Notes under the pieces: model-generated
What the model was told of the DNA's origin: nothing
Seen by the model: only the letters and a program-made list of their open reading frames with translations
Database searches by the model: none
Made by a program: the position numbers and the translations under genes
Assembly: GCF_029962835.1 (NCBI RefSeq)
Contig: NC_080591.1
Location: forward strand, 45,267,501-45,331,500
Source: Magnolia sinica
Lineage: Eukaryota; Streptophyta; Magnoliopsida; Magnoliales; Magnoliaceae
DNA length: 64,000 nt
Reading direction: 5' to 3'
Part shown: piece after piece, positions 1 to 64,000 of the stretch
How the letters are laid out: each line of letters begins with the position of its first letter
How positions within the stretch are numbered: the stretch's first letter is position 1

Positions 1-1848
1 AATACATGGGATGAGGGCCGTAAATTAACCGTACATATTAAATTTCAGCCATTGAAGATCTCGGGAAGTGGTCCAACGGACAGATCAGTCTATTAATCTC
101 CAATTTGGGGCCCACCTGATATTTGGAACTGCCTCAACCTTGGTATTGACGGCTAAATTACCATGATAAAGAGGATGGACGGATTGGATTTCTCGAAATC
201 ATCACAGTGGACCCCATATGTATAATGTATGTACATAGTGCACATGTGCACTATCGGAGCACCGAACGAACTAAAGTCGGTCAGCGCCGCTAACCCGACT
301 TTCCTTTTCAAAAATGGAAATTTCCGTTTCCAGCGTCTCCGCAAGCCGACTGCGGTCGTCGGTTGTGGGGCCCACCTAGTGTCCAAATGGACAATCCAAA
401 TCGTCCATCCGCTTCCTGGGGCAGTTATAACCATCGCCTAGATGTCCGTTTGGTTCCATACATATGTACGGACGTTGATCGCTGAAAAATGCAAAACGGA
501 CGGTGAGTTCAAAACTCTGTGGGCCACCGCAACTCTAACTCGAAATTGGGCATTCCTAGCCGTTTTTTTCATCCTCCATGCAATGGACGGAGTGGATTAT
601 TGAAATGATTATCAAAATGGGTCCCACTATCACAACAGCAGCGGGTTTCGCGTCCGCGTAACGGACGGTCGCTGCGTATGGCCGATCTGATCCGTCCATC
701 TTGTAGAGTGGTTCGAGAGCTTCAAAACCATGCTGATATTCTTCTCTCATGCGTGCACACGTGCGTGATACAGAGGCCACAAACAGGCCGTCTTGTGACG
801 TTCAAAACTGATCTTTTTGTATTTTCTTCTCTGGGCCTCATGAATGGACGTTCAAAACCACCCATTCTTGATCGAAATTTCATCCTGAATCCAATGGACG
901 GGGTGGATTTCTTCGAAAATGCCTGTGGGGCCCACCGATCACGGCTGCGAAAAATTGCACTTCGAGTCCTTCTACGACTCTGCCACCGACCCCAGCCATC
1001 CAGCAGCTATAAAAGGGGAGTTTTGGACGTGGGAAAGGCATGGAGAACCAGGGGATTCCAGATCTGGAGCAAGGGAGAGAAGAAAGAGAAGAAAGAAGAG
1101 AGAGAGATTGTTTGGTTTGACGTTTCTTTTATGAATTTTATTTAATATTTTTTATGGATTTTATGGGTCACTAATCTCTCAGCTAGGGCTGAGATGAAGC
1201 CCCTAATTTGATTAGCTCTTGTATTGGTTGATTTACTTTGAATTTCAATTAATTTGTTTCTTTCTTTAAGTGGGCTTTATGGGTTTAAATTCTATACTTC
1301 TCCATCTATGAACTTGATTAAAGTATATATATGGATGTTGTTTGGATGCTTATTATAGGTGCTTGTGTCTGATCAAGAACAAGTTTCCTATAGAGGAAGA
1401 AACAGGGTGCTTTAATTAATGTACATTCCATGTACCCGACCAAGGATATGGGATATGTCATTCATGGCATTGCTTAAAGGAATTAGACAGTTTGTATGCC
1501 CGATTAAGGACACAGATTGTGCTTTCTCTGTATAAGTGATATCAATCTAGATCAAGGTGAATCAACAGACAAAACAAGGGTTAGGATAATTAGGGGTGGA
1601 TTCGAAAGTCCTAGTGTTCTCTCTCTGATTGAATTTTCTTCCCTGTTCTTAATTAATTGTTTTTCATAAAATTGTGCTTAGTAATTTATTCCATTATTTG
1701 TTGGATTAGTTAAGGAGAATCATAGATTTGAATTGTGATGACCAGTCCTCATGGGAACGATCTCGTAATACGTACCGTATCTGCATCTGATTCGTATACT
1801 TGCGAGTTTAAAAATCATTTAAATCGTGTTGGTTTAAATAAAACATCA
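1..1848 (+). repeat. Ath1 5' LTR (partial)
   Basis: Direct repeat of 6734-8590, nearly identical by eye except for a patchily diverged stretch around 670-935. It ends in ACATCA followed by AG and a TTTTTGGCGCC primer-site leader, as in the other Athila copies. Several GGGGCCCAC-type motifs lie upstream of the TATA box. Confidence 0.92.
1008..1016 (+). promoter_or_regulatory. TATA box of Ath1 5' LTR
   Basis: TATAAAAGG lies roughly 840 bp before the LTR end, followed by a purine-rich GAGA leader. The same motif is at 7748 in the other LTR. It would mark the U3/R boundary region; transcription is inferred. Confidence 0.7.
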
Positions 1849-1854
1849 AGTTTT

Positions 1855-1862
1855 TGGCGCCG
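1855..1862 (+). promoter_or_regulatory. Degenerate primer-binding site of Ath1
   Basis: TGGCGCCG follows the LTR by six bases, matching the first eight positions of the Athila Asp-tRNA type primer site (TGGCGCCGTTGCCGGGGA). The remaining ten positions do not match, so priming in this copy would be poor. Confidence 0.65.
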
Positions 1863-2459
1863 TCCAATTAGATTTAAGATTCTCTCTTATCATAATTCAT
1901 AGTCTTAGGTTTTTTTTTTTTTTTTTTTTTTTTACTAACTTTAGGTTAAATTTTTATTTTTAGAAACTAACCTATTTCCTGATTTGTAGGGACCTGACAT
2001 AAACTACTCATTTGGTAATCTCTTTCCAAATTTTCTATTTTTTTTTTTTTTTTTTAGATTCTGATTCTTCTTTCAAGTAACTTTCTATTTTCTAGTTTTA
2101 GAAATAATTTTTTCCCTTTTTAGAAACTAACTTAGTTTTTATTTCTAAGATTACAAACTTTCTTTTTTAGAAATTAACCGTTGCTTAGGTTTTTTCTAGC
2201 ATTATTTTAGGAAATTCAATTTATTTTTTGTTATGTCTACAGGAATTGAGGAAGGAAACTGCTAAATAACATTGTCTTCAAAAGGAGGAGCTCTCAAATC
2301 TTCAGACATTCATCATCTCCTTTTCTCGGGTTCTTCTTTCCAATTCTCATTTACATAGCTTTTCTTGTTTTAGAATCTCATAGTTTCTAGGTCTAGTTTT
2401 ATTTCTCTTAGGTTGCTTCTTAGTTTAGTTTTCCTTCTTACATTGCAATAACATAGTTT
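1863..2459 (+). other. Ath1 T-rich leader
   Basis: Untranslated leader with two long T runs (1912-1933, 2039-2056) and a few TTTTAGAAAC repeats. It contains GATTTGTAGG at 1981-1990, a plant 3' splice-site-like motif whose equivalents occur in the other Athila leaders. No coding potential seen. Confidence 0.6.
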
Positions 2460-4062
2460 ATGCTAGGATGTAGATCTCTGAATATAGAACTAGCACCGTT
2501 TGATCCTGAGATTGAAAGAACAATTCGTGAAAGATTGAGAAATAATCCTGTTGAAATGGCGAATGAGACTGAAGTTAAAGCTCTCAAAGATTATTCAGCT
2601 CTTGTCCAATTTAATGCGCCTTCATGCATAGTGTTGCCAACCACTACGGCAGCACACTTTGAACTTAAACCTGGAGTCATACAATTGTTGCCATCCTTTT
2701 ATGGATTGGACAAGGAGGACCCATATCATCATGTGAAAGAATTCTTAAACATTTGCTCCACCTTTAAGTTCCAAAACTTCTCAGACGATTCGATCCGCCT
2801 ACGCCTGTTTCCCTTTTCTTTGAAGGATAAGGTGAAAGCATGGTTGAATTCTCTAGAAGTTGGATCTATCACTACATGGGACCAACTGTCTAAGAAGTTC
2901 TTAAACAAGTTCTTCCCCGTTCACAAAACCAATGCCCTCCGTAGAGAAATTACTAACTTCACACAAAAAGAGGGCGAGCACTTTCATGAATGTTGGGAAA
3001 GATGGAAGGACTTGCTTCTTAAATGTCCTCACCATGGTTTTGAGAAGTGGCAACAAGTTTAATACTTTTATGACGATCTGACACCACCGCATGGTTGATG
3101 CCACCAGTGGAGGGTCATTCATGACCAAAAGTGATGTCGAAGCGTGGAACTTCTTTGAAACCTTGTGCGAGAATTCCCAGCAATGGGATTATTCAAATAG
3201 AGGTGACAGAAGTCCCCAACCACAAAAGAGAGGTGGTATATATGAGATAGGAGTCATGCCAGAGCTGAGCGCCAAGCTTGATAACCTGGCAAAGAAAGTT
3301 GATGCTCTGGTATTAAATAATGGACCACCACAAACAGCTCAAGTCGAGGCATATGCCACATGTTCTAGTCCTGCCCATCCTATGCAGTCTTGTCCATCTG
3401 GTGCAGCATTCCCAGAACTTCTCTCTGAACAAGTTCATGCTATGAACACTTTTCAAAAATCTGGGAATGATCCTTACTCGAACACATACAACCCAGGGTG
3501 GGCTAGACATCCAAATTTCTCTTGGACAAAAGGACCACAACAAGGAGGACCATCTGGAAATCCTCTCATGCAACCGCACCTCCAAGTTGGCAGTCAACAA
3601 CCTCAACAGTTTCCACAATATCAACAACTGCCTACACAATCAAGGAAACCATCTCTTGAGGATACACTCCATCTTTTCATGCAGAGTTCTCTCCAAAAAG
3701 ACACCCAACAAACCTTACTGGCCAACCAGCAAAGCTTACATGCAAATGCACAATCCATTGCCAAGCTGGAAGTACAAATGGGTCAACTAGCTGCCACATT
3801 GAGTGAGAGAGAGAAGGGCAAGTTCCCTAGCCAACCTGAGGCTAATCCAAAGGGACAGTATGAGATTGGCTCTAATTCCAACCAAGGGCAATATCATGAA
3901 CAGGCCAAATCGATCACTACCCTTAGGTCAGGCAAGCAGATTAATAATGGAATAGAGATGCCTGGGGATGAATCAAATTCTAAAACAGAAGATCAAGATG
4001 AAGCAGAGAGCCATACCAATGCATCCAAAGTCCAAAAGCTCTCTGACTCCAAGAGCCACTAA
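2460..4062 (+). pseudogene. gag: Ath1 Athila gag (frameshifted)
   Basis: The first part (2460-3061) carries the Athila capsid signature: IQLLPSFYGLDKEDPYHHVK, then LRLFPFSLKDKVKAWL and FLNKFFPVHKTNALRREI. A TAA after WQQV and a frame change near 3085 separate it from the second part (3091-4062), which continues the family sequence (GGSFMTKSDVEAWNFFETL) into a Q-rich tail. The zinc-knuckle equivalent reads YATCSSPAHPMQSC, so the first Cys of a CX2CX4HX4C motif is Tyr. Gag would form the particle and bind RNA. The start is the first ATG giving the family N-terminus (NIELAPFDPEIERTIRERL). This is a decayed copy, not a functional gene. Confidence 0.85.
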
Positions 4063-4967
4063 TGTGCCACCTTATGTGCCCAAAGCACCCTTTCTTCAAC
4101 GTCTGGCACCAATAAAGAAAAGAAATAACTTTGATGAAATCTTAGATGTGTTTCAAAAAGTGCAAGTCAACATCCCGTTGCTTTATCAAGCAAGTCCCTG
4201 CTTACGCTAAGTTTCTTAAAGATTTATGCACTCAAAAGCGTAAGCAAAATGTTCATAAGAAAGTCTTCCTTGCAGAGCCAACATAACACCCCTCCTAAAT
4301 TTAGGGATCCAGGAGCTCCCACCATTTCTTGCGGCATAAGAGATCATAAGATCGGGAAGGCATTACTTGATTTAGGGGCGAGTGTCAATTTGTTACCATA
4401 TTCGGTTTATGAGCAACTAGGACTTTAACATTACAACTAGCCGATAGATCTGTCAAGGTGCCCCGGGGTATTATTGAAGATGTGTTAATCCAGGTTGATA
4501 AATTTTATTTTCCAGTGGATTTCATAGTTATAGATACTCAGCCTGTCCAGAATCTTCATAGTCAGATCCTAGTCATTTTGGGTCGTCCATTTTTGGCCAC
4601 ATCTAATGCTATTATCAATTGCAGGAATGGAGTTATGAAATTGTCCTTTGGTAACATGAATATTAAACTTAATGTTTTTAATGCAGGACAACAATCCTCA
4701 TATTTGGATGACATATTTGAAGTGGACATGATCGAGAGCCTTGTGCAGGACTCCTTCCGTACATCTTTTGAAGATCCTCTTGAGACCGGCTTAGCACAAT
4801 CGGGCATGGATTTTGACATTGATAGTCCCATCCATGAAGTCAATGCATTGCTCGACTCTACTCCTATATTGGAGACTGAAAAATGGAGAGCGAAAGTGGA
4901 ACCTCTTCATCCCTCTGAGACTCTTCCTGACAGCACAGTTTGTAACTCTGAGAAGAAGGCTGCTTAA
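4063..4967 (+). pseudogene. pro: Ath1 aspartic protease region (Athila PR)
   Basis: The family active-site motif LLDLGASVNLLPYSVYEQLG is visible, with DLGA encoded at 4369-4380. Athila proteases use DLGA where most retropepsins have D(S/T)GA. A frameshift after EQLG moves the reading into the 4458-4967 frame, which carries ILVILGRPFLATSNAIINCR and GVMKLSFGNMNIKLNVF, the classic Athila C-terminal half. The region ahead of the active site (4063-4300) has several stops. The enzyme would process Gag. Downstream acidic sequence ends at a TAA at 4965, just before an RT remnant. Confidence 0.85.
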
Positions 4968-5152
4968 TGTTCTTAGAGCATATAAGGCAGCAATTGAACG
5001 GAAGATAGAAAAAATCCAGGGAGTATGCCCCACTGTATGGATGGATCATGCTGTGGTAATATCGCATAACATGCAAAGGAAGCGTGATCCTAACATAGAA
5101 GAAGTCGTTCGAGCAGAAGTCCTTAAATTATTTGACGACAGTGTCAGTTGCC
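4925..5152 (+). pseudogene. Ath1 RT N-terminal remnant, cut before the catalytic palm
   Basis: Translation gives RRLLNVLRAYKAAIERKIEK, IQGVCPTVWMDHAV and DPNIEEVVRAEVLKLFDDS, which follows the N-terminal part of Athila RT up to the VRAEVLKLLDAG-type motif. The similarity stops at about 5150. The FxDD palm motif, RNase H and integrase are all absent, so a deletion of several kilobases joins this point to the 3' region. Exact breakpoints need alignment to an autonomous copy. Confidence 0.75.
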
Positions 5153-6427
5153 TTAGCACAGTTCATGGGAACTCACATCACTTGTCTGATTTCACTTTTC
5201 TCATTCATTAGTTCAATGTTTGTGGGTAGCATTGCCGCAAACCCTCACGAGACTACAACTCGTCCACTAGGGGTAACCTAGGGGTTTAAAGGCTTGTTGC
5301 ATGCGCTAAATGCAATCGAGAGCACCTACGAAAGTGGTATAGGTAGGATCTTCTTTTATTTTTCTTTTTGTTATTTTTGCTTATGTTGATTTCTCTCTTG
5401 TGCTAACTCGCTTTTACGTTGAAATTTTTCACGAATTTTGAGAAAGCTTCTTGATTCTCCATCCAGGTATTATCTTTTCATCACTCCTCTTTTATTCTCG
5501 TTGTCCCATATGCCTTGCTTGTTTCTTTCTTCTACATTGAGGGCAATGTAGATTTTAGGTTGGGGGTGGGAGATTAGGGTACCTAATCAGTATTTTCTTG
5601 GTCTTGAGCAACATTTGTGAAAATTTTAAAATTTTTTCTGTTCTATTGAATTCAAAGTGATTTTGAAGGATAGTTGTGATTTTAACATTATAAGATACAT
5701 GATGTTGGTAACTAATGACTCTTGGATTCGGCCTTCTGCTTGATTTCACAGTCAATTTGGCATTGTTAATCCATGATTAGACGTTGTAAACATTGATTGA
5801 GTCATGATTTCACATATCACATCTCGCTTGCACATTAAGTTTTGGTTCGATAACTGAATGATTAACTTGGTAAAAAGAAGAATTAAAAGGCTAAGTCACA
5901 TAATCTTCACCATAGGTTTGCTCCCTATAGGTGTAGATTTGATTCTCCATAGTTGACTTATAAAAAATGAGGCGACGGGTTTTCACCATAGGTTTGCTCC
6001 CTATAGATGAGGATTTGATTCCCTTCCTTGGCGTACTGTTCATAAAGAAAATCAAAAATATAAAGGCTGAAAGGTTAAGCTACCATGCTAGTGTTGGTTG
6101 TCAGGAATTCTGTTGTTAATTACCAATTTTAGCATGAAATTGACAAATTGGATCTTTTAATGATTGTAAGCTGAGATGATACTATACACTCATGGAACTC
6201 AATGGTTACAATTGTTCAAATTAATGGATTAATATTTTAAACTTGATTATGAAGTCTGCTGAGAGCTTGATTCCAAGAGAAAAATTCCACACACCAATCA
6301 TGAATCTTAGAATTTTCACATCTCAGCTATCTGTTCACAAGTCACTTGAGTTTACAGGAATTGTTTTTATTTCTAAAATTATTTTTCGCATGTTTTGCTC
6401 GGGACTAGCAAAATGCTGGTTGGGGGT
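5153..6427 (+). other. Ath1 3' untranslated region
   Basis: Non-coding 3' interior. It includes an unassigned 5214-5345 segment, the family-conserved tract ACATTGAGGGCAATGTAG then GGTTGGGGGTGGGAG (5533-5574), and a direct repeat CACCATAGGTTTGCTCCC at about 5910 and 5984. It ends in the purine tract GGTTGGGGG just before the 3' LTR. Confidence 0.7.
6415..6427 (+). promoter_or_regulatory. Polypurine tract of Ath1
   Basis: CTGGTTGGGGGT abuts the TG start of the 3' LTR. The preceding TAGCAAAATGCTGG is shared with the other Athila copies. This is the expected plus-strand primer. Confidence 0.75.
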
Positions 6428-8590
6428 TGTGATCAGGGTCAAATATTGCATATCAGACCCCAGTAATTGCCTAAATTGACGTACATGATGAGGCTTAATG
6501 GAGTGTTTTACTCGTGTTTTTATTACAGGATGAAATCAGGAGTGTGTATTGAAAATTGATGTTAAAGGCATGGATTTCATGATCCAAAGTCTCCAGAGCA
6601 CGGGATGGACTCCAGAGAACCAATAATGAAGATTTTACACACCTGGGATCTGAGGAAAGCAAGCCAAAGGGGCCCGAAAAGGGTCCAGAATGCAAGATCA
6701 CATGGTTCCCGCTATCCGATCAGTTCGAAACTTAATACATGGGATGAGGGCCGTAAATTAACCGTACATATTAAATTTCAGCCATTGAAGATCTCGGGAA
6801 GTGGTCCAACGGACAGATCAGCCTATTAATCTCCAATTTGGGGCCCACCTGATATTTGGAACTGCCTCAACCTTGGTATTGACGGCTAAATTACCATGAT
6901 AAAGAGGATGGACGGATTGGATTTCTCGAAATCATCACAGTGGACCCCATATGTATAATGTATGTACATAGTGCACATGTGCACTATCGGAGCACCGAAC
7001 GAACTAAAGTCGGTCAGCGCCGCTGACCCGACTTTCCTTTTCAAAAATGGAAATTTTCGTTTCCAGCGTCTCCGCAAGCCGACCGCGGTCGTCGGTTGTG
7101 GGGCCCACCTAGTGTCCAAATGGACAATCCAAACCGTCCATCCGCTTCCTGGGGCAGTTATAACCATCGCCTAGATGTCCGTTTGGTTCCATACATATGT
7201 ACGGACGTTGATCGCTGAAAAACGCAAAACGGACGGTGAGTTCAAAACTCTGTGGGCCACCGCAACTCTAACTCGAAATTGGGCATTCCTAGCCGTTTTT
7301 TTCATCCTCCATGCAATGGACGGAGTGGATTATTGAAATGATTATCAAAATGGGTCCCACCATCACAACAGCAGCGGGTTTTGCGTCCGCGTAACGGACC
7401 CCGTACGTCACCCGTATGGCCGATCCGATCCGTCCATCTTGTAGAGTGGTTCGAGAGCTTCAAAACCATGCTGATATTCTTCTCTCATGCGTGCACACGT
7501 GCGTGATACAGAGGCCACAAACAAGCCGTCTTGTGACGTTCAAAACTGATTTTGTTCTGATTTCTTCTCTGGGCTGCGTCCACGCACATTCAAAACCACC
7601 CATTCTTGACTGAAATTTCATCCTGAATCCAATGGACGGGGTGGATTTTCCAGAAAACACCTCTGTGGGGCCCACCGATCACGGCTGCGAAAAATTGCAC
7701 TTCGAGTCCTTCTACGACTCTGCCACCGACCCCAGCCATCCAGCAGCTATAAAAGGGGAGTTTTGGACGTGGGAAAGGCATGGAGAACCAGGGGATTCCA
7801 GATCTGGAGCAAGGGAGAGAAGAAAGAGAAGAAAGAAGAGAGAGAGAGATTGTTTGGTTTGACGTTTCTTTTATGAATTTTATTTAATATTTTTTATGGA
7901 TTTTATGGGTCACTAATCTCTCAGCTAGGGCTGAGATGAAGCCCCTAATTTGATTAGCTCTTGTATTGGTTGATTTACTTTGAATTTCAATTAATTTGTT
8001 TCTTTCTTTAAGTGGGCTTTATGGGTTTAAATTCTATACTTCTCCATCTATGAACTTGATTAAAGTATATATATGGATGTTGTTTGGATGCTTATTATAG
8101 GTGCTTATGTCTGATTAAGAACAAGTTTCCTATAGAGGAAGAAACAGGGTGCTTTAATGAATGCACATTCCATGTACCCGACCAAGGATATGGGATATGT
8201 CATTCATGGCATTGCTTAAAGGAATTAGACAGTTTGTATGCCCGATTAAGGACACAGATTGTGCTTTCTCTGTATAAGTGATATCAATCTAGATCAAGGT
8301 GAATCAACAGACAAAACAAGGGTTAGGATAATTAGGGGTGGATTCGAAAGTCCTAGTGCTCTCTCTCTGATTGAATTTTCTTCCCTGTTCTTAATTAATT
8401 GTTTTTCATAAAATTGTGCTTAGTAATTCATTCCATTATTTGTTGGATTAGTTAAGGAGAATCATAGATTTGAATTGTGACGACCAGTCCTCGTGGGAAC
8501 GATCTCGTAATACGTACCGTATCTGCATCTGATTCGTATACTTGCGAGTTTAAAAATCATTTAAATCGTGTTGGTTTAAATAAAACATCA
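6428..8590 (+). repeat. Ath1 3' LTR (2163 bp)
   Basis: Starts TGTGATCAGGGTCAAATATT, homologous to the start of the other Athila LTRs in the window, and ends ACATCA. The 3' boundary is set by divergence from the other copy (AG then GACCTCG here, AG then TTTTTGG there). TATA box at 7748-7756. Confidence 0.93.
7748..7756 (+). promoter_or_regulatory. TATA box of Ath1 3' LTR
   Basis: TATAAAAGG, the equivalent of 1008-1016. A 3' LTR promoter would read outward into element G; this is inferred only. Confidence 0.6.
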
Positions 8591-9092
8591 AGGACCTCGT
8601 CCCATCAGTGAGGCATCGCCGAAATGTCCAGCAACCATCGCGGACCTCGCCAGTTCCGCGAGGCCTCGTCGGCTAGCGGGCCGGTTCGGGCCGACACCCC
8701 TAGGGTGTTGTGTGGCCCACTGATGTGTGTTGGGTCAGTTTTAAACCCTCCAAACACACCTCCCCTTCATAACCTACCCCTCCAAGCTCTCCTTTTTCTT
8801 CAAAAACTTTTGTATCTCTCTCAAATCTCTCCTCCATCCACCCATTTCATCATTTTCCTTCAACACACATACCCCTCCACCCTTTACATCGAAACCCACG
8901 TTCCATCTTCTTATTGTTCTCATTTGTTGAGCTTACAAATCCTCTTTGTAGCTCAACATTCCAAAGCCTAACAATCCCTTTCCTATTTTCTTCACTCCTT
9001 CTCATTTTGAACACACAAATACCATTGTGTGCTTCAACAAGCAGTGGGAACCCATTCAACCATCCCATTTTCTTAATTTTTTCCTTCTTTTC
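8591..9092 (+). other. GC-rich then pyrimidine-rich leader before the env-like ORF
   Basis: The first 120 bp are GC-rich with short inverted repeats (GCGAGGCCTCG, GGCCGGTTCGGGCC). They are followed by GTGTTGTGTGGCCCACTG and a long C/T-rich tract. It resembles an LTR U3-to-leader transition, but I see no TG or CA boundary and no second copy. Confidence 0.4.
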
Positions 9093-10340
9093 ATGGCCTT
9101 ATTCGAGCTTGTGACGGCCATCTTCTTGATTTCTATGCTTCTTTCTCTCATAGGGAAGAAGAAGACTCCTATGGATGAGGCCGGGCCTAGTCGCCCTACT
9201 CGTTCAAGGAGGCCTAGAGGCGCCGCTACTAGTGCTAATGTCGATCGGGAGATACGGACCAAGCGGGAACTTGATCCCAAAGCTCCCCTCGAAAGGATTC
9301 TCCTGGCAAACATGTCCCATGGGAGATTTCAGGGCCGTAGTGTCCTCTTTGAAGCTCATGTGGATGAGAGGCTCTTTGGGCAATATCTGGTGATGGATCG
9401 CCTGGTTAAAGCTGGGTGGGGTCCTGTGTTCGAGGGTAAGTACCGTGTAAATGTGGGCACAGTCCGAGCCTTCTACGTCCACATTTAAGAGCCTACGCTG
9501 GAGCCTTTGCAGTTCAAGATCCCAGTGGGTAGAGATTGGGAGGCCACAATTGATGCTGGGTTGATAGTTCGGCTTATGAAGATGCCGCTTGGCGAAGTGC
9601 ATGCAAGCGAGAAAAATTTGAGGAGCACACGTAAAAGGGATCGCCGCACGCGATTCCTTTGTGGACAACTGGTCCACTGGAATCCAAACAACAGCCTCCT
9701 AGAGACCAATATGATGGATGACTTCCGCCTGCTCCATCACATCTTCATGTACAATGTGTATCCTAGGTGGAGCAACTGCAGTGAGTGTACCCGTCTGATG
9801 GTAGATTTCCTGTACCAAGTGGGGTATGAAGAGAAGTTATGCGTGCCTACACACATTCTGCGGCAGATAGTTCTTACCGCACTCTCCACTAGAGCATCTG
9901 ATTCGCTCCTATTCGGTCGACTCATATGCAAGATTGCACGTGAGTTTGGCTATAGACTTGGGGTGGAAGTGCCGGTGCCGACCCATTACATCAACAAAAC
10001 TACTCTCAATCAGATGAAAATTGGGCCACGACAGCGACAAGCCCGAATCGATGAAAGTGAGGACGAGACGGCCAGCGAGGAATATAAAAGCGAGGAGGAA
10101 AGCAGAGAAGAGATAGAGGAAGAATAGGAAGAAGAAGTGGAGGCTCAGGATACGAATGAGAGCTCCCCTCCGACGGCAATAGGGCATGACCCTGATCGGG
10201 CTGCTAGGGAAGCCCGCTTAGCTCGACTTGAGGAGGGCCAGGCTGCCTTGCAACAGGAGATTATCGATGTCCGGGCCCTTGTGAAGCACAAGTTTAAGAA
10301 GGTGACCCGCACCTTGAAAGCTATCCTATGCTGCCTGTAG
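9093..10340 (+). pseudogene. Env-like / plant transposon protein-domain ORF upstream of gag
   Basis: One reading frame runs from ATG 9093 to TAG 10340 (416 codons) with only two internal stops (TAA 9486, TAG 10125). The core includes RFQGRSVLFEAHVDERLFGQ, VNVGTVRAFYVHI and DDFRLLHHIFMYNVYPRW, and resembles what I recall as the 'putative plant transposon protein' domain, often labelled envelope-like in Sireviruses. It has the same layout as the minus-strand ORF at 60199-61203: Arg-rich N-terminus, core, Glu-rich acidic tail. A coiled-coil-like segment (LARLEEGQAALQQEIIDV) follows here. Starting at 9093 gives a hydrophobic N-terminus (ELVTAIFLISMLLSLIG then KKK). Starting at ATG 9171 (MDEAGPSRPTRSRR) matches the second copy better. 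Function unknown. Confidence 0.7.
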
Positions 10341-10696
10341 GATAAGGGCACCCCTCCTCCATCGCCAGACTCAGATGTCTAGTCATCCATGTCATTGCCC
10401 AGTAGTTTGTTTTGTTGCTGATTTAGAATGTTTACGTTTTAATGTAGATGGACCTAGTAGTATAGTAAGTAGGAAGTGTGTTTGTGTTTGGCAGTTACTC
10501 TACGTTTGTGGTCTTGCTTTGTAATAGCTTATATGCATTTCCTGTCATAATTCATGTAATATGTATTTCATGTATTGTGACAATTTTGGTAAATAAAATG
10601 CATGAAGTTTCTTTAAACTGTGTGTAAATGCTGTGTGGTTGAGATTATGGGCATGCTGAATCTGACCTGGGTTGCACCTTATATTGTATATAGGGA
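10341..10696 (+). other. Spacer between env-like ORF and G gag
   Basis: AT-rich non-coding sequence with an AATAAA signal at about 10591 and TATATAGGGA just before the gag ATG, resembling the TATAGGAC before gag of element F. No LTR end and no TGGTATCAGA primer site is present. Confidence 0.55.
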
Positions 10697-12063
10697 ATGC
10701 CACCTAAGGCCACATGGAGTACGGCATGGCTCACTCCTAGCGATTCGTTTGACGGGGCACCTCCCCTAAGCGATAGCTATACGGACCCTAGTTCGGGCCC
10801 GTCTCCCTCTGAAACCATGCCGGACTCTCAGCCGGCCACTAGCCCCACTAACAGGCCTACACCTGTTGTGCCACCGGTTCCACAGTAGAACCGCGCGTCC
10901 TCCTCGACGCCATCTGTACCTCAGTCGGCTCCCCCTACTGATAGGTTGGAGCAGATGATGTTGTTGATGTAGCAACAGTAGGTACAGTAGCAGCACCAAC
11001 AGGCACATCAGCAGCACCAGCAGCAAGCACAACAGCAGCAGCAGTTTTTGGCCACCATGGCAGGAATTTTTGCCCAAAGCATGGGTGTGACTTCACCTGC
11101 TCCATTTACACCCCTGCTGGGAATGCAGGTGCCAGCGGCCACTTTGAGCGATTTTAGCACTTACGGCCCCCTACCTTTGCGGGTACTCATAGACCCGAGG
11201 AGGCCGAGTATTGGCTTGACCGCATCTCTAAGATGCTAAGGCCATTGCACTACACAAAGCCCGAGCAGGTGGAGTTAGTCACCTTCATGTTCAAGAAGGA
11301 GGCCAGCTTATGGTGGGATAGTGTCCTCCGTACTATTGCGGTTGGACACGTATGGACGTGGGTAGATTTTGAGACCCGCTTCCATGGGAAATACTATCCC
11401 GTCACCTATCACCACGAGAAGGAGGGTGAGTTCCTTCGCCTTTGACAGGGAGGGATGTCAGTGGCAAAGTATGAGAACAGGTTCACAGAGTTGGGCAGGT
11501 ACGCTCCGTTGATTCTGGCAGATGAGCCGATGCGTATGCGGCATTTCTCTGAGGGCTTGCAACCAGATATTCGCTCGAAGATGTGCTGCGCTAGCATACC
11601 TAGCTATTCTGAGCTAGTGAGCATGTCCATGAGAGCTGAGCAGGACGGGGACAGGCAGTCCCGTATGCGAGCACCGATGACTCCTAGGCCGCGACCAGAG
11701 ATTTAGAGCAGACCATTCCTCTGGAAGAGGCCACAGTCAGATTCACCGCCGAGGCTGATGGCTTCACCTGCCCCTGTGAGGCGACCTAACGTGTGGTGTG
11801 CCTACTGCAAGAGGTAAGGCCACACAGAGGTGAACTGCTTCACCAGGATGAGGGATAGTGGCTTCTCACCGCCCCAGAGGGTTAACCACCCGCTTCCCTA
11901 GGTTATATCGGCACCACCTCTACGCACGACACTAGCTCATCCATCATTCCGGCCACCTGTACCTCGATTTAGGCTGCCTCAACGGCCTATGGTACCTTAA
12001 CCTAACCGTTTTCAGTAGGCTCGAGTACACTCACTTACAGCTGAAGCATCAGAGGCAGCACCT
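10697..12063 (+). pseudogene. gag: G gag (Tekay-like, nonsense-riddled)
   Basis: Starts at ATG 10697 (MPPKATWST), matching the MPPRR start of gag in element F. A Pro/Ser-rich N-terminus leads into a glutamine tract (about 10970-11045) where several CAG codons are now TAG. One frame change near 11165 then puts everything downstream in a single frame. The capsid part reads EAEYWLDRISKMLRPL, ASLWWDSVL and FETRFHGKYYPVTYHHEKEG, typical of chromovirus Gag. The zinc knuckle CAYCKR-stop-GHTEVNC (about 11797-11838) is interrupted by TAA 11815. Further stops at 11443 (TGA), 11704, 11899, 11998 and 12016. Confidence 0.85.
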
Positions 12064-12480
12064 ACACCACCCATGGCTTTTAATGTTACGGCACATATCC
12101 AAGGTACTCCAGTATTTTTATTAGTGGACACCAGGTCCACTGTCTCTATCATATTGTGGACAGCAGTCAAGCGGCTAGGGTTAGAAACTAGTCCTATGGT
12201 TGGGGTGAGAATCCTTACCACCACGGGAACTTTCTCGAATGCCACCAAGATCTGTAGGGGATGTTCGATAGATGTAGGGAGCGGGACAACGCTCCTCGAC
12301 TTGATTGTCACCCCATTACATCATTATGATGTCATTCTCGGGATGGATTAGCTCACCAAGGTGAAGGCAGAGATCGACTGCGATACTAGAGTGGTGATAG
12401 CCTATGGATCAGAGGGCACGACCTTTACATTCCCAGTACAGGTCAGTTGGCCCTATCGCATTGATTGTTATGCTTCTATG
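12064..12480 (+). pseudogene. pro: G protease domain
   Basis: Retropepsin-like segment with FLLVDTRSTVSIILW, then YDVILGMD-stop-LTK. The catalytic triplet D(T/S)G has become DTR: the third codon is AGG at 12133-12135, one transition from GGG. The usual GMDWL motif has a TAG at 12349 in place of Trp. Both lesions would abolish protease activity. The domain is in frame with RT downstream, as in chromovirus pol. Confidence 0.85.
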
Positions 12481-13840
12481 CTAAATGATGCTCATGGTCT
12501 AGTGCTTGAGGGCACTCCTGTGGTCCAACAGTTCCCAGACGTATTCAAGAAGATACCTGGACTACCCCCTCAGCGCGAAATTGATTTTACCATCGACCTA
12601 GTGCCTGGTACGACACATGTATCTCTTCCGACCTATTGCATGGCTCCGTACGAGATGGAGGAGCTGAGGAAACAGATCGATGATCTGTTGGATACAGGCT
12701 TTATACAACCCAGTGTGTCTCTATGGGGAGCGCCCGTGTTGTTTGTAAAGAAGAAGGATGGATCTCTGCGATTATGTATTGATTATCGCAAATTGAACCA
12801 AGTAATGGTAAAGAATAAGTATCCTTTGCCCAGGATAGATGATCTATTTGATCAGTTGAAGGGGGCAAAGTATTTCTCGAAGATTGACTTGCAGTCGGGG
12901 TATCACCAGTTGCGCATCAGGGATGAGGACGTGCAGAAGACAGCCTTGAGGACCAGTTTTGGACACTATGAGTTTCTCATAATGTTGTTCAGCCTGACGA
13001 ACACTCTGGCTGTGTTCATGGACTTGATGAACAGGGTATTTCGACCATTTCTGTTCTGATTCATCATTGTGTTTATCGATGACATCCTAATATACTCTAA
13101 GAGTCAGGAAGAACACGAGGAACACCTGCGAGTAGTCTTAGATACTCTAAGGAAAAACTAGTTGTTTGTACAGTACAAGAAATACGACTTTTAGAAAGAA
13201 GAAGTCAAGTTCCTGGGACATGTGGTGTCCAAGGAAGGGATAGTTGTGGACCTCGCTAAGGTAGTCACAGTTCAGGACTGGAAGCAGCCCGGTTCGGTTA
13301 TCGAGGTGAGGAGTTTCCTTGGTTTGGCAGGTTACTATCGACGATTCATTCAGGATTTCTCAAAGATAGCTAGACCTTTGTCTTAGTTGACACAGAAGGA
13401 TCTGAAGTTCACCTGGAATGAAAAGGTGGAAGCAACCTTTTAGGAGTTGAAAGACAAGTTGACGTCCGCCCCTATGCTAGTATTGCCAGAGCAAGGGATC
13501 AAGTATATGATATACATGGACACGTCTCGCGTCGGATTGGGCGGTGTTTTGATGTAGAAGGATAGGGTTATTGCCTACCTGTCATGACAGTTGAGGAAAC
13601 ACGAGGAAAACTACCCTACGCACGATCTGGAGTTAGTTGCCGTCATCTTTGCCTTGAAGATCTAAAGGCATTACCTCTCTGGAGAGGAGTTCAAGCTCTT
13701 TTGCAACCACAAGAGCCTCAAAAACATATTCACTTAGCGGGACTTGAATATGAGGCAGCGGCGATGGATGGAAACCTTGAACAACTTCAAGTTCGAGGTT
13801 TCTTACCATCCGGGTAAAGCCAACCTTGCGGCAGATGCAT
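12481..13840 (+). pseudogene. pol: G reverse transcriptase and RNase H
   Basis: RT starts with [20 protein letters not shown] and continues through [59 protein letters not shown] and [18 protein letters not shown]. The palm motif [12 protein letters not shown] is intact (about 13069-13104). RNase H shows YMDTSRVGLGGVLM and ends at KANLAADALSRKK. In-frame stops: TGA 13057, TAG 13159, 13192, 13384, 13441, 13555, TGA 13585, TAA 13663, TAG 13735. No frameshift is needed from about 11170 to 15468. The enzyme would copy element RNA into DNA. Confidence 0.9.
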
Positions 13841-15180
13841 TGAGCCGCAAGAAGGCATTGGCATTTACCGCTCCATTAATAGTAGCAGAGTGGGACATGG
13901 TAGAGTTCGTGTGAGACTTCGAGTAGAAACTCACGGTGGAGGAGTCGTATGAGGGTATCGCACATATTTGAGTACAGCCCCTCATTAATGACAGGATTAT
14001 CGCAACTCATGCAGACAATGAGCTATTGGCAAAGATGACAGAGCAGGTTAGTGCAGATGAGGACTCAGAGTGGAGAGTTGGCATGGATGGGGGCTTACGT
14101 TACCGAAGCCACCTATGCGTCCCGAACCTCCCTGACTTGAGGAAGGAAGTTCTTGAGGCTGCTCACGATTCAAGGATGGCTATGCATCTAGGTAGTACAA
14201 AGATGTATCGTAATATGAAGAGGTCGTACTGGTGGGACAATATGAAGGCTCACATAGCAGATTACGTGTCCCGTTATCTCATATGCCAGTAGGTCAAGGT
14301 AGAGCATTGCCGACCTCCTGGACTACTTCAGCTCATGCCCATAGCAGAATGGAAGTGGGATTTCATCTCTATGAATTTCATCTTAGGGCTACCGAAGATG
14401 AGGAAGGGGCATGATTCCATTTGGGTGATCATGGACCGGTTGACAAAATCGGCTCATTTCCTCCCTATCAGAGTTTTGAACTCTGCAGATAAGTTGGTCA
14501 GGCTATACATCAAGGAGATCATACGTCTGCATGGGGTTCCTTTGGACATCGAGTTGGACCGAGACACACGATTTATGTCCATTTTCTAGACTCGCTTCCA
14601 GGAAGCGATGGGTGTAAAGTTGAAGTTCAGTACCGCGTTCCATCCACAGACTGACGGGTAGACGGAACGGGTGAATCAGATTCTGGAAGATATGTTGCGG
14701 GCCTGTGTGCTGGATTTCAAGGACAGTTGGGATGGCTGTCTTCCTTATGCAGAGTTCGCTTACAACAACAGTTTTCAAGCGAGTATTAACATGGTTCCCT
14801 ATGAGGCCTTGAATAGGCGCCCGTGCAGAGCGCCGCATTGCTGGGCAGAGGTTGGCGAGAAGAGCTTGATTGGCCTAGAGATAGTTCAGGCGACTTCAGA
14901 GAAAGTCGTCATTATCAAGCGCCGACTTCTGACAGTGCAGAGCAGACAGAAGAGCTACGCCGATAAGAGGCGGCAACCGCTAGAGTTCGAGGTCGGAGAC
15001 CATGTATTCCTCAGAGTTTCCCCTATGAAGGGAGTCCTTCAGTTTGATAGGAAGGGGAAGCTTACACCTCGATTCATTGGCCCATTCCATATACTAGATC
15101 GAGTGGGTGTGGTGGCGCACCGCCTTACTTCGCTCACTCCACTTACAGGTATGCATAACATGTTTCATGTATCTATGCTG
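13841..15180 (+). pseudogene. int: G integrase
   Basis: The zinc-binding region reads HDSRMAMHLGSTKMYRNMKR then YLICQ-stop-VKVEHC. The core has WDFISMNFILGLP (the usual D of MDF is N here), LDIELDRDTRFMSIF and ERVNQILEDMLRACVLDF. The C-terminal GPY-like module is FIGPFHILDRVGVVAHRL then MHNMFHVSMLKKY. Stops at 13912, 13924, 13969, 14290, 14587 and 14659. Changed catalytic residues and stops make it inactive. Confidence 0.88.
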
Positions 15181-15468
15181 AAGAAATACGTTCCCGATCC
15201 TTTCCACATTATCATATTGGAGCAGGTACAGTTGAACGAGGATGTTACTTATATACTGCGACTAACGCGTGTCTTAGACAGGAAGGAACAAGTGCTGCAT
15301 AGCAAGGTTATTCCACTCGTGAAAGTGCTGTGGACGCATCACATGGAAGAAGAAGCTATTTGGGAGACAGAAGTCGAGGTTCGAAAGAACTACCCTCAGA
15401 TTCTCGAGGAGTACGAAAAGGTACTAATTTCAAGGATGAAGTTTTTCTTTAAGGGGGGTAGATTGTAA
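15181..15468 (+). pseudogene. G chromodomain-like C-terminus
   Basis: After MLKKYVPDP comes RVLDRKEQVLHSKVIPLVKV, LWTHHMEEEAIWETEVEVRK and NYPQIL, the layout of Tekay/Del integrase-linked chromodomains (related to HP1 chromodomains). In chromoviruses this module is thought to direct integration to marked chromatin. This part has no stop until TAA 15466. Confidence 0.8.
15448..15463 (+). promoter_or_regulatory. Polypurine tract of G
   Basis: TTTAAGGGGGGTAGAT immediately precedes the LTR start TGTAATGTC and overlaps the end of pol, which is usual for Tekay elements. Confidence 0.8.
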
Positions 15469-16243
15469 TGTCTCGAAAAAATCCATATAAGGACCCGAGT
15501 ACCACCTCAGGCAGAAGTCACCCACGATCAAAACCTTTAGAAATTAAGTTAATATTAGCAAGTGCTAAACTAGAGTACTTGTGAAATTAACACTAATCAC
15601 TTTAAATATGATCTGCAAGATCTAAAACGTGCAGAATCATTGACGCTACATTACCCTGAAATCTAGAATCCATCTCAAAACCCAGTTGCTCTTGGGAGCA
15701 TCTTGAAACTCCGTATCGAACCTGGACCGCACATCGAAAGTCCGATGACCGCGAAACTATACAGTTATGACCGCATTACTGGACTTGACAACCCCCTCAG
15801 AAATCAAGTCTTAATGGTGTCTAGAAATGCACAACTTGAGCCCGGAACAAAGTGTGTGAGAAACGTGAAAATATTTAGAAATAAAATCTGAATTTAAGTA
15901 ATCTGAATCATGTCGCTTGCAGGCTAAATATAAAGATTCAGACCGTCAGAATCTGACCCAAATATACCCTCGGATCAAGAGAAATGTCCCACACATGTCG
16001 GTGTACTTATGACCCTGATCGAGTGACCGTGACCGTTGAACTAAAACGGGTCTACCACAGTCGATCTGCAAACCCGATCAAAACGAAAACTCAGCCTGAC
16101 CTGGATCCAATGTCAGGGAGCTTAAGTCCGACCGCACGTAGAAAAGGGGCCACCAGAAGTGCTCCGTTGGGCTGAAACAGATGCCCTTTAGATATAACCT
16201 AAGTATACCTTAGCCCTGGGGCCATTCCCATCGAACCTAGGCC

Positions 16244-16252
16244 TATATAAGG
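16244..16252 (+). promoter_or_regulatory. TATA box in G LTR
   Basis: TATATAAGG about 780 bp into the LTR, followed by a GA-rich leader. It is the best core-promoter candidate in this LTR. Confidence 0.6.
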
Positions 16253-17496
16253 ACCTTAAACACTCTTTCCCATATTCCATATGAATTTGAGAAACCCTAG
16301 GAGAGAGAGAAGAGAAAAGAGAAGGGAAAGGAGAGAAAGTAAGAGTGAGAGTTGGAGATTCTTCCTGGGATTCGATCCCGTTATTCCACGCACTCAATCA
16401 CCATTTCTGTATCGCTATATAGGCGATTTCGACTCCGTACTTGGGTAAGAAAACCTAACCTTAACTTGTCTTAGGGTTTCCGACTAGCGTATTTGATGAA
16501 TTAGCTAACTTATTCCCTATTATAGGTTATTATGGTGCCGTAGACAAAGACTTAGCTTTAAAACTGAGTTTGTTACGAGTCTACCGGTGAAAGGTGCGGA
16601 CTATAAATGTATAGGTTATGGTTTTCAAGGCCTTCAATTCGGTTAATGGTTTATTACTGATGTGGGTGCTATTTCACATGCCAAATGCGATGTTGTTTCA
16701 CGTTTCAGATATTTATGAACTATATGGAGTTTAGTGTATTCCATGTAATTGTATAAAGGGTCGTATACGTATGGAATTTGAACATGTGTTTGCCATGATT
16801 AATTGTCGTGTATTCATGCTAGTTGTATGTGTAACAACTCCTTGGCGAAAGGATTTGCCCTAAGACGTGTTATCACCATCATACGTCATGTATGTTGGAA
16901 TATGTAGTCTAAGTGTTTGTAGAAATGTCTGAATGAACAAATGTGTAATAAATTGTACTTTATATGGGCGTTGAGGAGAGATTCTCAACTACCTTAACGA
17001 TGTATATGATTTCCTCCATGTAACTTATAATTTGTCTGTTTTATTTAGGGACAGCATATGTGTGAATTCATGTTTAAATTGAAATCCATCAAATGCTCAC
17101 ATGCTTGTATAATTGGAATTGTCGATCCATTACTGTTCTGACTATCTTGTATGAGTATTTGTTATAATTGAATGTGTTTGGGACTACGGAATTGTCCAGG
17201 CAATCGGTAACAGGCATTGAATAGGTGGCTGAGGTTGTCTCGCCACATAGGACGTGATTGATGAATCCGAGCCGTACTTGGGATGTTGGCAGTGGTTAGG
17301 CCACACGGAGTGCTTACGCACTTCATGTCGATCAACTCAACATGTGCTCATACTAGTCGAGCTCGTCAAGTAACCCGATTGACCCGATGTATATTCACCA
17401 TGTATGGACGCTACTGCTTGAATCTAAGGTACCAAACTCACCAATGAAAACCCTTTTAAACCTTGGTACCTCGATCCGCTAAGACTCATGAGCCGG

Positions 17497-17772
17497 GCAT
17501 GGTGGTATAGGACACCATGGTTGAGCTGTCGGTCTACACAGGGGTGACGAGCCTCCCCGTAGTGTCCAGTGAGCAACACAGTCTCGTGCGCCGAATACGG
17601 TGGTATGGGACATTGTATTCGAGATGTCGGCCTACATTGATAAGGTGATGAGCCCTTTGTAGTGACCTCAAGCGTACCCTAAGACTACGTAGAGGCGACG
17701 AGCCCTTACGTAACAACAAGAATACATACTAGGCCTGCACTGATAAGGTGATAAGCCCTTTGCAGCGACCTA
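17497..17772 (+). repeat. Imperfect internal repeats in G LTR
   Basis: GGTGGTATRGGACA blocks recur about 100 bp apart (17499, 17599). A block with TGATAAGGTGATRAGCCC recurs at 17631-17668 and 17734-17772. These are old, low-copy duplications. Confidence 0.6.
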
Positions 17773-18639
17773 GAACCGTAACATCATATGAGACTTACTA
17801 GGATTGACGACCCTAGAATGGATCATTGTTTGGGAATTGATATAAGGGAGGTACCTTAGCTTCCTAATCCTGTTGTATGGAAAAGACTAATAAGAACTTG
17901 GTAATCACGTTCATGCACTGCACTGCATGTGCCGTTTAGCGTTGGGCGGAGCACTGAGGAAATGACTGACATGCGCGACCATTAGATGAAGATTGCAGAG
18001 GGAGTGCAGGAGAGGGCATGCATCATTTATTCATACCATTCTTTCATTAATCAGAATACTTATGGATGTTTGATTGTATTGCTTTATCATTACTGCTTGA
18101 CTGATTTGATAACATGTTAACCTTTGCTTTATTGTTCCACTAAGTTGATCACTTACTCCCACGTTACGGGACGGTGTTGTACACACCAACCAGACTCTGT
18201 CTTAGCTGCAGATGGAGACCCGACTGATGAGGCAGAGGCGGACTTCGTAAACGATGAGGATGCCTTCTCTTATATGCAGTATTCAAATGGGTTTGCATAG
18301 ACCATTCTGATCGGTGGGGCTTCAAGGTTATACTTGTAGTGGACTATTACATTTTTGACATTTTCTAATTTGAAATAATGCATGTAATTATTGACCTGGC
18401 AATGCATACATACTTTAGGGACTTATACTGGTTTATAAAGTTATACATATTCGTTTCAGTCTTCCGCTTGCGTATTACAACTGTCCTTGGATTATGTTTT
18501 GTTGATTTGGCTTAATCTTATTCATGTTTTATGCACTAATACAGACAACATTTAATCATCATTAAATATGTTACATAAGTGATGCGTTGGAACTCGGGAG
18601 TTGGACTTATACTCAACCCTCGATTTTTATGGTGTTACA

Positions 18640-19497
18640 TATCATCTCTTCCAAAGGAATTGAGGTAGATATGGCTAAGATTGATCTTATCTCTAACTTA
18701 CCTCTACCCAAGAATATACATGACGTACAATTCTTCTTAGGACATGCCAAATTTTACAGAAGATTCATAAAGGACTTTAGTCACCTCTTTCGTCCTTTAT
18801 GCAATCTACTTCAAAGGGATGTATCATACGAGTGGACCGTGCAATGCTAGGAAGCTTTTTCTAAGCTTAAGTACATGTTAACCACCGCACCTATCATATA
18901 GTCATCCGATTGGAGCATCCCTTTTGAACTTATGTGCGATGCATCTAACTATGCTCTTGGAGTGGTATTAGGTTAGAGAAAAGATAAGAGGCCCTACGTT
19001 ATACATTATGTAAGTAAAACCTTAAATCTTGCCGAAGTGAATTAGACTATTACGGAAAAGGAACTCTTAGCCGTACTATTCGCTTTAGACAAATTTAGGT
19101 CCTACTTGATTGGATCCAAGATTGTTATCTACACGGATCATGCGGCGCTCAAGTATCTTCTTTCTGAGAATGATGCTAAGCCCCCATGATAAGATGGATG
19201 CTTCTACGTCAGGAATTTGATTTATAAATAAAAGATAAAAAGGGAGTAGCAAATGTAGTGGCTGACTACCTTTCCCGCCTTGATCTCTCGGATTCCCTTG
19301 AGACGACACATATAAGCAACATGTTCCCTGAGGAACAATTGTTTAAAGTCTCTCAATCACCTTGGTTCATGGATATTGCTAATTATCGGCTCATAGGTTC
19401 CACGCCGACACATTGGACTGTGCAAGATAAAAAGAAATTCTTTGCCGAGATACATAAATACTTTTGGGATGATCCATTTTATTCAAATATTGCATAG
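18640..19497 (+). pseudogene. pol: C RT C-terminus and RNase H (Athila)
   Basis: Reads ISSKGIEVDMAKIDLISNLP, LPKNIHDVQFFLGHAKFYRR, FIKDFSHLFRPLCNLLQRDV, then RNase H ELMCDASNYALGVVLG and TITEKELLAVLFALDKFRSY, YTDHAALKYLLSENDAKP. Stops such as C-stop-EAFSKL and a frame change near 19190 disrupt it. The second part ends VADYLSRLDLSDS. The RT palm motif lies on the other side of the G insertion and is not in the window. The bases TATCA (18640-18644) are the right-hand TSD candidate of G. Confidence 0.88.
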
Positions 19498-20436
19498 ACC
19501 AAATCTTAAGGAAATGTATGCCAGACATTGAACACCAAAGTGTCATATCCTTTTGTCACTCTCGGGCCCGTGGTGGTCACTTTTCTGCTAAAAAGACCAC
19601 GACTAAGATTCTGTAGTGTGGCTTTTACTGGCCCACTATGTTTAGGGACACTCATGAGTTTGGCAAAGCTTGTGAGCATTGTTAAAAATTGGGAGCTTTG
19701 TCCCGTTGAAATATGATGCCCGTAAACCCCATTCTTATCATAAAAGCATTTGATTGCTGGGGCATCGATTTCATGGGACCATTCCTCCAATCCTTTGAGA
19801 ATTTATAAATTCTGCTGGCGATAGACTATGTCACTAAATAGGTCGAAGCGATTCCATGCCGGAACAATGACCATCAAACGGTTATTAAATTCTTAAAAGA
19901 AAACATCCTTTTCCCGATTCAGAATAATCATTAGTGATGGGGACTCACATTTTTGTAATAGGCCATTTGCAAACTTAATGAAGAATTATGCCATCTCTCA
20001 TAAGGTGAGCACTCCATACCACTCACAAACAAGTGGGCAAGCTGAGATTTCCAATGGGGAGATCAAACATATTTTGAAGCAAACGATTAACCCTGATCGA
20101 AAGGATTAGTTAATCCGATTGACTGATGCTTTATGGGATTACCGTAATGTATTTAAAACCCCTATTGGAATGTCTCCCTTTAGACTTATCTATGGGAAGG
20201 CTTGCCACTTACCTGTGGAGTTGGAACATAGGGCCTACTGGGCGATTAAAAATCTGAACTTCAATTTAGACAATGTTGGCTCACTACATAAACTCCAGTT
20301 GAATGAACTCAAAGAAATTCAGAATGATGCATACGAGAATTTGAAATTTTACATGGAAAGAATGAAGGTGTTTCATGACAAGCACATTCTCAGAAAATCA
20401 TTCACACCATGTCAGAAGGTCCTTTTGTACAATTCT
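19498..20436 (+). pseudogene. int: C integrase, interrupted by B
   Basis: Zinc-binding remnants (CHSRARGGHFSAKKTTTKIL, CEHC) sit around 19555-19685. Core remnants follow: WGIDFMGPF, ISHKVSTPYHSQTSGQAEIS, then [40 protein letters not shown] and [20 protein letters not shown]. There are frame changes near 19510 and 19960 and several stops (for example TAG 20107). Element B is inserted after LYNS at 20436. Confidence 0.85.
20432..20436 (+). other. Left TSD of B (ATTCT)
   Basis: Identical to 48683-48687. The pol reading of C continues across the pair. Confidence 0.9.
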
Positions 20437-20708
20437 TGTTGAGGGTCAAATATTGCATATTATCCCCCATTTATTACTTGGTTTTATGAATATGTTAAAG
20501 CTTAATGTTCTATTTTAATCATGTTTTTGTTGCAAGGTGAATTTAAGAGCTTAGATTGAAAAGGATGCTAAAAGTATGGATTTAACGCTCAAGAATCACC
20601 AAAGTCAATGATAGAACTTAGGAGACCAAGATTGAAAAATTCACGTGCCAAAGATCTAAGGAAACCAAGTGAGGAATGAAGAGTCCAACATTTGAAGTGT
20701 CGGTCGGC
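20437..20708 (+). repeat. B 5' LTR, first part
   Basis: Starts TGTTGAGGGTCAAATATTGC and runs through the U3 to GTCGGTCGGC, where A is inserted. It continues at 42922. Confidence 0.9.
20704..20708 (+). other. Left TSD of A (TCGGC)
   Basis: Pairs with TCAGC at 42917-42921, one transition apart. Joining the flanks gives GTCGGTCGGCTAGCCC, matching the other B-type U3 copies. Confidence 0.8.
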
Positions 20709-21004
20709 TGTTAAGGGCCAAATATTGCATATTGGACCCCATTTATTACTTGGTTTTATGAACATGATAATGTTTAATGTTCTATTTTAATCATGTTTGT
20801 GTTGCAAGGTGAATTTAAGAGCTTTGAATGAAAAGGATACTAAAAGCATGGATTTAACACTCGAGAATCACCAAAGCCAAGGATGGATCTTAAGAGACCA
20901 AGAATGAAGAATTCACATGCCAAAGATCCAATAAAACTAAGTGAGGAAGAAGGAGCATTGAGGACTTGAAGTGAAGAAAAGAAACCCTAAAACTCTACTT
21001 GATT

Positions 21005-21210
21005 CGACTAGTACATGCCCATCCTCGACCAGTCAAAGGATCCTACTCGACCAGTCGAATGGTCATGCTCAACCAGTTGAAGATTCCTCTACTTGAACTC
21101 CAATGACAAATCATCGAAAATCAGGTCATTCTCGATAAGTTGAGGATGGTCCTTGACCAATCGAAGGTGACCCTCGACCAGTCGAGGATGGTCCATGACC
21201 AGTCGAGGAT
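21005..21210 (+). promoter_or_regulatory. 21-bp-phased inverted-repeat array in A 5' LTR
   Basis: Copies of CGACCAGTCG and close variants. The central CCAGTC-type hexamer starts at 21008, 21029, 21051, 21073 and again at 21136, 21157, 21178, 21199. The last four are exactly 21 bp apart. The array ends about 90 bp before the TATA box. It may be a set of protein sites on one helix face; function not known. Confidence 0.8.
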
Positions 21211-21293
21211 TGCACAAATTTTGCGCGAACTGCGTAAATTTGATGTGGATTTCAAAATTTTCCAACTTAGTGCGAAAGGAAGCGATGCACAAA

Positions 21294-21301
21294 TATAAAT
21301 A
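21294..21301 (+). promoter_or_regulatory. TATA box of A 5' LTR
   Basis: TATAAATA followed by GGACTCCC, in the position shared by all Athila LTRs here. Confidence 0.75.
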
Positions 21302-22179
21302 GGACTCCCCAGGGCATCCCTAGGCATCTTTTAGGGTTTGAGGAGTGGAACAAAAGCATGGAGAAACCGTCACAAAGAAATTTTCTTCCTTTTCCTTAAT
21401 TGGCTTTATGCTTTTCTTAAGAGATTTTAGTTCAATCATGTCTATGGTTGGTTAAACCTCTTAGGTAGGGCTAAGAGGTGAAGCTTGTAGCGTGATTGGG
21501 ATATTTACTTTGTTTTAACTCATGTTTTGTTGAACTCTCTTGGATTCTAGTTTGATTATAAGGAATGTTTTTAATTTTTAATGGTTTGTTGTGATAAATT
21601 ACAATAGATCTGCAATTACTTTGAATATCTTCTTTTTCTTATTTGAGATTGTGAAGTTAGTAAGTCCCATTGTTCACTATCATCCCTTGGGCATGGTACG
21701 ATGATGGAATCCTTCCTAATCTTCACAATTCTCTTATGATTGGTTGTGGGATTGGTAAATCCTGTTGTTTGTCTTGTCTCATTGGCATGGTTAGGTGATC
21801 GCACTTCCAAATCCTCACAACTCTCATCCATTGATGATTAGATCCATGAGAAGTTCATAGATATGACAAATCTCTTCTTACCAATTGGATAAGATAGGAC
21901 TCTGATTCTAGTTGTGTCCTTGAATCAAGCAAGGTAGCATCCTGAGAACTTACAAGTAGATCCTTAGCACCTAGGTCCCACTTTTAAATTCACTAGTTTT
22001 ATTTACTTTAATCACAATTATTCTCTCAATTATTCCAGATTTAGATTTTCATCTCCTTCTAGTTCTACTTCTAGTTACTTTCAGAATTCACACAAGTTTA
22101 GTCCCTGCAGATTCGACCTCATTCTCATCGAGATTATTACTACATCGCGACCCTACACTTGGGATTGTGAACAAGTTTT

Positions 22180-22197
22180 TGACGCCGTTGCTGGGGA
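22180..22197 (+). promoter_or_regulatory. Primer-binding site of A (Asp-tRNA type)
   Basis: TGACGCCGTTGCTGGGGA matches the Athila consensus TGGCGCCGTTGCCGGGGA at 16 of 18 positions and lies six bases after the LTR. Confidence 0.85.
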
Positions 22198-22892
22198 CTA
22201 ACGGTTGCATTTTTCTGAGATTAACTACTTTTGAAATTAGTTTAAGATTAGGGGTTTTCTATTTTTTATTTTTAGGATTAGGGTTTTTCTGTTTTATTTT
22301 AGAAACTAACCTTACTTCCTATTTCTAGGTTTAGAAACTTTCCTTTTCTGTTTTTAGTAACTACTCTCTGATTCTAGGTTTAAAAAATTTCCTAATTTGT
22401 TTTTAGAAACCAAATTTTTCTCTTTTTAGAAACTTTCTATTTTCTGTTTTAGAAACTTTCCTTTTTCATTTTTAGAAACAAGGTTGCTTTCTTATTTATT
22501 TTTTAGAAACTAATTCACTTTCCTTTTCTTTTGCAAGATATTAATATAGAAACTTCTAATTTGGTAATCTTTCTAATTCTCTTCCTTTCTTTTTTAGATT
22601 TCCTATTTGACTTAGGTTTCTTTCTTTTTAGGAATAAGTTAGATTTTTCTTATTTTTTGAATTTTTTTCTAATCTAGGGTTTTAGATTTTATTTTTTTTA
22701 AAGGATTTTTCCTGTATTTATTATTATTGTTGTTTATTTATTTATTTTTTAGAAACTAACATTGTTTTCTATTTTATAGGATCCTAACATAGAACTCTCC
22801 AATCCGGTAACTTCTTTCTAATTTCTTCCCTCTCCTCACTTTTCCATACTTGTTGCAGGAATTAGAAAATAAAATCAAAATTTGAGTGGTTC
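22198..22892 (+). repeat. A leader with 23-bp TTTTAGAAACT repeats
   Basis: AGAAAC or a close variant starts at 22301, 22333, 22356, 22405, 22428, 22451, 22474 and 22505, mostly 23 bp apart in a T-rich context. Near the end, TTTTATAGG at 22772-22780 resembles a 3' splice site and precedes ATCCTAACATA, conserved in the B and E leaders. Confidence 0.7.
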
Positions 22893-24440
22893 ATGCCCTT
22901 ACGGGTAAGGAACCGTACTATGAGATCTTTGAGAAAGGGAGTTTTGGTTGAAAAGTCGATTGACAAGTTGGAAAATCCTCAAATATTTTTGAAAAATCAT
23001 CTGAGAACATGGCTTGAGAACATCGGATTGATGAAGACCCTATACATCACACACCACCTATTAGGATGGTGCGTGATGAGAACGAAGTGCATCGAGTTCC
23101 CTCGGTTCGAACTTTATGAGATTATTTACAACCGATGAGAACAAGTTCACCTTCATGCATAATTCTTCCAAACAATATAGGAAATGTGAACTTCAAGCCT
23201 GAGATAATCCAATTACTTCCTAAGTTCCATGGACTTGATTCAGAAAATCCATATATGCATATTAAAGAATTTGAAGAGATTGTTACAACCATACATTTTA
23301 ATGATATTCCTCCTGATACAATTAGCCTTAAATTATTTCCATTCTCTCTAAAAGAAAAGGCCAAATCATGGTTTCATTCATTAAGGCCTAGATCCATTGT
23401 CACATGGACAAAGATGAGCCAGGACTTCCTTAAAAAGTTCTTCTCGACTCATAAAACCAATGCTCTTAGACAGTAAATAATGAACTTCTCCCAGAAAAAT
23501 AATGAGACTTCCTTTGAATGTTGGGAACGGTTTAAGGACTTACTTCTCGCCTACCCACACCTTGGTTATGAAACTTGGTGGAAAATTGATCTTTTTTATG
23601 ATGGACCCAGTCTAAACATGCGCCAATTCATATAGATGATGTATAATGGAGAGTTCATGGATAAGAACCCAGAAGATGCATGGGATTACTTTAACATGCT
23701 AGCTGAAAATGCTCAATCATGGGACACATCAAACCAAGCTAGTACCCCCAAGGAAATGCCACGAGAGATAGGAATACATGTGCTCAAGAAGGAGGATGAT
23801 ATTAATGTACAGTTGGCAATTCTCACATGAAAATTTAAGGACTTGGAACCTAGGAAGGAATCAACTCAGCCCAAAGCGGTCGTCCGTATGTGGAATTTGT
23901 GAGAGTGAGGTACACCCAATCAAAGATTGTTTTACGATCCCAGCTTTTCAAGAGGTGTTTCACGTTCAAGCAGAAACTACAAATATATATCAATGACCAC
24001 TTAATGCACCAAATTCTGATGTGCACACTCCCTATGAGTGGAACATTAATTGGGGAAATGAACCAACTACAAATGTAACTAATTATCCGCAAGGGCTATT
24101 TAGTGGACTTTCACAAAGGAGAATCCTTGAAGATACATTAGATGCATTTAGGCAAGAGCAACTGTAGGCCATGAATGAGCTTAGAACTTTGCTTGTAAGA
24201 CTTGAGACACAACTGAATGTTAGGGAGACTAGGATCTTTTTGGCCCAATCGCAACCTAACCCAACAAGATAATGTGAGATATGTGATCTCAACTCTGCAA
24301 CTCAGCATTTGGAACATGTTAAGACCATCACCACCTTGGAAAATGGAAAAAAATAGATAAAGAGATTCCAAGGAAGGTTGAGAAACCCAAGGAATCCAAA
24401 AATTCAAAGGATAGTGGTGAATCTAGCAATGCTCCAAATG
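22893..24440 (+). pseudogene. gag: A gag (Athila)
   Basis: The N-terminal part (22893 on) is in mixed frames. From 23040 the family text runs VRDENEVHRVPSVRTL-stop-DYL, then SPSCIILPNNIGNV, IIQLLPKFHGLDSENPYMHI and LKLFPFSLKEKAKSWF. Stops include TAA 23474 and TAG 23633. A frame change near 23830 precedes an intact zinc knuckle, CGICESEVHPIKDC (CX2CX4HX4C). The middle contains EDAWDYFNMLAENAQSWDTS, the family's conserved post-capsid motif. The copy is decayed but retains most of gag. Confidence 0.85.
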
Positions 24441-24451
24441 ACAAAGAACCA

Positions 24452-25414
24452 ATGCAGGGATACAAACTCGTGTCCCCATTTCTGCAACATCTTATCACAT
24501 CAAAAATGTTAAGTGAGAGCCAAAATATTCTAGAGATTTTTCAACAAGTCAAGATCAACACCCTCTTGTTGGATGAAATTAAACAGTTTTCATCTTATGC
24601 TAAATTCCTAAAAGATATGTGTACGGTAAAGCGGAAGCTAAATGTACACAAAGAAGCATTTTTTAATAAACAGGTGAGCGTCCTAATCAATCGAGACACT
24701 CCCCCAAAATATAAGGATCCTAGAAGTCCTACGATCTCATGTGTGATCGGAAACTTCAAGGTGGATAATGCACTTTTAGACCTTAGGGCAAGTATTAATC
24801 TGATACCATACTCGGTATACGAACTATTAGGCTTTAGTGAGTTCAAACCTACCAAAACAACATTACAACTAGCCTATCACTAGACTAGAATACCGAGAGG
24901 TAAGATAGAAGATGTGTTGGTCCAGGTTGATAGATTCTACTACCTAGTAGATTTCATCGTCCTAGACACACACTCAGCTTCAAATATGGGCACTCAAATT
25001 CTGATCATATTAGGTCGGCCATTCCTGGCCACTGTCAATGCCATCATAAATTGCAGGAATGGAGTAATGAAAATATCTTTCGGGAATATGATGGTAGAAT
25101 TCAATGTGTTTCATTTGCATAAGCCACAAGAGGATGAGGACATGACCTATGAGATGAACTTGATAAATACATTTGAAGATAATGAGTCTCTTTTAACTGA
25201 AACTTCTGAATCTCTAGATATCTATTTGGCTCACTTTGTGGATTCAAATGATCATATTAGCAAAGAAGTTGTTGCCACTCCTTCCACTAACACTAAAATC
25301 TTACCATTACAGGTGGAGGAGATAGATTCTAAACCGGAGCCTACAACTTTAGATTTTATAGGGGCCACAGCGAACAACTCTTTTGTTATTCAATTGCTTA
25401 TGGTCTCTCATTGA
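24452..25414 (+). pseudogene. pro: A protease region with lost active-site Gly
   Basis: Begins QGYKLVSPFLQHLITSKM and contains LLDLRASINLIPYSVYELLG. The family motif DLGA is DLRA here: AGG at 24785-24787, one transition from GGG. A TAG at 24881 separates the halves. The second half has IEDVLVQVDRFYYLVDFIVL, ILIILGRPFLATVNAIINCR and GVMKISFGNMMVEFNVF. An acidic tail (MTYEMNLINTFEDNESLL) ends at 25414. RT does not follow. Confidence 0.87.
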
Positions 25415-25655
25415 CCTCAGCCCACTAATATTGAGAAATTATCTTCTACAGGTGAATCATATATTCTCTGGAAAACTCTAAATTCTAATTGCAAATATGA
25501 TGCCGATGTTCATAAATTTTTGTAGACATTCATGCTCCAGGATATCCAAACCTATTGCAAAAAAGGCTTTTGGATGATCTTGTTAAGAAACTTACTGAGA
25601 AATTTATCAAGATATTGGCCGGAGGAGGAACATTGTTGCATGACTGAGTAGCTTC
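25415..25655 (+). pseudogene. Residual coding remnant after A protease, shared with B
   Basis: Translation shows GESYILWKTL, VHKFL-stop, then KGFWMILLRNLLRNLSRYW. B has the same segment at 46432-46640 (DESYILWTPRE, KGFWIILLRNLL). I do not recognise the protein. It lies where pol should begin, so A and B share the same large deletion or a common pol-less ancestor. Confidence 0.65.
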
Positions 25656-26190
25656 CCCCTGTTTTCCTAGTTAGGTTTACTGCTTTCAACGAATTTAGGA
25701 TTAGGATAGTTTACTTTCCTCTGTTTTAAGATAGTTTGCTTTCTGCTATTTTAGGATAGTTTTCTTATCGTCAGTTTTAGTCGTTAGCTAACCCATCTGC
25801 ACTTTAAGACCCTTGGAAAAACCTCTAAATTTCTTCATCAGCTATTATCTTTTCATCACTTCCCTTTTTCTTTTCATTGCCTCTTTTGTATTACATGCTT
25901 ATTTCTTTTAAATTGAGGACAATGTAGATTTTTTTGGTTAGGAATGGGGGATTAAGCGAACTAATTAGTGTTCTCTCAGTTTTGAGCAAAATTTTTGAAA
26001 ATTTTTAATGTTTAAAGTTGACATTTGTATGGGAAGTGAAGAATTGTGTACTTAAGAATGCTTTGGGTATGATAAGATAGAGAATGAATTTTGAATTGCT
26101 AAAGTCTAATCATCTAAGTAATTTATCACCTAAGTTCTTACACTCAATTGATTAAGAGGAAGTTTGAATTAAATCACAAGACACATTCAA
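25656..26190 (+). other. A 3' UTR, left part
   Basis: Non-coding. It contains the conserved tract TTGAGGACAATGTAG then GGTTAGGAATGGGGG (25913-25951). Interrupted by F after the TTTGC target. Confidence 0.75.
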
Positions 26191-26195
26191 TTTGC
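26191..26195 (+). other. Left TSD of F (TTTGC)
   Basis: Identical to 40869-40873. Confidence 0.92.
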
Positions 26196-27689
26196 TGTCA
26201 CACCCCAAACTCGGAAACCGGGCTCATAAAACTCCCGATCGCTAAATTCGGCATCGTTCTGATCTTGGGATTCTACGAGGGTTTCTAACATAATTTTGAT
26301 TTATAATGAGCATAACCATAAGCATAACCCACAAATAATTACCATAAGAACACCATCACAAAATCCACTATAATAAAAAAAACTTTGAGTACAATGCCTA
26401 TGAAGGGAAATACAAGATAGTGATAATAACGGAAACTCCTGAAGCTCGACTGTACGCTCCTACTGTGGCAAGGCTACTGCTGTGTCCTGGCATCACCTGC
26501 ATGCATCAATCGTGCATAAGCTTACAGAAAGTTAGAGGGTGGTGTAAGTGTGTGCATAATATAAGCGTGCTTAGAATGCAATGTCAAAATAATGCGGAAT
26601 CATGCTAATGAGTACATGAATGTAATCAGCCGTACCAAGGCTATGCGGTGCAAGATATGAATCATATCGGCCATATTGAGACCATGCGATACAAGATGCA
26701 AATCAAGCATGCTAATCCTCATCCAAATCCACATATTAATACAGCTCATCCCTAGAGCATCAAATATTAGTATAGTTCTCATTCTGGATAATCACTAAGG
26801 TTTAGTACACTCCAAATGGCATTGCCTCTTTCCCAGGCACGTAAACCAAGTGAGCGTAAGAAACTTCACCATCCACATGGCCAATAGTCTGCCAATACCT
26901 ATCCGGCAAGTCAATAGTGGACCCATTCATGAGCTGGTTAAACTTAGCCTAGCGATGCCCCCTACGCTCGGGCGGGTAAGGCCACACCCCTTTCCAACTG
27001 ACCACAACACAGTGGGAGACGCGACCTCCTGATATTCGGCCCTCCTGTGCTCATGTATCCACTCGGTCTCGACGTTGGAGTCATCCTCTGGTACCATCAG
27101 GTTTAGGAATTTTCACCTAGGGACATCTATGGTGCCCCAATGCTTAGTAACAATATTTTCGGTGTGCAATCCTACCATCCACAATGTGCCTGTAGAGGTC
27201 ATAGCCCTGATGTCACTAGGGCGTATAGAAATCATGTCATACAAATGCGAAGTGCATGAATCACACTACCACTTATGTAACAATCCTTCTCATACCGTGC
27301 GCTCATGAAGGGCAACTCCGCCTATCAGGGAGCCCATAAACAATCTGTTCGAAGGCTTATGCTATGATCAGTCACTCCTCATATCAAGCATACAAATGAT
27401 GCATATAAGCATGGATCATGGAACTATACTAAACATGTTATGTGGTGATGGATCCTGTTCATAACGAAGAGGGGCCTAGACTGCATACACACTACAAGTA
27501 TGGGCCTATCAATGGGCCCTAGGGAGTGTTACAATGCGGACATTTAACCATCATTGCTCCCAAGGCACGATCACTAAAAACATCATTACATACATCATGG
27601 TGGAGTCTCACATCGCAATGGGCCTCATATACATCATATTCGGCCCACACAAAGGCCTCACATACGTCTCATTAGGCCTCATATAAATT

Positions 27690-28010
27690 AAATCGGTCGA
27701 TCGAATAGCCGAATCAAATGGGCCGAGTCAAATGGCCGAGTCAAATGGGTCGAGTCGAATAAGCCGAGTCAAATGGTTGAGTCGAATGAGCCGAGTCGAA
27801 TAGGCTGAGTCGAATAGGCCGGGTCGAATGGGCCGAGTCGAATAGGCCAGGTCGAATGGGCCAGTCGAATGGGCCAATTCAATGGGCCGAATCACATGGG
27901 TCGAATCAAATGGGCCGAATCACATGGGCCGAATCAAATGGGCTTAATCAAATGGGCCGATCAAATGGGCCTAATCAAATGGGCTGATTAAATGGGCCAA
28001 GTATATCACA
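27690..28010 (-). repeat. Tandem repeat block in F 3' LTR
   Basis: About twenty imperfect copies of a 14-17-bp unit, GGGCCGAGTCGAAT to GGGCCGAATCAAAT. The matching block of the other LTR is at 38500-38830. Confidence 0.85.
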
Positions 28011-28718
28011 ATGGGCCTCTACCCATGGGCTCCAAATACATCATAATGGGCCTCTAACCATGGGACCTAAATGCATCATATTAGGCCTCTCAAATACAAC
28101 AAGTGGGCCGCACTACTTGGGCCGCACCATTCATCCATCTATAGAGATCATTTTAGAGCATTATCTAAATAATAAATCAGATCAAAAGATCATCTGGACC
28201 ATACCACAAATAACAGTGGTGATAATGATTTCCACTGTTAAAATTTAGAGGGATCCACCATAGCGTTTATTTTCCATCCAGTCGGTTCATAAGGTCACCA
28301 AGACCTAAATTGGGAGGAAAAACAAATATTATTTTGGTCTAAAACTTCTGTAACCCAAAAGGGGTTTCAATGGTAGACGTTCAACTCCACTATTTCTGCA
28401 GTGTGGTCCACCTGATAACTGGATCTATCTTATTTTTAGTCCCAAGCCTTGAGACAAACTTGCCAAAAGGATGGACGGTTTGGATGGAATTCATCCATTA
28501 AATGGGCCCCACCCGTCCGGCATGATGGATGGAGTGGCCAATACCCATATATCACGGTGGCCCCTCAAAATAGGATGGACGGTTAGATATATCACATACC
28601 TAGTGGGGCCGCTGAATGAATGGACGGTCAGGACGTCCAGCCTGCTGCATCGTCCAGTAACTGGACGATGCAGATGCACCCATACATCACAGTGCAGTCC
28701 ACGTAGTGGCCCACTGTA

Positions 28719-28980
28719 TATATATTATATAATATAATGTAATATATTATCATATAATATAATATATTATATTATGTTATATTATAATATACATAATGTA
28801 TATGAATTACAAAAGGCCATCATCCAGACCCCAGGGTGCTCTGGATGGTGCTGATTTAGTGGATGAAATCATGGTGGGTCCACACGCAGTTGTGGCCCAC
28901 TCATTGAATATTATATTATATTATATTATATTATATTATATATATGTTATATATAATATATAATATTATATAAATATAAT
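28719..28980. repeat. AT-only inverted-repeat stretches in F 3' LTR
   Basis: Runs of TATATTATATAATATAATG type at 28719-28801 and 28908-28980, able to fold into hairpins. Equivalent stretches are at 39539-39622 and 39730-39803. Confidence 0.8.
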
Positions 28981-29547
28981 CAACCATTTGGACGGACAGT
29001 TGATGAAACACCCACATTTGGTGGGTCCCCTGCTGACGTGGCCCACTATAGTTTGAGTTTGGCTGATATTTGTATTTTCCCTTCAACTGGGACTATCTAG
29101 ACAAGCAGGCCAGCGGCTTGCCACTAGACAGTCCAGCAAGGTGGGCTCATTATATAGATGGCATGGATATAATACATTCTTCATGGTGGGCCACACATAC
29201 ATCAGGTGGGCCACACACCTCTACATCATACAAGAGAGAGAGAGAGAAAGAGACGTGAAGGGGAGGGACCCCGCCATTATTGGGCCCTCCCTATATAATG
29301 CATACATCAAGTGGGTGCCACAACAAGTGGGCCCTTAAAATAGAAATCAGCGGTGTATCACCCACCTATCGGCCTCCTTCTTTTAGCTCCTTGGACTCCT
29401 ATGCTCCTTGCCTTCTATTTTAACGGAGTTTAATGGAGAATGAATGGTTGAGATGGGAGATGAGAGGGTGGGAAAGTGGGCCACACTTGGCTTGGGAGAC
29501 TTGGAGAGCTTTTGACATTGGGTGTTGCTTGGGAGGTTTTAAGAAAT

Positions 29548-29549
<2 letters not shown>

Positions 29550-29598
<49 letters not shown>
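29550..29598. repeat. (GA)n microsatellite, F 3' LTR
   Basis: About 45 bp of GA repeats. The allele in the other LTR (40340-40383) is interrupted by AAAG. Confidence 0.9.
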
Positions 29599-29601
<3 letters not shown>

Positions 29602-30083
29602 ATGGATGATAAAGAATGGTGCGATGGGTGTTATAAGGAATGGGGCTGGAAAGGTATGGGTTTAGTTGAAAATTGTGTAAAAGAGGAATGGGTGCGTGGG
29701 GAGAGAGAGTTGACTTAGGTAAGGGAAAGGGATGGGTTGCTTGTACTTGAGGTATGGAGTGTACTTGACTTGATTGATTGATTGATTGATGAAACATGTT
29801 GTAGAGATTCTCTCAAAATTCGCAACGCGCGGCGTTTCTTCAGAATAAATGCGGGCCCACATCTCCTGGCCTGGGTATCGGATTGGTGCGCGAGTCACGG
29901 CGTTAGAACCACAACGATGGCGCGGTCGCCAGGGTATAGGTTTCAGTTCGAGCTGACTTTGGTATGCAAGACTTGGCTTAGGATCACGCATAAACATTGA
30001 TTACAAGTCGAGGGTTACCAAAATTCAACTAGGAGGAACACGAAAGCCTACTAAACGGTACGGTCTAGGATACGAGTCTTACA

Positions 30084-30096
30084 ACTCTCCCCTCCA
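30084..30096 (-). promoter_or_regulatory. Polypurine tract of F
   Basis: Minus-strand TGGAGGGGAGAGT directly before the LTR start TGTAAGACTCG. Confidence 0.75.
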
Positions 30097-30229
30097 AATA
30101 AAAATTTCATTCTTAAAATTTATACAGTCATTGCAAGTAAAGATAACTCATAAAGAAAGAAGAAACATAGCATCGCATATAAAATCAGAGACAACATACA
30201 AGATAAAACATATAATCAATCATCAAAGA

Positions 30230-30990
30230 GATGGGGATAGCGCTCTCGAATCTCGGCCTCACGCTCCCAAGACGCCTCATCAACAGCATGGTGACCCCAC
30301 TGTACCTTTACCAAGGGAATGACCTTGATCCGAAGGACCTACTCCTTCCGATTGAGGATAAGAATTGACTGCTCAATATAAGAAGCGTCCTCACGAACCT
30401 CCAGCGACTGCCAATCAATAACAGGAACTATGTCTGACCCACACTTCCTTAGCACAAAGACATGAAAAATGTTGTGGATGCTAAACAACTGAGATGACAA
30501 GGCAAACTGATAGGCCATGGCACTAATGCGTCTAGTGATCTCAAAAGGTCCTATAAATCTCGAGACAAGCTTGCCTTTGCTTCAAATCGAATTACGCCCT
30601 TCATGGGTGAGACCTTGAGATACACTCTATCCTCAACAGCGAACTCCAAGGGACAATGCCGGCAATCAATAATACTCTTCTTCCGGCTCTGAGTTATGCG
30701 CATCCTCTGCCTGATGATATCGTTAGCCTCTGACGTCTGCTGGGACCTAGGAGACGCCGCTCTCTGACCTTGGTCCAACAACTCAGAGATCTGCATGGTT
30801 TGCCATATAATGCCTCAAAAGGAGCCATATTAATGATCACCCAATAGCTGTTGTTATATGCAAATTTAGCCAATCATAGATGCTCATCCCAACTACCCCC
30901 AAAGTCAATCACGTAGGCCAGAAGCATATCCTCAAGGATTTGGTTGATCCCATCGGTCTGGCCATTGGTTTGCGGATGATACGTGGTGCT
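30230..30990 (-). pseudogene. F integrase C-terminus and chromodomain
   Basis: Minus-strand reading shows SYWVIINMAPFEALYGKPCR, then (in another frame) CRHCPLEFAVEDRVYLKVSP and MKGVIRF. Near the end IPLVKVQWGHHAVDEASWER and EAEIRERYPHL form the chromodomain-like tail (about 30240-30340). Several stops and frame changes. It matches G 15181-15468 in layout. Confidence 0.8.
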
Positions 30991-31690
30991 GAGCTGCAAA
31001 TCAGTGCCCATCGCTCTCTAAAAGCTCTCCCAAAACTGAGACGTAAACTTTGGGTCTCGGTCTGAAATGATTGAGACGGGAACACCGTGCAGTCTCACGA
31101 TCTCATCAACAAACAGCTTGACAAACCAGTCCGAATGCCAAGTCTCACGAATTGCAAGAAAATGTGCCAACTTTGTCAGATGGTCCACGACAACCCAGAT
31201 GGCGTCATGACCGCACTGAGTCCTTGGCAAACCCATGATGAAATCTGTTGATACGTGCTCTCACTTCCACGTCAGGACTCTCAATGGCTGCAATGGACCA
31301 GGGGGTCTCTGATGATCGACCTTGACACACTTGCATGTGTCACAAGCGGCCATAAAACTAGCAATCTGGCACTTTATCCCTGCCCAAAAATACTATCTCC
31401 TCATATCATGATACATCTTCGTCGAGCCAGGGTGGATAGAAAACCACGATCAATGTGCTTCGGTCATAAGATCTCGACGAAACTTAGGAATATCCGAGAC
31501 ACACAATCATCCTCTGAAGCGAAGTCCACCATTAGAACCAATCTGCCAATCTGTCTGACTCTTAGATGCTACCTCTGCTCGGTAATCCTGTAACGACTAG
31601 TCTGTCTGCTAAGCCTTGATCCCCTTCCAATAAGTGAGGGTTGAATCGACAAGCTTGATAGCTAAACGATAGAAGACTACAGACCAAACT
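30991..31690 (-). pseudogene. int: F integrase core
   Basis: The minus strand reads CDTCKCVKVDHQRPPGPLQP at the zinc-binding region, then [60 protein letters not shown] and HPQTNGQTDGINQILEDMLL. The D, D, E residues are all present. Stops break the frame (for example after WESF). Confidence 0.87.
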
Positions 31691-32341
31691 TGAAGTCGTA
31701 CTCTACTATATCATCAAGCATCCTCCACTCCTGAATCATCGTGTGTGCCACCAAGCCTTGTCGCTGACGACTGAGGGCATCCGCCACCACATTCACCTTG
31801 CCTAGGTGGTACTGGAGATCGAAATCATAGTCCTTCAGGAGCTTCATCCAATGTCTCTGCCTCATGTTCAGCTCAGACTAAGAGAATAAATACTTCAAGC
31901 TCTTGTGGTCAGAAAAAAGCTTGAACTTGATCTCATAGAGATAGTGTCTCCACACCTTCGGTGCGAAGATGACTGCTGCCAACTCCAAATCATGCATGGG
32001 ATAGTTCAGCTCATGAACCTTGAGCTGGCAAGATGCGAAGGCCACTGGCCTCCCATGCTACATCAGGACAGCACCCAAACCAATATGTGAGGCATCGATA
32101 AATACAACAAATCCATCACTTCCAAAGGGAAGAGTGAGGATAAGAGCGAACGTGAGGCGGTCCTTCAGCTCCATAAATGCTAGCTCACAGGCATCGCTCC
32201 AAACAAACTCTGCACCCTTCTGAGTCAACCTGGTCAACGAGACTGCAATATGGGAGAAGCCCTTAATGAAACACCAGTAGTAGCCTGCCAAACCAAGAAA
32301 ACTGTGGATCTTGGACGCAGTCGTAGGCTGCTCTCACTGAC
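31691..32341 (-). pseudogene. F RNase H and connection
   Basis: The minus strand reads [56 protein letters not shown]-stop, [40 protein letters not shown] and VNVVADALSRQRQG. Tekay RNase H by motif order. Stops at several Gln positions. Confidence 0.88.
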
Positions 32342-32897
32342 GTACTGCCTCAACCTTTGAGGGGTCCACTGCAACACCCTCCCTCGGCACCACATGACCG
32401 AGGAACTTCACCTCCTCCTTCCAAAACTCGCACTTCTCTAGGTTCACATACAGCTGGTGGGCATAGAGGGTTTGCAACACAATCTCCAAATGTTGCTCAT
32501 GCTCGTCACGGGTCCTTGAATATATCCGAATGTCGTCGATGAATACCACAACAAACTGATCGAGATACGGATGGAAGACCTCGTTCATCAAATGCATGAA
32601 TACTGCGAGCGCATTGGTCAGTCCAAAGGACATGACCTAAAACTCAAAATGACCATAACGCATCCTGAAAGCCGTCTTCGGGATGTCCTTCTTTCGGACC
32701 CGAATCTGATGATAACCGGAACTCAGGTCAATCTTCAAAAAGAACTGTGTACCCTGCAGCTGATTAAACAAATCATCTATCTTTGGAAGCGCGTACTTGT
32801 TCTTAATCGTTACCCGGTTGAGCTCGCAGTAATTCACGCAGGGCCTTAACGAGCCATCCCTCTTCCTGATGAAGAGTACTGACGCTCCCCACGGAGA
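32342..32897 (-). pseudogene. pol: F reverse transcriptase, C-terminal part
   Basis: The minus strand reads [60 protein letters not shown], then [20 protein letters not shown] and the palm motif [33 protein letters not shown] follows. The coding is cut at 32897/34864 by the solo LTR S. Confidence 0.9.
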
Positions 32898-32902
32898 ACT
32901 AT
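32898..32902. other. Left TSD of S (ACTAT, decayed from ACTGC)
   Basis: Pairs with ACTGC at 34859-34863. The undisturbed RT codons (PSSSPWG) require ACTGC here, so two transitions occurred in the left copy. Confidence 0.7.
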
Positions 32903-33376
32903 TATAAGTGCTATGGTCTCATGCTCCTTTGATTGTCAAATTTTGTTGTGCCAAAACCTCTATCTGTGTCTTGTGTTTGTATGTTGATATATATATATGA
33001 TCAAGACACTGCATCACAATGGTTCAAGACATGTACGGTGCTCTGCTTCAAGAAATGTAAAGTCATGTACTTTAAGCATCAATGTTCAGAGCTACATCAA
33101 TAAGAAGAGTACATTTCAAGACTTAAGTACATTTCAAGACTCAAGTACAACTCAAGATGAAGTTTAAGTTCAAGCTTTCGAAGATCTTAAGATCAAGCTA
33201 CATCGAGATAGAGATCTCAAGCTTCATAAGGTTCAAAGGTCAACCTACATCTTAAAGGATGAAGTTCAATGTTCATACTTCATGTCCCAAGTATGATAGA
33301 CTTTAGATTGACCTTAGGGTGGGTCATTTTGTATACATAATTCAAAATGAATTTATTTATATGAATTGGTCTATTC

Positions 33377-33756
33377 TAAGACTAGTCCTGGACCTTGTTC
33401 GACTAGTCCTAACATTGGTTCGACCAGTCCAAGAAATTCCACGACCAGTCCTAAGTGGTTGAAGATTTTTAGAATTTTTTGGTTACTCTACGACCAGTGC
33501 TGGAGACTGTTCGACTGGTCGTAGGGAGGTCACGACTCGATCTTCGACCAGTCCTAGAACTATGACTCAAACTCTAGCAACCAAACCTAGTTGTCTACAA
33601 CCAGTCTTGGGTCAGCTATGACCAGTCGTAGGTGGTCCACGACCAGTCGTAGACTCCCTACGACCAGTCGTAAAACGGTTTTTAAGATCGCGCTCAAAAA
33701 TTTCAAAATGCCATTGGTTCTACGACCAGTCGAAGGGTTCCTAAGACCAGTTGTAG
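33377..33756 (+). promoter_or_regulatory. 21-bp-phased inverted-repeat array in S
   Basis: CCAGTC-type hexamers start at 33382, 33403, 33424, 33445 (21 bp apart), at 33494, 33515, 33536 (21 bp), at 33601, 33622, 33643, 33664 (21 bp) and at 33726, 33747 (21 bp). Cores are CGACCAGTCG, CGACTAGTCC and similar. The array ends just before the TATA box. Confidence 0.88.
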
Positions 33757-33770
33757 ACGTGATCTTTTCA

Positions 33771-33777
33771 TCTATAA
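33771..33777 (+). promoter_or_regulatory. TATA box of S
   Basis: TATAAAT within ATCTATAAATTGAAC, about 20 bp after the last palindrome. Confidence 0.7.
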
Positions 33778-34858
33778 ATTGAACATGAATTTCAGAGTTT
33801 TTCATCGATTAATTTCAAGAAAATTCAAGCCTCCACTCTGAGATAAGTTTGTTCATTTTAAGCTACACTGTGCATATTTAATATTCTTTTTGTTAGCTTT
33901 TCTTATTTGAATTTATTCCTATATTCCAATCTTATTTGAAAAGAGGAATTATTGTATTCCTTCTTCTTGGAATCAAAATCAAATAGAACTAAGCCCATTT
34001 GATTTAATTTAAAATCAATTAGAACTTAGAACCATTGTGAAGTGAGTATTGGACATTGAGCGTTGATTCGAACATCTATTCCGATTGGTTCATCAGGCTA
34101 CTACAAAAAGGAGAAATCTAGGTATTTTACTTTTATGTAATTTACATTCTTTTGGTTTCTTTTGAGATTGAGCCAAAAAAATCTCATTGTGTTGGTTATC
34201 TGAGGAGAGCCAGAAAACTCAAAAAGTGTGGGTTTTTGGATTGTATAAGCCCAAATTAAAAAGACACAATTGTTAAGGTTTTAGGTGAACCTGTGAAACC
34301 TATTTTGTTAGTGAACGCTAATATCACCTATGTAAGGATATTAGGAGTGGAGTAGTATTCTGTGTGGCTGTTGTGAAACAGTTGGTGTACACACAGGCGA
34401 ACCACTATAATTCTTTGTCTTTTGGTTTGAATGCTTGCTTAAGTTTTATATCTTTTATCATTCAAGTTTGTGGGATGTATGTGTGGATGTGAATGTTGTA
34501 AAATTTACATTTCAAGCAAGTGTGTAGAATGTTGTAATAATTTATATTTAAATTCATGTAATTTATTTCAATTCTATGATATTTATTTATTTCTCTTCAG
34601 ATTGAGTTTTTGATACAATGGACGTTCTAGAAATAAGGTTGTCCTGCCATAAACCCTTGGTTTTTATGGTGTAAGGTTGTCCTTAGAACTGAATTCGTAC
34701 CAACCTCTCAATACTTGTTTATTGAGGTTGATTTTATTTCAGCATTGTGAATTGATTTATTTTATTTGGCTATCTCTTTATTTTATTCCGCTGTTATAAT
34801 TATAATTTGGCATCGTCCTATTCACCCCCCCTCTAGGACGTATAGCTAGGTAGTTTCA

Positions 34859-34863
34859 ACTGC
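34859..34863. other. Right TSD of S (ACTGC)
   Basis: Keeps the ancestral RT bases of F. Confidence 0.75.
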
Positions 34864-35106
34864 TCGGGCAGATGAATCCCAACTCATGCAACTTTTCCAA
34901 CTATCGCTGCAGCTCCCTCAACTCCATTGGTGCCATATGCTACGGGGACTTCGAGATAGGCATGGTACCAGGCACAAGATCAATCTGGAACTTAATATGC
35001 TGATGAGGCAGCAACCTCGGAATCTCTTGGAACATGTTGGGGAAATCACAGACAATCGGCAACTGATCAATACATGCGGCAATAGGCTCCTCAGTGATGC
35101 ATGACA
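34864..35106 (-). pseudogene. pol: F reverse transcriptase, N-terminal part
   Basis: The minus strand shows PGTMPISKSP-stop-HMAPMEL, RELQR-stop-LEKLHELGFIC, then PSS, which joins SPWGASVLF at 32897 across S. This is the standard chromovirus RT N-terminus. Confidence 0.85.
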
Positions 35107-35480
35107 TCAAACAAGACAACGACTCTCACCTAAGCTCGCCAATAAACTGAAACTGCGGCAAGCCTGGTATGCAGAACGTGACTTTCCTCGCAGAATAGTC
35201 CAAGATGGCGTAGTACTTGCAAGCCAATCCATGCCCAAGATAACGTTAAAATCTAACATTGGCAGTACGTACAAGTCAGTGGGTAAGAAAATCTCTCCCA
35301 TTAACATGGGGCAAGACAAATAGAAGCGGCCTAATACTATAGTCTTCCCCAAGGGCATCGATACGGTTAACCCCTCTCAAGCAGACTTTGTCGGTAATCC
35401 AGTCAAACGGCAGAATCCCTCAGACATAAACGAGTGCGAAGCACCAGAATCAAATAAAATTCGAGTGATGCATGCAGAGA
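35107..35480 (-). pseudogene. pro: F protease
   Basis: The minus strand reads ILFDSGASHSFMSEGF with the catalytic DSGA intact (about 35436-35447), a stop, then SMPLGKTIVLGRFYLSCPML, MLDFNVILGMDWL. Retropepsin of Tekay type. The intact triad contrasts with the broken DTR in G. Confidence 0.85.
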
Positions 35481-36753
35481 CTGAAAGTATACCCTCAACG
35501 ACTCCTTCGAAGGTTTGCAGGTCCTGCTAAGCCGCGTAGAATCTAGACTGAGCTTGTTGGGGAGGTGCATGTCCCCTCTGAGGTCCCTAGTGCTGTTACT
35601 ACCTCTGTGGTGCCCTATACTGCCGTCTCTGCTACTGTTGGGGCCTCGGTGGCTGCGGTCGCTACTGATGGGGTCGCTGCTATAGTGGAGGCTGCTGATG
35701 CGGTCGCTGCAACACCGGAGGCTGGTGTGGCCCTCTCGACTATTGTAGATGAGGGTGGGGGCAATCATACACGTGGTGCCTTGTCTCACCACATCCATAA
35801 CAAGTCCATGTAAATGGCTACTGGGGTGGTGCAAGAGGTGTCGCTGGTGCTGTTGGTGCTCTGGCAGATGGGTGGATCATGTGCCTCTGTAGCCGTCGAT
35901 GTTGTTGGGGGCTACTGGAGAGGGCCTGCCTCTTTTGACCTCTCCTCTGATCTCGATCGCTCTGTGTGTCGGCCCACTCAGTCTTATAAATCTGAGCCCT
36001 TCGTACTATCCCATGAAAGGCTAGAAGCTCATGCCCAATAACACGGCCTCGAAGACCGTAACGTAAGCCGTTCTCGAAACGATGGGCCTTCCGCCCCTCA
36101 TCATCAACCAAATACAGCACGAACCTTGATATCACCATAAAATGGGCTGCATATTACGCCACAAACATGTCCCCCTAGACTAGAGTCTCGAATTCTAATG
36201 CTTTCTAATGACAAATGTGGTCGGGGAAGTACTGTTGCTCGAATCGATCAATAAAATCCTCCCATATTTAGAAAAAATCAGGCACTGCAACATGAGTAAC
36301 TGAAGTCCACCAGTGCTCGGCCTCACCGTGGAGAAGAAATACTATCAACCGGACTCACTGCTAGGTCGTACATGCCATAATATCAAAAATCTTCTACACA
36401 TCGTAGCACCATCTCTCGGCTACAGTCGGATCTGGCTCACCCTGGAAAAGCGGGGGATCGAGCTGTCGGAACTCTCGAAGAAGGGCACTCGCGCGTTCCT
36501 CATCTGCTTGGTATGGTGAAACAATTGGGTGCCTGCCTTACCCCTAAAGTGAAGCCGTCACAGCCTGCAACATCTGAAGTAACTGGGAGGCACTCATAGG
36601 TACGGTCGGATCCGTACCGGTCTCAGTTGGAGGAACGACATCTTCAGGCTGGGGAGCAGGGATCTCTGGAGGTGGAGTGGGAGTCGTAGGTGGTAAAGCG
36701 GGAGCCTCAGGTAGTGGAGCAGGAGTCAATCGGGTCACTCTCCTAGGCGGCAT
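35481..36753 (-). pseudogene. gag: F gag
   Basis: Starts at ATG 36753 on the minus strand: MPPRRVTRLTPAPLPEAPAL, a Pro-rich N-terminus. The capsid part (about 36540-35980) is broken by many stops and frame changes. A zinc knuckle, CYGCGETRHHVYDC (CX2CX4HX4C), is intact around 35768-35809, in a region otherwise rich in Gln, Arg and Ser. Protease follows directly. Confidence 0.82.
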
Positions 36754-36907
36754 GTCCTATAGGAAAGAATAAGGATGCCAATCAACCTTGTGAATTTTCA
36801 AAGGCACGCACTTTAGGGAACTAGATCGGAAGGTTACGCACTCAGAACCTACTCGTCCCGAACTCATAGCAAATATGTGATGTTATTCTCGGTTATTCCC
36901 AAGTTAT

Positions 36908-36919
36908 GATCTGATACCA
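36908..36919 (-). promoter_or_regulatory. Primer-binding site of F (initiator Met-tRNA type)
   Basis: Minus-strand TGGTATCAGATC matches the consensus TGGTATCAGAGC at 11 of 12 positions, five bases inside the 5' LTR. Confidence 0.85.
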
Positions 36920-38499
36920 ACTTCTGTCATGCCCCAAACTTGGAAATCGGGCTCATAAAATTCTCGATCGTCGAATCCTGCACTGACAGCCTCTTTAGAC
37001 CCCATCTCGGCTCCTGGCACCCATACACCAGGTTCCAATCCTGGGATTCTACAAGGAGGGTTTCTAACATGATTTTAATTTATAATGTGCATAACCATAA
37101 GCATAACCCACGAACAATAACCATAAGAACACCATAACAAAATTCACTATGATCAAAAACTTTGAGTACAATGCGTATGAAGGGAAATACAATATAGTGA
37201 TAATAACAAAAACTCTTAAAGCTCGACTGTACGCTCCTACTGCGGTGAGGCTATGGCTGCATCATGGCGTCACCTGCATGCATCAATCGTACATAAGCTT
37301 ATAGAAAGCTTAGAGGGTGGTGTAAGTGTGTGTATAATATAAGTGCTCTCAGAATACAATGTCAGAGTAATACGGAATCATGCTAATGAGTACATAAATG
37401 CAATCAGCCGTACCAAGGCTATGCGATGCAAGATATGAATGCTATCGGCCATATCGAGACCATGCGATATGAGATGCAAATCAAGCATGCCAATCCTCAT
37501 CCAAATCTACATATCAATGCGGCTCATCACTAGAGCATCAAATATCAGTACAGTTCTCATTTTGGATAATCATCAAGGTTTACTACACTCCAAATGGTAC
37601 TGCCCCTTTCCCAGGCGTGCATCCCAAGTGAGTGTAAGAAACCTCACTATCCGCCTAGCCAATAGTCTGTCAATACCTATCTGCCATGTCGATAGCAGAC
37701 CCCTTCACGAGCTGGTCAAACTCGGCCTAGCAATGCCCCCTACGCTAGGGCGGGTAAGGCCATACCCCTTTCCAACCAACCACGAAACAGTGGGAGATGC
37801 GGCCTCCTGGTATTCGGCCCTCCTGTGCTATGTATCCACTTGGTTTCAATGTTAGAGTCATCCTCTGGTACCATCGGGTTTAGGGATTTTCACCCAAGGA
37901 CATCTATTGGCGCCTCGATGCTTAGTAATAATATTTTCGGTGTACAATCCTGTCATCCACGATGTGCCTGTAGAGGTCATAGCCCTGATGTCATTAGGGC
38001 GTATAGAAATCATGTCATACAAATACGAAGTGCATGAATCACACTACCACTCATGCAACAATCCTACACATACCGCGCACTCATGAAGGGTAACCCTGCC
38101 TATCAGGGAGCCCATAAACAATTTGCCCGAAGGCTTATGCTATGATCAGTCACTCCTCATATCAAGCATACATATGATGCGTATGAGCATGGATCATGGA
38201 ACTATACTAAACATGTTATGTGGTGATAGATCATGTTCATAACGAAGAGGGGCCTAAACGACCTACACACTACAAGTATGGGCCTATCAATGGGCCCTAG
38301 GGAGTGTTACAATGCAGACATTTAACCACCATTATTCTTATAATGTGGACGTCAAACCATCATTACTCTCAAGATACGGTTGCTAAAAACATCATTACAT
38401 ACATCATGGTGGAATCTCACATCGCTACGGGTCTCATATACATCATATTCGGCCCACACAAAGGCCTTACATACATCTCATTGGGCCTCATATAAATCA

Positions 38500-38830
38500 A
38501 ATGGGTCAATCAAATGGCCGAATCAAATGGGCCGAATTAAATGGGCTGAGTCGAATAGGCCGAGTCGAATGGGCCAAGTTGAATGGGCCGAGTTAAATGG
38601 GCCGAGTCGAATAGGCCGAGTCAAATAAGCCGGGTCGAATGGGCCGAGTCGAATAAGCTGGGTCGAATGGGCCGAGTCAAATATGTCGATTCAATGGGCC
38701 GAATCATATAGGTTGAATCAAATGGGCTGATCAAATAGGCCGAATCACATGGGTTGAATCAAATGGGCCGATCAAATGGGCCGAATCAAATGAGCCGAAT
38801 CAAATGGGCCGATCAAATGGGCCAAGTATA
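38500..38830 (-). repeat. Tandem repeat block in F 5' LTR
   Basis: Same 14-17-bp GGGCCGAGTCGAAT family as 27690-28010, with a different order of variant units. Confidence 0.85.
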
Positions 38831-39538
38831 TCACAATGGGCCTCTACCCATGGGCTTCATACATCAAAATGGGCCTCTAACCATGGGCCCTAAATATGTC
38901 ATATTGGGCCTCTCAAATACAACAAGTGGGCCGCATTACTTGGGTCGCACCATTCATCCATCTATAGAGATCATTTTAAAGCATTATCCAAACAATAAAT
39001 CAGATCAAAAGATCATCTGGACCATACCACAAATAACAGTGGTGATTATGATTTCCACTGTTAAAATTTAGAGGGGTCCACCATAACATTTATTTTCCAT
39101 CCAGTCGGTTCATAAGGTCACCAAGACCTGAATTGCGAGGAAAAATAGATATTATATTGGTCTAAAAATTCTATAACGCAAAAGGGGTTTCAATGACAGA
39201 TGTTCTACTCCACTGTTTTTGCACTGTGGTCCACCTAATAACGAGATTTGTCTTATTTTTAGTCCCAAGCCTTGAGACAGACTTGCCAAAAGGATGGACG
39301 ATTTGGATGAAATTCATCCATCAGATGGGCCCCACCTGTCCAGCATGCTGGATGGAGTGGCCACTACCCATATATCATGGTGGCCCTCAAAATAGGATGG
39401 ACGGTTAGTTATATCACATACCTGGTGGGGCCGCTCCAATGGATGGACGGTCAGGACATCCAGCCTGCTGCACCGTCTAGCAACTGGATGGTGCACATGC
39501 ACCCATACATCACGGTGCACTCCATGTAGTGGCCCACT

Positions 39539-39803
39539 GTATATATATTATATAATATAATGTAATATATTATCATATAATATAATATATTATATTACAT
39601 TATATTATAATATACATAATGTATATGAATTACAAAAGGCCACCGTCTAGACCCCAAGGTGCTTTGGACGGTGCTGATTTAGTGGATGAAATCAAGGTGG
39701 GTCCACATGCAGTTGTGGCCCACTCATTGAATATTATAATATATAATATTATATTATATATATATGTTATATATAATATATAATATTATATCAATATAAT
39801 CAG
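39539..39803. repeat. AT-only inverted-repeat stretches in F 5' LTR
   Basis: Two AT-only tracts (39539-39622, 39730-39803) separated by a coding-free spacer with GTGGCCCACT. The pair is conserved between the LTRs. Confidence 0.8.
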
Positions 39804-40339
39804 CCATCTGGACGGACGGTTGATGAAACACCCACATTTGGTGGGTCCCTTGCTGACGTGGCCCACTATAGTTTAGGTCAGGTAATATTTGTATTTTCCC
39901 TTCTACTGGGACTGTCCAGATGGGCAGGCCGCTGGCCTGCCACTGGATGGTCGAGCAAGGTGGACCCGTTATATGAATGGCATGGATATAATACATTCTT
40001 CATGGTGGACCACACACACATTAGGTGGGCCACACACCTCTACATCATATAAGAGAGAGACCCCGCCACTATTGGGCCCTCCTTATACAATGCATACATC
40101 AAGTGGGTCCCACAACAAGTGGGCCCTTAAAATAGAAATCAACGGTGGATCACCCACTTATCGGCCTCCTTCTTTTAGCTCCTTGGACACCTATGCTCCT
40201 TGCCTTCTATTTTAATGGAGGTTGATGAAGAATGAATGGTTGAGATGGGAGATGAGAGGGTGGGAAAGTAGGCCACACTTAGCTTAGAAGACTTGGAGAG
40301 CTTTGGACGTTGGGTGTTGCTTGGGAGGTTTTGAGAAAT

Positions 40340-40382
<43 letters not shown>

Positions 40383-40868
40383 GGAAATAATAGATGATAA
40401 GGAATGGTGGGATGGGTGTTGTAAGGAATGGGGATGGGAAGGTATGGGTTTAGTTAAAAATTGTGTAAAAGAGGAATGGGTGGGGAGAGAGAGAGTTGAC
40501 TTAGGAAAGGGAAAGGGATGGGTTGCTTGTACTTGAGGTATGGAGTGTATTTGACTTGATTGATTGATTGATTGATGGGATATGTTGTAGAGATTCACTT
40601 GGAATTCACAACATGCGACATTTCTTTAGAATGAACGCGGGCCCACATCTCCTGGCTTGGGTATCGGATCGATGCGCGAGTCGCGGTATTGGAACCGCGG
40701 TGACAGTGCGGTCGCCAGGGTACAGGTTTCAGTTTGAGCTGACTTCAGTATACAAGACTTGGCTTTTGATCGCTTGCAAACATTAGATACAAGTCGAGGG
40801 TTGGCAGAATTCAACTAGGAGGACCATGGAAGCTATGAAACGATACGGTCTAGGATACAGGTCTTACA

Positions 40869-40873
40869 TTTGC
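40869..40873 (+). other. Right TSD of F (TTTGC)
   Basis: Identical to 26191-26195. The 3' UTR of A resumes directly after it. Confidence 0.92.
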
Positions 40874-41472
40874 CTTCTATATGATATAATAGAATTTCTT
40901 ATTGTTAGTGTGTGAATCATTGATGGATGGTTAGAATCGAGTTTGGAGAATTATATCCACCTTAAAAGAAGAAAACAACCAGTTAAAAAATAGGATATCA
41001 ATAGAGAAGTCATGAAAAAAATGAAAAGAATGAAAAATCATGAAAAGAATGCAAAAATAAAAAAATGAATAAAATTGACCGTCGATATAAAATCCAAAAC
41101 TGGAAAAAAGAAGGAAAAATGGGGTAAGTTTCGAATCAGTACTTGAGTTTCAAACTGATCTTGAAGTGATGAGCATAACTAATATGATGAATTGATAGTA
41201 TTCGTACGGGGAGTAAATTGACCTTCACAGAGTACATTGAAAAACTTGATATACAAATTATGCTTCAATTTAGTGGATGAAGAACTTATTTGATCAGTTG
41301 CATAAGTGATTGGGCTCTAAGTTTTTGAAATCTTACGTTTGTATCTTAATTCTACCCATTCATCCTTGAGTGCATAAAAGATTGTTTTCTGAAAAAGATT
41401 TCTGACATTAAGCATTGAGATTTATTTTTCACATACTTTGCTCGAGATTAGCAAAATGTTGGTTGGGAATTG
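40874..41472 (+). other. A 3' UTR, right part, with purine tract
   Basis: Non-coding A-rich sequence similar to 53040-53625. It ends in GCAAAATGTTGGTTGGGAAT, the decayed polypurine tract before the 3' LTR. Confidence 0.8.
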
Positions 41473-41765
41473 TGTTGATGGTCAAATATTGCATATTGGA
41501 CCCCATTTATTACTTGGTTTTGTGAACATGATAATGTTTAATCTTCTATTTTAATTATGTTTGTGTTGCAAGGTGAATTTAAGAGCTTTGAATGAAAAGG
41601 ATGCTAAAAGCATGGATTTAACACTTAAGAATCACCAAAGACAAGGATGGATCTTATGAAACCAAGAATGAAGAATTCACATATCAAAGATCCAAGAAAA
41701 CTAACTGAGGAAGAAGGAGCATTGAGGACTTGAAGTGAAGAAAAGAAACCCTAAAACTTTGGCTG

Positions 41766-41951
41766 CTTCGACTAGTACAAGCCCATCCTCGACCAGTCGA
41801 AGGATCTTGCTCAACCAATCGAAGATTCCTCGACTCGAACTCCAGCGACAAAATCATCGAAAATCAGGTGATCGTTGACCAGTTGAGGATGGTCCTCGAC
41901 CAGTCGAAGGTGACCCTCGACCAGTTGAGGATGGTCCACGACCAGTCGAGG
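41766..41951 (+). promoter_or_regulatory. 21-bp-phased inverted-repeat array in A 3' LTR
   Basis: Same motif and phase as 21005-21210. The spacing is kept although individual cores have mutated (for example CAACCAATCG). Confidence 0.8.
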
Positions 41952-42036
41952 ATTGCGCAAATTTTATGCGGACTGCATAAATTTGAAATGGATGCTGGAA
42001 ATTTCCAACTTAGTGCGAAAGGAGGCGATGCACAAC

Positions 42037-42044
42037 TATAAATA
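42037..42044 (+). promoter_or_regulatory. TATA box of A 3' LTR
   Basis: TATAAATA followed by GGAGTCCC. Confidence 0.7.
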
Positions 42045-42916
42045 GGAGTCCCTAGGGCATCCCTAGGCATCTTATAGGGTTTGAGGAGTGGAGCAAAAGC
42101 ATGGTGAATCTGTCACCAAGAGTTTTTCTTCCTTTTCCTTAGTTGTTTTTATGTTTTTCTTAAGAGATTTTAGTTCAATCATGTCTATGGTTAGCTAAAC
42201 CTCTTAGGTAGGTCTAAGAGGTGAAGCTTCTAGCGTGATTGGGATGTTGCTTTGTTTTGATTCATGTTTTTTTGAACTCTCTTGGATTCTAGTCTGATTA
42301 TAAGGAATATTTTTAGTTTTTAATGGTCTGTTGTGACAAATTACAATAGATCTGCGATAGCTTTGAATATCGTCTTTTTCTTATTTGAGATTGTGAAGTT
42401 AATTAGTCTTATTGTTCACCATTGTCCCTTAGGCATGGTAGGATGGTGGAATCCTTCCTAATCTTCACAATTCTCTTATGATTGGTTATGGGATTGGTAA
42501 ATCCTATTGTTTACCTTGTCTCCTGGGCATGGTTAGGTGATGGAATCACTTCTAAATCCTCACAACTCTCATTCATTGATGATTAGATCCATAAGAAGTT
42601 CAGAGATATGACAAATCTCTTCTTACCAATTGGATAAGATAGGACTCTAATTCTAGTTGTCCTTGAATCAAGCAAGGTAGCATCCTGAGAACCTACAAGT
42701 GGATCCTTGGCACCCTAGTTCCCACCTTTAAATTCACTAGTCTTAATTACTTTAATTACAATTATTCTCTTAATTATTCTAAATTTTGATTTTCAACTTC
42801 TTCTAATTTTACTTCTAGTTGCTTTCAAAATTCGCACGTGTTTAGTCCTTATGGATTCGACCTTGGTCTCACCGAGATTATTACAACATCGTGACTTACA
42901 CTTGGGGTTGTGAACA

Positions 42917-42921
42917 TCAGC
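42917..42921 (+). other. Right TSD of A (TCAGC)
   Basis: Pairs with TCGGC at 20704-20708. Confidence 0.8.
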
Positions 42922-43977
42922 TAGCCCAAGAAAGTTCGACTGAAAATCCAGCAACATGTTCTTCTAGAACTTGTGAAAGTTCGGCCAGCCGAATCTCTAC
43001 TTCGGCTAGCCTAAGGTTACGTAAATTCTACGCGGACTACGTAAATTTGAGGCGGTTTCCAGATTCTTCCAAGTCGGTGCAAAAGTTGGAGTTGTACAAC
43101 TATAAATAGGAGTCCCTAGGATGTTCTTAAGCATCTTCTAGGGTTTGAGGAGTGGAGCAAAAGGGTGGAGCCACCATCCATGAGTTCTTCTTCTTTTTCT
43201 TTAGTTGGTCTTTCTGTTTTGTTTAAGAGTTCTTAGTTCAATCATGTCTATAGTTGGGTAAACCTCTTAGCTAAGGCTAAGATGTGAAGCTTGTAGCGTG
43301 ATTGGGATGTTTAGTTTGTTTTGATTCATGTTTTGTTGAACACTCTTGGATTTTAGTTCTTTATAAAGGAATATTTTTAGTGTTTAATGGTTTGTTGTCA
43401 CAAATTATAATAAATCTGCAATTGCTTGAAATATCTTCTTTTCCTAAATTGAGATGTGAAATTAAGTCCCATTGTTCACTATCATCCCTTGGGCATGGTA
43501 GGGTGACAGAACCCTTCCTAATCTTCACAATTCTCCCATTATTGGTTGTGGGATTGTTAAATCCTATTGTTTACTTTATCTCCTGGGCATGGTTAGGTGA
43601 TAGAATCACTTCCAAATCCTCACAACTATCATCCATTGATGATTAAATCCATAAGAAGTTCAAAGATCTAACAAATCTCTTCTTACCAATTGGTTAAGAT
43701 AGGACTCTGATTCTAGTTGTGTCCTTGAATTAAGCAAGGTAGCCTCCCAATTGCTACAAGTGGATCCTTGGCACCCTAGTTACCACCTTTAAATTTATAA
43801 GCTTTAAATACCTTATTTAAAATCACTTTCTCAAATATTTTAGATTTAGGTTTACATCTTTTTGTAGTTCTACTTCTAATTACTTTTAGAAATGTACAAG
43901 TTCAGTCCCTGTGGATTCGACCTTGGTCTCACCGAGATTATTACTACATTACGACCCTACACTTGGGGCTGTGAACA
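42922..43977 (+). repeat. B 5' LTR, second part
   Basis: Continues the U3 with TAGCCCAAGAAAG, carries CGGCTAGCC-type palindromes (to 43012), TATA box 43101-43108, and ends GTGAACA before the primer site. With 20437-20708 the LTR is about 1.33 kb. Confidence 0.9.
43101..43108 (+). promoter_or_regulatory. TATA box of B 5' LTR
   Basis: TATAAATA followed by GGAGTCCC. Confidence 0.7.
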
Positions 43978-43983
43978 AGTTTT

Positions 43984-44001
43984 TGGCGCCATTGACGGGG
44001 A
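43984..44001 (+). promoter_or_regulatory. Primer-binding site of B (Asp-tRNA type)
   Basis: TGGCGCCATTGACGGGGA, 16 of 18 positions of the Athila consensus. Confidence 0.85.
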
Positions 44002-44417
44002 CTAACAGTTGCATTTTTCTGAGATCAAGTAGTTTTGGAATTAGTTTAAGATTAGGGGTTTTCTATTTTCTATTTTTAGGATTAGGTTTTTCTGAATTAT
44101 TTTAAAAACTAACTTACCTTCTAATTCTAGATTTAGAAACTTTCCTTTTCTGTTTTTGGAAACTAACCTTTTCTCTTTTTAGAAACTTTTATTTTCTATT
44201 TTTAAGAACTGTCCTTTTTCATTTTTAAAAACTAGGTTGCTTTCTTATTTAATTTTTAGAAACTAATTCACTTTCCTTTTTCTTTTGTAGGGTCCTAACA
44301 TAGATCTTCTCCAATCTGGTAACTTCTTTCTAACTTCTTCTCTACTTACTTTACATAATGCCATAGGATTTTTCTTTTATTGTCTTTTAGGATTAGGTTC
44401 AGGATTAGGGTTTCACC
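44002..44417 (+). repeat. B leader with exact 23-bp repeats
   Basis: AGAAAC-type hexamers start at 44135, 44158, 44181, 44204 and 44227, each 23 bp apart, in a T-rich unit. CTTTTGTAGG at 44283-44292 is the splice-acceptor-like site, followed by GTCCTAACATA. Confidence 0.75.
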
Positions 44418-46540
44418 ATGTATATGCAAGAGTGGGAACGTCAATATTCTGAGCTAGTTTTAGAGAATGCAAGAAATTATGAAGGGTTGTCAGATGATTA
44501 TGTTAGGAAACAACTTATTTCTCAAAATCTTTTTGAAACCATCATCAAGAACCGACCGAAATATAATGCTCCACCTGTTAAGAAATCCTTACGTGATCAC
44601 ATGCGGGAAATAATTACACTCCATGGATTAAGAAAACAGTATGTGAATGTTGGAGTTATCATAATTATGGGAGTAAGAACTATTATCACCCATCAGATAA
44701 GAAGAAAACAATGCGTGATTATATTATGGGTGATAATATGTACCAACAACCATCAGATTCTCCACCTATAAGCCGTATGACTATAATCAATGGAAACCTC
44801 AATATTGGGAAGATGAACTAGCTATACATTATAGTGACAATTCTCTTGGGTCCTCTACCTTTGAAATCCAACCATAAACGATCCAAGAGGATTCACTTCA
44901 GGGTTACACAAATGATTTTTCTACCATTAGAAAAATGATAAAAGCACTTGAAGCGCGCCTTGATAAGCTAATGGAGGATAGTTTACCCCGACCTCAACCT
45001 TATCCAATTCTTCATTCCTAACTCCCTACTGATAATCAGTGGAAACATCAACATTAGAGAGATGAACCGCCAATTGATTTTAATAAGTACTCCCTTGGAT
45101 TTCCTACCTATGAGATTCAACCGGAAATAATCTAAGATGAGTTAATTCAAAAATACATACATGCTTAAGATCAATTCAACGAATATCTCGCACAAGCAGT
45201 CATAGGTATTAAGAAATCATTAGAGGCGAGTGAACCCGCCATTCAAGAAGTTCAACTACATCTTAATGAGGAGGAAGAGGCTAGTTCATACCAGCTTCAA
45301 TCCAATCCGAAAACACAATGCGAGGAAAGTGATCCTAACTCGCTTGTGAAGAATACTGAAATTGAGAATGAAGAGTTGGATTGTGTTAATACAGTTCAAT
45401 TTCCCAAAGAGTCGATCTCGATAACTGTTTAAAGGAATGATCAAGAGACATGAGTGTCTTTCAAATATAATGATACTACACACTCCAGTCATATGACACA
45501 CTTGACTTCAATATGGAGGAAGAGGCTAGTTTATTTGAGCCTTAACCAAACCTAGAAAAATAGTGTGATGTAAGTGATCTCATCCCACTTGTGTACTATA
45601 CTGAATTGGATAATGATAAGTATTGGGATGAGAATCATGAGTTTACAGCCCAAATTCCCCTAAAATCGATCTCAAGTTTGGTCCAAGTCAATGATCAAGG
45701 GATGCAGGAAGTGGTCGACCATAATGATCTACTCCACCCATCTGACATGTTTAATTTAAGTGTGGAGGAGGATGAGCCGCTTTCAATTGACCCTTCCAAC
45801 TCTTGTGAGGCATGTTTAGACTACTCCCCTAATTTAACTTATAAGATGGTTGGGGAGATGGATGAGTTGCCCGATATGACTCTGGAATTTGAACCATCCA
45901 ATGAAGGCCACCATCTGAGCTATACACTTTTGATGATTCAATGCCTATACTGAGAAGCTTCAATGAACAGAATCTTCACATCAATACTTCATCAATTGAT
46001 CCTCAATATGTCTATGTAGGGCAAGAGCAAGAGAACACGCGTCCATCCACTTTCAAAGACGATGGAATCCTTGGACAGATCATCACAAAATTCAATATGG
46101 AAAATGAGCCACTCTCAACTGAATTTTCCAACTCTTTAGAAAATTGCTTGGCACACTATGCAGATTCAAACGATCCCATGATATAAGACGTAGTGAATGT
46201 CTTACAAGATAACATCTCGGTAGTTGTTACTAATCGAGAGAACCCTTATTCTAAAACCTTTCCCTTCACATATCTTGAATGTTTACTATTACAGGAGGGA
46301 GAGCTGACAATTGAACTGAAGTCTAAAACTTCAAAATGTGTTGAGACTACATCTGCTGAGAATTTTTTTGAATTTTATCTACTTGCAGTCTTTTATTCAC
46401 CATGGGGTACTAACTCTGAAACTTTCTCTGTCGCAGATGAATCATATATACTTTGGACACCTCGGGAAATTAAAAGAAAACCTTATGTTAAGGTCCATAA
46501 ATTTCTCTAAAAATTTATGCTCCAGGGTATCCAAGCCTAT
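44418..46540 (+). pseudogene. B novel Glu-rich ORF region in place of gag-pol
   Basis: ATG 44418 opens 117 codons (MYMQEWERQYSELVLENARN). After frame changes, acidic stretches continue: QWKPQYWEDELAIHYSDNSL then, some 240 bp on, QWKHQH-stop-RDEPPIDFNK, an internal repeat. Then come ORFs at 45591-45953 (MYYTELDNDKYWDENHEF), 45941-46186 and 46193-46510. I see no Athila capsid motif (LLPKFHGLD), no zinc knuckle and no protease. The last part (DESYILWTPRE, KGFWIILLRNLL) matches the segment after protease in A. I do not recognise the protein. It could be a highly diverged gag N-terminus plus a spacer. Confidence 0.55.
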
Positions 46541-47625
46541 TACAAAAAGGGCTTTTGGATAATCTTGTTAAGAAACCTACTTAGAAATTTATCAAGATAT
46601 TGGCCAGAGGAGGAACCTTGCAACATGATTGAGTAGTTTTTCCCTTGCTTTCCTAGTTTAGGATTAGTTTATTGCTTTCATAGAATTTAGGATAGTTTGC
46701 TTTCAGCTGTTTTAGGATAGTTTGCTTATCATTGGTTTGAGTCTTTTGTGCTAACCCATTTTTCACACTGAGATCATTAGAAAAGCCTCAAAATTCCTTC
46801 TTCAGGTACTATCTCTCCATCACTTCCCTTTTCTTTTCATTGCCTTTTTTACATTACATGCTTATTTCTTTTACATTGAGCATAATGTAGATTTTATGTT
46901 GGGGATGGGAGATTAGGCATGCTAATCAATTGTTTTCTTAGTTTTTGAAAATTGTGGAAAATTGAAAAAAAAAATAAAATTGAAGTATAAGATGTTTAAT
47001 GTTGATGATTTATGTCTCTTGGATTCAGTTACTTAGAGATTTCAAAGTAAGTTCGAATTATTAATCCATGGAAGGAACCAACTTGGGAAATTTGTCCATC
47101 ATGTTCAATGAGAAGAATTGAAAAGAAAGAAAAATAAATAAATACCCAACTAAAAAACCAATTGTCATCGAAAATGAGTACCTATTAAAGATTTTTTAAA
47201 AGGTTAACATAGTATGAAAGCCATCGATGGATAATTAAAAGCTGGAGGAATGAAAAGATGAACTGTAAGGCAAGTTTTGGTTTAGGTTTTGGTTGTCCTG
47301 AATGCTCTTTTGATTATCAATGTTATCATGAAAATGGAGAATTGAACCTTTGATTGTAATAAGTCTAAAATTTATTATACACTCATGGAACTCAATGTTT
47401 AGAATTGTTCTAATTGGAGGATTAATACTTTAAATTAGATTGTGAAATTTATTGAATGCTAGAGTTGAGGAGAAGGCGATGCTCAACATTAATGTATCTT
47501 AGAATTCTATTATCTGGATTGTTTTTTAAAAAAAAAACACTTGAACTTATAGAAATTGTCCTATAGTTCTCGAAATAATTTTCACATACTTTGCTCAGGA
47601 CTAGCAAAATGCTGGTTGGGGATTG
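46541..47625 (+). other. B 3' UTR and purine tract
   Basis: Non-coding. Conserved tract ACATTGAGCATAATGTAG then ATGTTGGGGATGGGAG (46874-46912). Ends AAAATGCTGGTTGGGGATTG before the TG of the forward U3 copy. Confidence 0.75.
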
Positions 47626-48124
47626 TGTTAAGGGTTAAATATTGCATATTATCCCCCATTTATTACTTGGTTTTATGAACATGATAATACTTAATGTTCT
47701 ATTTTAATCATGTTTGTGTTGCAAGGTGAATTTAAGAGCTTAGATTGAAAAGGATGCTAAAAGCATAGATTTAATGCTCAAGAATCACCAAAGCTGAGGA
47801 TGGATCTTAGGAGACCAAGATTGAAGAATTAACGTGCCAAAGATCTAAGGAAACCAAGTGAAGAATGAAGAGAATCCACAATTTAAAGTGTCAGTCGGCT
47901 AGCTCGTGTTTTGGTTCGACTAGCCCAAGAATTCAGCTAGCCCAAGAAAGTTCAGCTTAAAATCCAGCAACATGTTCTTCTGGAACTTACAGAAGTTCGG
48001 CTAGCCGAATCTCTGCTTCAGCTAGCCTAAGGTTACGCAAATTCTGCACGGATTGCGTAAATTTGAGGCGGTTTCCGGATTCTTCCAACTCGGTGCAAAA
48101 GTTGGAGTTATACAACTATAAATA
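47626..48124 (+). repeat. B 3' end: forward U3 copy (left arm of palindrome)
   Basis: TGTTAAGGGTTAAATATTGC through the CTAGCC-type palindromes to TATAAATA at 48117-48124. R and U5 are missing; a 27-bp spacer links it to the inverted arm. Confidence 0.9.
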
Positions 48125-48151
48125 GGAGTTCCTAGGCATCTTCTAGGGTTT

Positions 48152-48682
48152 CTTATTTATAATTGTGCAACTTTAATTTTTGCACTGAGTTTGAAGAATC
48201 CGGAAACCGCCTCAAATTTATGGAGTCTGGGCTAGCTGAACCATAGGCTAGCCGAGCTTCGGCTAGCCGACTGACACTCGGGTTAGCAGAAGCAAAGATT
48301 CGGCTAGCTGAACTTCCACAAGTTCTAGAAGAACATGTTGCTAGATTTTCAGCCAAACTTTCTTGGGCTGGCTGAATTCTTGGGCTAGCTGAACCAGAAC
48401 TTGGACTACCCGACAGACACTTCAAATCTTGGATTCTCTTCATTCCTCACTTGGTTTCCTTGGAACTTTCGCACATGAATTCTTCAATCTTGGTCTCATA
48501 AGATCCATCCTTGGCTTTGGTGATTCTTGAGCGTTAAATCTATGCTTTTAGCATCCTTTTCAATCTAAGCTCTTAAATTTACCTTGCAACACAAATATGA
48601 TTAAAATAGAACATTAGGCATTATCATGTTCATAAAATGAAGTAATAAATGGGGGATAATATGCAATATTTGACCCTTAACA
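48152..48682 (-). repeat. B 3' end: inverted U3 copy (right arm of palindrome)
   Basis: The minus strand of this stretch starts TGTTAAGGGTCAAATATTGC at 48682 and follows the forward arm to its TATA box (TTATAAATAA at 48152-48161). The arms are roughly 90% alike, but the inverted arm carries extra CGGCTAGCCG copies, so it derives from a different U3 variant. It ends with CA-3' exactly at the ATTCT TSD. Confidence 0.9.
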
Positions 48683-48687
48683 ATTCT
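48683..48687 (+). other. Right TSD of B (ATTCT)
   Basis: Identical to 20432-20436. Confidence 0.9.
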
Positions 48688-48897
48688 CAGTTACATCTCT
48701 TTTTGGAAAAACTCCGATCTCATTGGACCGGCCCTTGCACTGTTACTAATGTCTATCCTCATGGGGCCGTTGAGATTCAAAATCCAAACACTGGCAATGA
48801 TTTAAAAGTGAATGGACATCGTTTAAAGTCATTTGATGATAAATTTAATTCAGAGGACATGTCCATGCCTCTGAATGATCCTGTTTACCAGGATTGA
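48688..48897 (+). pseudogene. C pol C-terminus
   Basis: With the TSD bases the frame reads [55 protein letters not shown] and [15 protein letters not shown]-stop. This is the SH3-like C-terminal end of Athila integrase and continues 20436. Confidence 0.88.
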
Positions 48898-49970
48898 CTT
48901 CTTAGTCTGACGGAGGTGTAGTTAGGTTTACTGTTTTCCATCGTTTTAGGATAGTTTGCTTTATGCTATTTTAGGATAGCTTGCTTATCGTCTGTTTGAG
49001 TCTTTTGTGTTATCTCATCTTCACACTGAGATCATTAGAAAAGTCTTAAAATTTCTTCTTTAGGTATTCTCTTTCCATCACTTCCCTTTTTTTTCATTAC
49101 CTCTTTTGCATTACATGCTTATTTCTTTTACATTGAGGACAATATAGATTTTAGGTTGGGGGTGGGGGATTAGGTAAACTAATCAGTTGTTTTCTTAGTC
49201 CTTGACCAAAAATTGCAAAAAAGTGTAAAATTTTGGAAAATTAGAATTATAAGATGCTTAATGTTGATGATTTATGTCTCTTTAATTCGGTTACTTGGAG
49301 TTTCAAAGATAAGTTTAAATTATTAATCCATGAGTAGAAGTTTTAAACATTGATCGAGTCATGATTTCACATTTCACATTTAGCCATCACATTAAAGCTT
49401 CAGTCAACATTGAATTGTTAACTTGGTGATTATTTAGCATGGAAGGAACCAACCTAGGGAATTTGTCCATCATGTTAAAAAAATACCCAAGTAAAAAAAA
49501 CAGTTGTCTTTAAAAAGACCACTTATTAAAGGTCTTTAAAAATGTTGACATAGTGTGAAACCATCGATGAAAAAATCAAAAGCTGGAGGAATAAAAGGGG
49601 AATTAAAAGATGAACTTTAAGACAAGTTTCGTTTTAGGTTTTGGTTGACCTGAATGCTCTTTTGATTATCAATGTTGTCATGAAAATGAAGAATTGAACC
49701 TTTGATTGTGATAAGTCTAGACTTCATTATATACCTATGGAACTCAATGTTTGGAATGATTTTAATTAGAGGATTAATGTTTTGAACTTGATTATGAAGT
49801 TTACCGAGTGCTCGATTTTAGGAGAGAATAACGCTCAACATTGATGTATTTTGAAACTCTATTATCTAGTTTGTTTTTGAAACTTCTTGAGCTTACGGAA
49901 ATTATACAATGGTTTCGAAATATTTTTTGCATACTTTGGTCGAGACTAGAAAAATGCTGGTTGGGTATTG
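48898..49970 (+). other. C 3' UTR and purine tract
   Basis: Non-coding, A-rich. Conserved tract ACATTGAGGACAATATAG then GGTTGGGGGTGGGGG (49130-49168). Ends AAAATGCTGGTTGGGTATTG. Confidence 0.78.
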
Positions 49971-51215
49971 TGTTGAGGGTCAAATATTGCATATTATCCC
50001 CCATTTATATCTTGGTTTTATGAACATGATAATGCTTAATGTTCTATTTTACTTATATTTGTGTTGCAAGGTGAATTTTAGAGCTTAGATTGAAAAGGGT
50101 GCTAAAAGCATGGATTTGATGCTCAAGAATCACCAAGGCAAGGGATGGATCTTAGGAGACCAAGATTGAAGAATTCACATGCCAAAGATCCAAGAAAACC
50201 AAGTGAAGAACGAAGAGAATAAAAGATTTGAAGTGAAGAAAAGGAATCCTGAAACATCTTGCCAAAGCGTATTCTGAAACTCTGGGTTATTTTGTGAAAT
50301 TGCACAGAGTGAAGTGTATTTTGGGAAATTACTTAAAGGGAAGTCTATTTAAGCAAACTATGTAAATTTGAGGTGGTTTCTAGAGTTTTCCAACTAGGTG
50401 CGAAAGTTGGAATTCCATAACTATAAATAGGACTCCCTAGGATATTCCTAGGCATCTTCTAGGGTTTAAAGAATGGAGCAAAAGGGTGAAGAAGCCGTTG
50501 CCAAGTGTTTTTCTTCTTCTTCCTTAGTTATTTTAATGTTTTTCTTAAGAGACTTTGGTCCAATCATGTCTATGGTTGGCTAAACCTCTTAGCTAGGGTT
50601 AAGAGGTGAAGCTTGTAGCATGATGGGATGTTTCTCTTGCTTTAATTCATGTTTATGTTGAACCTTCTTTGATTCTAATTTGATTTTAAAAGAATACTTT
50701 CAGTTTTTAATGATTTATTGTGCCTTAAATTATACTAGATTTGCAATAGCTTTGAGTATCTTATTTTCCTTACTTTGAGATTGTGTGATTGGTAAATCCT
50801 GTTGTCGGTCATCGTCTCATGGGCATGGTTTGGTGATGGAATCCCTTCCAAGTATCACAATTCTCCACCTTTGAGAAATAGATCAATGAAAGTTCAGATT
50901 TGGTTTTATTGATATATCTTCCAATTGGATAGGATAGGACTCCAATTTTAATTGTGTGTTATTTGAATCAAGTAAGAGGTCTCCTTGATCACTACAAGTG
51001 GATCCTTGGCACCCTAGTTCCCACCTTTAAATTTTTAGTTTTAATTACTCTAATTATAATTACTCTCTCAAATACTTTAGAATTAGTTTCACATGTTTTT
51101 TTTAGTTTTACTTCTAGCTGCTTTAGAATACTCATGAGATTAGTCCATGTGGATTCGATCTCGGTCTCATCGAGATTATTACTACATCGCAAACCTACAC
51201 TTGGGGTTATGAACA
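49971..51215 (+). repeat. C 3' LTR (about 1245 bp)
   Basis: TGTTGAGGGTC to TTATGAACA. The U3 cassette at 50225-50350 has neither CGACCAGTCG nor CGGCTAGCCG. Instead it has ATTCTGAAACTCTG-type repeats, as in D. TATA box at 50422-50429. Confidence 0.88.
50422..50429 (+). promoter_or_regulatory. TATA box of C 3' LTR
   Basis: TATAAATA followed by GGACTCCC. Confidence 0.7.
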
Positions 51216-51444
51216 CCTGTATAGCAATAACTTTTAAATTAAACCTATCAGGTAGTGATTGCAGTATTTTTATGTAAACCTTGCTTCCATGGATTCTATC
51301 TCCAAGACCCCACATGGAATTTGCTATGTCATTTAATTTTGTATAGAAGTCCATAAAATACTCATTTTCTTCTATACGAAACTCATCAAATTCAGTGGTG
51401 GTAGTTCCTTCATGTGTCATTTCGAGATGATTGTTTAGATGTAT
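51216..51444 (-). pseudogene. Shard of Copia gag (UBN2-like)
   Basis: The minus strand reads LEMTHEGTTTTEFDEFRIEE, NEYFMDFYTKLNDIANSMWG and LPDRFNLKVIAI. This is the conserved middle of Ty1/copia (Sirevirus-like) Gag, matching the UBN2-type domain as I recall it. C inserted at its left and D at its right, leaving 229 bp. Confidence 0.85.
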
Positions 51445-51883
51445 TGTAAGTGTGAAATATTGCATATTTCTCCATATTTATACCTTGGTTTTATAAACAT
51501 GATAGTGTTTAATCAATCTAATTATGCATATTTTTATGTGCGAGGTGATTTTGAGAGCTTAAGGTGAAATTCATGCTAAAAGGAAGATTTATGCTTAAAG
51601 ATTACTAAATGAATATTTTGATATTTGAAAGTCATTAATGAAGAATTCACATGCCAAAGATCTAAGGAAACCAAGTGAAGAATGAATAGCATCAAAGATT
51701 TGAAGTGAAGAAAAAGGAATCCTGAAAACTGTCCTATAAAAATATATTTAAATTGTCCTAAAAAACATATTCTAAAACTCTGAGTCTAAAAAATGAAAGT
51801 TCTGAAAGTATATTGTGAGAACTGCGCAGAGTGTGTAAATTTGAGGTGATTTCTAGATTTTTCTAACTCAGTACGAAAGCTGG
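51445..51883 (+). repeat. D truncated 5' LTR (U3 only)
   Basis: TGTAAGTGTGAAATATTGC matches the LTR at 53626 up to GTACGAAAGCTGG, about 25 bp short of the TATA box. It is then fused to integrase codons (CATCTCTCATAAAG) with 1-2 bp of microhomology. Confidence 0.85.
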
Positions 51884-52567
51884 CATCTCTCATAAAGTGA
51901 GCACTCATACCACCCACAAATAAGCGGGCAAGCTGAGATTTCCAACAAGGAAATTAAAAAAATTAGAAAAAAAATAGTTAATCCTAACCATAAGGATTGG
52001 TCAATTCGCTTATGGGCTTACTATATAAATTGTAAGACCCCCATTGGAATGTCTCCCTTTAAACTCATCTATGGGAAAGCTTGTTGCCTACCTGTGGAGC
52101 TAAAGCATAGAACCTAGTGGGCTATCAAAATTTTGAACTTTAATTTGGACAACGCTGGCTCACTGTGCAAACTTCAATTCAATGAACTCGAAGAAATCTA
52201 GAACAATGCTTATGAGAACTTGAGAATTTACAAGGACGGGATAAAGGTTTTCCATGATAGGAACATCCTTTGAAAATCATTCATAACCGGTCAAAAGGTC
52301 CTTCTGTACAATTCTCAATTATATTTTTTCAGGTAAACTTCAATCTCGTTGGACCGGTCCATAGTTGTTACTAATGTCTATCCTCATAGGGTTGTCGAGA
52401 TAAAGAATTCGAAAAATGACAATGTTTTCAAAGTGAATGGACATCGTCTCAAGTCATTTGTTGAGAAGTTTAATTCAGAGGACATGTCCATGCCTTTGAG
52501 TGATAATGTGTATAGGGATTCACCTCCTAGTCTAAAGGAGGTGTGGTTAAGTTTATTACTTTCATAG
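51884..52567 (+). pseudogene. int: D integrase C-terminal part
   Basis: Starts ISHKVST and, in shifted frames, follows C from 19988: [60 protein letters not shown]. The final ORF runs to 52567 because the usual TGA after VYQD is a Ser codon here. Gag through most of pol is deleted. Confidence 0.83.
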
Positions 52568-53625
52568 GATTTAGGATTATGATAGTTTGATTTTAGTTTG
52601 TTTAGTCTTCGTGCTAACCCATTTACATGTTAAGAACATTGGAAAAGCTTCAATTCTCATTCATCAGGTATTATCTTTCCATCACTTCCCATTTCTTTTC
52701 TTTGTCTCATGTGCATTGCATGCTTATATCTTTTACATTGAGGAGAATGTAGGTTTTAGGTTGGGGGTGTGGATTAGGTAAACTGATCAGTGTTTTCTTA
52801 GTTTTAAGAACAAATTGTGAAAATTTTCAATTTTTCAAGCTAAAAACATGTTTAGGAAATGATCATTTGTAAAATTAAGAATGCTTTAAGTATGATGATA
52901 AGATAAGAGATTGAATTTAAAATTATTAGAGTTTGATCAACTAAATAAGACTATCGCTTACGTTCTTTCATTTAATTGATTATGAGGAAGCATCATGATA
53001 ATCTAAATCACAAGACACATTCAATTTGCTTTTTGTGAATAGTACTAGAATTTCTTATTGTTAGTATGAATATCATTAAAAGATATTGAGAATTGAGTCT
53101 GTAGAATTTTATCCACTTTTAAAAAATGAAAAGAACTAGTTAAAAAATAAAGAGATCGACAAAAAAGGTCGTGTATGATGAAAAGACTGGAAATGAATAA
53201 AAAGTCTGAAAAGAATGAATAAATAAAAAGGACCGTTGATATAAAATCAAAAATTGGAAAAAGAAGAAAAATGTGATAAGTTTAGAATCAGTACTTGATT
53301 ATTCAATAAAACTTGAGATGATGAGCGTGTCTAACATTATGAAATAGTAGTATATTATGGAAAGTAAATAGAATTCACTATGCACATTGAAAAAACTTAA
53401 TATATGAACTTATGCTCTTAAATAATTGATAAAGAAACTTTTTTATTGATTGCTCATGTGATTCGGATCTAGGTTTTCAAATTTTCACTCTTGCTTCTTT
53501 AGATTATACTCATTCATACTTGATTGCACAAAAGATTATTTTCTGAAAGTGATTTGAACATTGAAGATTGAAGATCACTTCATGCATGTTTTACTTGGGA
53601 CTAGCAAAATGCTGGTTGGGGGGTG
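52568..53625 (+). other. D 3' UTR and purine tract
   Basis: Conserved tract ACATTGAGGAGAATGTAG then GGTTGGGGGTGTGG (52735-52771). Ends AAAATGCTGGTTGGGGGGTG. Confidence 0.78.
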
Positions 53626-54867
53626 TGTTGAGTGTGAAATATTGTATTTTTTCTCCTATTTATACCTTGGTTTTATGAACATGATAGTGCTTAATCGATC
53701 TAATTATGAATGTTTTCATATGCGAGGTGATTTTGAGAACTTAAGGTGAAATTGATGCCAAAAGGAAGATTTATGCTCAGAAGATTACTAAATGAAGATT
53801 TTGAGATTTGAAAGTTATTAATGAAGATTTCACATGCCAATGATCTAAGGAAACCAAGTGAGGAATGAAGAGAATCGAAGATTTAAAGTGAAGAGAAAGG
53901 ATCCTGAAAATTGTCATAAAAAAACATATTCCTAAAAATTATCTTGAAAAAATATATTTTGAAATTTCAAATCTAAAAAATGAAAGTTCTAAAAGTCAAT
54001 TTTGAGAACTACACAGAGTGCGTAAATTTGAGGCGGTTTCTAGATTTTTCTAACTTGGTGTGATAGTTGGAGTTCCGTAACTATAAATAGGACTCCCTGG
54101 GATGCTCCAAAGCATCTTTTAGGGTTTGGAAAGGAAGAAAAGGCCTAAACGGGTGTTAACAACGTTCTTTCACTTCAATTTCTTCATGGATTATAGTATA
54201 TCTTTTACGTTTTCTTTTGTTTTTGAGTTAGCTATGACTAGTTAATCTCTTAGCTAGGGCTAAGAGGTGAAGCTATAGTTTATTTTAATGCTTCCTTTTC
54301 TTTGATTCTTGTTTATGTTGAACATCATTGATTTCTATTTTGAATTTAAGCAATATTTTCAGTTTTCTATGATTTATTATGACTCAAATTACAATAGATG
54401 TTGTGATAGCTTTGAATATCTTCTTTTCCTATTATAAGATTGTGAGATTGGTAAAACTCATGATTCACCATCGTCTCCTGGGCATAGTGGATACATGAAT
54501 TCCCTTCCTATCATCACAATACTCCTTCATTAATGACTAGATCAATGAAAAGTTCAAAGATGGATTTAATTGCTTTATCTTCCAATTGGATAGGATAGGA
54601 CTTTGATTCCAGTTGTGTGTGTTGAATCAAGTAAGGTAACATCCTGATAGCTACAAGTGGATCCTTGGTGCTCTAATTTCCTTTTGATTATTGATACTTT
54701 ATTCACAAATCCTCTCAACTATTCCTGAATTCAATTTAGATCTTTTTCTCATTCTAGTTCTAGCTCCAGTTATTTTCAAATTACGTACAAGTTTAGTCTC
54801 TATGGATTCGACCTCGACCTCACTGAGTTATTACTACATCACGACCCTACACTTGGGGTTGTGAACA
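53626..54867 (+). repeat. D/E LTR (1242 bp)
   Basis: TGTTGAGTGTG to GTGAACA, with purine tract on its left and primer site on its right. The U3 cassette matches C (third type). TATA box 54082-54089. Confidence 0.92.
54082..54089 (+). promoter_or_regulatory. TATA box of D/E LTR
   Basis: TATAAATA followed by GGACTCCC. Confidence 0.7.
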
Positions 54868-54873
54868 AGTTTT

Positions 54874-54891
54874 TGGCGCCATTGTTAGGGG
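54874..54891 (+). promoter_or_regulatory. Primer-binding site of E
   Basis: TGGCGCCATTGTTAGGGG, a decayed Asp-tRNA-type site, 14 of 18 positions. Confidence 0.75.
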
Positions 54892-55152
54892 TTACAGCTA
54901 CATTTTTCTGAGATTAATTGGTATTAGAATTAGGTTAAGATTAGGGTTAATTTTATTTTTTTAGGTTAGTTTTTTTTCTGAAATTGTTTTTAGAAACTAA
55001 CATTGTTTTCTCTTTTGTAGGATCTTAACATACCAACTCTAATCCGGTAACCTCTTTCCAATTCTCTCTTTCTTTTCTAGATTTCTTATTTGCTTTAGTT
55101 TTTTGTCTTATAGGCTTTAGTTATTTGGTTCTTGAGGGTTGTACGTGTTTCA
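54892..55152 (+). other. E leader
   Basis: Short T-rich leader with one TTTTTAGAAACTAAC and the splice-acceptor-like CTTTTGTAGG (55013-55022) followed by ATCTTAACATA. Confidence 0.65.
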
Positions 55153-55913
55153 TGCCCAATTGGGTTTATGATAACACTCTTTGTCTCTTGAGTGAAGGAG
55201 GATTAGTCGAAGGGTTGCTTATCCATCAAAGGATTAGACACCACTTGAGATCCTCTCAATTAATTGAAGTAATAGCTTCAAATCAACCTCAACCTCTAGT
55301 TGAGGAGGTTCAAGATGAGAATGAGGTGCATAATGCTCCCCCTCCTTGTATTTTTCGAGATTATTTACAACTGGCAGGAGTGAGTACACCTTCCTGCATG
55401 GTATTTCCACTTAATGCAGAAAACCTGGATGTTAAACTTGGAGTGATACAACTCCTTCCTAAATTCCATGGATTAGACTCTGAAAGTCCATACTTGCACA
55501 TCAAAGAGTTTGATGAGATAGACACCACATTACACTTTTCAAACGTGTTTGAGGACATAGTGCAACTCAAATTGTTTCCCTTTTCACTGAAGGAGAAGGC
55601 TAAGACATGGATGTACTCCTTAAAGCCACGATCTATTGGCACATGGGCTGAGATGACTAGGGAATTTCTCAAAAAGTTTTTCTTGTTTCATAAAACTAGC
55701 ACTAAGGAAGGCAATCATGAACTTTGCCCAGAAAGAGGAAATGACCTTCTTCCAATGCTAGGAAAGGTTCAAAGATCTCACAAAATCCTGTCCACATCAT
55801 GGCTACGAAATTTTGTGGAAAATAAGCTTTTTCTATAATGAATTAACTTCACCAATGCACCAATTTGTAGAGATGATATGTAACAATGAATTGATGAACA
55901 AGGAGGCCGATGA
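55153..55913 (+). pseudogene. gag: E gag (Athila), truncated by an F-family LTR
   Basis: The first in-frame ATG is near 55153 (MPNWVYDN). The reading continues QDENEVHNAPPPCIFRDYLQ, VIQLLPKFHGLDSESPYLHI, LKLFPFSLKEKAKTWMYSLK and TREFLKKFFLFHKTSTK, then a frame change near 55700. In another frame it ends with ELTSPMHQFVEMICNNELMN and KEADD. It stops at 55913 where TGTCACGCCCC begins. This is the best-kept Athila capsid in the window. Confidence 0.87.
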
Positions 55914-57739
55914 TGTCACGCCCCAAACTCAGGAATCGGACTCACAAAATTCCCAGCCACTAAATCTGGTGCCGACAGCCTCCGTAATACTCCATTCTTA
56001 GCTCTCAGCTCCCACGCACCAGGCTCCGATCCTGGGATCATATAAAGAGGATTTTTAGGGTGAATTTTTTTTTTGTAAAGGAGCATAATCACAAGTGTAC
56101 CCAAGTCACAAAACATCATCACCACATATCCACTAATATAATATTGAGTACAGTGCTTTAAGGAAAATACATTATATAGCAAAATTCTAAAAGATCGGGT
56201 ATATGCTCCTGCCTCAATGTTGTTGCTGTCTAGCATAACCTACACATAACGAACGTGCATAAGCTTACTACGAATCTTAAAGAGTGTGTGCGTGTGTGCA
56301 CAATGCATGCACCTAGCATACAAATGTCAGAGTAAGCGGAAATGATGGAAGGTTAAACTGGCAAGTCTATAAATGATGTTAGCCATACTAAGGTTATGTA
56401 ATGTAAGGCCTACATGGCCGAATGTCATATGCTATAGATGCAACGCAAGCATTCCAATCCTCAACTAGTCCACGTATCAATACGATTCGTCACTGGAAAC
56501 ATCACCAGGGTCTAGTACACTCCAACACTGGCTGCCACCTATCACTCGCATGACCAAGTGAGTGGAAGAGACTTCACTATCCGCCTTGCCAGTGATATGC
56601 TAATGCCCACCCGGCTCGTCCATAGTGGACCCATTTATGAGCTGGTTAAACTCAACCTAGCTTATAGCCCCCTACTCTCGAGCGAATAAGGTCGCACTCC
56701 TTTTTGACCTACCACGACATAGTGGGAGATACATCTTACTGGTATCTTCGGCACTCAGGTACTCATATTATCCACTCAGTCTCGACGTTGAAGCATCTTA
56801 CTAGTACCACAAGGGTTTAGGGACTTTCACCCAAGGACATCCATAACGCCCTGATGCTAGAACAAATATTTTTGGTATTCAATCTGGCTATCCATTATAT
56901 GCCTATGGAGGCCATAAACCTGATATCACTAAGGCATAAAGTGATCGTGATATACAAGATGTGAAATGCTTTAGTCATACCATCTAAGTCATGCATAAAA
57001 CATGCACGTACCACGCAATCATGTAGGACAACTCTATCTTATATGGGGTCCCCTAAGTATCTCAACCCAATGGCATGTGCTATGATCAATCACCACCCAC
57101 AACATGCATACAAATGATGTGTGTGGGCATATATATGGGCATGACGTCATTATACTAAGCATGTTCTTAGTGTGTCCTATCAGGCCAAGTACACTAGCAT
57201 GTTATCAGACATATCTGATAATAATCGGCCTTAATCGGCACATCATCTACAGAGAGTGGAAACTGAACGACATGCCCCACTAGAAATATAGAAGTCTATG
57301 TGGTATGGCCCACGTTAGACTAACATTAGCTTCTCATGTAGCCTACAAGGCATGAATAGAATATATATAAACAAGGGGGGTCCAGTGGGAGTGACCTGGA
57401 TGGACACTCACATGTACAACATATGTGTCACTAGGCTACCAATTCATTTGGGCACATGGCCCATTAATGATGTCCCAAAATAATCAGATTATCAATGAAA
57501 TCACTATAATTACTTTAGTAGAATTATCTGCACCGTGTTAGGGCTCAAAAATATATATCTATCTTTCTCTCTCTAGGAAGTCTCATTGCACGTCCATTGC
57601 CTTAGTGTGAAAATTCCATTGCAGGGGTTAACTCCCCGGATTGCTCCCTTTACTACACGAGTTAGCACCCAGGTCTATCATTTCCATTATGCACACACTC
57701 TCTCCTCGGACCCCTGGTTGTGCGCCCCCTATTGTGCAC
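55914..57739 (-). mobile_element. I: partial F-family (Tekay-like) LTR
   Basis: Starts TGTCACGCCCCAAACTCAGG, clearly homologous to the left ends of both F LTRs, and follows them (ACCAGGCTCCGATCCTGGGA; TAGTGGACCCATTTATGAGC) with many differences for about 1.3 kb. Beyond 57200 similarity is weak. H begins at 57740, so the rest is missing or displaced beyond the window. No 14-bp repeat block is present. Confidence 0.8.
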
Positions 57740-58795
57740 TGAAACGGCCGAGCTATATGTCCTAGAGGGGGGTGAACAGGACTATGCCAAATTAAAACTT
57801 AAAAGCAAAATTTAAATAAATTAAATACAGATAGTAATAAACAATCCCACAATGCTGAATTTAAAGACAACCTCAAAAGTACGAGTATTGAGAGGTTGAT
57901 ACAGATGTTGTTCTAAGGACAACCTTACACCATAAAAACCAAGGGTTTATGGTAGGACAACCTTACTAGAACGGTTTACATATTAAAAACTCAAACTTGA
58001 TACAGATGAGTAAATACATAAATAAACAGCAAGAAAGGAAATCTAATCTATTACAACATTCCCACACATCCACATAAAGATTACATCATTCTCCACAAAT
58101 GTAATAAGAAAAATTACAATCATCCACAAAAAGAAATAAACATTCAAACCACAAGACAGAGAATTATAGTGGTTCGCTTAGGTGTACACCAACTGTTTAG
58201 AAAAATAGCCACACAACTACTCCACTCCTAATATCCTCACACAGTAGATATTAGTGTTCACTATGAAAATAGGTTTTTCTAGGTTCACCTAAAACCCTCA
58301 CAATTGTGTCTTTCGAGTGGGCTTACATAATTGAAAAACCCTACACTCTGAGTTTTCTGGATCACCTCAAACAAACCACAATAGAGATTTTTCTGGCTCA
58401 ATCTCAATGAAATTCAAAACAAAGGAATTTACAAAAACTATAAAATACCTGGATATTCTCCTTTAGATGCAGCCTGGAAGAACTAAGTTGGAGTAGAAGT
58501 TCAACATTGAAGTTCAATGTCCAAACTCACTTATGAAATGGTTTTAAGTTCCAAATTGATTTTAGATTTAAAGTACCTTGGGCTAACTAGATTTGATGTT
58601 GATTCCAAGAAATGGGAATACTACAATCCCTCTTTCAAATAAAATTGGAATGCAAAAATTCAAAATCAAATGTAAAGAAAGCTATTAAAAGAGAATATTA
58701 AATGAGCACAATATAGCTTAAAATAAGGACTAACTTATCTCTTAGAGTGACGTATTAATTTATCTTGAATTTAATGAAAAACTCTTAAATTCGTC

Positions 58796-58806
58796 ATCTA
58801 TTTATA
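58796..58806 (-). promoter_or_regulatory. TATA box of H LTR
   Basis: Minus-strand CTTATAAATAG, about 20 bp after the last palindrome, in the same place as in S. Confidence 0.7.
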
Positions 58807-58823
58807 AGTGAAGAAATCACATT

Positions 58824-59166
58824 CACGACTGGTCCTGTGGACACTACGACTGGTCGTAGGATCAACTGATTTTTGAAATTTTGTGCGCGATAAGATAAAG
58901 CCGTTCGGGACCTTCACGACTGGTCGTGACCTGTCCATGATTGGTCGTGTGGAACTCAAAATAGTTGTTGAACTTTGAGTCATAGCTGCGGGACTAGTCG
59001 TGAACGAGTCGAGCACTGTTCACACGAGCAGTCAAGCAGTCTCCAGGACTGGTCATGGCTTAACAAAAATTTCAAAATTTTTAAACAAAATTAGGACTGG
59101 TCGAGGAATTTCTTGGATTGGTCGAGCCAGTGCTAGGACTAGTTGAACAGAGTCCAGGACTAGTTG
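58824..59166 (-). promoter_or_regulatory. 21-bp-phased inverted-repeat array in H LTR
   Basis: On the plus strand CTGGTC-type hexamers start at 58829 and 58850 (21 bp), 58920 and 58941 (21 bp), and 59097, 59118, 59139, 59160 (each 21 bp). Cores CGACTGGTCG, GGACTAGTCG and similar. Confidence 0.87.
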
Positions 59167-59672
59167 AGAAACAATCTGATCACTTATAAAATGATCTAAT
59201 TGAATTATGTATTCAAAATGACCTACCTTAAGGTCAATCTAAGGTCATTCATACCTTAAAAGTAATGTATGAACATTGAGCTTCTTTTTCTTTAAGTTGA
59301 TAGTCGTTCTTTGAAGTTGGTGAAGCTTGAGATCTTGTCATAGGATGAAGCTTGACTTACGACTCTTGAAGCTTGAATTGACTAACATTAAAGCTTGAAG
59401 TTGAGTATTAAAGTCTAGGAACATTGTCTTGACTTGTACGAAGCTTTGAACTTTTTGAACTCTTGAATCTTAAAAGCTTGAATTCACTATTGACGTTGTA
59501 CATAAACATGAACTAGTATATTTGCCTTTCAAGGTCTTAAACACAAGACCCTTGTTCTTGAGAGATGCACAGACTTCATTATGTAGATGAGCTACACAAG
59601 ACACAGATTCCAAGAGAGGTTTTGGCACTACAAAATTTGACAATATAGGAGCTAGAAACCGTACCACTTACA

Positions 59673-60198
59673 ATCTCCCCCTTTGTCAAATATGTGACAA
59701 AACACACTCTATACAAACATAAGCATTATATGCACAAAGAATCATGCACCAGTTATCAATATAAACCAGTCAACCTGGTTAAAGAATCATACACCAGTTA
59801 TATAAAAAAGAAAGCAAGCATTTTACCATTTTGCTACTACTCCCCCTTACTCCTATCTTCCATCTCAAAATTCTCCCCCTTTTTGTCACAATATGACAAA
59901 GGAAGAACCTAATATGCTGTAAATCAAGCAATGAAGAATAAAGGAGCAAGATATGAAAATTCATAAGTAAAGTTCAAGTATCATAAAACATCATCCAAGT
60001 TCAACCAAAGTCAATCTCACAAACTAAAAGAAAGCAAAGTATCAGAAGAGTTATTACAATCCAAAATTAGAAAATACTAATCAGATCCTGAAGAGGGAGC
60101 AAGAAAAGATGGATCAATCTGATGTAAACCCTTATTAATGCGATTCATATATTTACGCATATAAGCAAATTGAGAATCTTGGGTTACACAAATTTGAG
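59673..60198 (-). other. H spacer with multiple purine tracts
   Basis: Minus-strand GGGGGA tracts occur at about 59675-59683 (next to the LTR), 59842-59850 and 59873-59882. Two sit in a shared GACAAARGGGGGAGA context. No coding sequence. Multiple polypurine tracts are a known Sirevirus trait. Confidence 0.75.
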
Positions 60199-61203
60199 TC
60201 ACTGTTCCTCAAGAGAATGCAACCTCTCAGCAAAATCAGAATGCTGATAATCAGGGTCAACCTCAGAATCTGATTCGAGCTCATTAAAGATATCATCCAT
60301 GTTAATATCATCAGGAGGTAGGTCACCTTCTTCTTCATTTACTACTTCAGCTCCACCACCACCCACATTGACCTGGCCTTCGGCCAACCTCAAATTCATC
60401 TTGTTTATATTTGAGTTGTTAAAGATGAGGTGATGAATGGGTGCCTCTCCAATAGGCATAGCCACTAACATATGGTTGGCCAACACAGTCATAAGATATG
60501 TAAAGGGGATATCACTGTGACCAGGATAGAATTGTATGATGAAATGACAAATTAAAGAAAGAAGACAAACATTTGTACCGGAGATAATGGAATGTAAAAT
60601 TCAAACCATGAAAGAGGTAAGTTCGGTTTTGTTACCAGACCGAGGATAAAGATTTGAAATAAATATCCTATGAAGGATCCTATATCTGGGTAACAAGTAC
60701 TTTGAAGCAAGCGCATTCCCATTTTGACTCCATTGCGCATCTATATTATACAATACTCTTGTAAACATACGTTTTTCTAATTCAGAAGGTTTAGCTATTA
60801 GAGTTCTAATTGGAATACCTTCATCATTGACAGGTATGTCCATTAGGCCAGAAATTAGATGTCAGTCAACTTCAAATGGACCTTCTCTAGTTACTATAAT
60901 AAAAGTTAAATTTTCAGTTGAAAAATCAAAAATACATACAAACATAGCCTGCGCAATAGACCAATATGTCGGCCCACCCCAATGTAGAATGTTATCCCAT
61001 CCTACAAATTGGAGAAGAGGAAGGATTTCAAAAGGAGCAAGATGTTCAACATGCACAGGTCGTTCAACTATTACATTGCGTAACCTTAAATCCCGCACAT
61101 AGGGAGGATCATCTTCGGGTGACCGAAGGTGGCGCCTTGTGATAGGTGTCGATCTAGATGTTGAAGGACCACGAGTATTTTTCTTTCTACCTCTAGCATC
61201 CAT
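60199..61203 (-). pseudogene. H env-like ORF (plant transposon protein-type domain)
   Basis: Starts at ATG 61203: MDARGRKKNTRGPSTSRSTP, an Arg/Lys-rich N-terminus. The core includes VRDLRLRNVIVERPVHVEHL, QAMFVCIFDFSTENLTFIIV and SKYLLPRYRILHRIFISNLY. The acidic end is DDINMDDIFNELESDSEVD. One frame (335 codons) spans the ORF, with TGA stops near 60862 and 60598. The LLPRYRILHRIFISNLYPRS motif aligns with DDFRLLHHIFMYNVYPRW at 9720 in element G. I see no signal peptide or membrane anchor, so 'envelope' is only a label. Function unknown. Confidence 0.78.
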
Positions 61204-61660
61204 TTGCAACTAAGAATACAAGAAATCAAGAGGTTGCAAAAGATGTAGAGAGGGGTTTCTCTATATCAGATTTTAGAGAAGAAAACTCTAAAAACCACAA
61301 TGAAACAAGAAATAAATCACTCCAAGTATGAAAATGAGGTGATATGAACTTGAATCTATAAGAAAAATAGAATTAACGCACTAACCTTGAAGATCTAGAA
61401 TGGTGGGTACGACCGGTCATGCTTAGACCCGTTGGAGAAGAAGTACAAATGAGGAAGAAAAGGGTTTTTCCCCCAAATTAAAGTGAAATTTGCAATTCCA
61501 TGACTGGTCGAGTACGTGCTCGACCGGTCGTGCCACGATTGGTCGAGCATGTACTCGACTAGTCATGCACAGCAAAAAATTTACATTTTTCATTAAAATT
61601 TAAAATTTAAATATACAAACTAACAAGTATATACATTATAATACAAAAATGCAAGAATAA
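61204..61660 (-). promoter_or_regulatory. Intergenic region between H pol and env-like ORF, with palindromes
   Basis: Palindromes CGACCGGTCG, CGACTGGTCG, CGATTGGTCG and CGACTAGTCA occur at plus positions 61411, 61502, 61521, 61536 and 61556 (starts approximate to 1-2 bp). On the minus strand a pyrimidine-rich TATTTTTCTTATAG motif (about 61357-61370) could be a 3' splice site ahead of the env-like ATG. An internal promoter or a spliced subgenomic RNA are both possible. Confidence 0.55.
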
Positions 61661-62152
61661 TCAATTTAAATTGCACATGCCAAGATCAAATTTCAATTTA
61701 GAAAACCTACTTTTGTCAAGCGGTTTTGTGAATATGTCAGCAACTTGAGTCTCGGTCGGAATGTATTCCAAAGAAATTGTCTTTTCTTCTACTAATTCAC
61801 GAATGTAATGATATCTAATGTCAATGTGCTTAGTTCATGAATGTTGGATTGGATTTTTAGATATATTAATTGCACTAGAATTATCACAATATAAAACCAT
61901 AAAGTCCAGTGCAATTCCGTAATCGCTTAACATTCTTTTCATCCATACAAGTTGCGTACATGCATTACTAGTTGCAATGTATTCAGCTTCAGCAGTTGAA
62001 AGTGATATGGAACTTTATTTGTTACTTTGCCATGAAATTAAATAGTTCCCTATATAGAAACAACCACCACTGGTTGATTTCCTACAATCAACATTACCAA
62101 CCCAATCAGCGTCAGTGTAACCAGCTAATTGAATAGTAGTATCATGTGGATA
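61661..62152 (-). pseudogene. pol: H RNase H and pol C-terminus
   Basis: The minus strand reads AEAEYIATSNACTQLVWMKR, MLSDYGIALDFMVLYCDNSS, AINISKNPIQHS, HYIRELVEEKTISLEYIPTE, TQVADIFTKPLDK, RFSKLKFDLGMCNLN-stop (TGA at 61661-61663). Sirevirus copia RNase H. A stop near 62155 separates it from RT. Confidence 0.88.
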
Positions 62153-63405
62153 TTAAAGACCCAGATTAGCTAAACTTACGACATAACGCATAATCCGCTT
62201 AACAGCAGTTAAATGTGACACTTTAGGGTTAGATTGATATCTAACACAAATTCCTATACTAAATGCAATATCAGGTCGGCTTGCAGTTAAATACAACAAA
62301 TTACCTATCATACTGCGACATAATTCAGGATCCACTTTCTTACCTATAGAGTCCTTTGAGAGTTTTAAAGTCGTACTCATAGGAGTATCAAAAGTTTTCC
62401 CATTCTCAAATCTGAACTTTTTAACTAAGTTCAAAGCATATTTGGTTTGAGAGATGAAGAAACCATCAGGTTGCTCTTTAACTTGCAACCCGAGAAAATA
62501 ATTCAATTCCCCAACCATGCTCATTTCGAACTTAAATTTCATAAGATCTGCAAACTCAACAGTCATGTTAGCACAGGTAGATCCATAAATAATATCATCA
62601 ATATAAATCTGTATAATTAAAATGTGATCATTATGTTTCTTTACAAATAAAGTTTTATCAACACTTCCCATTATAAAATTATGACTTAGTAAAAACTTAG
62701 TCAATTTTTCATACCATGCCCTGGGAGGTTGTTTTAAATTGTAGAGAGCCTTTTTTAGATGATAGACATGATCAGTATTCTTAGGGTCTTCAAAACCCAT
62801 TGGTTGTTCAACATACACTTCTTCATGTAAATCGCCATTTAAAAAAACACTCTTTACGTCCATCTGATAAATTTTGAATTTTCTAAAGCAAGCAATGGAT
62901 ATAAATAGTCTAATTGATTCAAGACGAGCTACTGGGGCAAAGGTTTCCTCATAATCGATGCCTTCAATTTGAGTGTACCCTTATACAACCAGTCTAGACT
63001 TGTTTCTAATTATATTACCAAGTTCATCAGACTTATTTTTAAAAATCCACTTAGTTCTGATAATATGTTTATCTTTTGCCTAGGAACTAAGTACCAAACA
63101 TCATTTCTAACAAATTGATTAAGCTCTTCTTGCATCACAACTATCCAGTTTTCGTCAATAAGAGCTTCTTTTATGTTAGCTGGTTCTATCTGAGATGTAA
63201 AGCACACGTAGTTACACACATCTTTTAGTTGTCTATGGGTACGCACACCAGTGAGAGGGTTTCCAAGAATTTGATTAGTTGGATGATCTTTAACAGTTCT
63301 CAGTTCAGAGTTGTTTTGACTTAATGAAGAATCTGGTTTATCAATTAGAAGTACATCATTATCTGAACTAGAGACAGGTGTATTCAAGTGATTGTTAATA
63401 ACCAC
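62153..63405 (-). pseudogene. pol: H reverse transcriptase (Ty1/copia, Sirevirus type)
   Basis: The N-terminal part (63405-63010) has NQILGNPLTGVRTHRQLKDV and NWIVVMQEELNQFVRNDVWY, then a frame change. The main ORF (62863-62153, 237 aa) starts [20 protein letters not shown] and has the copia palm motif YIDD at its residues 87-90 ([12 protein letters not shown]), then [14 protein letters not shown] and [17 protein letters not shown]. The bases between (62864-63009) still read [18 protein letters not shown] in pieces. This is the best-preserved enzyme segment in the window. Confidence 0.92.
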
Positions 63406-64000
63406 ATTAATAAACTCTTGAATAACATCGGTCCTCTTATTAAGAACCCAATATGCTCGACTATTCAGAGCATATCCTAAAAATATCCCTTCATCACTTT
63501 TGGTGTCGAACTTACTCAGATTTTCTCGGTCACGTAAAATGTAGCACTTGCTGCCAAAAACTCAAAAGTATTTGACAGTAGGGTTCTTATCAAACCACAT
63601 TTCATAAGCTGTTTTACCGTTTGATTTTCTTGTATAAACACGGCTAATTATATAACATGTAGTATTTACGGCTTCAACCCAAAGATTTTTAGGGAGCTTC
63701 ATACTATTTAACATTACATTTTCCATTTCTTAAAGCACTCTATTTTTTCTTTCTACTATACCATTTTTTTCTTGTGTTTTAGGCGCAGAGAATTCATGTG
63801 ATATTCCCTGATCACTGCAAAACTTCTCAAAATCGCTATTCTCAAATTCTGATCCATGATCACTACGGATCTTACAGACTTAAGACTCTTTTTTAGTTTG
63901 GATACGTCTAAGTACCCTTTTAACTTCATCGAGAGTTTTTTATTTGTCTCTTAAGAAGACTACCCACGTATATCTGGTAAAGTCATCAACGATTACCAGA
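63406..64000 (-). pseudogene. int: H integrase core and C-terminus (partial)
   Basis: The minus strand reads LVIVDDFTRYTWVVFLRDK, KIRSDHGSEFENSDFEKFCS, QGISHEFSAPKTQEKNGIVE, then ISRVYTRKSNGKTAYEMWFD and NLSKFDTKSDEGIFLGYALN. D, D and E of the copia core are present. Stops at K-stop-KTLDEV, ES-stop-VCKI, VL-stop-EME and YF-stop-VFG. It continues beyond the right edge. Confidence 0.9.

Follow-up and report, generated by a model that had tools for sequence, protein, structure and literature searches.

Phased palindromes and a conserved box in LTRs of Sirevirus, other Copia and Ty3-type retrotransposons of Magnolia sinica

LTR retrotransposons nested in a 64,000-nucleotide stretch of a 1.84-Gb genome (C19:45267501-45331500, here called the window) and their relatives in the same genome carry arrays of palindromes, many of them in 21-bp steps, together with an 18-bp box in the central gap of the arrays. 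This combination is found in Sireviruses, in a non-Sirevirus Copia and in Ty3 elements. The phased palindromes had been pointed out in a preliminary description, which concerned one Sirevirus solo LTR and a Ty3/gypsy Athila of the same nest; the observation is confirmed and is wider than first noted. Judged from sequence comparisons, promoter exchange between the non-Sirevirus Copia and the Ty3 elements is well supported, and the array-box module of the Sireviruses has likely been exchanged as well.

Palindrome arrays, their phase and the central box

The solo LTR (here named S) is 1956 bp long (32903..34858, forward strand), with ends placed by comparison with the relative L009. It begins with TA where L009 has TG, and its flanks, ACTAT and ACTGC, form a poor target-site duplication (three of five bases). 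Upstream of its TATA box (33773..33778, forward strand) lie 13 CGACYRGTCG-like palindromes with at most two mismatches (33379..33753, forward strand), which start at 33379, 33400, 33421, 33442, 33491, 33512, 33545, 33598, 33619, 33640, 33661, 33723 and 33744; an extra two-mismatch match at 33504 overlaps the site at 33512 and was left out of the count. Thirteen sites had also been reported before, and 12 of those listed fit CGACYRGTCG at up to two mismatches. The figure itself survives by luck, since the listed site at 33536 (CGACTCGATC) has four mismatches and fails, and a good site at 33545 (CGACCAGTCC, one mismatch) had been overlooked. The array was reported to end about 20 bp short of the TATA box, which is borne out: 19 bases separate the end of the last site (33753) from the start of TATAAA (33773). 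In the corrected list, 8 of the 12 consecutive steps are exactly 21 bp; when non-overlapping sites were placed at random 20,000 times, such steps averaged 0.33 and never exceeded 3.

The motif and its phase also occur well beyond S. The whole window contains CGACYRGTCG (at most one mismatch) 29 times versus 1.34 ± 1.21 times in 100 dinucleotide shuffles. Genome-wide, the pattern CGACCAGTCG-N4..34-CGACCAGTCG yielded 16,165 exact pairs (8027 + 8138), and the backwards pattern yielded 1 + 0. Spacing among the first 100 listed pairs, which come from a single chromosome and some of them from one array, was 21 in 43, 42 in 18, 20 in 15, 35 in 7 and another value in 17. We also sampled 20 regions of 10 kb (200 kb) at round coordinates on 15 of the 127 contigs, a spread-out and not a random sample. 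The motif occurred in them 56 times (at most one mismatch) and 11 other palindromes of the same half-site letters 3 to 11 times; 22 of the 43 consecutive spacings of up to 130 bp were 21 bp (31 of 67 at up to two mismatches). A de novo scan of the window and the 20 sampled regions for palindrome clusters of any core, with half-sites holding at least two G/C, gave 19 rows, namely 8 of CGACNNGTCG, 2 of GGACNNGTCC (the same arrays) and 9 others, of which two are one simple repeat and four are one locus. Only CGACNNGTCG and its variant GGACNNGTCC recurred at separate loci, and the scan gave no rows on one shuffle of those sequences.

Within the window, the LTR of a second Sirevirus, S2, is about 70 to 74% identical to S (aligned part 57740..59379, reverse strand) and has an array at 58826..59166 (reverse strand) with spacings largely as in S. 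Two Ty3-type LTRs on the forward strand carry the same core. In A1 (20709..22173; TATA at 21294), the sites at 21005-21205 follow each other in steps of 21 and 22, then 21 and 21 bp; in A2 (41473..42916; TATA at 42037), the sites at 41769-41948 have steps of 21 and 22, then 21, 21 and 21 bp. The earlier claim that the Ty3 element resembles S in core, place and phase thus stands for the core and the 21-bp steps, and "same place" is true only in the sense of upstream of TATA: the distance from the last site to TATA is 19 bp in S versus 88 bp in the Ty3-type copies of the window with a CGAC core.

Other Ty3-type LTRs bear a variant core, CGGCYRGCCG, which is close to a citrus Sirevirus motif given in Table 3 of PMC2829016. 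These LTRs span 42917-43977, 47626-48151 and 48143-48684. The first, A5, is truncated (forward strand) and has palindromes at 42982 and 43003, that is, one 21-bp step. A6 (sites at 47896..48028, forward strand; TATA at 48117) has two such steps in the series 21, 17, 64 and 21, and A7 (sites at 48229..48391, reverse strand; steps of 17, 64, 41, 15 and 16) has none. Two further related Ty3-type LTRs on the forward strand are without array or box: A3 (49971..51215), which has kept the core promoter (TATA at 50422), and A4 (53626..54867). A degenerate array or box in A3 and A4 was considered and rejected after motif and box searches of both gave no match.

When arrays from different families were compared, the central gap proved to hold a conserved string, GACTCRAANTCYAGCRAC. 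In S, this box (GACTCAAACTCTAGCAAC; 33564..33581, forward strand) begins 19 bp past 33545 and 34 bp ahead of 33598, where the neighbouring palindromes start. In S2, it reads GACTCAAAGTTCAACAAC with two mismatches (58964..58981, reverse strand). It lies at 21090-21107 in A1 (four mismatches), at 41832-41849 in A2 (none), at 42938-42955 in A5 (one), at 47954-47971 in A6 (three) and at 48337-48354 in A7 (two). Across 13 arrays, the box has 0 to 4 mismatches (4 in A1 and L026), and in 12 of the 13 it starts 19 to 21 bp after the preceding palindrome start; the exception, L032, has no site with up to two mismatches at that position. The distance from the box to the next palindrome is 33 to 34 bp in S, S2, L022, L026 and L029, and 43 to 44 bp in A2, A5, A6, A7, L014, L018 and L032; in A1, the next qualifying palindrome is 64 from the box. 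Assigning 44 to Ty3 and 34 to Sireviruses was rejected, as the Sirevirus L032 has 44. A5 to A7 were found via the box and are therefore no test of it. The placement also agrees in L033 (both LTRs) and L034 to L037, but these were retrieved through their relationship to L014 and A1 and lend the box no independent support.

With a matrix built from the boxes of the Sireviruses S, S2, L022, L026 and L029, the box was recovered at the expected place in the Ty3 LTRs A2 and A1, where 0 and 6 of 1000 shuffles, respectively, scored as well, the box having been chosen after A1, A2 and the Sirevirus arrays had been seen. Genome-wide, GACTCRAANTCCAGCRAC followed after 6 to 36 bases by CGACCAGTCG gave 771 exact pairs with all superfamilies pooled (364 + 407), and the reversed order gave 0 + 0. 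Start-to-start distance in the first 100 listed pairs was 34 in 75, 44 in 11, 54 in 6 and 33, 42, 43 or 45 in the remaining 8. Such ten-base steps suggest whole helical turns.

Elements that carry the arrays

As a solo LTR, S itself holds no gag or reverse transcriptase, and its assignment to the Sireviruses (Ty1/copia), made in the preliminary description, is supported through its relatives. A first look at the genome gave 5046 candidates, of which 40 were scored; the S array was matched at 91 to 100% in all 40, and a fragment of 62 bases matched at 79% in one more row. Of four near-complete relatives retrieved, L009 was scanned for domains; it has a Copia gag (Retrotran_gag_2), a Pol beta-barrel, gag-pre-integrase, SH3_retrovirus and RVT_2. 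S2 has a Copia-type reverse transcriptase piece (RVT_2; 62156..62980, reverse strand). Two strings given as Sirevirus marks in the accessible parts of PMC2829016 were also found. The 12-mer of the polypurine tract (PPT) attachment, AGGGGGAG-AT-TG, is present at the 3' LTR in L009, L022 and L032, and the 5' junction CA-A(T/G)TGG-TATCAGAGC is present in L009 (as CA-AGTGG-TATCAGAGC) and L029. The junction also occurs in L018, classed as non-Sirevirus, and is therefore not diagnostic alone. L032 had been considered as a Ty3 element, which was rejected on account of its Sirevirus PPT 12-mer.

A Sirevirus feature seen here is the presence of palindromes in the LTR close upstream of TATA, plus linker copies ahead of an envelope-like gene. 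The internal (linker) array of S2 (61410..61565, reverse strand; spacings of 91, 20, 15 and 20) lies upstream of frames that match env-like open reading frames of L009. Linker arrays of three Sireviruses (L024 9031-9176, L029 224-369 and window 61410-61565) share the same core, with spacings of 20/15/20 and about 90, not 21. Elsewhere in the window, a forward frame at 9489-10124 gave a sub-threshold match to Transposase_32 (PF20167) and shares about 31% identity with the L009 env-like frame.

The non-Sirevirus Copia group comprises L033, L018 and L014, all with array and box. L033 encodes RVT_2, an integrase (rve) and gag_2; its LTRs lie 4.6 kb apart (LTR match of 565 bp), and both contain arrays. 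The Sirevirus PPT string AGGGGGAG is absent from its coding strand, and its reverse transcriptase is 32% identical to that of S2, compared to 70 to 89% for Sirevirus copies. L018 is a Copia by its gag (gag_2, Pol_BBD), and L014 was placed in Copia by LTR similarity only. The L014 type is abundant, with 4254 first-look candidates, of which 40 were scored. An assignment of the L018 and L014 group to Ty3 was rejected in view of the L018 gag and the L033 domains. The L018 LTR is interrupted by an element at 2104-9011 with a TCTAA target-site duplication on either side. L030 has three CGGCYRGCCG-like sites at 8000-8101, with a 21-bp step between the second and the third; a Sirevirus-like gag was matched in the same region, and this may be a CGGC-core array inside a Copia element.

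That the array-bearing A-type and L034 elements belong to the Ty3 superfamily is supported by gag sequences. A piece of Ty3 gag (PF03732) lies downstream of A1 (23120-23473), and the leader after A1 is shared with A5 and A4; A5 has a TGGCGCC primer site at 43984, and A4 has the TGGCGCC primer site at 54874 and a PF03732 gag at 55029-55835. L034 combines in a single copy steps of 21, 22, 64, 21, 21 and 21, the box, TATA, TTTTTGGCGCCATTG (with the TGGCGCC primer site) and a Ty3 gag that is 60% identical to the A4 gag. L035 to L037 have L034-like steps, with no gag within the 4.1 kb fetched. A2, A3 and A5 to A7 were put in Ty3 by LTR similarity only, A2 on the basis of 88% identity to A1. The preliminary classification as Ty3/gypsy Athila holds with regard to Ty3. 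A Ty3-type gag and the TGGCGCC primer site were observed, and the name Athila is unproven. Athila ORF-1 (pfam03078), which some Athila elements have, was absent among the 61 reading frames of at least 95 aa in the window, and no name among those listed in a gag search (47 proteins) said Athila. We take the TGGCGCC primer site to be linked to tRNA-Asp and Athila.

Two other repeats were noted in the window. An LTR pair at 1-1850 and 6734-8592 is 97% identical, with TGGCGCC at 1855 and a Ty3 gag at 2460-3059, and a 14-bp unit (GCCGAGTCAAATGG-like) forms arrays at 27708-28002 and 38495-38823, in equivalent positions of an internal segment that is duplicated.

Exchange, convergence and other readings

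Promoters were compared over a segment reaching from 86 bases upstream of TATA to 30 bases downstream of it, which lies beyond the palindromes in the Ty3 and non-Sirevirus Copia LTRs, with shuffles that keep single-base make-up only. Between Ty3 and Copia, no shuffle in 1000 was as good for six of seven pairs, with values versus the shuffle maximum of 57 versus 27 (A3-L033), 52 versus 28 (A2-L033), 51 versus 23 (A2-L018), 47 versus 28 (A5-L018), 40 versus 33 (A3-L014) and 37 versus 29 (A4-L033); for the seventh, L034-L014 (value of 28), 1 of 1000 was as good. With TATA masked, four of the seven (A3-L033, A4-L033, A2-L018 and A5-L018) remained at 0 of 1000, and A2-L033 (5), A3-L014 (35) and L034-L014 (105 of 1000) were weaker. 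No such similarity was seen for the core promoter of the Sirevirus S, as 152 of 1000 shuffles were as good in comparison with A2, 81 with A3 and 284 with L033; for the Sirevirus L032 versus the Ty3 LTR A2, 39 of 1000 were as good.

The arrays themselves were compared with palindromes masked. Four of ten Sirevirus-Ty3 pairs (S-A2, S2-A2, L029-A2 and L022-A2) beat all 300 shuffles, and in S2-A2 the best stretch lies outside the box; the five A1 pairs (22 to 148 of 300 shuffles as good) and L026-A2 (102 of 300) fell short of this. A 116-bp stretch, in part palindrome, matches at 72% between the LTR of the Sirevirus L032 and A2. A test for covariation of the two palindrome half-sites inside arrays was negative. 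The preliminary description had left the choice between exchange and convergence undecided. With regard to the test that it proposed, shared flanks or a shared core only, sharing thus extends to the second box at a near-fixed offset and to the core promoter of Copia and Ty3, and it does not extend to the TATA region of S and Ty3. The shared box and the palindrome-free core promoter common to Copia and Ty3 favour exchange or common descent of the module. Since the Sirevirus S and Ty3 share array and box, not the TATA region, convergence is weakened only.

On balance, we regard it as probable that the upstream module in the U3 of S binds host factors and that it is present in Ty3 and other Copia elements through exchange of LTR control sequences. 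Counting against this reading are the difference between S and Ty3 near TATA, the Ty3-Copia pairs that weaken with TATA masked, the mixed array comparisons, the negative half-site test and the steps other than 21 bp in A7 and the Sirevirus linker arrays. In this module, 10-bp sites with dyad symmetry would follow each other at intervals of about two helical turns, with one conserved 18-bp box in their midst. A host DNA-binding dimer may sit at site after site along the same helix face, with a second factor at the box; cooperative binding would fit the dyads, the two-turn step and the near-fixed box. The bound factors would then drive, or repress, the TATA promoter. Sireviruses, Ty3 elements and non-Sirevirus Copia would have the module in common due to exchange of LTR control sequences between elements, for which template switching between co-packaged RNAs or LTR-LTR recombination are candidate routes.

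Unrelated LTRs could instead have acquired, each independently, binding sites for one set of abundant host factors, with cooperating factors setting the spacing. The lack of a common core promoter between the Sirevirus S and Ty3 LTRs would agree with such convergence, as would the many different palindromes that published Sireviruses bear according to the accessible parts of PMC2829016. Moreover, the core varies among Ty3 subfamilies (CGAC in A1 and A2, CGGC in A5 to A7) and the 21-bp step recurs in A5 and A6, which makes selection on spacing plausible. An 18-bp box at near-constant offset in all three groups, however, exceeds what a core-only account predicts, and so does a palindrome-free core promoter common to Copia and Ty3; we consider convergence rather unlikely. 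Multiplication of neutral 21-bp minisatellite units via slippage, kept by gene conversion, would agree with the likeness of certain spacers, e.g., in A2, and with the 21-bp tandem units that Tandem Repeats Finder detects in A1, A2 and S. Yet core and step persist while spacers differ, S and S2 largely keep their spacing at about 70% identity, each array has one box at a near-fixed offset and the same structure stands upstream of TATA in three groups, all of which renders this origin very improbable.

The arrays might also act in RNA, where U3 hairpins of the transcribed 3' LTR would serve packaging or dimerisation, or give rise to small RNAs that silence the element. A role in a small-RNA response has reportedly been proposed for maize Sirevirus palindromes in a 2016 paper, which we count in favor of this possibility. 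The 380-nt array folds at -134.7 kcal/mol compared to -100.5 ± 6.1 kcal/mol for 100 shuffles (z = -5.6), but any palindrome array folds well, so that the folding score is not independent evidence. The 21-bp DNA phase, the box distances ten apart (34 and 44) and the site upstream of TATA fit a protein on DNA better, and an RNA role appears distinctly improbable to us.

Relation to known systems and meaning

Palindrome-rich regions upstream of TATA had been mentioned in the preliminary description as reported for maize Sireviruses. The lead was right, as the accessible parts of PMC2829016 (Bousios et al. 2010) describe repeated motifs (RM) of Sireviruses. Like the arrays presented here, RM show dyad symmetry, are present in many copies and lie in the upper LTR half ahead of a conserved TATA; they occur again upstream of the envelope-like gene, which is matched here by LTR and linker copies. 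They differ in core: the CGG-CCG signature, present in 12 of 13 published elements (the exception being Tnd-1), is not that of the palindromes here, whose core is CGACYRGTCG (CGAC-YR-GTCG). Neither a 21-bp phase nor a second box is mentioned in those parts of PMC2829016, and RM are described there as Sirevirus-specific and absent in classic copia, in contrast to the non-Sirevirus Copia and Ty3 elements that carry them here. Among the papers listed in literature searches on palindromes with Sirevirus, Athila, 21 bp and exchange or convergent sites, none describes the module in its title or at the start of its abstract. Within the literature searched, the box, the phase and the presence in Ty3 and other Copia with shared promoter sequence appear new.

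Two further systems invite comparison. ONSEN-like Copia LTRs carry clusters of heat-response elements; there too, host-factor sites were gained in U3 and tie the element to a host signal, but in one lineage and for a known factor, whereas the module here crosses superfamilies and its factor is putative. VANDAL transposons carry VANC target motifs, which likewise are many short non-coding motifs in a mobile element, changing in concert between families. The VANC protein, however, is encoded by the DNA transposon, whereas here a host factor would be involved and not one encoded by the element.

Plant LTR promoters are usually regarded as lineage-bound and quick to diverge. We see an even chance that LTR control regions are exchangeable cassettes, moved with or without the core promoter among Sirevirus, other Copia and Ty3 elements of one genome, in which arrays switch their core together (CGAC to CGGC) while the box is kept, as are the 21-bp steps in two of three such LTRs. 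A concerted core switch with the box retained is what one would expect of elements that follow or evade a sequence-specific regulator of the host. If true, a cassette common to two superfamilies would account for unrelated elements being subject to a single host control. The module may serve as bait for the factor that binds Sirevirus palindromes, which the accessible parts of PMC2829016 leave open, and promoter exchange between superfamilies becomes directly testable by LTR alignments over many genomes. Taken together, the data suggest that control modules can pass between distantly related mobile elements.
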